Positions 1-35,578 of a DNA stretch of 35,578 nt are shown here, piece after piece. The position numbers and the translations under genes were made by a program. Under the pieces are notes generated by a model, which saw only the letters and a list, made by a program, of their open reading frames with translations, searched no databases and was not told where the DNA came from. Where the stretch lies: NCBI RefSeq assembly GCF_004210735.1, contig NZ_SDZL01000029.1, forward strand, positions 1 through 35,578, read 5' to 3'. The stretch's first letter is position 1. Each line of letters opens with the position of its first letter. The stretch comes from Brevundimonas sp. (lineage in GTDB: Bacteria; Pseudomonadota; Alphaproteobacteria; Caulobacterales; Caulobacteraceae).

Positions 1-112
1 GAGGAGGAGGAGGTGTCACAACGCCACCACCACCACCGCCGCCACCGCCTGCACAGGCCGTCAGCGAGAGGGACGCGGCGAGCGCGAACCATACCAGTCT
101 AGAGCTTTTCAT
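1..112 (-). CDS. N-terminus of a surface lipoprotein (cut by window edge)
   Basis: Only the first 37 codons are visible; the gene runs off the left edge. The ATG at 110-112 (minus strand) is preceded by a good ribosome binding site, AGGGGAGGCG. The product starts MKSSRLVWFALAASLSLTAC, a lipoprotein signal peptide with lipobox LTAC, so the mature N-terminal cysteine would be lipidated and the protein exported. It is followed by a run of nine glycines, then VVT and a run of prolines encoded by the GAG-type triplet repeat at 1-13. A low-complexity Gly/Pro linker after a lipobox is common in Caulobacterales exported proteins such as autotransporters, subtilases or cell-surface lipoproteins, where it holds the domain off the membrane. 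The functional domain lies outside the window, so no function is assigned. Confidence 0.75.
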   Translation of the reverse strand, partial: MKSSRLVWFALAASLSLTACAGGGGGGGGGVVTPPPP

Positions 113-266
113 TATATCGCCTCCCCTAAACCAACGACCTACCCGAAAGGTGGGGCACCATCAATACGTGTGTCCGCTATAATTTCCCCTTGAACATCAT
201 CCCTTTGAAACGAGCCGCAGGCGGGTTTTTCTATCCGTCTGTATCCTGAGCCGAGAGGACTTTCCC

Positions 267-611
267 ATGATCACCCGCATCGACCCCGGCGCCCGCATGA
301 GCGAGGCGGTCATTCATGGGGACACCATCTATCTGGCCGGTCAGGTGGGGGAGCCGGGCGATGATGTTGTCGCCCAGACGCGCACGGTGCTGGCCGAGAT
401 CGACGCCCTGCTGGCGCGGGCGGGGTCGGACAAGTCCAAGATCCTGATGGCGACCATCTGGCTGGCCGACATCGACGACTTCGAGGCGATGAACAGCGTC
501 TGGGACGCCTGGGTCGACCCGGCCAATCCGCCGGCCCGCGCCACCTGCGAAGGCCGGCTGGCGACGCCCGACTACAAGGTCGAGATCATCGTGGTGGCGG
601 CGCGGGGCTGA
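267..611 (+). CDS. RidA family protein (enamine/imine deaminase type)
   Basis: A 114-aa protein, the usual length of the RidA/YjgF/YER057c family. Family members typically form trimers that hydrolyse reactive enamine/imine intermediates such as 2-aminoacrylate made by PLP enzymes. The C-terminal signature PPARATCEGRLATPDYKVEI carries the Arg of the family active site, followed by the conserved V-E-I-I-V strand. The early segment GDTIYLAGQV matches the first strand of the fold. The sequence resembles the YoaB/YjgH-like subgroup more than classical RidA, so the exact substrate is uncertain. GAGAGGA eight bases before the ATG supports the start. The gene stands alone: an unrelated lipoprotein gene diverges upstream and a minus-strand gene converges 7 bases downstream. 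Confidence 0.88.
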   Translation: MITRIDPGARMSEAVIHGDTIYLAGQVGEPGDDVVAQTRTVLAEIDALLARAGSDKSKILMATIWLADIDDFEAMNSVWDAWVDPANPPARATCEGRLATPDYKVEIIVVAARG

Positions 612-618
612 TCGCTGC

Positions 619-1077
619 TCAGCTTTGAAGTGTGTTTGAGCCGTCATGAAGACGTTTCACGCGCACTTCTCCCACCTCATCATCAAAATCCACGACAAGC
701 GCTGCGGGTCCGTTCCAGAGTACCAAACCATCAGGGTAGAGGCTGCGCAGCTCTTCCGTCGAGCGACATAAGGCGGCTCCGGGCGCCAACAGAGCCGGCT
801 GCTCCTGGGCGTCCCAGTCTGCCACGACTACGAGGTCGGCACCGCCCACAAACGCCTCGATAACAGCCGTGATATTGGACACGACCTCATAGTCGCCTCC
901 CCGCCACTGGCGCAGTTCGGCTACCAGGCGTTCCTGGCGCTCATGGGACACGAGCGAGACCGCTACCTTGCGGGACAACCACGCCTGGACCCAGGCAGGC
1001 GCCAGCAGTCGACGGCGATTCTTTCGCAACAGCGAGGCAAGGCGCTCAGCTTCAGGCCCTCCATCAGGCCGCTTCAC
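619..1077 (-). CDS. Unknown protein translationally coupled to rpiA
   Basis: A 152-aa reading frame I do not recognise. It begins with GTG at 1075-1077, overlapping the rpiA stop codon (GTGA), which is typical of translational coupling, so it is likely the last gene of the glmU-rpiA transcript. The N-terminal third is basic (RKNRRRLLAPAWVQAWLSRK). The middle is a likely alpha/beta segment ending in a hydrophobic strand (ADLVVVADWDAQ). The C-terminus has an acidic stretch (VVDFDDEVGEV). No signal peptide or membrane segment is visible. Position, overlap and length favour a real gene, but without a recognisable family it could also be a chance frame. It ends 7 bases before the convergent ridA stop. 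Confidence 0.55.
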   Translation of the reverse strand: MKRPDGGPEAERLASLLRKNRRRLLAPAWVQAWLSRKVAVSLVSHERQERLVAELRQWRGGDYEVVSNITAVIEAFVGGADLVVVADWDAQEQPALLAPGAALCRSTEELRSLYPDGLVLWNGPAALVVDFDDEVGEVRVKRLHDGSNTLQS

Positions 1078-1757
1078 GGATTCAGCGTCTCGACCCCGTC
1101 ATCCGTGCCGATGATGGCCAGGTCGGTCAGGTCCAGGAACAGGCCGTGTTCGACGACGCCGGTCAGGCTTTTCAGGTCGGCGGCCAGGCGGGCGGGGTCG
1201 GCGATGATCTGGCAGGCCGCGTCATAGATCAGGTTGCCGCCGTCGGTGCGGATCAGACCGCGATCCGCCTGACGGACGCGGGCGGGGGCGGCGATGTCGT
1301 GGTCGGCCAGGACGTCGGCGATACGGTTGGCCGTGGTCTTGTGGCCGAAGGCGACGACCTCGATCGGCAGGGGGAAGGTTCCCAGCACGGGCACGACCTT
1401 GGCCGCGTCGGCGATGCAGATGCAGCGGGCCGACGCCTCCCACACCAGCTTTTCGCGCAGCAGGGCCGCGCCGCCGCCCTTGATCAGGGCCAGGCCGGGG
1501 CCGATCTCGTCGGCGCCGTCGACGGTCAGGTCGATGCGGGGCGTGTCTTCCAGCGTCGACAGGGTCAGGCCCAGCTCGCGCGCCAGATCGGCCGTCCGCT
1601 CTGACGTGGGGACACAGCGCAGGCCGGTCAGATTGCGGACGGCCAGCGCCTTGACGAACCAGGCGGCGGTGGAGCCGGTGCCCAGGCCGACGACCATCCC
1701 GGCCTCGACGTGGGCGGCGGCGGCCTCGCCGGCGTTCTTCTTTTGCAGATCAGACAT
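1074..1757 (-). CDS. rpiA: Ribose-5-phosphate isomerase A
   Basis: A 227-aa protein of typical RpiA length, interconverting ribose-5-phosphate and ribulose-5-phosphate in the non-oxidative pentose phosphate pathway. The diagnostic segments are present in order: phosphate-binding GLGTGST (24-30), TSERT (51-55), the catalytic DGADE (80-84), KGGGAALLREK (93-103, containing the family's catalytic Glu and Lys) and VEHGLF (202-207, usually VENGLF). The ATG at 1755-1757 has GGGAGGAAC upstream, and this site directly abuts the end of the inverted-repeat element that separates rpiA from glmU. The next gene downstream overlaps its stop codon by 4 bases. Confidence 0.96.
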   Translation of the reverse strand: MSDLQKKNAGEAAAAHVEAGMVVGLGTGSTAAWFVKALAVRNLTGLRCVPTSERTADLARELGLTLSTLEDTPRIDLTVDGADEIGPGLALIKGGGAALLREKLVWEASARCICIADAAKVVPVLGTFPLPIEVVAFGHKTTANRIADVLADHDIAAPARVRQADRGLIRTDGGNLIYDAACQIIADPARLAADLKSLTGVVEHGLFLDLTDLAIIGTDDGVETLNP

Positions 1758-1768
1758 GGAGTGTTCCT

Positions 1769-1936
1769 CCCTCTCCCATCGGGAGAGGGCTTGAGGCTCG
1801 CAGAGCGAAGCGATGCGCTAGCCGAAAGAGTGAGGGGTTACGGCGCGAACCGGCGAAGGCGTAACCCCTCACCCTTTCGCGCAAGACCGCGCGCTGGCGC
1901 TTGCGGGCGCTCAAGCCCTCTCCCTGTGGGAGAGGG
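1769..1936. repeat. 168-bp nested inverted-repeat element between glmU and rpiA
   Basis: Each end is itself a hairpin: CCCTCTCCC-ATC-GGGAGAGGG at 1769-1789 and CCCTCTCCC-TGT-GGGAGAGGG at 1916-1936. The two ends, with the adjacent CTTGAG and CTCAAG, are inverted copies of each other. Inside lies a second inverted pair around GTGAGGGGTTACG and CGTAACCCCTCAC. The element ends one base before the glmU stop codon and begins at the rpiA ribosome binding site, so it fills the intergenic gap. It carries no credible gene. The layout resembles REP/BIME or RIME-type non-coding palindromic elements. It may influence read-through or message stability between glmU and rpiA. Confidence 0.85.
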
Positions 1937-1937
1937 T

Positions 1938-3290
1938 TCATGTCTTGGCCGCCTTCTTCGCGAGCATCGTGTCCATGAAGCGTTTGGCCCAGCCGGGCTT
2001 CGTCGTCTGCTGGCCGCGCCCCAGCGCCAGGTCGCCGGCCTCGACGTCGCGGGTGATGACCGAGCCCGAGCCGACCATGGCGCCCGCGCCGATGGTCACC
2101 GGGGCGACCAGCGATGAGTTGGAGCCGACGAAGGCGCCCGTACCCACCGTCGTGCGGTGTTTGAAGAATCCGTCGTAGTTACAAAAGATCGTGCCGGCGC
2201 CGATGTTCGCCTTTGCGCCCACATGGCCGTCGCCCAGATAGGCCAGATGGTTGGCCTTGGCGCCGGGGTCCATGCGGACGTTCTTCACCTCGACGAAATT
2301 GCCGATCCTGACCCCCTCGCCCAGGTCCGCGCCGGGGCGCAGGCGGGCGTAGGGGCCGACCTCGGCGCCGGACGCAACCACCGCGCCCTCGATATGGCTG
2401 AAGCTGCGGATGCGGGCGCCCGAGGCGATGCGGGCGTCGGGGCCGAAGACGACATAGGGCTCGATCGTCGTGCCGGCGCCGACCTGAGTGTCCCAGGCGA
2501 AGTGGACAGTGTCCGGCGCGGGCATGGTGACGCCCGCCGCCAGGAAATGATCGCGCTGCGTCTGCTGGAACAGGGCCTCGGCCTGGGCCAGCTCGGACTG
2601 GGCGTTGACGCCCATGACGCAGTCTTCCGACGCGAAGACGGCGCGGGTCGGGGCGCCCCGCTTGCGCGCCAGCTCGACCACGTCGGTCAGATAATATTCG
2701 CCCTTGGCGTTGTCGTTGCGAACCTGGGCCAGCAGCTCGAACAGCAGGCCGACCGGCGCGGCCATGACGCCCGAGTTGCAGGCGGTGACGGCCAGCACCT
2801 CGGTCGAGGCTTCCTTGGCCTCGGTGATGGCCAGAAGGTCGTCGCCGTCCAGGATCAGGCGGCCATAGGCGCCGGGGTCGCGGGCCTCGAAACCGATGAC
2901 GGTGACGCCGTCGTGGGCGGCGAAGACCGGCTCGATGTCCGCCGCCTTCAGCAGGGGCACGTCGCCGTAGGTGATGACCACCTGACCGACGAAATCGCCC
3001 AGCACGGCCTCGGCCGCGCGGACGGCGTGGCCGGTGCCCAGCGGCGGGTCCTGAACCGCGATGCTGTCGGGACCCAGGCGGCGTTCGACGTGGGCGCGAA
3101 CCTCGGGCGAATGGGCGCCGACGACGACGACGATCCGCTCGCAATGCAGGGCCTCGGCCGCGTCGATGGCGTGGTCCAGCATGGCGCGGCCGCCGACCGG
3201 GTGCAGCACCTTGGGCAGGGGCGACTTCATCCGTGTGCCCTGGCCGGCGGCGAGGATGATGGCGGCGCGGGGATGGGGCGTGCTGGTCAT
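1938..3290 (-). CDS. glmU: Bifunctional UDP-GlcNAc pyrophosphorylase / GlcN-1-P acetyltransferase
   Basis: A 450-aa protein, close to the usual GlmU length. It performs the last two steps to UDP-N-acetylglucosamine, the precursor of peptidoglycan and lipid A, in the cytoplasm. The N-terminal Rossmann-like uridyltransferase has the signature [15 protein letters not shown] (13-27). Further motifs are PLGTGHA and TYGDVPLL. From about residue 255 the left-handed beta-helix acetyltransferase begins, with hexapeptide repeats, the catalytic-His segment [10 protein letters not shown] and [11 protein letters not shown]. The ATG at 3288-3290 has only a weak GGATCG-type ribosome binding site. Its neighbour upstream is a divergent phosphatase gene 74 bases away. 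rpiA follows downstream after the inverted-repeat element. Confidence 0.97.
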
Positions 3291-3364
3291 GAATCGATCC
3301 GGCGGCTTGTCGTCCTGCGCGATCTAGCCCATTGCCGGGGTCTTCGCGAGCGGGGAGACGGATT

Positions 3365-4060
3365 GTGGCGGTCGAGCGGGATCTGGACGGCTGGACCGTC
3401 GCCTTCGATCTGGATGGGACGCTGGTGGATTCGGCGCCGGACCTGATCGGGACGCTGAACCGGATGCTGGCCCAGTACGACCTGCCGCCCCGGCCGGTCG
3501 AGGCGGCGCGGCATCTGGTCGGACACGGGGCGATGGCCCTGTTGCGCGACGGGTTTCTGGAGGCGGGCGCGGCGTGGGACGAGGCCCGGGCGCCGGGTCT
3601 GTTCGAGCGGTTCATCGCGGATTATAGCGCCCACATCGCCGACGACAGCCGGGTGTTCGACGGCGTGGTCCAGGCGCTGGACCAGTTGGCGACGCGGGGC
3701 GCCATCCTGTGCGTGGCGACCAACAAGCGCACCGACCTGTCGGTCGCCCTGATCGCGGCGCTGGGCCTGACGCGCCATTTCGCCTTCATCGCCGGACCGG
3801 ACGCAGTGGACGCCAAAAAGCCGGACGGGGCGCATATCCGCCGGGCGGTCGAACGCGCGGGCGGCGATCCGTCGCGGGCGATCATGGTTGGCGACAGCAC
3901 CACCGACACGGCGGCGGCGAAGGACGCGAGCATACCCTGCGTGGTCGTGGGGTTCGGTTACAACGATGTGCCGCGCGACCGATTGGGCGGCGACGCCGTG
4001 ATCGACAGCTATGCAGCGCTGAACGCCGTGGTGTCCGACATGGTGTTCGGCGCGGCCTGA
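3365..4060 (+). CDS. gph: HAD-family phosphoglycolate phosphatase
   Basis: A 231-aa HAD-superfamily hydrolase, most like Gph, which dephosphorylates 2-phosphoglycolate formed during DNA 3'-end repair or oxygenation side reactions. The four HAD motifs are visible: I DLDGTLVDS (15-23) with both catalytic Asp, II ATNK (118-121), III the Lys in AKKPDGA (about 152) and IV VGDSTTD (175-181). A cap domain lies between I and II. The start is set at GTG 3365: it has GGGGAGA upstream at proper spacing, whereas the longer frame from TTG 3332 has no such site and would add only a non-conserved tail. The 3' end overlaps the end of the convergent kinase gene by 52 bases. Other small phosphoesters could be the substrate. 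Confidence 0.88.
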   Translation: MAVERDLDGWTVAFDLDGTLVDSAPDLIGTLNRMLAQYDLPPRPVEAARHLVGHGAMALLRDGFLEAGAAWDEARAPGLFERFIADYSAHIADDSRVFDGVVQALDQLATRGAILCVATNKRTDLSVALIAALGLTRHFAFIAGPDAVDAKKPDGAHIRRAVERAGGDPSRAIMVGDSTTDTAAAKDASIPCVVVGFGYNDVPRDRLGGDAVIDSYAALNAVVSDMVFGAA

Positions 4061-5154
4061 TCCTCGAACGGCAGGTCGATCTGGACGCGGTAACCGTCAG
4101 CCGTCGGTCCGGCGGTGAACCGGGCGTCCTGACCATAGCGGATCGCCAGCCGTGATCGTGTCGCCGCCTGTCCCACCCCGGTCCCACTCGACACAGGCCG
4201 CGCGGGGGCGGGTCCGCTGTTCTGCACCACCAGACGCAATCGCCCGTCGTCCAGCAGTCGGGCTTCGATCAGGATCTCGACCGGCGCCATGGCCGGGGCG
4301 ACGGCGTATTTGACCGCATTCTCGACCAGGGGCTGGAGCAGCAGGCTGGGCACCAGCGCCGCCTCGGCGCCCGCATGGATCTCCATCCGAACCCGCAGCC
4401 GCTCGGGGAAACGAACGCGTTCGACCTCCAGATAGTCGCCCAGGATGGACAACTCCTCGTCCAGACTGATGTCGCCCGTGCCGACGTCGAAGGATGAACG
4501 AAGGAAGTTCGACAGCCGGTCCAGCATCTCGCGGCCCTCGGCCTTGCGGTCGGTGTCGACCAGACCCCCGGCGGAGGACAGGGCGTTGAACATGAAGTGC
4601 GGGTTCAGCTTCAGCCGCAGGGCGTTCAGCTCAGCCCGCAGGCCATCGGCCTCGGCCCGGGCCAGTCGTGCAGCCTGCATCCGCATGGCCCGGTTGGCCG
4701 AAGTGACCCAAAGCAGGGCCAGGTTGGCGCAATACAGGCAACCATTGGCGAAGCAGACCAGAAACCACTCCAGCGGACCGACGTCGGGCAACCGGGTGGC
4801 CGGGAACACCGCCTTCACCAGATGGAAAAATCCGTAGTCCAGCAGGGCCTGGGCCACCGCCGCCACCGCCACCGCGAACGGCAGGATCAGGAAGGCCATC
4901 CATTTCGGCCGCCCGGCGCACAGCTTCAGAACCAGAAACAGCGCATAGGCGACGCCCACGGCCGTCATCAGCCCGGTGGCCAGAGCGACGAACTCGCCGA
5001 GGCCCCGGATATTGCCGGTGATGATGGCTCCCGCACCGACAAAGGCGGTGGCCCCCAGCCACAGAGTGGCCGACAGCTGGATCGCCTCGCGGCCGTCCGG
5101 CTGGATATTGAAGGGCTCGCCCAGACCGCGGCCGGATTTCGGACCCTCAGCCAT
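4009..5154 (-). CDS. LytS-type (His_kinase/PF06580) membrane sensor histidine kinase
   Basis: A 381-aa integral-membrane kinase. About four hydrophobic segments occupy residues 28-150. The LytS-type dimerisation/phosphoacceptor segment follows, ELNALRLKLNPHFMFNAL, with the acceptor His in NPHF (184-187). Then come the N-box LLLQPLVENAVKYAV (271-285) and a glycine-rich lid (SGTGVGQAATRSRL). The start at ATG 5154 (MAEGPK...) is preferred over ATG 5181 because GGGGGGATC lies just upstream and the tandem paralogue also begins MAE. No extracellular sensor domain and no LytTR-type response regulator gene is present nearby, so the partner is unknown. Its stop (4009-4011) lies inside the convergent gph gene. 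Confidence 0.85.
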   Translation of the reverse strand: MAEGPKSGRGLGEPFNIQPDGREAIQLSATLWLGATAFVGAGAIITGNIRGLGEFVALATGLMTAVGVAYALFLVLKLCAGRPKWMAFLILPFAVAVAAVAQALLDYGFFHLVKAVFPATRLPDVGPLEWFLVCFANGCLYCANLALLWVTSANRAMRMQAARLARAEADGLRAELNALRLKLNPHFMFNALSSAGGLVDTDRKAEGREMLDRLSNFLRSSFDVGTGDISLDEELSILGDYLEVERVRFPERLRVRMEIHAGAEAALVPSLLLQPLVENAVKYAVAPAMAPVEILIEARLLDDGRLRLVVQNSGPAPARPVSSGTGVGQAATRSRLAIRYGQDARFTAGPTADGYRVQIDLPFEDQAAPNTMSDTTAFSAA

Positions 5155-5261
5155 TCGTCGATCCCCCCGAAATGCTCTCATTCATGAACGATGCGCTCCG
5201 CAGTCTGATCCAGGCATCGACCATCGGCAGCTCGATCCAGACGATAGCCCGCGCCGTGTCG

Positions 5262-6425
5262 TCAGGCCAGAACGCGGGATATCCCGACCGGCGGGGATAG
5301 AACGCGGGATATCCCGACCGGCGGGGATACGGCATGCGATTGAGCCTGACGGATCGGCAATGTGATCTCGACACGATAGCCAGATGCGGTCGGGCCAGCG
5401 TCGAAGGTCGCATCGACGCCGTAGGAGATCGCCAGCCGGGATCGGGTGCTGCCTTCACCAAGGCCGCTGCCTGACAGTTCCGACGCGGCCGCCCCCCCAT
5501 CGTTGGCCACGACCAGTCGGATGCGATCAGTCTCCAGTCGTTCCGCGCGAATACTGACGGTCACAGGGGTGCTGGATTGGTTGACGCCGTATTTCACGGC
5601 GTTCTCGACCAAGGGCTGCAACAGCAGATTGGGAACACGCACGGAGGCGATGTCGGGATCACAGTGGAAAGCGACCACCATGCGGTCGCCGAACCGTTCG
5701 GCCTCGACCGCCAGATAATCCTCCGTCAACTCCATCTCATCCGCCAGGGTGATGGTGTTTTCGGGCGAGTAGTCCTGGGTGGCGCGCATGAAGGTCGCCA
5801 GTCGCTCGATCATTCGCTCGGCATGATCATAGCGCCGGTCAGCGATCAGGACGCAAACGCCATTCAGGGCGTTGATGACGAAATGCGGATCCAGTTGCAG
5901 GCGCAGCGCGCGCAGTTCGGCGCGCAGGTTGTCGGCGTCGCGCACCGCGATCCGATGCTGCTGTTCGCGCATGTGGCGGTTGGCTGAGGTGATCCAGATC
6001 AGCGCGGTATTCGTCGTATAGATGCACAGATAAAGGGCGGAGATGATCAGCACCGACATACGCGACGTATCCGGCATCCGGTGGGCGTCGAAGATGTGGT
6101 GCAGAACCCACTGCGACCCGAAATCCGCACCTGTCATCAGGGCCGCCGCCACTAGGGCGGCGATGCCTACCGCCGGCCAGGCGATCAGTACGTTGCGGCC
6201 GGCCATCAACCAGAAGGCGAGAAACAGGACGCCCGCAATAGTCACCGCAAAAACCGGCGCCAGAATGATCGTGAGATATTCCCCGACGGTGGAAACCGTG
6301 CCGCCCAGGATGGAGGCGACGTTCAGGAATCCAAGGACACCGCACCACAGGAAGGCCGTCAGCCAGAAGGCCTCGCGGAAATCAGGTCGAACGGCGAAGG
6401 TGCGCCGGGTTGCATTCTCAGCCAT
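5262..6425 (-). CDS. Second LytS-type membrane histidine kinase with duplicated C-terminal tail
   Basis: A paralogue of the kinase 107 bases downstream (about 387 aa). It has the same four-segment membrane region, the shared W-[IV]-TSANR motif after the last membrane segment, and the N-box LLLQPLVENAVKYGV. The phosphoacceptor motif is altered: DPHFVINAL (179-187) where the family has NPHFLFN. The His is kept, the preceding Asn is Asp and the second Phe is Ile. The lid GSGLGEGSTRSRL is intact. The C-terminus contains two copies of a 10-residue unit (SPPVGISRVL) from a 30-bp tandem duplication. The start is uncertain: ATG 6425 aligns with the paralogue's MAE, ATG 6434 is three codons earlier, and GTG 6467 is less likely. 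No cognate regulator is visible. Confidence 0.82.
   Translation of the reverse strand: MAENATRRTFAVRPDFREAFWLTAFLWCGVLGFLNVASILGGTVSTVGEYLTIILAPVFAVTIAGVLFLAFWLMAGRNVLIAWPAVGIAALVAAALMTGADFGSQWVLHHIFDAHRMPDTSRMSVLIISALYLCIYTTNTALIWITSANRHMREQQHRIAVRDADNLRAELRALRLQLDPHFVINALNGVCVLIADRRYDHAERMIERLATFMRATQDYSPENTITLADEMELTEDYLAVEAERFGDRMVVAFHCDPDIASVRVPNLLLQPLVENAVKYGVNQSSTPVTVSIRAERLETDRIRLVVANDGGAAASELSGSGLGEGSTRSRLAISYGVDATFDAGPTASGYRVEITLPIRQAQSHAVSPPVGISRVLSPPVGISRVLA
5270..5329. repeat. Perfect 30-bp tandem duplication inside the kinase gene
   Basis: Bases 5270-5299 and 5300-5329 are identical. Each 30-bp unit contains the palindrome GGGATATCCC and the small stem CCCG-ACCGG-CGGG. The unit is a multiple of three and keeps the kinase frame open, adding ten residues per copy just before the stop codon at 5262-5264. 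The exact identity suggests recent duplication by slippage or by a small palindromic repeat family. Confidence 0.95.
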
Positions 6426-6534
6426 TGCCGCCATCTGCCTTTGACCTAGGATCGGTTCAGCCGTCACCCGGGTATTATCGCGTCAGTAATTGCGCCTAAC
6501 GTCCTATCGCCGAAACCGTCACCAGGCCAACTGA

Positions 6535-7827
6535 ATGATCCGTCGCTTCTTCGCTATTCCGCTATGGCAGCGCACAGCCGCCGGTTTTGTGCTGGGCATC
6601 ATCGCCGGTCTGATCCTGCGGGAGCAGGCGCCGATCTGGCTTCAGCCGATCGGGGATGTCTATCTGAACCTGATCCGCATGGTGGTGGCGCCACTGGTGC
6701 TGTTCACCATCGCCAGCTCGATCGCCCGGCTGGGCGAAGGTGTCGGGGCTGTGCGGCTGGGGGTGAAGACCATCATGTGGTTCGCCATCACCTCGCTGCT
6801 GGCGGTGCTGGTGGGCATCAGCTTTGGACACCTGATCAATCCGGGTCTGGGCTTGGAGAACCTGCCGCTGGGCGAGGTCAAGGAGCGGGTGATTCCGACC
6901 CCGCTTGAGGTCCTGATCGGCGTGGTGCCGACCAATCCGTTCGCGGCGCTGGCCGAAGGCAAGGTGCTGCAGATCATCTTCTTCTCGGCGCTGATCGGCG
7001 TGGCGCTGGTGGCGCTGGGCGAGCGGGCGGCGGGCGTGCGGCGGCTGGTGGACGAAGGCGCGGCCATCGTGTTCCGCATCACCCGCTGGGTCATCCAGCT
7101 GACGCCCTTCGGTGTGTTCGGCCTGATCGGGTCGGTCGTCGGCGGTTACGGCTGGGAGGCGCTGCTGCCGTTGGGCAAATTCATCTTCGCCATCTATGCG
7201 GCCTGCCTGTTCCATATCCTGGTGGTCTATTCCAGCTTGCTGAAGCTGCACGGACTGAAGGTGACCAGCTTCTTCCGCGGGGCGTTCGCGGCCCAGCAGA
7301 CGGCGTTCGCCACCTCGTCCTCTCTCGGCACCCTGCCGATCACCCTGCGCCAGACGGTTGAACGACTGGGCGTGCCCCAAGCCTTTGCCGCCTTCGCCGT
7401 GCCGCTGGGCGCGAACGTAAAGATGGACGGTTGCGGCGCCATCTATCCGGCCATCGCCTCGATCTTCATCGCCCAGTATTTCCAGATCGACCTGACGCTG
7501 ACGCAGTATGTGCTGATCGGCCTGACGGCGGTGCTGGGATCGCTGGGCACGGCCGGGGTGCCGGGCACCAGCATCGTCATGCTGACCCTGACGCTATCGA
7601 CGGCGGGCCTGCCACTGGAAGGCATCGGCTATATCGTCGCCATCGACCGGATCATCGACATGATGCGCACCGCCACCAACGTCACCGGCCAGATGCTGGT
7701 CCCGGTTCTGGTCGCCAGGGAAGAGAAGATCCTGAACGAGGACATCTACAACGGCGTGGTCGCCTGGTTGCCCGGTGACCCGGAGCCGGAACTGCGCGCC
7801 GAGGCCGTGCGCACCGCCGGAATCTGA
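6535..7827 (+). CDS. Dicarboxylate/amino acid:cation symporter (DAACS family)
   Basis: A 430-aa inner-membrane secondary transporter of the GltP/DctA type, importing C4-dicarboxylates or acidic amino acids with Na+ or H+. The family landmarks are clear: the serine-rich re-entrant loop ATSSSLGTLP, the cation-binding NVKMDGCGAIYP (NMDGT-like motif of TM7), the second hairpin loop GVPGTS, and the TM8 motif DRIIDMMRTATNVTGQ with the Asp, Arg and Asn that contact substrate. Hydrophobic segments cover nearly the whole length, with a short polar C-terminus. The substrate cannot be set from sequence alone. The ATG at 6535 has only a weak upstream AGG. The kinase gene diverges 109 bases away, but a regulatory link is only possible, not shown. 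Confidence 0.9.
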   Translation: MIRRFFAIPLWQRTAAGFVLGIIAGLILREQAPIWLQPIGDVYLNLIRMVVAPLVLFTIASSIARLGEGVGAVRLGVKTIMWFAITSLLAVLVGISFGHLINPGLGLENLPLGEVKERVIPTPLEVLIGVVPTNPFAALAEGKVLQIIFFSALIGVALVALGERAAGVRRLVDEGAAIVFRITRWVIQLTPFGVFGLIGSVVGGYGWEALLPLGKFIFAIYAACLFHILVVYSSLLKLHGLKVTSFFRGAFAAQQTAFATSSSLGTLPITLRQTVERLGVPQAFAAFAVPLGANVKMDGCGAIYPAIASIFIAQYFQIDLTLTQYVLIGLTAVLGSLGTAGVPGTSIVMLTLTLSTAGLPLEGIGYIVAIDRIIDMMRTATNVTGQMLVPVLVAREEKILNEDIYNGVVAWLPGDPEPELRAEAVRTAGI

Positions 7828-7852
7828 GTTCCGGCAGACCGGCCAGAAAACA

Positions 7853-7879
7853 GGATCGGCGGGCTTGCCCTGCCGATCC
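7853..7879 (+). terminator. Strong hairpin after the symporter gene, possible terminator
   Basis: GGATCGGC at 7853-7860 pairs with GCCGATCC at 7872-7879. A GGG/CCC extension closes a 4-base loop with one bulged T, and flanking GGCC sequences could lengthen the stem. It lies 25 bases after the symporter stop codon and before the tRNA gene. No T-run follows directly, so it may slow or end transcription only with Rho, or serve as a 3' stability structure. Confidence 0.4.
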
Positions 7880-7909
7880 GGCCGGGCTATGTCCGCGCCT
7901 CCTGATTTT

Positions 7910-7984
7910 GGATGCGTAGCTCAGCGGGAGAGCACCTCGTTCACACCGAGGGGGTCACAGGTTCAATCCCTGTCGCATCCACCA
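7910..7984 (+). tRNA. tRNA-Val (anticodon CAC)
   Basis: A complete cloverleaf is visible. The acceptor stem is GGATGCG/CGCATCC. The D arm is GCTC-AGCGGGA-GAGC. The anticodon arm is CCTCG-TTCACAC-CGAGG with anticodon CAC (7942-7944), reading GUG valine codons. The T arm is ACAGG-TTCAATC-CCTGT. The discriminator A at 7981 is followed by an encoded CCA (7982-7984). The gene lies between the symporter and helicase genes, in the same direction as both. Confidence 0.96.
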
Positions 7985-8072
7985 TTCAGCCTTGATTTCC
8001 CCGTAAGGCCCGCCCCGTCCGCCGCCCTCGCGCCGACACATCGCGCGCTGAGCGTGCTATTTGGACCGAACG

Positions 8073-10172
8073 ATGCCCTTCCCAGCCTCCCACCCCGCGC
8101 TCGACAGCGCCCTGTCCGCTCGCGGCTATGCCGAGCCCACGCCCGTCCAGGCCGCCGTGCTGGAGGCCGAGGCCGGTCGCGACCTACTGGTGTCGGCCCA
8201 GACCGGCTCGGGCAAGACGGTCGCCTTCGGCCTGGCCCTAGCGCCCACCCTGCTGGGCGAGGCGGACAAGTTCCGTGAGTTCGGCGCGCCGGTCGCCCTG
8301 GTCATCGCGCCGACGCGCGAACTGGCGCTGCAGGTGAACGCCGAGCTGCAATGGCTGTATGCCGAAACCGGCGCGCGCATCGTCTCGTGCGTCGGCGGCA
8401 TGGACCCTCGCACCGAGCGAAAGGCGCTGGACCGCGGCGCCCACATCGTCGTCGGCACGCCCGGCCGCCTGCGCGACCATCTGGAGCGCGGCGCCCTGGA
8501 CCTGTCGGAGCTGAAGGCCGTGGTGCTGGATGAAGCCGACGAAATGCTGGACATGGGCTTCCAGGAAGATCTGACCTTCCTGCTGGACGCCGCCCCGGCC
8601 GAGCGCCGGACGCTGCTGTTCTCGGCCACCATCGCGCGCGACATCGCCGAACTGGCCAAAACCTATCAGCGCGACGCCCTGCGCATCGACACCACGACCA
8701 AGAACGCCCCCCACGGCGACATCGAATACAAGGCGATCCGCGTCGCCCCGAACGAGATCGAACTGGCCGTCGTCAACGTCCTGCGCTTCTTCGAGGCGCC
8801 GGGCGCCCTGGTGTTCGCCAACACGCGCGAGCGGGTGAAGCATCTGACCGCGTCCCTGCGCGAGCGCGGCTTCTCGGTCGTCGGTCTGTCGGGCGAACTG
8901 AACCAGAACCAGCGGTCCGAGGCGTTGCAGGCGCTGCGCGACGGCCATGCGCGGGTCTGTGTGGCCACCGACGTGGCGGCGCGCGGGCTGGACCTGCCGG
9001 ACCTGGGACTGGTGATCCACGCCGAACTGCCGGTCAACAAGGCGACCATGCTGCACCGTTCGGGCCGCACCGGCCGTGCGGGCAAGAAGGGCGTGTCCGT
9101 CCTGATCGTCACCTATACCCGCCGCCGCAAGGCCGAGCTGATGCTGCAGTCCGCCTCGGTCAAGGCCGAGTGGTCGGGCCCGCCCTCGGCCGACGAGATC
9201 CGCGCCAAGGACGAGGAGCGGATGTGGACCGATCCGGTCCTGACCGACCCCGCCGACGACGAGAACCTGGCCCTGGGTCGCCAGCTGCTGGAGCGCCAGT
9301 CGCCGGAACAGGTGGCCGCCGCGCTGATGCGGCTGTATCGCCAGAAGCTGCCGCCGCCCGAAGACGTCTATGACGACGCCCGGATGAAACGCCAGCAGGA
9401 CGCCGGCCGCAACGACAAGGGCGAGCCGGACATGCCGTTCCAGGACTTCGCCCGTGGCGGCGACATGACCTGGTTCCGCATCAACATCGGCCGCGAAAAG
9501 AACGCCGATCCCAAGTGGCTGATGCCGCTGATCTGCCGCCTGGGCCATGTGACCAAGCGCGACATCGGCACGATCCGCATCTTCGATCGCGACACCAAGT
9601 TCGAGATCACCGCCGACGCCGAGGCCAAGTTCCGCGCCGCCATCGCGCAGGGCCTGGAAGAAGGCACCAAGATCGAAGACACGATTCCGCCCGCGCCCAA
9701 GGCCCCGTTCGAACGCCGCGGTCCCAAGCCGGACTTCGCCGGCGGCGACAAGAAGCCCTGGGTCAAGAAGGACGGCTTCCGCAAGGACGGCGATGCGCGT
9801 CCCCCGCGTGAGGACAAGCCGTGGCAGTCCAAGGCCGTCGACGGCGAGAAGAAGCCGTGGGTCCGGAAGGACGCCGCCGATCGCCCTGCCCGCACCGACA
9901 AGCCGAAGTTCGAAAAGGCCGGGGGCGACAAGCCCTGGGCCAAGGCCGACGGCGACAAGAAACCCTGGAAGAAGAAGGCCGAGGGCGCATCCGACGCGCC
10001 CAAGACCGCCTGGGCCCCCAGCGCCGACGCCGAGGCGCCTGCCGGTGATCGTCCGTGGAAGGGCAAGCCGACCGGCAAGCCCAAGGGCGGCGACCGTCCC
10101 TGGGCGGCCAAGGATGCGCACGGCAAGCCCACAGCCAAAAAGCCGTTCAAGCCCAAGCCCCACAAGGGCTGA
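8073..10172 (+). CDS. DEAD-box RNA helicase with DbpA-like domain and KPW-repeat tail
   Basis: A 699-aa ATP-dependent RNA helicase. The RecA-like core has the Q motif EPTPVQ (21-26), Walker A AQTGSGKT (42-49), PTREL (80-84), TPGRL (129-133), DEAD (153-156), SAT (184-186) and, in the second lobe, HRSGRTGRAG. Around residues 470-535 lies a DbpA-type RNA-binding domain (TWFRINIGREKNADPKWLMP...). The last about 150 residues are a basic, low-complexity tail with seven copies of an [D/E]K(K)PW or DRPW unit, presumably binding RNA. The start ATG 8073 is chosen over TTG 8061, which adds only four residues. Members of this class act in ribosome assembly or RNA turnover, often in the cold; the exact role here is unknown. 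Confidence 0.92.
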   Translation: MPFPASHPALDSALSARGYAEPTPVQAAVLEAEAGRDLLVSAQTGSGKTVAFGLALAPTLLGEADKFREFGAPVALVIAPTRELALQVNAELQWLYAETGARIVSCVGGMDPRTERKALDRGAHIVVGTPGRLRDHLERGALDLSELKAVVLDEADEMLDMGFQEDLTFLLDAAPAERRTLLFSATIARDIAELAKTYQRDALRIDTTTKNAPHGDIEYKAIRVAPNEIELAVVNVLRFFEAPGALVFANTRERVKHLTASLRERGFSVVGLSGELNQNQRSEALQALRDGHARVCVATDVAARGLDLPDLGLVIHAELPVNKATMLHRSGRTGRAGKKGVSVLIVTYTRRRKAELMLQSASVKAEWSGPPSADEIRAKDEERMWTDPVLTDPADDENLALGRQLLERQSPEQVAAALMRLYRQKLPPPEDVYDDARMKRQQDAGRNDKGEPDMPFQDFARGGDMTWFRINIGREKNADPKWLMPLICRLGHVTKRDIGTIRIFDRDTKFEITADAEAKFRAAIAQGLEEGTKIEDTIPPAPKAPFERRGPKPDFAGGDKKPWVKKDGFRKDGDARPPREDKPWQSKAVDGEKKPWVRKDAADRPARTDKPKFEKAGGDKPWAKADGDKKPWKKKAEGASDAPKTAWAPSADAEAPAGDRPWKGKPTGKPKGGDRPWAAKDAHGKPTAKKPFKPKPHKG

Positions 10173-10184
10173 GGATGCCTATGC

Positions 10185-12299
10185 TCAGGCGCCGATCGGC
10201 GCCTTGAGCACAGCGGCGAGGCCGGGGGCGGCGTCGCGATACTCCAGCTCTCCGCCCAACTGGCTGACCAGGCTGCCAATCATCATGGAGCCGAAGCCCT
10301 GACCGGCCTCGTGCCCACCCTTGCCGGCGTCCTGGACCACCAGGCGTAGCGACGCGCCGTCTTCCTCCAGGGTGACGGCGATCGGGCCCGGCTGGCCGCC
10401 ATAGGCGTATTTCTGGGCGTTGATGATCAGCTCGGTCAGGATCAGGCCCAGCGTCACCGCGCGCCCGGCCTCGACACAGACGGGGGCCAGGTCGATCTCC
10501 ATCTGGGCCGTCCAGTCGGCGCCCATCGACGAGCCGAGGTCATCGGTCAGCTCGGCGAAATAGCGCGACAGGTCGATCTGGCTGGCCGTTTCCGACCGAT
10601 ACAGGCGGCTGTGGACCATGGACACGGCGCGCACGCGGCGACGCGCCTCCATCAACCCCTCGCGTGTGGCCGGTTCGGCCTGACGCGCCTGCAGGCCCAG
10701 GAAGGATGACACCAGGGTCAGGCTGTTCTGGACCCGGTGATTGACCTCGCGGATCAGGAATTCCTGCTGTTCGATCCGCAGTTCGCGGTCGGTCAGGCTG
10801 GCCTGCAGTGACCGATTCAGGCTGCGCAGTTGCGACACGGCCCACAGGTCCGCCAGGGCGTCGCGCAGGCGCGTGGCGGATTCGACCGTGGCCGGCGCCC
10901 ACCGCCGCGATCGGCCCCGCACGGTTTCGGACCAGGCCTCGAACGAGGCGCGGGGCGTCAACTGTCCAGACTCACCGGTCTTGATGGCGGTCGAGGGATC
11001 GCCCGCCCAGCGCACCGTCTCGATGATCTCGGCCCGGAACCAGATCAGGCTCAGCGGCGACGGTCCCGGCAAGTGGACGCCCAGCACGCCACTGGCCTGG
11101 GCCCGCATCGCCTCGGCGCCCGGCAGGATGGTTTCCAGATGGTGCGTCGAGACCGGCCGCAGTGAGGGCTGCTGCGCGACCCAGTCGGCCAGCCTGCGCA
11201 CCGATGCCTCGTCCGGCGCCATGCCGAAGCGGAAGACGTCGTCCCCGCGCACCAGCGCCAGCCCGTCCGCCCCGACCATTTCGGTCAGATCCCGCGCGCG
11301 TTCGGCCAGCCCGTCGATCAGATCGCGATCGGTCGGCAGGGCGCCCACGATCTGGTCCTCCAGCTGACGTAACCGGATGCGTTCGCGATACAGTTCCGCG
11401 TCGGCCTTGGTCTTGATCTGGCGCGCCAGACCGCGCGCCAGCGTCGTGGCGGCGATCCGCATCTCGTACGGCATCAACTGCGGCCGCGTGCTGTGGCAGG
11501 CCACCAGCCCCCACAGATCGCCGTCGACGACGATGGACACCGAGGCTGAGGCGCGCACACCCATGTTCCGCAGATAGCGCAGATGGATCGGCGACACGCT
11601 GCGCAGCGCGCAATCGCTCATGTCCAGCGGCGCGCCGTCCACGGGCGTCAAGGGCTGCGGCGTATAGTCGGCGTCAGGGATCACCCGCACCGGGTTCTGC
11701 ACATACAGGGCCCGCGCCTGACGCGGCACGTCGGAGCCGGGGAAGTGGTGGTTCTGGAAGCTGTCGACCTCGTCCGACCGGCTCTCGGCGATCACCTGAC
11801 CGGCGCCGTCGTCCATGAAGCGATAGACCATGACCCGATCAAAGCCGATCAGCTCGCGAAACGCCTCGGCCGCGCGTTCGCAGACGACGCGAACCGTGGG
11901 CGCCCGCTCCAGCCGCGCGCCGGCGGCGTCCAGACGGCTGATCAGTTCGACGCCCGGCTGGGCGCCCTGAGAGCTTTGTTCGACCTCGACGACCAGGCCC
12001 TGCTCGTTTGGGCGGGCGACCACGTCATAGTCCAGCCCGTTCGCGCCACGCCAGCGGCCGACAAACCCTTCTGGCGCCTGCCGTAGTCGCTCGGCCACGC
12101 CGCTGCCCAGGACCACATCGATGGTCTGGCCCAGCCAGGTCTCGCGGCCGGAGATCGACAGCATCCGGCCCGCCTCGCGCGCCACCAGGCCCTCCCTGAA
12201 CAGGAACAGCAAGCCGTGCGGCTGGATCGCCTCGGGCACGTGGATCGGCTCGCGGTCGCAGTCCGTCAGGTCCAGGGTGTCAGGCTGGACGGCGGTCAT
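10185..12299 (-). CDS. bphP: Bacteriophytochrome histidine kinase (HWE/HisKA_2 output)
   Basis: A 704-aa red/far-red photoreceptor kinase. Domain order: PAS (about 10-115) with the biliverdin-binding Cys14 in DLTDCDREPIH and IQPHG; GAF (about 130-300) with PGSDVP (187-192, canonical PASDIP), the pyrrole-water His in SPIHLRYL and CHSTRP; PHY (about 310-490) with the tongue motifs WAGDP and PRASF (449-453); and a HisKA_2/HWE-type kinase with acceptor His521 in REVNHRVQNSL, N-box LTELIINAQKYAY and lid GQGFGSMMIG. All residues expected for a functional biliverdin phytochrome are present. It overlaps the heme oxygenase gene by 4 bases (ATGA), so chromophore-making enzyme and receptor are co-translated. 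No response regulator gene is adjacent. Confidence 0.93.
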   Translation of the reverse strand: MTAVQPDTLDLTDCDREPIHVPEAIQPHGLLFLFREGLVAREAGRMLSISGRETWLGQTIDVVLGSGVAERLRQAPEGFVGRWRGANGLDYDVVARPNEQGLVVEVEQSSQGAQPGVELISRLDAAGARLERAPTVRVVCERAAEAFRELIGFDRVMVYRFMDDGAGQVIAESRSDEVDSFQNHHFPGSDVPRQARALYVQNPVRVIPDADYTPQPLTPVDGAPLDMSDCALRSVSPIHLRYLRNMGVRASASVSIVVDGDLWGLVACHSTRPQLMPYEMRIAATTLARGLARQIKTKADAELYRERIRLRQLEDQIVGALPTDRDLIDGLAERARDLTEMVGADGLALVRGDDVFRFGMAPDEASVRRLADWVAQQPSLRPVSTHHLETILPGAEAMRAQASGVLGVHLPGPSPLSLIWFRAEIIETVRWAGDPSTAIKTGESGQLTPRASFEAWSETVRGRSRRWAPATVESATRLRDALADLWAVSQLRSLNRSLQASLTDRELRIEQQEFLIREVNHRVQNSLTLVSSFLGLQARQAEPATREGLMEARRRVRAVSMVHSRLYRSETASQIDLSRYFAELTDDLGSSMGADWTAQMEIDLAPVCVEAGRAVTLGLILTELIINAQKYAYGGQPGPIAVTLEEDGASLRLVVQDAGKGGHEAGQGFGSMMIGSLVSQLGGELEYRDAAPGLAAVLKAPIGA

Positions 12300-12868
12300 G
12301 CGGCGATCTCGGATGGGGCCGGAGCCAGGATACGATGAGCGAAGGCGAAGGCGTCGCAGGCGCCGCGCACCATAGACGCCCGGGCCACGCCCGCCCGGTC
12401 AGCAGCCTCCAGCGCGCCAAGCACATTGCGCCAGCGGGCGCCGGTCTGGTCGCCGTGGATGTCCAGATGCCCCAGACCCGTCAGGTTGACGCCATCCGCC
12501 TTCATGCGCTTCAGCATGACCCGGCCGCCCAGCGCCGATCCCTCGATCACATAGGTCCAGCCCAGGGCCTGACCCAGATCGGGCACGGTCGCGGGTGTGG
12601 GCGTGGCGCCCGCGCCGCCCAGGGCCTGCACATCGATCCGCAAGGCGGCGGAACGGTCGGCGACAGGGACGCCCAGCGCCGCTATCCCGTTGCTCCATTG
12701 GGCAAGGGCTGCCTCGGCGCCCGCGTGCAGGTCCAGCAGGGCCGCCACCATCACCGCGCGCCGCGCCGGGTCGCGCAACCGCGCCTCGACATCAGCCTGA
12801 TCTTCCAGCGCCTGGTGTGCGGCGTGCGTGGCTTGACGCAAATTCTCGAGAACTGAATTGTCGGTCAC
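12296..12868 (-). CDS. bphO: Biliverdin-producing heme oxygenase
   Basis: A 190-aa heme oxygenase, which opens heme to biliverdin, iron and CO and so supplies the phytochrome chromophore. The N-terminal LRQATHAAHQALE carries the proximal heme-ligand His (His18 by the LR-x-AT-xxx-H-xx-LE pattern). The distal helix is YVIEGSALGG (106-115), close to the family consensus Y-V-x-E-G-S-x-L-G-G. Length and motifs fit BphO/HemO-type bacterial enzymes. Its stop overlaps the start of the phytochrome gene. Its promoter must lie in the 129-base gap shared with the divergent ABC ATPase gene, which also holds a LacI-type operator 82 bases from this start. Confidence 0.9.
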   Translation of the reverse strand: MTDNSVLENLRQATHAAHQALEDQADVEARLRDPARRAVMVAALLDLHAGAEAALAQWSNGIAALGVPVADRSAALRIDVQALGGAGATPTPATVPDLGQALGWTYVIEGSALGGRVMLKRMKADGVNLTGLGHLDIHGDQTGARWRNVLGALEAADRAGVARASMVRGACDAFAFAHRILAPAPSEIAA

Positions 12869-12949
12869 GCCCTACCCTATCAGCGCCCAGCGCCCGTCAC
12901 CACGCGCCATGACCCCATAACGCAACGCTGAAGGCATTGATCCCGCCGT

Positions 12950-12961
12950 GTAACCGGTTAC
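12950..12961. promoter_or_regulatory. LacI-type operator before the ABC ATPase gene
   Basis: A perfect 12-bp palindrome, GTAACCGGTTAC, within the 14-mer TGTAACCGGTTACG. The identical 14-mer, in the same orientation relative to the gene, lies before the TonB receptor gene, and a one-base variant lies before the LacI gene. The central CG and AACCGGTT-like arms are typical of LacI-family operators. TTGATC at 12937-12942 could be a -35 box; no clear -10 was found. Confidence 0.8.
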
Positions 12962-12997
12962 GTTGCCCGCCAAGAAAAGATCAGGGCAGGAATCTCC

Positions 12998-14086
12998 ATG
13001 GCTGACGTCCGGCTGACCGGCGTGAAGAAGCGCTTTGGCGCCGTCGAGGTGCTGAAAGGCGTCGATCTGGAGATCGCCGACGGCGAGTTCGTGGTCTTCG
13101 TCGGACCGTCCGGCTGCGGCAAGTCCACCCTGTTGCGCACCATCGCGGGCCTGGAAGAGATCAGCGAGGGCGAGATCGCCATCGGCGGGCGCACGGTCAA
13201 CGACCTGTCGCCGTCGGACCGGGGCATCGCCATGGTGTTCCAGTCCTATGCCCTGTACCCGCACATGACGGTGCGCGAGAACATGGCGTTCGGCCTGAAG
13301 CTGGCGAAAACGGACAAGGCCGAGATCGACCGGCGCGTGACCGCCGCCGCCGAAACGCTGAACATCACCGACTATCTGGATCGCAAGCCCAAGGCCCTGT
13401 CGGGCGGCCAGCGCCAGCGTGTCGCCATCGGCCGGGCCATCGTGCGCGAGCCGCAGGTCTTCCTGTTCGACGAGCCGCTGTCGAACCTGGACGCCGCCCT
13501 GCGGGTGCGGATGCGCTACGAGTTCGCCAGCCTGCACGAGCGGCTGAAGACGACGATGATCTATGTCACCCACGACCAGATCGAGGCCATGACCCTGGCC
13601 GACCGGATCGTGGTGCTGTCGGCCGGGCGGATCGAACAGGTCGGCGCGCCGATGGAGTTGTACGAACACCCCCGCAACCTGTTCGTGGCCGAGTTCATCG
13701 GCAGCCCCAAGATGAACCTGATCGCCGCCGAGGTGGTCCAGGCCTCGACCACCGGCGCCACCGTCAAACTGGCGACCGGCGAGACGGTGAAGGCCGCCGT
13801 GGATGCGGCGCGCGCCAGGCCGGGCGATACGGTCACTTTGGGCGTGCGGCCCGAGCATCTGGCGCTGGACGGGGACGGCGCGGCGATCGCGACCACTGCG
13901 GCCTTCGTCGAGACCCTGGGCCACGCCACCTACGCCTATCTGAACCATCCGGCGTCGAGTGAGACCCTGACCGTCCAGCTTCCGGGCGAAGTACGGCCCT
14001 CGACCGGCGATGCCCTGACCGTGCGCATCCCGGCGGGCAAGACGTATCTGTTCGACGCGGACGGGGTGGCGTTCCAGCGGCTGTAG
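12998..14086 (+). CDS. Sugar ABC transporter ATPase (MalK/UgpC/MsmK type)
   Basis: A 362-aa ATPase that would energise import of an oligosaccharide. The motifs are Walker [10 protein letters not shown] (36-44), Q-loop [16 protein letters not shown], signature LSGGQRQ (134-140), Walker B VFLFDEP (154-160) and switch His192. A C-terminal TOBE/MalK-like regulatory domain (about 235-362) contains [11 protein letters not shown] precedes the ATG. It is the only ATPase gene near the two CUT1-type permeases and binding protein encoded on the opposite strand 3.4-7.5 kb away, which themselves lack one. It also carries the same operator as the TonB receptor gene, so it is very likely the ATPase of that importer. 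MsmK-type ATPases can also serve several importers. Confidence 0.93.
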
Positions 14087-14089
14087 TTC

Positions 14090-14261
14090 CCTTCTCCCCC
14101 TGCGGGAGAAGGTGGGCGCCGGAGGCGCTCGGATGAGGGGTGCGAGCACCGCCTATCCGAACCTCATTCAGGCGTCGGCCGCGACGTTCCAGCCGCGTCT
14201 CCGACACCCCTCATCCGTCTTGCTCCGCAAGCCACCTTCTCCCGCAAGGGGAGAAGGTGGG
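14090..14261. repeat. Second nested inverted-repeat element, between convergent genes
   Basis: This has the same design as the element at 1769-1936. The outer hairpins are CCTTCTCCC/GGGAGAAGG (14090-14112) and CCACCTTCTCCC-GCAAG-GGGAGAAGGTGG (14232-14260), which are inverted copies of each other. An inner inverted pair is GGATGAGGGGTG (14131-14142) and CACCCCTCATCC (about 14205-14216). It begins 3 bases after the ATPase stop codon and ends 2 bases before the stop codon of the convergent enzyme gene, filling the gap. No gene is seen in it. Here it could act as a two-way transcription stop. Confidence 0.85.
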
Positions 14262-14263
14262 CT

Positions 14264-17200
14264 TCATCTCATCGTCACGCGTCGCGCGCCGGTGGGGATC
14301 TTCAGCTCGCCATTCTCGAACCGCGCGCTGCGGCCGTCGATGCGGACGACAGCGGGCGCCGCCTCCCCCTTCGGCCACTGCACCACAAAGCCGCCCGGCG
14401 GCGTGACGCCCGGCTCCAGCGTCAGGACATAGTCACGGCCCTGCTTGCGGAAGGCGTAGGTCAGGGCGCCGTAGGCGGTGCGCAGATCCTTGACGCCGAC
14501 GCCCTCGGCCGTGTCCAGCCATGCGGTCGGCACGCCCGCCGCCAGCACCAGGGCGTGATCCGCGTCGCGCTCGTACGCGAACAGGTCCAGCGCCGAGCGA
14601 ATGTAGTCGCTGCTGATCCAGGCATGCGGCATGTCGCCGATGAAGCGCGGCTCGCGCAGCTCGCGGCCCACCACCTCGGCCCAGCCGTTCCAGGCCTGGG
14701 GCCGCCGGTCGGCCATGAAGAAGTCCAGCGCCTCCATCGCCCGGTCGCGGCGGCCCAGCCGGACCAGCGCCCCGACGTTGCGCCACTCATACGGCGTGTA
14801 ATCCTTCCACAGCGGGCGATTGGCCAAACGGTTCTGGAAATTGGTCCAGTAGCGCTCGAAGGTGTTGTCCAGCAGGTCACGGGGCAGTTCTTCCAGCGCG
14901 CCGCCGGGCGACAGGCCGATGGTGGTCGAGGTGGCGTCGAAATCGCCCCGGTCGGCGGCTCCGGCGATCCAGTCGATGCCGTGGTGCGCGGCCGTCGCGG
15001 TGATCGAGGCCATGATGTCGGTCTGGAACTGGTCGCGCGCGGCGCTCATCCGGGCGGCGGCTTCAGCATCACCCAGGGTCTGCGCGATGAAGACCGCGTC
15101 CTTGTAGCCCAGCAGGCCCCAGAAATCGTCCCAGTAGGAATAGGCCGGCTTGTCCGAATAGCCCTCGTGGCTGATCGTCGGCGGCAACAGGCCGAACAGG
15201 TGGCGCTTGTCCGCCGCCTGGAACTCGGCCGTGCGGGTCGAGGCGCGCAGCTCGTCCATATAGGCGATGGCCTTCTGGACCTGCGGCCAGACCTGACGCA
15301 GCAGGGCCTCGTCGCGGGTGTAGCGATAGGTCTCGGCCGCCAGGAAGACGAACTCGCCGTGGCTGTCGTTCTCGGGCACCGGATCGGCGCCGCGGGCGTC
15401 GACGCAGCACGGCACCTTGCCGTTCTCGAACACATAGGGCGCGTACCAGCGGAGGTATTCCGCTGACAGTTCCGGCAGGCCCAGCCGGTTCAACCCCTCG
15501 GCCATCATGGCTCCGTCGCGGATCCACGAGCGGTTATAGCTGCGGGTGCCGGGTTGCAGGATCGGCCCCTGACGCGACATCAGCATATGCGCCAGCGACG
15601 AGCGCAGCGCGTCCTCGATCCGCTGGGCGGCGGGCGGCAGGGTCAGGTCGAACCGGTCCAGACGCGCCTTCCAGTCGGCGACGACCGCGGCCTCGGCCGT
15701 GTCCAGCGCCGCCTCGATGGAACCGGTGACGACAGGCGCGGGCGATGCGCCCGACAGGGGCGACATGAAGCCAAAGGTCCGCGTCTCGCCCGGTTGCAGG
15801 GTCACATCGTACAGCAAGGCGCCTGCGGGCAGGCCGGTCGCGTCGGACTCGACGTGGCGCTGATCGGCCGGGCGTCGGGCGTCGGTCACGGTCAGCGACT
15901 GCGGATCGGCGCCCTGGTCGAAGGTCGCCATCGACACCGCACTGGGCTGGGCCAGGGTATGGACTCGGATATTGTCGTTCAGCACCAGCGAACCGCCGTT
16001 CCAGTCGATCTGCTGGATCGGGGCGACGCCGCCGGGGATGGCCAGGAACTGCACCGGCCCGTTCACCTGGAACGGCCGCGCCGCCAGCGCCAGGGTCAAG
16101 GTGCGCGGCCGGTTGGACGTGTTGGTCAGGGCGTATCGGCCCCACAGCTGGGCCTGATCCGGCGTGCCGCTGGCGAAGCTGGTGGTGGTCAGGGTCCAGT
16201 CGTCGTGCGTCCACCTGACCCACGGTATCGGCAGATAGTCGTCACGCAGCCCCTGTTCGATCCGCACGTCGGCCCAGCTGATCAGCCGCCCGTTATCGAT
16301 GACGAAGGGTTCGATGGACGGACCCGCACGGCGCAGTTCGATGGCCCCGTCCTCGCCGATCAGGCCGCTCTCGCCGCCACCGTCGACGCCGACCAGCGTC
16401 CAGTACGGCTGCTCGCCGAAGAAGCCGCGCGGATACAGGCCGCGACGGTTCTGTTTCGCCACCGCCTCGACGAAGGACGTCGCGTCCTCGCCAAAGGTCA
16501 GAGGTTCGACCTCGATCTCATTCAGCGCATAGGTCGTGGGGGCGACGACGCCCAGCCGCTGACCGGCGCCGGCCTGACCCTGCACGTCGGGTGACGGGAC
16601 GGGGCGCAGCGGCTCCAGCTTCAGATAGCGGGCGCTGGCCTCGGGCGTGCGCAACCAGTCGACGCCGCCGCTTCCGCCGGTGACGGACGCCAGTTCGCGC
16701 CAATCGCGGCCGTCGGACGAGGACGAGACGCGATAGTCCGCCGCCGCCCCGCGTTCGCCCCAGCGCAGGGTCAGACCGCCGAACTCGCGCTCGTATCCCA
16801 GGTCCAGCGTCAGCGCGGGCGCGCCCGCCACGGCGGGGGTCCAGGCGGTCTTCGGGTTCAGGTCAACCGCCAGCGCGGCGGAGGTGCTCGCCGCGCCGTC
16901 GCGCGCGATCAGGGCGGGTGGGACCAGCGGTTCGGGCGGCAGTTCGCGCAGGGTCAGCTGGTCGATCTCGACATGACCCGCCCCACCCTCTGCGGCGACG
17001 ACGACGAACTCCATCCGCTCGACCTGGCGCAGGATCGTCTCGGGACTGGGTCCCCAGGCCTTGACCACCTGACGGCGTTTGATGACGAACCGGGTCCAGC
17101 CGTCCGGGAAATCATAGCGGGTCGTCTGGCGCCACCAGACATTCTCGGCCGACGCGTCGGTGAATTTGACTTCGAAGGTGTTGGTCGGCCCGGCGCCGCG

Positions 17201-17473
17201 CACCCAGAAGCTGATCTCGTAGTTTTCCGGCAGGTCGAACGGCAGCGGCCGCGCGGCGAAGGCGTAGCCGGCCTTGCCGTTGAAATCATAGTCGAGGCGC
17301 AGCGCCCGCCCCTCCTTGCCCGCCACCGACGACACGCGCGAGGTCACGTCGGTCGAGGCGTCGGCGGTCCAGCGGCCCGCGTCCTCGAACCCGTCCAGCA
17401 GGCGGGGCTCCTGCGCGAAAGCGGGGGCGGCCATGGCCAGCGCGGCCACGGTCGTCAGGAGAAAGGAACGCAT
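14264..17473 (-). CDS. Secreted multi-domain (alpha/alpha)6-barrel-type glycoside hydrolase candidate
   Basis: A 1069-aa exported protein. The signal peptide MRSFLLTTVAALAMAAPAFA is followed by a probable cleavage before QEP. Domain 1 (about 25-175) looks like a beta-sandwich carbohydrate-binding domain. Domain 2 (about 185-340) looks like a discoidin (F5/8 type C) domain (KTAWTP, GLTLRWGERG, SSSDGRDWREL, ARYLKLEPL). A beta-rich region (about 340-610) precedes a helical region (about 620-960) with YNRSWIRDGAMMAEGLNRLG, ENDSHGEFVFLAAETYRYT and GDMPHAWISSDYIRS, resembling (alpha/alpha)6 glucosidases. I cannot name its GH family. ATG 17473 is preferred over 17479 because of GGAG seven bases upstream. 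It is the last gene of the importer operon, 39 bases after the permease gene, so it probably processes the imported or captured glycan. Confidence 0.75.
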   Translation of the reverse strand: MRSFLLTTVAALAMAAPAFAQEPRLLDGFEDAGRWTADASTDVTSRVSSVAGKEGRALRLDYDFNGKAGYAFAARPLPFDLPENYEISFWVRGAGPTNTFEVKFTDASAENVWWRQTTRYDFPDGWTRFVIKRRQVVKAWGPSPETILRQVERMEFVVVAAEGGAGHVEIDQLTLRELPPEPLVPPALIARDGAASTSAALAVDLNPKTAWTPAVAGAPALTLDLGYEREFGGLTLRWGERGAAADYRVSSSSDGRDWRELASVTGGSGGVDWLRTPEASARYLKLEPLRPVPSPDVQGQAGAGQRLGVVAPTTYALNEIEVEPLTFGEDATSFVEAVAKQNRRGLYPRGFFGEQPYWTLVGVDGGGESGLIGEDGAIELRRAGPSIEPFVIDNGRLISWADVRIEQGLRDDYLPIPWVRWTHDDWTLTTTSFASGTPDQAQLWGRYALTNTSNRPRTLTLALAARPFQVNGPVQFLAIPGGVAPIQQIDWNGGSLVLNDNIRVHTLAQPSAVSMATFDQGADPQSLTVTDARRPADQRHVESDATGLPAGALLYDVTLQPGETRTFGFMSPLSGASPAPVVTGSIEAALDTAEAAVVADWKARLDRFDLTLPPAAQRIEDALRSSLAHMLMSRQGPILQPGTRSYNRSWIRDGAMMAEGLNRLGLPELSAEYLRWYAPYVFENGKVPCCVDARGADPVPENDSHGEFVFLAAETYRYTRDEALLRQVWPQVQKAIAYMDELRASTRTAEFQAADKRHLFGLLPPTISHEGYSDKPAYSYWDDFWGLLGYKDAVFIAQTLGDAEAAARMSAARDQFQTDIMASITATAAHHGIDWIAGAADRGDFDATSTTIGLSPGGALEELPRDLLDNTFERYWTNFQNRLANRPLWKDYTPYEWRNVGALVRLGRRDRAMEALDFFMADRRPQAWNGWAEVVGRELREPRFIGDMPHAWISSDYIRSALDLFAYERDADHALVLAAGVPTAWLDTAEGVGVKDLRTAYGALTYAFRKQGRDYVLTLEPGVTPPGGFVVQWPKGEAAPAVVRIDGRSARFENGELKIPTGARRVTMR

Positions 17474-17512
17474 CGGCATACTCCGCTCAGCGCCCTGCGG
17501 CGCGGGGTGGGT

Positions 17513-18334
17513 TCAGCCCTTCACGCTGCCCGCGAGCATGCCGCGGATGTAGTAGCGTTGCAGGGCGAGGAAGAGGATCAGCACGGGGGCCACGGTCACC
17601 ACCGCGCCCGCCATCATCAGCTCGATGTCCTGGACGTGCTCGCGCGACAGGGCGGCCAGCGCCACCGGCAGGGTATAGTTCGACTGGTCCGTCAGGATGA
17701 TCAGCGGCCACAGGAAGTCGTTCCAGCTGCCCAGGAAGACGAACAGGCCCAGCGTCACGATGATCGGCTGCAGCGTCGGCAGGACCACCCGGCGGAAGAT
17801 CTGCCCCTCGGTGGCGCCGTCGATGCGGGCGGCCTCCAGCATCTCGTCCGGGATCGATAGCGAATACTGCCGCACCAGAAACAGGCCGAATATCGACGCC
17901 AGCCACGGCACCAGCGCCCCGGCGTAGGTGTTCACCAGTCCCACCGACTTCAGCATCAGGAACAGCGGCAGAGTGCCGATCTGGGCCGGCACCACCAGGG
18001 CGGCGATCAACAACTGGAACAGCCGGTCGCGGCCCGCGAACTTCAGCTTGGCGAAGGCGTAGCCGGCCGGAACGGTGAAGGCCAAGGCCAGCAGGGTCGC
18101 CAGCGTCGCCAGAGCGAAGCTGTTCCAGACATAGCGCCCCATGCCCTGGTTCACGAACAGGTCGCGGTAATGCTCCAGCGTAAAGGCCTTGGGCAGCAGC
18201 GGCGGCGGGAAGGTCGCGGCCTCGCCCGTGGACATGAAACTGACCGAGGTCATCCACAACAGCGGGAACAGAACGATCAGCGCCACGACCGCGACGGCGA
18301 GATTCAGCAGGATGGCCTTGGGTCTGATCGTCAT
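17513..18334 (-). CDS. Sugar ABC transporter permease (MalG/CUT1 type)
   Basis: A 273-aa inner-membrane permease with six predicted membrane segments. It carries the EAA loop EAARIDGATEGQIFRRVVLP that docks to the ATPase, and the C-terminus LALQRYYIRGMLAGSVKG typical of MalG-type subunits. The start is ATG 18334, whose ATGA overlaps the stop of the preceding permease gene. The longer open frame reaching 18718 only reads the other permease gene out of frame. It forms the second half of the membrane channel with the upstream permease. Confidence 0.94.
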   Translation of the reverse strand: MTIRPKAILLNLAVAVVALIVLFPLLWMTSVSFMSTGEAATFPPPLLPKAFTLEHYRDLFVNQGMGRYVWNSFALATLATLLALAFTVPAGYAFAKLKFAGRDRLFQLLIAALVVPAQIGTLPLFLMLKSVGLVNTYAGALVPWLASIFGLFLVRQYSLSIPDEMLEAARIDGATEGQIFRRVVLPTLQPIIVTLGLFVFLGSWNDFLWPLIILTDQSNYTLPVALAALSREHVQDIELMMAGAVVTVAPVLILFLALQRYYIRGMLAGSVKG

Positions 18335-19233
18335 TGCTCGGTCCCCAGACGGCGCGACACCCACAACTGCACCAGGGTGACCGCGAAGATGCACAGGAAC
18401 AGGATGAAGGCGACGGCGCTGGCGGAGCCCAGATTCCACCATTTGAAGCCCTCTTCGTACATGAAGTAGAGCACCGTCACGGTCGACTGGGCGGGGCCGC
18501 CTTGCGTCATCACATAGGGCTCGGCGAACAGTTGGAAGAAGCCCGCGACCGAGATGATCGACACCAGCAGCATGGTCGGTGCGATGGCCGGCAGGGTGAC
18601 ATGGCGGAACTGCTTCCATGGCCCGGCGCCGTCGATGCGGGCGGCCTCGTACAGGTCGTCCGGCACGGTCTGCAGCACGGCCAGGAAGATCAGCATGTTG
18701 TAGCCGAAGATCTTCCACACCACGAACATCAGGATGGCGGGGATAGACGTCGAGGGATCACCCAGCCAGTCGACCGGCGGCAGGCCGACGCCCTGCAGCG
18801 CCCAGTTGATGACGCCGTAACGGGTGTGCAGCAGGTATCGCCAAACCACCGCCGTGGCGACCAGGGTGGTGACATAGGGGGCGAAGAACATCACCCGCCA
18901 GATCGGCCGCCACTTCACCACCCGCGCGTTCAAGATGACGGCGGCGGCCAGCGAGGCGGCGATGGACAGGGGCACGCCCAGAACGGCGAACCACACCGTG
19001 TTCTTCATCGCCCCCCAGAACAGCGGGTTGCCCAGCAGGTTCTGATAATTCTGAAACCCGACGAAACGCAGGTTGTTCAGGTCGGCCAGCGCATAGATGT
19101 CGAAGTCGGTCAGGCTGAGCAGCAGGGCCGAGATCACCGGCACGGCGAAGAACAGGCCGACGGCCAGCAGCGCCGGGGCGACGAAGGTCCAGGCGGCCCG
19201 CTCGCGACGGCGAATGGCGGAAACGGCGCTCAT
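18331..19233 (-). CDS. Sugar ABC transporter permease (MalF/CUT1 type)
   Basis: A 300-aa inner-membrane permease. After the basic N-terminus, ERAAWTFVAPALLAVGLFF forms the first of six membrane segments. NYQNLL is a family hallmark (N-Y-x-x-L), and the EAA loop is EAARIDGAGPWKQFRHVTLP. EPYVMTQGGP matches the MalF-type region before the last segments. It overlaps the binding-protein gene upstream and the second permease gene downstream by 4 bases each, so the three importer genes are translated as a unit. Confidence 0.94.
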   Translation of the reverse strand: MSAVSAIRRRERAAWTFVAPALLAVGLFFAVPVISALLLSLTDFDIYALADLNNLRFVGFQNYQNLLGNPLFWGAMKNTVWFAVLGVPLSIAASLAAAVILNARVVKWRPIWRVMFFAPYVTTLVATAVVWRYLLHTRYGVINWALQGVGLPPVDWLGDPSTSIPAILMFVVWKIFGYNMLIFLAVLQTVPDDLYEAARIDGAGPWKQFRHVTLPAIAPTMLLVSIISVAGFFQLFAEPYVMTQGGPAQSTVTVLYFMYEEGFKWWNLGSASAVAFILFLCIFAVTLVQLWVSRRLGTEQ

Positions 19234-20492
19234 GATCCCCTGCCCCGGTCGAGCATCCAGCGGCGTTTCTCCAGCAGGCGGTCGGCGCGGCGGTCGATCT
19301 CGGCGGCGGCGCTTTCAGGCGTGAACTGGCCGCGCACCATGCGTTCGGCGACGATCTGCATTTCGGTGACCACGCGCTCCCACTCCGGCGCCTTGGGCAC
19401 GGCCTCGGCCCGCGCCAGCTGGTCGCGGAAGGGCTGAAGCAGCGGGTCGTTGGCGATGGCCGGCGCGCTCCAGGCGCTTTCACGCGCGGGCAGGTTACCG
19501 GTCAGCGTGTTGAACTGGACCTGCACGTCGGGCTGCAGCAGGAAGCGCACCAGCTTCCACGCCGCGTCCTGATGCGGTGATGACTTGAACACCGCCAGCG
19601 ACGATCCGCCGGGCGCCGAGGCGCCGGGACCGCGCGGGCCGGGCACGCCCGCCGTCGCCCATTTCGTCTCGGGCGGCAGGCGATTGCGGAAATCGCCGAT
19701 GGTCCAGGGACCGGAGAAATAGAAGCTGAAATAGCCCTTGGCGAACTCGGTCCAGACGTTTGAAATCTGCGTCGCCGACACCAGCGGCGCCAGCTGCTCG
19801 TCGAACAGGCTCTTGTAGAAGGCCAGGGCCGCGACGAAGCCGGGGCTGGAGAAATTGCCCCGTGTCGCATCGTCCCGCAGCAGCGGCTCGTCCGCCTGCA
19901 ATCCAAAGGTCAGAAGTTGCTCAAACTCGTTGACCGGCAGCAGGATGGCGTAGTTGCCCGGCCCGGCCACGCGCTTGACCGCATGCATGGCGCGCTTCCA
20001 CTCGGCCCAGTCGCCCGGCACGGCGTCATAGCCCGCCCGGTTCAACAGATCGGTGCGGTGGAAGATCAGTCGCGTGTCCACATACCAGGGCGTGGCCATG
20101 GCCTGGCCGCCGATCTCGTTCGTCTCCAGCACCGCCGGGAACTGATCGGTCAGCAGGTCGGCAGCCGACGCCGGCGTCGGCGACAGGGCGCCGATAGCCG
20201 ACAGCTCCGACACCCAGGTGTTGCCGATCTGGGCCACGTCCGGCAGCGAATCCCCGGCGTATGCGGTCAGCAGTTTCTCGTGCGCCGCCGTCCACGGCAG
20301 CGGCTGGACCGAGACGCGCACGCCGGGGTTCAGCCGCTCGAAGGCCGGGATCAGGGCGGGGACGTTGGTCCCCTCGTTCCCCATGGCCCACAGACGCAGC
20401 CGCACCTCGCCCGCCGTGCGGGGCGCGCAGGCGGTCAGCCCTGCCCCCGCCAGCAGACCCAGCGCGGCGCGCCTGTCGGGCCTCAGGCTCAC
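19230..20492 (-). CDS. Extracellular sugar-binding lipoprotein of the ABC importer
   Basis: A 420-aa family-1 solute-binding protein. The start is GTG 20490-20492, overlapping the GH144-like gene's stop (GTGA). The frame stays open up to 21170, but that part is out-of-frame GH144 sequence. The N-terminus has a twin-arginine-like RPDRRAALGLL and the lipobox LTAC (Cys22), so it is probably an inner-membrane-anchored periplasmic lipoprotein. Typical SBP features are VRLRLWAMGNEG, ALIPAFERLNPGVRVSVQPLPW, LPDVAQIGNTWVSEL, TPWYVDTRLIFHRTDLL and the C-terminal TPESAAAEIDRRADRLL. It would deliver an oligosaccharide to the two permeases. The exact ligand is not readable from sequence. Confidence 0.92.
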   Translation of the reverse strand: MSLRPDRRAALGLLAGAGLTACAPRTAGEVRLRLWAMGNEGTNVPALIPAFERLNPGVRVSVQPLPWTAAHEKLLTAYAGDSLPDVAQIGNTWVSELSAIGALSPTPASAADLLTDQFPAVLETNEIGGQAMATPWYVDTRLIFHRTDLLNRAGYDAVPGDWAEWKRAMHAVKRVAGPGNYAILLPVNEFEQLLTFGLQADEPLLRDDATRGNFSSPGFVAALAFYKSLFDEQLAPLVSATQISNVWTEFAKGYFSFYFSGPWTIGDFRNRLPPETKWATAGVPGPRGPGASAPGGSSLAVFKSSPHQDAAWKLVRFLLQPDVQVQFNTLTGNLPARESAWSAPAIANDPLLQPFRDQLARAEAVPKAPEWERVVTEMQIVAERMVRGQFTPESAAAEIDRRADRLLEKRRWMLDRGRGS

Positions 20493-21922
20493 GCCTTGTC
20501 CAGCCAGCCGCCGGTGAAGCCCGCGCGCTTCAGACCGCGCACGATGTTCGGCTCGCCGTGCATGCGGTTCCAGACGATGCCGCTGCGATGGTTCTCGGTC
20601 ATGATGACGATCGGCCCCTGGTCGATGCCCAGATAGTCGCCGTCGACCCAGCCGATCCCGTCCACGATCTTGCCGTGCAACAGCGGCTTGTCGGTGCTGG
20701 TCAGGGTCGGGTTGAAGCTGTCCAGGAAGCCGTACTCGGCATAGATGGCCGCGCCGTACTTGTCCTTCATCGCCTTGACGCAGGTGGTGACCAGCTCCGG
20801 CTCGAAGGCGATGGAGGAGGCCGCCGCCGTGGGCGCGATGGTGCCGTCGTCCCGCTCGCCCGGGCCGCGCGCGGAGTAGCTGAAGAACTCGCGTTCCTGG
20901 CCGTTCACGACCTGTTTGAAATCGCCCGGCCCGTCGCACGCCGTCAGACCCCAGACATCGGCCGAATAGCCGGCCCAGCCGCGCGGATTGTCGGCGCCGT
21001 ACTTCTGTTGCGCCTGAACGGCGCGGCGGCTGTTCTCGAAATAGTCGAAGCCGGGGATCTCGGCCTGACGGTCGCGCATCCAGGCGTCCTGGATGCCGCG
21101 GAAGTCGATGAACATGTGGCTGTACTGGTGACCGAACAGCGGGGCGAAATGCAGGTGCTTGGGCCCCCACTTGTCGGTGAAGCTGCGGTCATAGACGCTG
21201 CACCACTCGGTCCAGACACCCGGATCGACCGGGTGGGTCGGGCTGCCCAGCGCCTGGATCAGGACGATCATACCCTCGTTGTAGACGTTCCAGTCGGCCT
21301 CGATGAAGCCGCTCTCGGGGTGCCAGCCCATCGAGATGCGGTTCGGGCGCACGACCAGCCACGGCCATTCGATCCGCTCATAGATCACCTGGGTCAGGCG
21401 ACGGATCTCGGCCTCGTCGGCGTGGTCGCCGTCGAACCAGCGGGCGGCGAACATCATGCCGCCCATCAGCAGGGCGGTGTCGACGCTGGACAGTTCGGTC
21501 TGGCCGAAGCGGTGACCGGTCTCCATGTCCAGGAAGTGATAGAAGAAGCCCTTGTGACCGCCGACGCCGGTCGCCTCGGGCCCCTGCTTCAGGTCATGCA
21601 GGAAACGGATGGTGGTCAAGGTGCGCTCACGCGCCTGTTCGCGCGTGATCCAGCCGCGCTCGACCCCGATGGGCCAGACGGCCAGGGCGTCGCCGATGGC
21701 CGCGACTGAGGCGAACGACTTGGTCGGCCAGCGGTCCGGCGTCATGCCGTTGCGGGCGTTGGTGGTGTCCCAGAACCAGCGGAACGAGCGGTGCTGCAGA
21801 TCGTCGATGACCGGATCCAGCGTCACGGCCGCCTGAACACCCGTCGCGCCGGCGTTGCAGCCGACCAGGGCCATCGCCGCGCCTGCGGCCACCGTCCCCA
21901 TCAAAAACCCACGACGATCCAT
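20489..21922 (-). CDS. GH144-like glucanase (glycoamylase-domain, PF10091 type)
   Basis: A 477-aa exported protein. The N-terminus has twin arginines (MDRRGFLMG) and a lipobox-like ALVGC, so it may be a Tat-exported lipoprotein. The body matches the glycoamylase (PF10091) pattern: QHRSFRWFWDTTNARNGMTP, an alternating helical array, GGHKGFFYHFLDMETGHRF, SSVDTALLMGGMMFAA, GWHPESGFIEADWNVYNEG and FGHQYSHMFIDFRG. Characterised members of this group in family GH144 are endo-beta-1,2-glucanases or sophorose-releasing enzymes; that this protein does the same is inference. The ATG has GGAAGGAGC upstream. It follows a terminator-like hairpin after the TonB receptor gene and overlaps the binding-protein gene by 4 bases. 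Confidence 0.8.
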   Translation of the reverse strand: MDRRGFLMGTVAAGAAMALVGCNAGATGVQAAVTLDPVIDDLQHRSFRWFWDTTNARNGMTPDRWPTKSFASVAAIGDALAVWPIGVERGWITREQARERTLTTIRFLHDLKQGPEATGVGGHKGFFYHFLDMETGHRFGQTELSSVDTALLMGGMMFAARWFDGDHADEAEIRRLTQVIYERIEWPWLVVRPNRISMGWHPESGFIEADWNVYNEGMIVLIQALGSPTHPVDPGVWTEWCSVYDRSFTDKWGPKHLHFAPLFGHQYSHMFIDFRGIQDAWMRDRQAEIPGFDYFENSRRAVQAQQKYGADNPRGWAGYSADVWGLTACDGPGDFKQVVNGQEREFFSYSARGPGERDDGTIAPTAAASSIAFEPELVTTCVKAMKDKYGAAIYAEYGFLDSFNPTLTSTDKPLLHGKIVDGIGWVDGDYLGIDQGPIVIMTENHRSGIVWNRMHGEPNIVRGLKRAGFTGGWLDKA

Positions 21923-21958
21923 GCCGGCTCCTTCCGTCAGAAATTCTACTCAAAACAT

Positions 21959-22001
21959 ACAAAAAAGAAGGGCCGCCCTCACCCGTGGGCAAGGGCGGCC
22001 C
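21959..22001 (-). terminator. Rho-independent terminator after the TonB receptor gene
   Basis: On the minus strand GGGCCGCCCT (22001-21992) pairs perfectly with AGGGCGGCCC (21979-21970) over a 12-base loop and is followed by TTCTTTTTT. It begins 14 bases after the receptor stop codon and ends 37 bases before the GH144-like gene in the same direction. It would therefore end most receptor messages and let only part of transcription enter the downstream genes. Confidence 0.88.
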
Positions 22002-22014
22002 CAAGGCTCAGGAG

Positions 22015-24900
22015 TTAGAAGCTGTACCGCAGACCGATCTGGAAGCTGCGGGTCGGACCGGTGAGACGCGAGGGCTCACCGAAGTTGGCGTTCACATTGC
22101 CCGGGCGCGGGATGAAGCCGCCGACCCAGGTTTCGTAGCCGTAGTTCTTGAAGTTGAAGGCGTTGATCACGTCCAGGATGACGCTGATCTGCTGCTGGTT
22201 GGGAAGACCGAAGTCCTTCGAGAAGCGGAAGTCGACCTGACGGAAGGCGAAGGCGTCCGGGATGATGAAGTCGAACTTCTCCGGCTCACCACCGCCCGGC
22301 AGGAAGGTGACGCCGCCGCCGACGTTGTCACGCACCTGCTCATAGCGCTGGCCCGTACCCAGGGTGATCAGGGTCGAACCGGTGATGCCCCAAGCCATGT
22401 CCTTGATGGCGCTGAAGACGATGCGGTGACGTTCCGCAGCCTCGGCCGGGTGCCAGCCCCAGGCGGCGGCGTCCGGTTCGTCCAGGGCGTACGGTCCGCG
22501 CGCGCCGTATTCCTCGGCGTCGGCGAAGGTCCAGGCGAAGTTCATGCCCCAGCCCGAGTCACGCGTGTACGGCTTGTCGATCGTCAGGAACAACGCGTCA
22601 TAGCTGCTCTCGTCCTTGGACTCGCTGACGATGATGTTGCTGTAGCCGGCGGGCGCCTGACCCCAGGGCAGGTTGTTGTTCGCGTCCCGGAACGAGCCAT
22701 CCGCATAGCGGTTGGCCAGCACCCACGAGAAGCCGTCGTAGCTGTTGATGTGCGAATAGGTCAGCGCAGTGTTGAACTGTCCGAGCGTCTTGCGCACGCC
22801 CAGCGAGAACTGGTCCGAATAGGGCAGCTTCACATCGTTCGACAGCATGTAGGCTTCTGCGCCGCCGGCGCCGCCGGTGACGAGGGCCAGCAGGGCGTCC
22901 TTGTCATAATAGGCGTCGCTCCACGGCGTCGCGCCGTTGAACTGGACCTCATAGACCCGATAGTTCGACTTGGCGTACTCGACCTGGGCGTAGTCGTAGA
23001 GGACGCGGTCATAGTACCGGCCCGCGCCGCCGAACACGACCAGGCTGGCGTCGTCATAGACGTCGTAGCTGAAGCCGATCCGCGGCTGGAAGGCGCCCGT
23101 GAAGCTGTCACGGTTGTTGCCGTCCGAGATGTATTCTTCCCAGTTGATGTCGCGATTGTTCGCCCAGGCCCGAACCGCAGCGGCCAGGGCCGCCGGCGTC
23201 ACGAAATCGTTGTTGAGCATGTTGGACTCATAGTCCCAACGCAGGCCTAGGTTCAGCTGCAGCTTGTCGGTGACATCCCAGTCGTCCTGGATATAGAGGC
23301 CGATCTGGGTGTTGTCGCCGCTGGACAGCGGATCGCCCAGGCCCACGCGCGCCCGGATGGGATCGCCAGCGAAGGTGTAGTCGCCGTTGGCGTAGGTGTA
23401 TTCCGGGTTGAAGAACTCGAACTGGACGGCTTCATACTCGATGAAGGCGACCTTGCCGCCGATCTTCACCAGGTGATCGCCCAGCGACAGGAAGGTGAAA
23501 TCGTTACGCAGGGTGAGGCCGGTTTGACCCTTGTCCTGGGTGAAGGTCCGGGCGCCGACCTGCAGGTCGCCGTTGTCCGTCTTCACGCTGCGCGCGCCGC
23601 TGACGGCGCTTGGCGCCCACGACGCATCCAGGTAGTCGATCGAGGCTTCGTTCAGGAACGAACCACCCGACCAGCTCCAGCGCAGGTTGGCGCTGGTAGT
23701 CTGGACGGTGATGTCCTCAGCGCGGTCACGAGTGGTGCCGCCGCCGAAGCCGCGAACGTCCGTTTCATCACGACGCGTGACGCTCAGGTCCACGGTGTGG
23801 TTGTCGGCGGGCGTCCAGCTCAGCTTGCCGAAATACAGCTCGCTGCGGAACGGAACGACGAAATTGCCTTCGTACTGATCGCGGATCGCTTGCGGGATCG
23901 CGTCATTCAGGTCCACGCGCGTGGCGCGATCCTGATTGTTGGCCTCGTAGCTCAGGAAATAGTGCAGACGGTCACGCAGGATCGGACCACCGACCCAGCC
24001 GCCGTACTGCTGGCGCTCATATTCGGGCTGCGGCGCGCCGTTGCGTTCGTCGAAATAGTCCGGCGAAGTCAGGCCCTTGTCCTGATAGTAGCCGAACAGT
24101 TCGCCCTGGAAGTCGTTGGTGCCCGAACGCGTCACCGCCGTGATGACGGCCGCGCCGGCCTGCTCGTATTCAGCCTTGTGGTTCTGGGTCGAGACCCGGA
24201 ATTCCTGGATTGCGGCCTGCGGGAACGGGTTACCGCGGCTGGAATCCTGACCGGCCAGCCCGCCCTGGGTCACGTTGTTCTTCAGGCTTTGACCGTCGAT
24301 GAAGACGTTGGTGTTGTTGGCGCTCAGCGCGCCGGACGAGAACACCTTGCGCTCCGGATTGTCCGAGACCGTCACGCCGGGCGCCAGCGCCGCGAAGTTC
24401 AGGAAGTTGCGCGAGTTCTGGGGCAGGTTGTTGATCTGCTCGGTCGAGACGTTGGTGGCCACTTCCGACGTCTTGACCTCGATCAGGCGACGGCCGGTGA
24501 CGACGACGTCGCCCAGGTCGGTCGCGCCCGGCGCGACGGCCACGGCGGTCGCGGGAACGTCCAGGTCCAACACGGCCGACTGGCCGACGGCCAGGACAAC
24601 ATCCTCGCTGGTGGTGCGACCGTCATCGGTGGTCACCTGGATGCGATAGGTTCCCGGACGCAGGCCGGCCAGGACATAGTTGCCCTGGGCGTTGACGGTC
24701 GCGCGGGCGGTGAAGCCGGTGGCGATCTCGGTCGCCGTGACGCGGGCGCCGGGTTCAGCCTGGCCGTTGTCGGAGACGGCGCCCCGCAGGGTCGAGCTGG
24801 CGACCTGGGCGGTGGCGGCGCCGGCCGAGGCCAGCGAGATGGCGACGGCCAAGGCCGAAGCGGCGCCGAGCCAGTATTTGGTGTTGGTCTTCGTGGACAT
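22015..24900 (-). CDS. TonB-dependent receptor, carboxypeptidase-regulatory (Oar/SusC-like) type
   Basis: A 961-aa outer-membrane transporter that would import oligosaccharide into the periplasm using TonB energy. The start is ATG 24900, with GAGGAAACC upstream; the open frame to 25017 lacks such a site and would add a tail before the signal peptide. The signal peptide ends around SAGAATAQVA. Next is a carboxypeptidase-regulatory-like beta-sandwich (about 30-105, LRGAVSDNGQAEPGARVTAT), then a TonB-box-like DVVVTGRR, the plug (NNLPQNSRNFLNFAALAPGV, NTNVFIDGQSLKNN) and a long beta-barrel ending RSFQIGLRYSF with the terminal Phe needed for barrel assembly. A LacI-type operator lies 100 bases upstream and a strong terminator directly downstream. 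Confidence 0.93.
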   Translation of the reverse strand: MSTKTNTKYWLGAASALAVAISLASAGAATAQVASSTLRGAVSDNGQAEPGARVTATEIATGFTARATVNAQGNYVLAGLRPGTYRIQVTTDDGRTTSEDVVLAVGQSAVLDLDVPATAVAVAPGATDLGDVVVTGRRLIEVKTSEVATNVSTEQINNLPQNSRNFLNFAALAPGVTVSDNPERKVFSSGALSANNTNVFIDGQSLKNNVTQGGLAGQDSSRGNPFPQAAIQEFRVSTQNHKAEYEQAGAAVITAVTRSGTNDFQGELFGYYQDKGLTSPDYFDERNGAPQPEYERQQYGGWVGGPILRDRLHYFLSYEANNQDRATRVDLNDAIPQAIRDQYEGNFVVPFRSELYFGKLSWTPADNHTVDLSVTRRDETDVRGFGGGTTRDRAEDITVQTTSANLRWSWSGGSFLNEASIDYLDASWAPSAVSGARSVKTDNGDLQVGARTFTQDKGQTGLTLRNDFTFLSLGDHLVKIGGKVAFIEYEAVQFEFFNPEYTYANGDYTFAGDPIRARVGLGDPLSSGDNTQIGLYIQDDWDVTDKLQLNLGLRWDYESNMLNNDFVTPAALAAAVRAWANNRDINWEEYISDGNNRDSFTGAFQPRIGFSYDVYDDASLVVFGGAGRYYDRVLYDYAQVEYAKSNYRVYEVQFNGATPWSDAYYDKDALLALVTGGAGGAEAYMLSNDVKLPYSDQFSLGVRKTLGQFNTALTYSHINSYDGFSWVLANRYADGSFRDANNNLPWGQAPAGYSNIIVSESKDESSYDALFLTIDKPYTRDSGWGMNFAWTFADAEEYGARGPYALDEPDAAAWGWHPAEAAERHRIVFSAIKDMAWGITGSTLITLGTGQRYEQVRDNVGGGVTFLPGGGEPEKFDFIIPDAFAFRQVDFRFSKDFGLPNQQQISVILDVINAFNFKNYGYETWVGGFIPRPGNVNANFGEPSRLTGPTRSFQIGLRYSF

Positions 24901-24999
24901 GGTTTCCTCGATGAAGAAGTGTTTTTGGGCTCTGAGCCCGAAGGTCTGGAAAGCGAAAGCCCGCCTAGCGACGCCGATCCTCTTGAAAGGCGGCGCGGC

Positions 25000-25011
25000 G
25001 TAACCGGTTAC
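25000..25011. promoter_or_regulatory. LacI-type operator before the TonB receptor gene
   Basis: A perfect palindrome GTAACCGGTTAC, identical to the one before the ABC ATPase gene at 12950-12961. On the minus strand the sequence reads TTGACTGTAACCGGTTACG, so a -35-like TTGACT directly abuts the operator, a placement that suits repression. It lies 100 bases before the receptor start codon, within the gap after the LacI gene. Confidence 0.85.
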
Positions 25012-25050
25012 AGTCAAGCTTGCTCTGGTCCGTCTCCTCGATCTCGCGGC

Positions 25051-26103
25051 CTAGTGGGCCGGGGCGCTGGCGGGGGTCCGCGCCGGGGTTGATTGGGAAG
25101 GGTTGGTTGCCGTGCTGGACTGGCGCACGACCAGTTCGGGACGCACGATTTCGCAGGCAGTGTCGGACACGGCGGCGCGAGGGTCATCGACCATGGCAAC
25201 CAGCCGCTCCAGCGCGCGGGCGCCGGTCTCGGCGACGCCGGAACGAAGCGTCGTCAGCGACGGACGAATGAAGGCGGCCAGCGGAATATCGTCAAAGCCG
25301 ACGACAGCGATGTCTTCGGGGCAGCGGACGCCCGCATCCTGCAGCGCCAGCAGGGCGCCGACGGCCATCATGTCGTTGGCGGCGAACAGGCCGTCGGGGC
25401 GATCCGCCCGCGTGGCCAGATTGACGCCGGCCGCATGGCCGGACGCCTGCATGAAGTCGCCCTGGACGACCATGGGCGGCAGGCCCGCCTGGGCCATGGC
25501 CTCCAGATAGCCGGCCAGCCGGGCCTCGGCTTCCAGGTTGCCGGCGGGACCGGCGATGTGGGCGATGCGGCGGCGTCCGATCGACAGCAGATGTTCGACC
25601 GCCGTCACGGCGCCGCCCCGGTTGTCGACGATGATCGAGGGACGGCCGGAGTCCACCGCGCCGCTGTTCATCAGCAGCACCGGCAAGCTCCCCGCCAGGT
25701 TGGCGGCCAGGTTCGCGGCGTCGATATGGGGCGACAGCACGATCAGCCCGTCCACCCTGCCCCGCATCGAGCGGATGGCCGACGACACTTCTTCGGTGTC
25801 GCCGTGCGAGCTGGAGACGATCAGGTGATAGCCGGCGCGGCGCGCGGCCACGTCCATGCCGCGGATCAGCTCGGAAAAGAACTCGCCGTACAGGTCGGGC
25901 AGGATGACGCCGACCGTCTGGGTCTTGCTGGTCGACAGGCTGCGGGCGCCGGAATGCGGCACATAGCGCAGCGTCTCGATCGCCTGCATGACCCGCAGGC
26001 GCGTCGCCTCGGTCACGGCGTCGGCGCTGTTCAGGACGCGGGAAACGGACGCCACGGAAACCTGCGCATGGCGCGCGACATCGCGGATCGTGGCGGCCTT
26101 CAT
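25051..26103 (-). CDS. LacI-family transcriptional regulator
   Basis: A 350-aa regulator. The N-terminal helix-turn-helix ATIRDVARHAQVSVASVSRVLN (4-25) and hinge helix (YVPHSGARSLSTSKT) bind the operator. The rest is a periplasmic-binding-protein-like sensor domain (VGVILPDLYGEFFSELIRGM, GLIVLSPH, GLFAANDMMAVGALLAL, VVGFDDIPLAAFIRPSLTTL). The last about 20 residues (SQSTPARTPASAPAH) are a low-complexity tail not usual in the family. Its gene lies just upstream of the TonB receptor gene, and operator-like palindromes precede the receptor, the ATPase and this gene itself, so it very likely controls the whole glycan locus and its own expression. The inducer is probably an oligosaccharide released by the locus enzymes. 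Confidence 0.92.
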   Translation of the reverse strand: MKAATIRDVARHAQVSVASVSRVLNSADAVTEATRLRVMQAIETLRYVPHSGARSLSTSKTQTVGVILPDLYGEFFSELIRGMDVAARRAGYHLIVSSSHGDTEEVSSAIRSMRGRVDGLIVLSPHIDAANLAANLAGSLPVLLMNSGAVDSGRPSIIVDNRGGAVTAVEHLLSIGRRRIAHIAGPAGNLEAEARLAGYLEAMAQAGLPPMVVQGDFMQASGHAAGVNLATRADRPDGLFAANDMMAVGALLALQDAGVRCPEDIAVVGFDDIPLAAFIRPSLTTLRSGVAETGARALERLVAMVDDPRAAVSDTACEIVRPELVVRQSSTATNPSQSTPARTPASAPAH

Positions 26104-26210
26104 GCCGTCACGCGCGGTAGCGGACGCGGTCGCATCCTGGTTTCCAAAGACATCCTCCCTGACAACCGCACCGTCCCGGCCCCCTTATCGAAGGTCCGTC
26201 AGCTCGGGGT

Positions 26211-26222
26211 GTAAACGGTTAC
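26211..26222. promoter_or_regulatory. Variant LacI-type operator before the lacI-family gene
   Basis: GTAAACGGTTAC within TGTAAACGGTTACA, one base different from the perfect palindrome at the other two sites. It lies 108 bases before the regulator start codon and suggests weaker, autoregulatory binding. The rest of the 219-base gap to the esterase gene shows no further gene. Confidence 0.7.
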
Positions 26223-26322
26223 ATGACACACCACCGGCCCGACACGCAAGCGCCTCGCTTCGGACACAAGGCTTACGGCCCGTTCACAGGGCGTTTCCCC
26301 GTCCCCTGTGGCGTTTGCGCCC

Positions 26323-27888
26323 TCAGCGAGGGTCCAGTCGGCGAAAGTGCGACTCGATCAGATCCAGCCGGTCCGCGTTCGGCACGGGCTTTTCGATCGG
26401 CCCGGCGTTGGTGAATTCCAGCAGGTGAGTCGCGCCCGTCCCCACCCGGGGCCAGATCGGATGGTCGCCGCCATTGGGATCGCCGGCGCGGGCGAAGGCG
26501 GTCCAGTAGTCGGCCATGGCGGTGGCCGCGCGCTGGTCCATGTCGTCGGTCGCCCAGGACGAGGCGGTCAGGTTGTCGAACACATAGGGCCGCTCGGACG
26601 CATGGGTCGCCCCGCCGTGCGGCTCGGGCATGGCGGCCGACACCACATCGAACCGATAGAGGTAGGTCGGATGCCCCGCCGCCGCGTGCAGGCGCGCCAG
26701 GGCGCGAGCGGGCTCGTTGAAGATCATGTCGCTGATGATGTCGGCCTCGAACCCCGGCGCCCCGCCGTAGGCGTCGATCAAGGCCGCGCGCTCTGCGTCG
26801 TCCAGCGTGTCGTCGACCCCGCCATAGGCGCCGGGATCGTTCGGCTTGATCCACCAGAACTCCTTGCTGTTCGTGCCGATAATCAGGGGGACCGGGGCCT
26901 GACGCCCGGTGGCGAAGGCGTCGATCACCTGCTGCGCCACCACCTGGCCGTCGATCAGCGTCAGATCCCCGCCAAAGAAGCTGGGCGCGGGTGTCAGGAA
27001 GGCGTCGGCGGGCACAGCGCGCAGGGCGTCAGCCGTCACCGTCTCGGCCATACCCAGACCGGCGACAAAGGCTTCGCCCCTCACCTGCGCCGATGGCTCG
27101 CCGCGGTCGCCCGGCTGCTCCAGCCGGGTCGAGCGCTCACGTCCCAGACCCGACTGAACCACGGCCCGGTGGAACAGGCTGCGCGCAGGCGGCGCGATCA
27201 TCAGCCGCGTCACCGCCGCCCCGCCCGCCGATTCGCCGAACACGGTCACCGCCTCCGGATCGCCGCCGAAGGCCGCGATATTGGCGCGGACCCAGCCCAG
27301 CGCCGCGATGATGTCCATAAGCCCATAGTTTCCGCCCGGCTCATCCTCCGCCCGCTCGGCCGCCAGGGCGGGATGATCGAAGAAGCCCAGCCGACCCAGC
27401 CGATAGTTCAGCGTCACCACCACCACGCCACGCCGGGCCAACGCCGCGCCGTCATACAGGGCCGCCGTCCCCGAGCCGTTATTGAAGCCGCCGCCGTGGA
27501 TCCAGACCATGACCGGCAGCGGGGCCGATCCGGCGCCCTCGGGTCTCCAGATATTCAGGTTCAGGCAGTCCTCGCTCATCGGCATCGGACCGACGCCGGG
27601 GTCGCCGTTGGCGGGCGGCTGGATGCACAGGGCGCCCATGGCGCCGGCGTCGCGGGGTCCGCTCCAGCCCTCGGCCGCGCGCGGCGCCCGCCAGCGCAGG
27701 GCGCCGACCGGCGGCGCGGCATAGGGAATGTTCAGCCACGCGGTCACACCCTCGCGACTGCGGCCAACCAGTTCGCCCTGGTTCACGCGGACGACCGGAC
27801 GATCCGGAACAGGCGCCGAGGCGGCAGGAGATGCGGTGATCATGCAGACCAGGGCGATGAGGGACAGGAAAGAACTGGCGCGCTTCAT
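26323..27888 (-). CDS. Secreted type-B carboxylesterase
   Basis: A 521-aa alpha/beta-hydrolase of the carboxylesterase type-B/para-nitrobenzyl esterase family. The signal peptide (residues 1-25, ending ASPAASA) indicates export. The family landmarks are SEDCLNLNIW (105-114), oxyanion-hole HGGGF (131-135), nucleophile Ser220 in the GESAGG elbow, NYRLGRLGFF, and the His-bearing segment PEPHGGATHASERPYVF. Length and order are normal. It lies upstream of the LacI gene in the same direction, but a variant operator and 219 bases separate them, so it is probably its own unit. It might remove acyl groups from the glycan handled by the neighbouring locus, but nothing in the sequence proves this. Confidence 0.9.
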   Translation of the reverse strand: MKRASSFLSLIALVCMITASPAASAPVPDRPVVRVNQGELVGRSREGVTAWLNIPYAAPPVGALRWRAPRAAEGWSGPRDAGAMGALCIQPPANGDPGVGPMPMSEDCLNLNIWRPEGAGSAPLPVMVWIHGGGFNNGSGTAALYDGAALARRGVVVVTLNYRLGRLGFFDHPALAAERAEDEPGGNYGLMDIIAALGWVRANIAAFGGDPEAVTVFGESAGGAAVTRLMIAPPARSLFHRAVVQSGLGRERSTRLEQPGDRGEPSAQVRGEAFVAGLGMAETVTADALRAVPADAFLTPAPSFFGGDLTLIDGQVVAQQVIDAFATGRQAPVPLIIGTNSKEFWWIKPNDPGAYGGVDDTLDDAERAALIDAYGGAPGFEADIISDMIFNEPARALARLHAAAGHPTYLYRFDVVSAAMPEPHGGATHASERPYVFDNLTASSWATDDMDQRAATAMADYWTAFARAGDPNGGDHPIWPRVGTGATHLLEFTNAGPIEKPVPNADRLDLIESHFRRLDPR

Positions 27889-27944
27889 TGTTACAGACTA
27901 GCGGAAACTTTCCACGTCCCAAGCGTTAGCGGGACGCGTATGGG

Positions 27945-29480
27945 GTGGATTGTCTCTTGAAAGAACTGGCGAAAGCAGGGGCGATCCACGCTGACCTGGC
28001 GGCGGCGTTCGACGCCTCGGCCAATCCCTACATGCTTCTGACGCCGGACCTGCGGTACGCCGGGATGAACCAGGCCTATCTGAACGCTGTCGGCGGCGCT
28101 CGCGACGATCTGCTGGGCCGTCCGGTTTTCGAAGCCTTCGATTCCGGCCCCGGCGAGATCGCGGCCCAGAACGTCCGTCAGCTGAAAGAGTCGTTCGAGC
28201 GGGTCCTTCGCACCGGCAATCCGGATCATATCGCCGTAATCGAATACGCCATGCCCGTCCGCGACGCCGCAGGCGTCGTCACGTTCGAGAACAGGTTCTG
28301 GAGCGCGACCCACACCCCCATTCGCGATGACGACGGCGCTATCCGCTACATCCTGCAACACACGACTGACATCAGCGAGCTGGAGAATCTGCGTCGTCAG
28401 GTCGCTGACCGACGCAACAATGGCGCGTCGGCGCTGGACGCGATGATCGGCGGCAGCGTGCTGAAACGCGCCACGGATGTCCAGGCCGCCAACCGTCTGC
28501 TTCAGACCGAGCGGAACCAGCTGGTCGAGATGTTCATGCAGGCGCCGGGCTTCGCCGCCGTGCTGACTGGTCCGCATCATGTCTTCCAGATGCATAATCT
28601 GGCCTATGGCCAGTTGATCGGTCACCGCGAGATCACGGGGAAGGCGATCCGCGAGGCCCTGCCCGAGCTTGAGGGTCAGGGCTATTTTGAATTCCTGGAC
28701 GAGGTCTTCGCCACCGGCGAGACCTATGAAGGGCGCGAAAGCCGCGTCGCCCTGCAACGCACGCCGGGCTCGCCTCTGGAGACCGTTTTCCTGAACTTCG
28801 TCTATCAGCCGATCCGGGACGACAGGGGCCGCGTCGCCGGCATCTTCGTCCAGGGCTATGAGGTGACGCAGAACGTTCTGGCCGCCGAACGCCAAAAGCT
28901 GATGATCGATGAACTCAACCACCGGGTGAAGAACACCTTGGCCACCGTTCAGTCCATCGCCATGCAGACGGCGCGCTCACATGCCGATCCTGCGACCTTC
29001 GCCGAAAGCTTCCAGTCGCGTCTGCTGGCCCTGTCTCATACCCACAACCTGCTGACCCGCAGCCACTGGGAAGGCGCCGAACTGCACGATGTCCTGGATC
29101 ACGAGACCCAGGCGCACGGTACGCACCGCGTGCTGCTGAACGGCCCGGTCGTGGCGCTGGAGCCCGCCTCGGCGCTGGCGCTGGGGATGATCGTCCACGA
29201 ACTGGCGACCAACGCGGCCAAATACGGCGCCCTGTCCGTACCGGACGGTCGTGTGGTCGTGGACTGGAGCCTGAGCGACCAGACCGACCGGATGCTGACC
29301 CTCAACTGGCGCGAGGAAGGCGGTCCCGCCGTCGCGGCTCCCTCCCGACGGGGATTCGGCAGCCGCCTGGTCGAGCGCAGCGTGCGCCATGACCTGGCGG
29401 GCACGATCGACACCGACTATCGCATCGATGGTTTCACCGCGGAGATCATGGTTCCGCTGGATCGAGGACAAGCCGCATGA
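27945..29480 (+). CDS. PAS-PAS-HWE family histidine kinase
   Basis: A soluble sensor kinase of about 511 aa. A PAS domain (about 17-145) is followed by a linker helix, a second PAS-like domain (about 190-312) and an HWE-type kinase. The kinase has the acceptor His326 in DELNHRVKNTL, the helix LALSHTHNLLTRSHWEGA, N-box MIVHELATNAAKYGAL with the family His-Glu, and lid GFGSRLVERSVRHDL. No membrane segment is seen, so the signal is cytoplasmic, possibly light, redox or a ligand in the PAS domains. The GTG at 27945 lacks a good ribosome binding site; TTG 27957 with GGGGTGGA upstream is an alternative. The next gene, a response regulator, overlaps by 4 bases. Confidence 0.9.
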   Translation: MDCLLKELAKAGAIHADLAAAFDASANPYMLLTPDLRYAGMNQAYLNAVGGARDDLLGRPVFEAFDSGPGEIAAQNVRQLKESFERVLRTGNPDHIAVIEYAMPVRDAAGVVTFENRFWSATHTPIRDDDGAIRYILQHTTDISELENLRRQVADRRNNGASALDAMIGGSVLKRATDVQAANRLLQTERNQLVEMFMQAPGFAAVLTGPHHVFQMHNLAYGQLIGHREITGKAIREALPELEGQGYFEFLDEVFATGETYEGRESRVALQRTPGSPLETVFLNFVYQPIRDDRGRVAGIFVQGYEVTQNVLAAERQKLMIDELNHRVKNTLATVQSIAMQTARSHADPATFAESFQSRLLALSHTHNLLTRSHWEGAELHDVLDHETQAHGTHRVLLNGPVVALEPASALALGMIVHELATNAAKYGALSVPDGRVVVDWSLSDQTDRMLTLNWREEGGPAVAAPSRRGFGSRLVERSVRHDLAGTIDTDYRIDGFTAEIMVPLDRGQAA

Positions 29481-29860
29481 CCCCCCAGACAGGAATCGAA
29501 GGCCGCCGGGTTTTGATCGTGGAGGACGAGTCCCTCGTCGCCATGTTGCTGGAGACGATCCTGGAGGACATGGGTTGCGCGCCTGTCGGCCCGGCGTCCA
29601 CCGTCGAAGAGGGTGTCCGCCTCGTTCAGGCCGAGGCCGAACTGAGCTGCGCCCTGCTGGACGTGAACGTTGCGGGCACGACCGTCTTTCCCGTCGCGGA
29701 CGCGCTGAAGGCGCGGGGCGTGCCGTTCGTCTTCTCGACCGGCTATGGCGAGGGCGGCCTGCCGGACGAGTGGCGCGGCCACCCCACGATCCAGAAGCCG
29801 TTCACCGAGGCGACCGTACGCGAGGCCCTGCTGACGGCCATGGACATCAGCTTCGCCTGA
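29477..29860 (+). CDS. Single-domain response regulator
   Basis: A 127-aa receiver domain with no output domain. Acidic pocket Glu16-Asp17 (VEDES), phosphoacceptor Asp62 (LLDVNVAG), Thr/Ser switch in FSTGY (87-91) and Lys107 (QKPF) are all present. It overlaps the HWE kinase gene by 4 bases (ATGA), so kinase and regulator are almost certainly partners. Lacking an output domain, it probably works by protein contact or as a phosphate sink, as is common for HWE-linked receivers. Its end overlaps the convergent oxidoreductase gene by 14 bases. Confidence 0.92.
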   Translation: MTPQTGIEGRRVLIVEDESLVAMLLETILEDMGCAPVGPASTVEEGVRLVQAEAELSCALLDVNVAGTTVFPVADALKARGVPFVFSTGYGEGGLPDEWRGHPTIQKPFTEATVREALLTAMDISFA

Positions 29861-31427
29861 CGTCCTTCAGCACGGCCTTGGCCGCATTGTGACCCGGGGC
29901 GCCGGTCACACCGCCGCCCGGGTGCGCGCCTGATCCACACAGGTAAAGACCCGGCACGGGCATGCGGTGATCGGCATGGCCCAGCACCGGCCGGGCGCTG
30001 AACAACTGGTCCAGCGTCAGCCGTCCGTGGAAGATGTCGCCGCCAATCAGGCCGAAGCGCCGTTCCAGATCCCGCGGGCCCAGCGCCAGTCGCCCGACCA
30101 CCGAGGCCTTGAAGCCCGGCGCGTGACGGTCGACCGTCTCGATCATCAGGTCCGCCACCGTGTCGCGATGTTCATCCGCCAGATCGGGCGCGACGTGCTG
30201 GCAGAACAGGCTGGCGACATGCTGTCCGGCCGGCGCCAGACTGTCATCCAGAGTCGAGGGGATCAGCATTTCCACGATGGGCGCCGAGGACCAGCCGTTC
30301 AGCCGCGCCTCCGAATAGGCCCGGTCCATATAGGCCAGGCTGGGCGCGATGATGATGCCCGCCGTCAGGTGGTCGCCCTGTTCCGGCAAGGCGGTGAAAC
30401 GCGGCAGCTCCGACAGCGCCACATTCATGCGGAAGGTGCCGGAACCCGAGGCGTAACGGCTCATCCGCTCGCTGAAGTCGGCCGGGACCACGCCCGGATC
30501 GACCAGCCGGTCAAACAGCAGGCGCGGATGCAGGTTCGACACCACGGCGCGGGCGCGGAAGACGTCGCCCCCCTCGGTCACCGCCCCAACCGCCCTGCCC
30601 TTTTCCGTCAGCACCTCGGCCACCGGCGTATCCAGCCGGATGTCGACGCCCTGTTCGGCGCAGGCGGCGGCCATGGCCCGGGTGATGGCCCCCATGCCGC
30701 CGATGGCGTGACCCCAGGCCCCCTTCTTGCCGTTCACCTCGCCGAAGACATGGTGCAGCAGGACATAGGCCGAGCCCGGCGTATAGGGGCTGGCGTAGTT
30801 GCCGACGATGCTGTCGAAGCCGAACAGCGCCTTGATCGGATCGCTCTCGAACCAGCCGTCCAGCCAGTCCCCCGCCGACTTGGCGAACAGGTCCAGCAGG
30901 TCGCGCTGGGCCGGCAGGTCCAGCCCCGCCACCCGCCGGCCCAGCGACGCCGCCTTCAACATCTCAGGCAGGGCCGCCAGCCAGCCGCCTTGGGCGACGT
31001 TGGGCGGCGTCGTCAGGATCAGGTCGCGCAAGATGGCCGCCACCGTCTCCAGCCGGGCCTCATAGTCGCCAAGACGTTCGGCGTCGCGGGTGGAGAATTT
31101 GGCCACCTGGGCCTTCGTCCGCCCCTCGCCCGCCAACAGATAGCGGCCATCGTCGAACGGCAGAAAGTTGGCCGCCCGCCGCTCGACCACCCGCAGGCCG
31201 TGGCGCGGCAGGTCCATGTCGGCGATGACGCGCGGGTTCAGCAGGCTGACGGTATAGCTGGCGGTCGAGTTGCGGAAACCGGGATGGAACTCTTCGGTCA
31301 CCGCCGCGCCGCCGACAACGTGGCGGCGCTCCAGCACCGTGACCTTCAGTCCCGCCCGCGCCAGATAGAAGGCGCAGACCAGACCGTTGTGGCCTCCGCC
31401 CAGGATAACGACATCGGTCTCGACCAC
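29847..31427 (-). CDS. FAD-dependent oxidoreductase, phytoene-dehydrogenase/PYROXD2 type
   Basis: A 526-aa flavoprotein. The dinucleotide-binding fold is at the very N-terminus, VVILGGGHNGLVCAFYLARA, then the ERR acidic end of the second strand and RHVVGGAAVTEE, typical of the phytoene-desaturase-like group. A C-terminal FAD contact is GLYLCGSGAHPGGGVTGAPG. The group contains carotenoid desaturases and PYROXD2-like proteins; no other carotenoid genes are here, so PYROXD2-like is the better fit and the substrate is unknown. The start GTG 31425-31427 is fixed by the conserved fold beginning at once. It overlaps the upstream same-strand gene by 82 bases and the convergent response regulator by 14. 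Confidence 0.88.
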   Translation of the reverse strand: MVETDVVILGGGHNGLVCAFYLARAGLKVTVLERRHVVGGAAVTEEFHPGFRNSTASYTVSLLNPRVIADMDLPRHGLRVVERRAANFLPFDDGRYLLAGEGRTKAQVAKFSTRDAERLGDYEARLETVAAILRDLILTTPPNVAQGGWLAALPEMLKAASLGRRVAGLDLPAQRDLLDLFAKSAGDWLDGWFESDPIKALFGFDSIVGNYASPYTPGSAYVLLHHVFGEVNGKKGAWGHAIGGMGAITRAMAAACAEQGVDIRLDTPVAEVLTEKGRAVGAVTEGGDVFRARAVVSNLHPRLLFDRLVDPGVVPADFSERMSRYASGSGTFRMNVALSELPRFTALPEQGDHLTAGIIIAPSLAYMDRAYSEARLNGWSSAPIVEMLIPSTLDDSLAPAGQHVASLFCQHVAPDLADEHRDTVADLMIETVDRHAPGFKASVVGRLALGPRDLERRFGLIGGDIFHGRLTLDQLFSARPVLGHADHRMPVPGLYLCGSGAHPGGGVTGAPGHNAAKAVLKDVRRS

Positions 31428-32167
31428 GGCCCCGCCCTCTTCGGTTCGGACCCAGCCATAGCCGATGCGCGCGCCCGCGCAACGCCCTGCGCGACGACCG
31501 CCTGTCGACCGTCCGCCAGCGTGATGACGTCCAGTCGCGGCGGGCGACGTTCGGCCGCGATCTGCAGGCGGATTTCGGCCCAGGCGTCTTCCTGACCTGT
31601 CGGATCAAAGGCCATGACGGCGACGCCGCCATGCCGCGCCACCGCACACAGCGCCCGGTCCAGCAGCAACAGGTCCGGCCGCGCCGAGCGGAACCGCCCC
31701 TGATCCAGCCGCCACAGGGCGTCGGCATAGGGCTGGCCCTTCGCCGCCGACAGCGTCCCGGCGCGTCCCGCCCGACCACTGACGATCAGATCCGCCCGGG
31801 GCCATCGCGCCGCAGTCCCGCCCGCCCCCAGAAACGGATCGCGTAACCGAATTTGCGTCGCCGCACCGTCCACCTCCAGCCGTCGGGACATGGCCCAGGC
31901 GTCGATACGATTGCCGGCCAGAGCGGTGGTCCGCAAACGCAGAAGGGCGGGCGCCCCCGCCGCCGCGCAGGCCCGCGTCGCCAGATCGCCCAGCGCTCGC
32001 GTCGCCGCCGCCAGCACCGCGCCGTCCCCGCAATCCGGATCCAGCAGCTTCAGGCGCGAAAGCCGTTTCAGCAGGCGGCGCGCGGCCGGGGCGCCGTCGT
32101 CCGGCCGCCAGCCGTTGGCGACGGCCTCGCCGACCAGTCGCGCAAGGGTGTCAGTCGCGTCCGCCAT
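31346..32167 (-). CDS. Possible degenerate N6-methyltransferase-like protein, function unknown
   Basis: A 273-aa protein with an echo of the N6-adenine DNA methyltransferase fold. Residues 43-49 read DPDCGDG (family motif I DPxCGxG). ALAGNRIDAWAMSRRLEVDG (82-101) matches the next strand and helix, and Asp110 the following acidic residue. In the place of the catalytic NPPY motif stands DLIVSGRAG (126-134), so classical activity seems lost. RHGGVAVMAF fits a later strand. The last about 28 residues read through the start of the FAD oxidoreductase gene in another frame, suggesting the original stop was lost. AAGG precedes the ATG. The assignment is a pattern judgement only; it may instead be a lineage-specific protein. 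Confidence 0.6.
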   Translation of the reverse strand: MADATDTLARLVGEAVANGWRPDDGAPAARRLLKRLSRLKLLDPDCGDGAVLAAATRALGDLATRACAAAGAPALLRLRTTALAGNRIDAWAMSRRLEVDGAATQIRLRDPFLGAGGTAARWPRADLIVSGRAGRAGTLSAAKGQPYADALWRLDQGRFRSARPDLLLLDRALCAVARHGGVAVMAFDPTGQEDAWAEIRLQIAAERRPPRLDVITLADGRQAVVAQGVARARASAMAGSEPKRAGPWSRPMSLSWAEATTVWSAPSIWRGRD

Positions 32168-32229
32168 GACGCAACCTTAGATCACGTAATCGGACGCAAT
32201 CAATACCTGAGGTTTAATGCCGCTCAGGT

Positions 32230-33447
32230 TCACGTTTGAGGCGAACCGCCCAGGTAACGCCGGGCCAGCAAGGGCGCGCCCAGCCAGTAGCAAAGCTCGG
32301 CCGGGCGACCGATGTCCCAGACGGCGAGGTCGGCGGCCTTGTCCGGTTCAACGGTCCCGACCTCGGCCGACAAGCCCAGCGCCCTTGCTGCATGGCGGGT
32401 CGCGCCGGCCAAGGCCTCCTCCGGCGTCAGGCGGAACTGGACGCACGCCAGGTTCAGCGCCGCCGTCATCGACGCGACGGGCGAGGTGCCGGGATTGCAG
32501 TCCGTCGCCACCGCCATGGCCACGCCGTGCCGCCGCAACAGATCGACCGGCGGCAGCTTCGTTTCCCGCAGCATCAGGAAGGCGCCGGGCAACAGAACCG
32601 CCACCACCCCGGCCTCGGCCATGGCCTGAACGCCCGGCTCGGTCGTGTGCTCGATGTGGTCGGCCGACAGGGCGTGATACCGGGCGGCCAGCGCCGCCCC
32701 GCCGCCGTCCGACAGCTGGTCGGCATGCAGCTTGACCGGCAGGCCCAGTTGCTCGGCCTTGTCGAACAGGCGCGCCACCTCGTCCGTGGTGAAGGCGATG
32801 GGCTCGCAATAGGCGTCCACCGCATCCACCAGCCCCTCGGCATGGGCGGCCGGCAGGATGTTATCCACAGCCTTGTCCACATAGGCGGCGCGGTCGGCCT
32901 TATGCTCTGCCGGCACCGCGTGCAGGCCCAGATAGGAGGCGCGCACCCGCACCCCCGCCTCGCGCCCGATCCGGCGCGCGACGCGCAGCATCTTCAACTC
33001 GCTGTCGCGGTCCAGACCATAGCCGGACTTGATCTCTACCGTGGTGACGCCCGTGGCCTTCAGCCCCTCCAGACGCTTGCAGGCCGAGGCGTAGAGTTCG
33101 TCCTCCGACGCCTCCCGCGTCGCCTTGACCGAAGAGACGATGCCCCCCCCGGCGCGCGCGATCTCTTCATAGGTCGCGCCTTCCAGCCGCCGCTCGAACT
33201 CGCCCGCGCGGTCGCCGCCGAAGACCAGATGGGTGTGACAGTCGATCAGACCCGGTGTGACCCAGCGCCCGCCCAGACAGTCGGTATCCACAGCCTTGTG
33301 CACAGGCAGGTCGGCACGCGGTCCGACCCAGGCGATGCGTCCGTTGCTGATGAGGATCGCCGCGTCCTCGATCCCGCCATAGGGCTGGCCACCCTCGGTC
33401 ATGGTCGCGACGTTGCAGTCGGTGATGAGACGGTCGGCGAGGATCAT
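32230..33447 (-). CDS. hutI: Imidazolonepropionase
   Basis: A 405-aa amidohydrolase for the third step of histidine degradation, opening 4-imidazolone-5-propionate to N-formimino-glutamate. The metal site begins with [10 protein letters not shown] (His71, His73). Further motifs are [15 protein letters not shown], the substrate region [20 protein letters not shown] and [10 protein letters not shown] with the catalytic Asp. The start is ATG 33447, whose ATGA overlaps the hutG stop codon; the open frame to 33477 adds only read-through of hutG. Length is normal for HutI. Confidence 0.96.
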
Positions 33448-34334
33448 CGCCCGGCCACCCCACTGAGGATTTCGCAAAACCAGCGCCCAGCCGTCAGCGA
33501 GCCCAGATCTCCAACCTCCAGGGACGGATCGTATTCCGTCAGGTCCACGGCCCGCACCTTGGGGTGGCCCCCGATCACCCGCGCGGCGTCAAAGAAATCC
33601 TGCACCGACACCCCGCCCGGCCGCGCACCCGGGCTGGCGGGCCACTGGCTGCGGTCGATCACGTCGATGTCGAAATCGACATAGATGACCTGGCACAGCG
33701 CCGACAGCCGCTCCAGCTCCTCGGCGACGACGACGGCCAGACCGCGCTCCCGGCACTCGCGCGCCATGCGGACCGAAATGCCGGCAGCCTTCGCCTTGTC
33801 ATGCGCGCGGCGGGTGTTGGCGAAGGGGGCCAGGCCGACCTGGCTGATCCGCGCGCCGTCCATGCCGTCGTCCAGCAGGGCCTGGATCGGATTGCCGTTG
33901 GTCAGGCCCTGGTCCGTGTCGCGCAGGTCGAAATGGGCGTCCAGCGTCAGCACGCCCACGCGGTTGAGACCCAGCGCATGCACGCCCGGCCGGGTGATGG
34001 CGTTGTTGCCCCCGACCAGGATCGTCAGCGCCCGATGCGCCTGGGCCGCCACCGCGTCGCGGACGGGCTCGAACGCGTCGGCCGGTGACACGGCCTTCAG
34101 CGCCACGTCCCCGGCGTCATGCACCCGAACCTCCAGCTCCAACCCCGTCTCGACGTCATAGGTGGACAGGCGCGGCAGGACGGCGCGCAACGCCTTGGGC
34201 CCCAGATCGCACCGCCCAGGCGTCAGCGACCGCTCGTTCAGCGGCGCGCCGATCAGGGCGACGGAGGCGTCGGGATGGTGGCCGACCAGATCCGCGACAG
34301 AGCGCCAGCCCAGGGCTTCAGACGGTTCGCTCAT
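33444..34334 (-). CDS. hutG: Arginase-family hydrolase, probable formimidoylglutamase
   Basis: A 296-aa ureohydrolase-fold protein between hutC and hutI, so most likely the enzyme splitting N-formimino-glutamate to glutamate and formamide. Metal motifs: DAHFD (132-136) and DFDIDVID (220-227) are intact, but the first motif, normally GGDHS or GGGHE, is GGNNA (108-112), so the usual His ligand is Asn111. This may alter metal binding, and other C-N hydrolase substrates are possible. The start is ATG 34334 with AAGGGTG upstream; the frame to 34376 is read-through of hutC. It begins 4 bases after the hutC stop and overlaps hutI by 4. Confidence 0.88.
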
Positions 34335-34338
34335 GGAA

Positions 34339-35037
34339 TCACCCTTTGGTCGGAGAAAAGCGCGCGACCAGATCATAGGCCGCTCCGGGGAAGGTCTGCC
34401 ACGCCCACGTCACCCCCAGACCGTCACGCCACGTCCGGCGCTCCAGCCGCAGGCAGGGCGCGCCGTCGGCCAAACCCAGATGGGTCGCCGTCTCATGGTC
34501 CGCGCCGACGGCGGAAATCCGGTGCTCGGCCTCAGTCCAGGGCATATGGGCCAGCAGCCATCCGCCCGGGGGCTGCGTCGTAAAATCGGCGGCTTCCGCC
34601 TCGCGCGCCGCATCCAGCGAGATCAGGCGACGTTCGAAGACGAACGGCAGCTCGTCCGCCAGATGCAGGGTCTCCAGCTCGATCACCCGTTCACCCAACC
34701 CCTCATCGTCGCGCGCCGGACGCACGATCCGACCCAGCAAGCGGTGCGAATAGGTCAACCCCCGCCCTTCAACCTCGGACTGGATGTCGGGAATGGCCAC
34801 CAGAGCCGACGAATGCACCGGCGGGTGGGCCACCACCGTCCCCGCTCGCCTGCGCCGCACCACCAGCGCCCGCGCCGACAGGTCCGACATCGCCCGCGAC
34901 ACCGTCATCCGCGCACAGCCGTATTCGGCCATCAGCTCGGCCTCGGTCGGGATGCGGAAACCCGGCCGCCACTCGCCCGAGGCGATGCGGCGCTCGATAT
35001 CGCCGGCGATCCGTCGATGAAGCGGCTCGTGATCCAT
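34339..35037 (-). CDS. hutC: Histidine utilization repressor (GntR/UTRA)
   Basis: A 232-aa regulator of the GntR family, HutC subfamily. The N-terminal winged helix (about 5-70) has the recognition segment [21 protein letters not shown]. The C-terminal UTRA sensor (about 80-232) would bind urocanate, the pathway inducer. Family features include [29 protein letters not shown] and the C-terminal [10 protein letters not shown]. It is the first gene of the hutC-hutG-hutI transcript and diverges from hutU. A palindrome in the 69-base gap is its likely operator, so it would repress both directions, itself included. Confidence 0.93.
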
Positions 35038-35060
35038 GGGATCAGACTACCCTTGCGCAC

Positions 35061-35076
35061 TATAATGTCTAGACAT
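35061..35076. promoter_or_regulatory. HutC operator overlapping a hutU -10 box
   Basis: ATGTCTAGACAT at 35065-35076 is a perfect 12-bp palindrome in the hutC-hutU gap, which fits a GntR/HutC-type operator. On the plus strand it overlaps a perfect -10 box, TATAAT at 35061-35066, 40 bases before the hutU start. A clear -35 was not found. A repressor bound here would cover the hutU promoter and lie near the divergent hutC start. Confidence 0.75.
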
Positions 35077-35106
35077 AAGACTGGACCAACCAAGGCGGAG
35101 ACTCTC

Positions 35107-35578
35107 ATGACCGACCACAGCAACGCCCGCGTCGTCCGCGCCCCGCACGGCCCGGAAAAGACGGCGAAGACATGGGCCGCCGAAGCCGCCATGCGCATGC
35201 TGATGAACAACCTCGATCCCGAGGTGGCCGAGCGTCCCGAGGACCTGGTCGTCTATGGCGGCATCGGCAAGGCGGCCCGCAACTGGCAAGCTTTCGACAC
35301 CATCGTCGAGCAGTTGCAAACGCTGGAAGCCGACGAGACCCTGCTGGTCCAGTCGGGCAAGCCGGTCGGCGTCTTCCGCACCCACGCCGACGCCCCGCGC
35401 GTCCTGATCGCCAACTCCAACCTGGTGCCCAAATGGGCGACCTGGGAGCATTTCAACGAACTCGATCGCAAGGGTCTGATGATGTACGGCCAGATGACGG
35501 CCGGGTCGTGGATCTACATCGGCACCCAGGGTATCGTGCAGGGCACCTACGAGACCTTCATGGAGGCGGGTCGCCAGC
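35107..35578 (+). CDS. hutU: Urocanate hydratase, N-terminal part (cut by window edge)
   Basis: The first 157 codons of urocanate hydratase, second enzyme of histidine breakdown (urocanate to 4-imidazolone-5-propionate, with tightly bound NAD). Recognisable segments are [67 protein letters not shown] and [18 protein letters not shown], all matching the HutU N-terminus. The ATG at 35107 follows GGCGGAGACTCTC, where GGAG serves as ribosome binding site. It diverges from hutC behind the palindrome at 35065-35076. The remaining two thirds, and probably hutH, lie beyond the window. Confidence 0.96.

Follow-up and report, generated by a model that had tools for sequence, protein, structure and literature searches.

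Described β-1,2-glucan systems and the Brevundimonas block

β-1,2-Glucans, which form short rings and chains of glucose, are found in the periplasm or are secreted and play roles in symbiosis and disease; to our knowledge, their natural recycling has been little studied. A β-1,2-glucanase gene cluster of Ignavibacterium album, in the available part of its description, encodes GH144 enzymes together with an ABC importer whose binding protein resembles Lin1841; uptake is proposed there to run through a TonB-dependent transporter (PMC8861115). The lin1839-1841 cluster of Listeria innocua is described, in the text accessible to us, as encoding a GH94 phosphorylase (lin1839; PMC3960220), a GH3 β-glucosidase, and the binding protein Lin1841, which binds the sophoro-oligosaccharides Sop3-5 (PMC12369401).

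With these systems we compared a locus of Brevundimonas sp. lying in a stretch of 35,578 nucleotides (the window). A block at positions 12949 to 26223 encodes, on the minus strand, a LacI-family regulator (25051 to 26103), a TonB-type outer-membrane receptor (22015 to 24900), a GH144 protein predicted to be a lipoprotein and bearing an RR motif (20489 to 21922), a predicted binding lipoprotein (19230 to 20492, with a GTG start at 20492), MalF/UgpA-like and MalG/UgpE-like CUT1 permeases (18331 to 19233 and 17513 to 18334), and a large, predicted exported enzyme, E1071 (14264 to 17479); a MalK/UgpC-type ABC ATPase is encoded on the plus strand (12998 to 14086). Every gene named in a first-pass annotation of this DNA (receptor, CUT1 importer, two enzymes, ATPase, and regulator) was found in its place; the large enzyme, given there as 1,069 aa, has a reading frame of 1,071 aa.

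The GH144 protein matches PF10091 (E = 4.5e-74; nothing was listed in NCBIfam), and its closest PDB chain is XcSGL (8xul, a chain that bears an E239Q mutation; E = 1.9e-155), with CpSGL (5gzh) matching at E = 2.1e-38. The consulted portion of the XcSGL study reports activity on β-1,2-glucan, with none detected on the other polysaccharides tested, and names E239, F286, and Y367 as residues defining the β-1,2-glucanase clan (PMC12102758). These correspond to E216, F263, and Y349 of the window protein, and E142, the candidate base in CpSGL (positions from the same portion of PMC12102758), corresponds to D148; the protein combines kinship to characterized enzymes with the conserved Glu/Phe/Tyr and an acidic base candidate. 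The nearest ligand-characterized chain to the binding protein is Lin1841 (E = 5.9e-58; next chain, 2.3e-31). Two unrelated genes, matching XcSGL and Lin1841, respectively, support the β-1,2-glucan reading of the first-pass annotation.

The importer has the composition of the CUT1 type, with an SBP_bac_1 protein, two BPD_transp_1 permeases, and a MalK-type ATPase whose ABC_tran, OB_MalK, and TOBE_2 domains are accompanied by a score above the NF008653 cutoff. The receptor shows OMP_b-brl_4, CarboxypepD_reg, and TonB_dep_Rec domains, and its β-barrel matches PF25183 (E = 3.8e-52) and PF00593 (E = 1.7e-7). Since the Pfam Plug domain PF07715 was not listed at E = 0.001, we call it TonB-type; its earlier designation as a TonB receptor holds for the outer-membrane barrel and does not extend to the plug.

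Operator-like sites and the conserved neighborhood

Three near-identical palindromes bear out the matching operators that had been claimed for the block. TGTAACCGGTTACG lies upstream of the ATPase gene (12949 to 12962, plus strand) and, read on the minus strand, 99 nt upstream of the receptor start (24999 to 25012); TGTAACCGTTTACA, also read on the minus strand, lies upstream of lacI (26210 to 26223). With at most one mismatch, GTAACCGGTTAC has three sites in the window versus 0.01 expected, and in the whole genome the pattern TGTAANCGNTTACN occurs only at these three positions (12949, 24999, and 26210). An extra one-mismatch site at C1:20879, before an unrelated-looking predicted lipoprotein gene that we take to be of the endonuclease/exonuclease/phosphatase type, is possibly due to chance. 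In 84 related loci we found 73 operator-like sites, 48 of them before LacI and 22 before the ATPase; as a single one precedes a receptor gene, the site at 24999 is no general feature. The block is likely a LacI-controlled regulon, in which the regulator may act as a repressor.

The block recurs in Alpha-, Beta-, and Gammaproteobacteria and in Myxococcota. We sampled its neighborhood through E1071, taking the best 80 of 349 relatives, a set that leans to Brevundimonas and in which 68 loci have 7 kb upstream and 64 have 5 kb downstream. Among the 68 assessable loci of this sample, GH144 adjoins E1071 in 67, the binding protein and both permeases are present in 67, the receptor in 65, and LacI in 60; the ATPase was found in only 33 of the 64 with sufficient downstream sequence. 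A carboxylesterase gene of the window (26323 to 27888) adjoins LacI only in 8 loci of the Brevundimonas group among the 68, most loci showing only ~1 kb past LacI, and the TGTAANCGNTTACN search of the genome gave it no site of its own; we therefore rejected it as a conserved partner and regulon member. A further 39% match to it lies elsewhere in one related locus (L089).

E1071 and the completion of the proposed pathway

E1071 begins with a CBM11-like region (weak and below threshold), followed by an F5/8C (CBM32-like) domain, a β-sandwich, and an (α/α)6 barrel, the barrel fold of GH15. Both profile and predicted fold suggest that its catalytic half is distantly GH15-like. Against an alignment of 13 GH15 sequences, its profile gave an hhalign probability of 91% (E = 1.1e-6), a useful score that needed the alignment, since comparison with one GH15 sequence reached no more than 1%; against GH94, represented by only two sequences, it gave 0.7%. 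In the window protein, PF00723 was not listed at E = 10, nor was any Pfam GH94 match, and nothing was listed in NCBIfam; PF00723 appears at E values up to 1 in 5 of 40 relatives (best, 0.0048). Among the matches listed, identity to GH15 structures is 13 to 14%, the structures compared being isomaltose glucohydrolase (5z3a-e), dextran dextrinase (9ju0), and glucodextranase (1ug9), the last two of which we take to be GH15 members. E1071 differs from GH15 in having no listed PF00723 match and in its extra F5/8C and CBM11-like modules, and we found for its catalytic part no curated family in Pfam or NCBIfam and none named in the open-access literature searched. E935 falls within the stretch aligned with the GH15 general base, the identity of which we assume. 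The general-acid candidates E772 and D784 are both invariant; because profile alignments place them differently, we dropped D784 as the first choice. The GH94 results do not favor a phosphorylase of that type. A 32% relative in Methylosinus adjoins a gene of the 1,2-β-oligoglucan phosphorylase type (SOGP_N, E = 3.1e-68), and no GH144 was found within the stretch fetched around distant relatives in Methylosinus and Methylocystis.

GH15 enzymes cut α-bonds, and the family resemblance therefore points to an α-bond rather than the sophorose bond as the target; we suggest that E1071 may remove the single α-1,6 bond of α-1,6-cyclized β-1,2-glucans. A bolder proposal, which we consider doubtful, is that E1071 is the first member of a glycoside hydrolase family of its own, distantly sister to GH15, whose action on the lone α-1,6 bond of such glucans (e.g., the 16-glucose Xanthomonas ring) would complete a bacterial pathway for feeding on the osmoregulated or virulence glucan of another bacterium.

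In the pathway that we propose, the predicted GH144 lipoprotein would cut the glucan internally to sophoro-oligosaccharides, and E1071, for which we predict an inverting glycosidase mechanism on a GH15-like barrel, would remove linkages beyond the GH144 enzyme and β-glucosidase, most plausibly the single α-1,6 bond, a step that rests on distant resemblance. The CUT1 importer would carry short oligosaccharides inward, and a β-glucosidase would release glucose.

The first-pass annotation held that GH94 and GH3 are missing from the locus and that the last step must occur elsewhere or fall to the large enzyme; neither was indeed found in the block, and no GH94 was found in the genome, which is 95.7% complete. 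The missing enzyme is probably a GH3 β-glucosidase on contig C62, which has the site TGAAACCGGTTACA with one mismatch at its gene start. Among GH3 relatives, four have a perfect site centered ~12 nt upstream and a fifth has one with one mismatch, and all five of these genomes also have GH144. In one related locus (L057) the GH3 gene adjoins the block and has the site, and in L089 the site lies between divergent GH3 and LacI genes. As 23 of 29 relatives show no operator-like site (at least four mismatches) and one further is unreadable, control of GH3 by the block's LacI appears to be lineage limited. Of 101 genomes of the genus, 69 have GH144 and 64 have the GH3 orthologue, with 58 carrying the two together (Fisher p = 3e-10, without control for relatedness). 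The GH3 looks exported, by an RR signal read by eye, and glucose would therefore form outside the cytoplasm; the genome yielded no enzyme to act on the oligosaccharides that the ABC system would import, with neither a GH1 match nor a GH94. In 12 of the 28 loci outside Brevundimonas, a gene of a GH1 cluster (of which a single member was scanned against Pfam) is close by and is the most likely last-step β-glucosidase there. We set GH1 aside as the last step of the present genome, where a Glycocaulis GH1 query gave no match, a single empty result that proves little.

Alternative readings and related systems

Directly observed gene content, conserved neighborhood, operator-like sites, and sequence relationships make it highly probable that the block is a regulon under LacI control that serves to import and break down β-1,2-glucans of other bacteria. 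It is quite possible, if tentative, that the glucan is the same and E1071 is an exo-enzyme on β-1,2 linkages that trims sophoro-oligosaccharides before import, with no α-bond involved; the profile match to GH15 rather than GH94 and the placement of E935 speak against this. Mal/Ugp-like permeases and ATPase and the GH15-like E1071 would also fit an α-glucan locus with a maltose or trehalose importer, as the name of the Xanthomonas citri protein Xac-MalE (3UOR) suggests, and with E1071 as a glucoamylase-like enzyme. This we regard as very improbable, given that Lin1841 ranks above maltose binders among the matches listed, that GH144, and nearly always the importer, accompanies E1071 in the sample of relatives described above, and that the ligand of Xac-MalE is itself given as unknown (PMC7676653).

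Small plant sophorosides, such as flavonol sophorosides, occur naturally, according to the available part of PMC12369401, and a TonB-type receptor with a Lin1841-like binder would equally suit such disaccharide conjugates. An endo-acting GH144 and a large multimodule E1071 better suit a polymer, and XcSGL is suggested, in the accessible text, to require binding at both subsites -3 and +2 (PMC12102758), so that uptake of sophorosides rather than bacterial glucans seems to have little chance. The chance of turnover of the cell's own periplasmic glucans is similarly slight. The XcSGL-encoding species X. campestris makes a cyclic β-1,2-glucan as well (PMC11228985), and the Xanthomonas block may for this reason recycle rather than scavenge. 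In the Brevundimonas genome (95.7% complete), however, neither MdoG/OpgG, which was matched in the control genome of E. coli, nor GH94 was found and there is only one PF10091 protein, so that the known routes of glucan synthesis go undetected; the outer-membrane receptor is, moreover, expected for import. The glucan is therefore probably foreign, in line with the scavenging proposed in the first-pass annotation.

On the reading as a regulon for foreign β-1,2-glucans, the block offers a concrete candidate pathway that is widespread among Proteobacteria and Myxococcota, points to a probable ligand of Xac-MalE, a binding protein of Xanthomonas that owes its name to analogy alone, and brings to light in E1071 an enzyme type for which we found no curated family in Pfam or NCBIfam. 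Should E1071 open α-1,6-cyclized glucans, it would provide both a tool for their analysis and a degradation step for the α-1,6 bond.

The block is a well-supported variant of the known β-1,2-glucanase gene clusters. As in SGL gene clusters, GH144 lies beside a binding protein of the sophoro-oligosaccharide-binding type and ABC permeases; unlike in those clusters, neither GH94 nor GH3 is inside the block, the GH3 being on contig C62. L. innocua is Gram-positive, and its cluster has no outer-membrane receptor, unlike that of Brevundimonas, with which it shares a homologous binding protein and a GH3 β-glucosidase, in Brevundimonas encoded elsewhere. The I. album cluster has GH94 and GH35, in contrast to a GH3 or GH1 candidate for the last step here, and the available part of its description does not mention E1071 (PMC8861115). 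We found no paper on XCC2202-2206 in the open-access literature searched; the neighboring XCC2207 (XcSGL) and XCC2208, compared by their consecutive locus tags, pair GH144 with a TonB-type receptor that, like the one in the window, is described in the accessible text as lacking a canonical plug (PMC1790865). A plasmid of X. sacchari has the gene order of the Brevundimonas block, E1071 included, and differs from it in carrying edd, pgl, glk, and zwf between E1071 and ugpC.

Gene content and predicted regulation

All eight genes named in the first-pass annotation lie within 12949-26223, together with three near-identical palindromes (12949-12962, 24999-25012, and 26210-26223). The contig, C27, belongs to a genome that totals 2,826,095 bases in 165 contigs (95.7% completeness), which we assign to Brevundimonas because that genus supplies the relatives of its proteins and the syntenic loci. 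Pfam matches identify a LacI family regulator, an SBP_bac_1 binding protein, two BPD_transp_1 permeases, an ABC ATPase with MalK OB and TOBE domains, a PF10091 protein (Glycoamylase, which includes GH144), and a receptor with a TonB-type barrel and a CarboxypepD_reg domain, with no Plug domain among the matches listed. In the 1,071-residue protein E1071 (14264-17479, minus strand), F5/8 type C matches alone exceed the threshold. Read by eye rather than with a predictor, E1071 begins with a putative Sec-type signal, and the GH144 and binding proteins carry putative lipoprotein-type cysteines with paired arginines. A long inverted repeat at 14090-14257 (53-nt arms, 81% complementary) separates the convergent ATPase and E1071 genes. 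Adjoining the ATPase end, at 10185-12868, are genes for a bacteriophytochrome-type histidine kinase (PHY, GAF, HisKA_2/HWE) and an adjacent heme oxygenase.

The palindrome pattern occurs in 3 places across the whole genome, and allowing at most 2 mismatches yields 10 places versus 1 for the reversed control pattern. Across 84 related loci we found 73 operator-like sites, the nearest gene being that for LacI in 48, the ATPase in 22, and GH3 and the receptor in 1 each, with 1 unassigned; the window's receptor-proximal site is therefore of a rare type.

Predicted substrate and its origin

In PDB searches, the nearest solved chain to the GH144 protein is XCC2207, or XcSGL (8xul; E = 1.9e-155), which is active on beta-1,2-glucan and gave no detected activity on the other polysaccharides tested, according to PMC12102758. 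With numbering from that text, XcSGL E239, F286, and Y367 align with E216, F263, and Y349 of the window protein, and E142 of the characterized GH144 enzyme CpSGL aligns with D148. The best chain for the binding protein is Xac-MalE (3uor; E = 2e-135), its ligand entered as unknown in PMC7676653; the second is Lin1841 from Listeria (E = 5.9e-58), which binds sophoro-oligosaccharides Sop3-5 (PMC12369401, in part), and the remaining chains, among the matches listed, score 2.3e-31 or weaker. Two unrelated proteins of one block thus indicate the same sugar, and the likeness to XcSGL and Lin1841 supports the earlier proposal that the substrate may be a beta-1,2-glucan.

That proposal also had the locus as a possible scavenger of glucans of other bacteria, the alternative being turnover of the cell's own. 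Neither MdoG/OpgG nor GH94 was found in this 95.7% complete genome, control genomes having matched in the same searches, and PF10091 occurs once. Cyclic glucan synthases combine a GH94-type part with a GH144-related part. The same make-up, the former part being a phosphorylase, appears in PMC11842490. The established synthesis routes are thus undetected, which favors scavenging of a foreign glucan over own turnover, although absence from an incomplete genome is not proof.

GH15 enzymes target alpha-glucosidic bonds, so E1071, with its distantly GH15-like catalytic half, would fit poorly among genes for beta-1,2-glucan use if the substrate contained no alpha bond. The 16-glucose ring of Xanthomonas is a beta-1,2-glucan with one alpha-1,6 bond per ring (PMC11228985, in part), and related alpha-1,6-cyclized rings occur in Ralstonia and Cereibacter (PMC11842490, in part). 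We hypothesize that E1071 might act on the alpha-1,6 bond of such glucans; its type of fold is also found in beta-specific families, so either anomer is possible.

Candidates for the last step

The last step had been placed either outside the block or with the large enzyme E1071, and a candidate GH3 enzyme with a putative operator at its start is encoded elsewhere in the genome (L092:1456-3765 on contig C62; P0121); it shares 59% identity with the GH3 that adjoins the block in Croceibacterium. The operator-like TGAAACCGGTTACA, with one mismatch, overlaps the start of this gene. In L092 alone, a match with at most 3 mismatches arose in 51 of 200 shuffles and is thus not rare by chance; the weight of the site comes from the single mismatch, its position, and the relatives' sites rather than from this test. 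We surveyed 30 GH3 loci (L103-L132), our own among them, taken as the best from the 71 genomes that gave a match. Four (L104, L105, L106, and L108) have a perfect site centered ~12 nt before the extrapolated GH3 start, our own and L109 have a one-mismatch site, 23 have at least 4 mismatches and no operator-like site, and L115 was unreadable. GH144 is present in all five relatives with a site. Among 101 genus genomes, GH144 is found in 69, a GH3 orthologue (best hits at our cutoff of at least 58% identity) in 64, and both in 58, with GH144 alone in 11 and the orthologue alone in 6, counts that ignore relatedness. A fifth operator-like site (L093:1501-1514; C1:20879; 1 mismatch) precedes, by ~29 nt, a gene of unrelated type whose predicted product is a lipoprotein, and is either chance or an extra regulon member.

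Outside Brevundimonas, 12 of 28 loci have a GH1-cluster gene (the L065 member matches PF00232; E = 6.1e-162); no signal sequence is visible in the Glycocaulis member. Activity on sophoro-oligosaccharides has been described for a GH1 enzyme (PMC12369401, in part). A GH1 search of our genome gave no match, which leaves no candidate from that family for finishing imported oligosaccharides in the cytoplasm here.

Conservation of the neighborhood

Scanning genome contigs with the E1071 alignment recovered 349 relatives, the best 80 of which were kept. In the 68 of these with at least 7 kb upstream, GH144 accompanies E1071 in 67 (the exception being L068, Polyangiaceae), the binding protein with both permeases in 67, the receptor in 65, and LacI in 60; the ATPase is present in 33 of the 64 loci that extend 5 kb downstream. 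Among the 20 of these 68 that we placed, from organism names, outside Brevundimonas and its near relatives, GH144 is found in 19 and the ATPase in 14. Hosts outside Brevundimonas include Lysobacteraceae, Rhodanobacteraceae, Steroidobacter, Burkholderiales, Hyalangium, Sphingomonas, Phenylobacterium, Hyphomicrobium, and Glycocaulis. In L064, L065, and L080 the block runs divergently to E1071 instead of collinearly with it, and Sphingobium (L089) has GH3 with the importer missing.

A carboxylesterase-family gene with a signal-like start (26323-27888) shares the strand of lacI, upstream of which it lies, and its counterpart adjoins LacI in 8 Brevundimonas-group loci of the 68 assessable ones; its product is possibly an optional deacylase. 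Three non-Brevundimonas loci have a small alpha/beta-hydrolase-type gene near the block (L006:6129-6884, the member scanned; L071:13872-14687; L074:13123-13845), and its product could deacylate the glucan.

In the fetched stretches of Methylosinus and Methylocystis plasmids, GH144 was not found near distant E1071 relatives. The Methylosinus cluster (L008:2609-12421) encodes an SbmA/BacA-like ABC protein, a GH15, and an SOGP-type phosphorylase, together with an E1071-like protein in which no signal sequence is visible. The E1071 homologue on the Xanthomonas sacchari plasmid (L007:13689-17141) is an intact 1,150-aa open frame, but the gene table of the plasmid, a table known to have gaps, lists no feature for it.

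That X. sacchari plasmid has the same gene order as the window block, and a Croceibacterium plasmid has the order GH3-receptor-GH144-E1071. The type of cluster is already known; what our sequence comparisons add is E1071 beside GH144 in 67 of 68 assessable loci, a predicted regulon that takes in a GH3, and a gene order conserved over a wide range of hosts.
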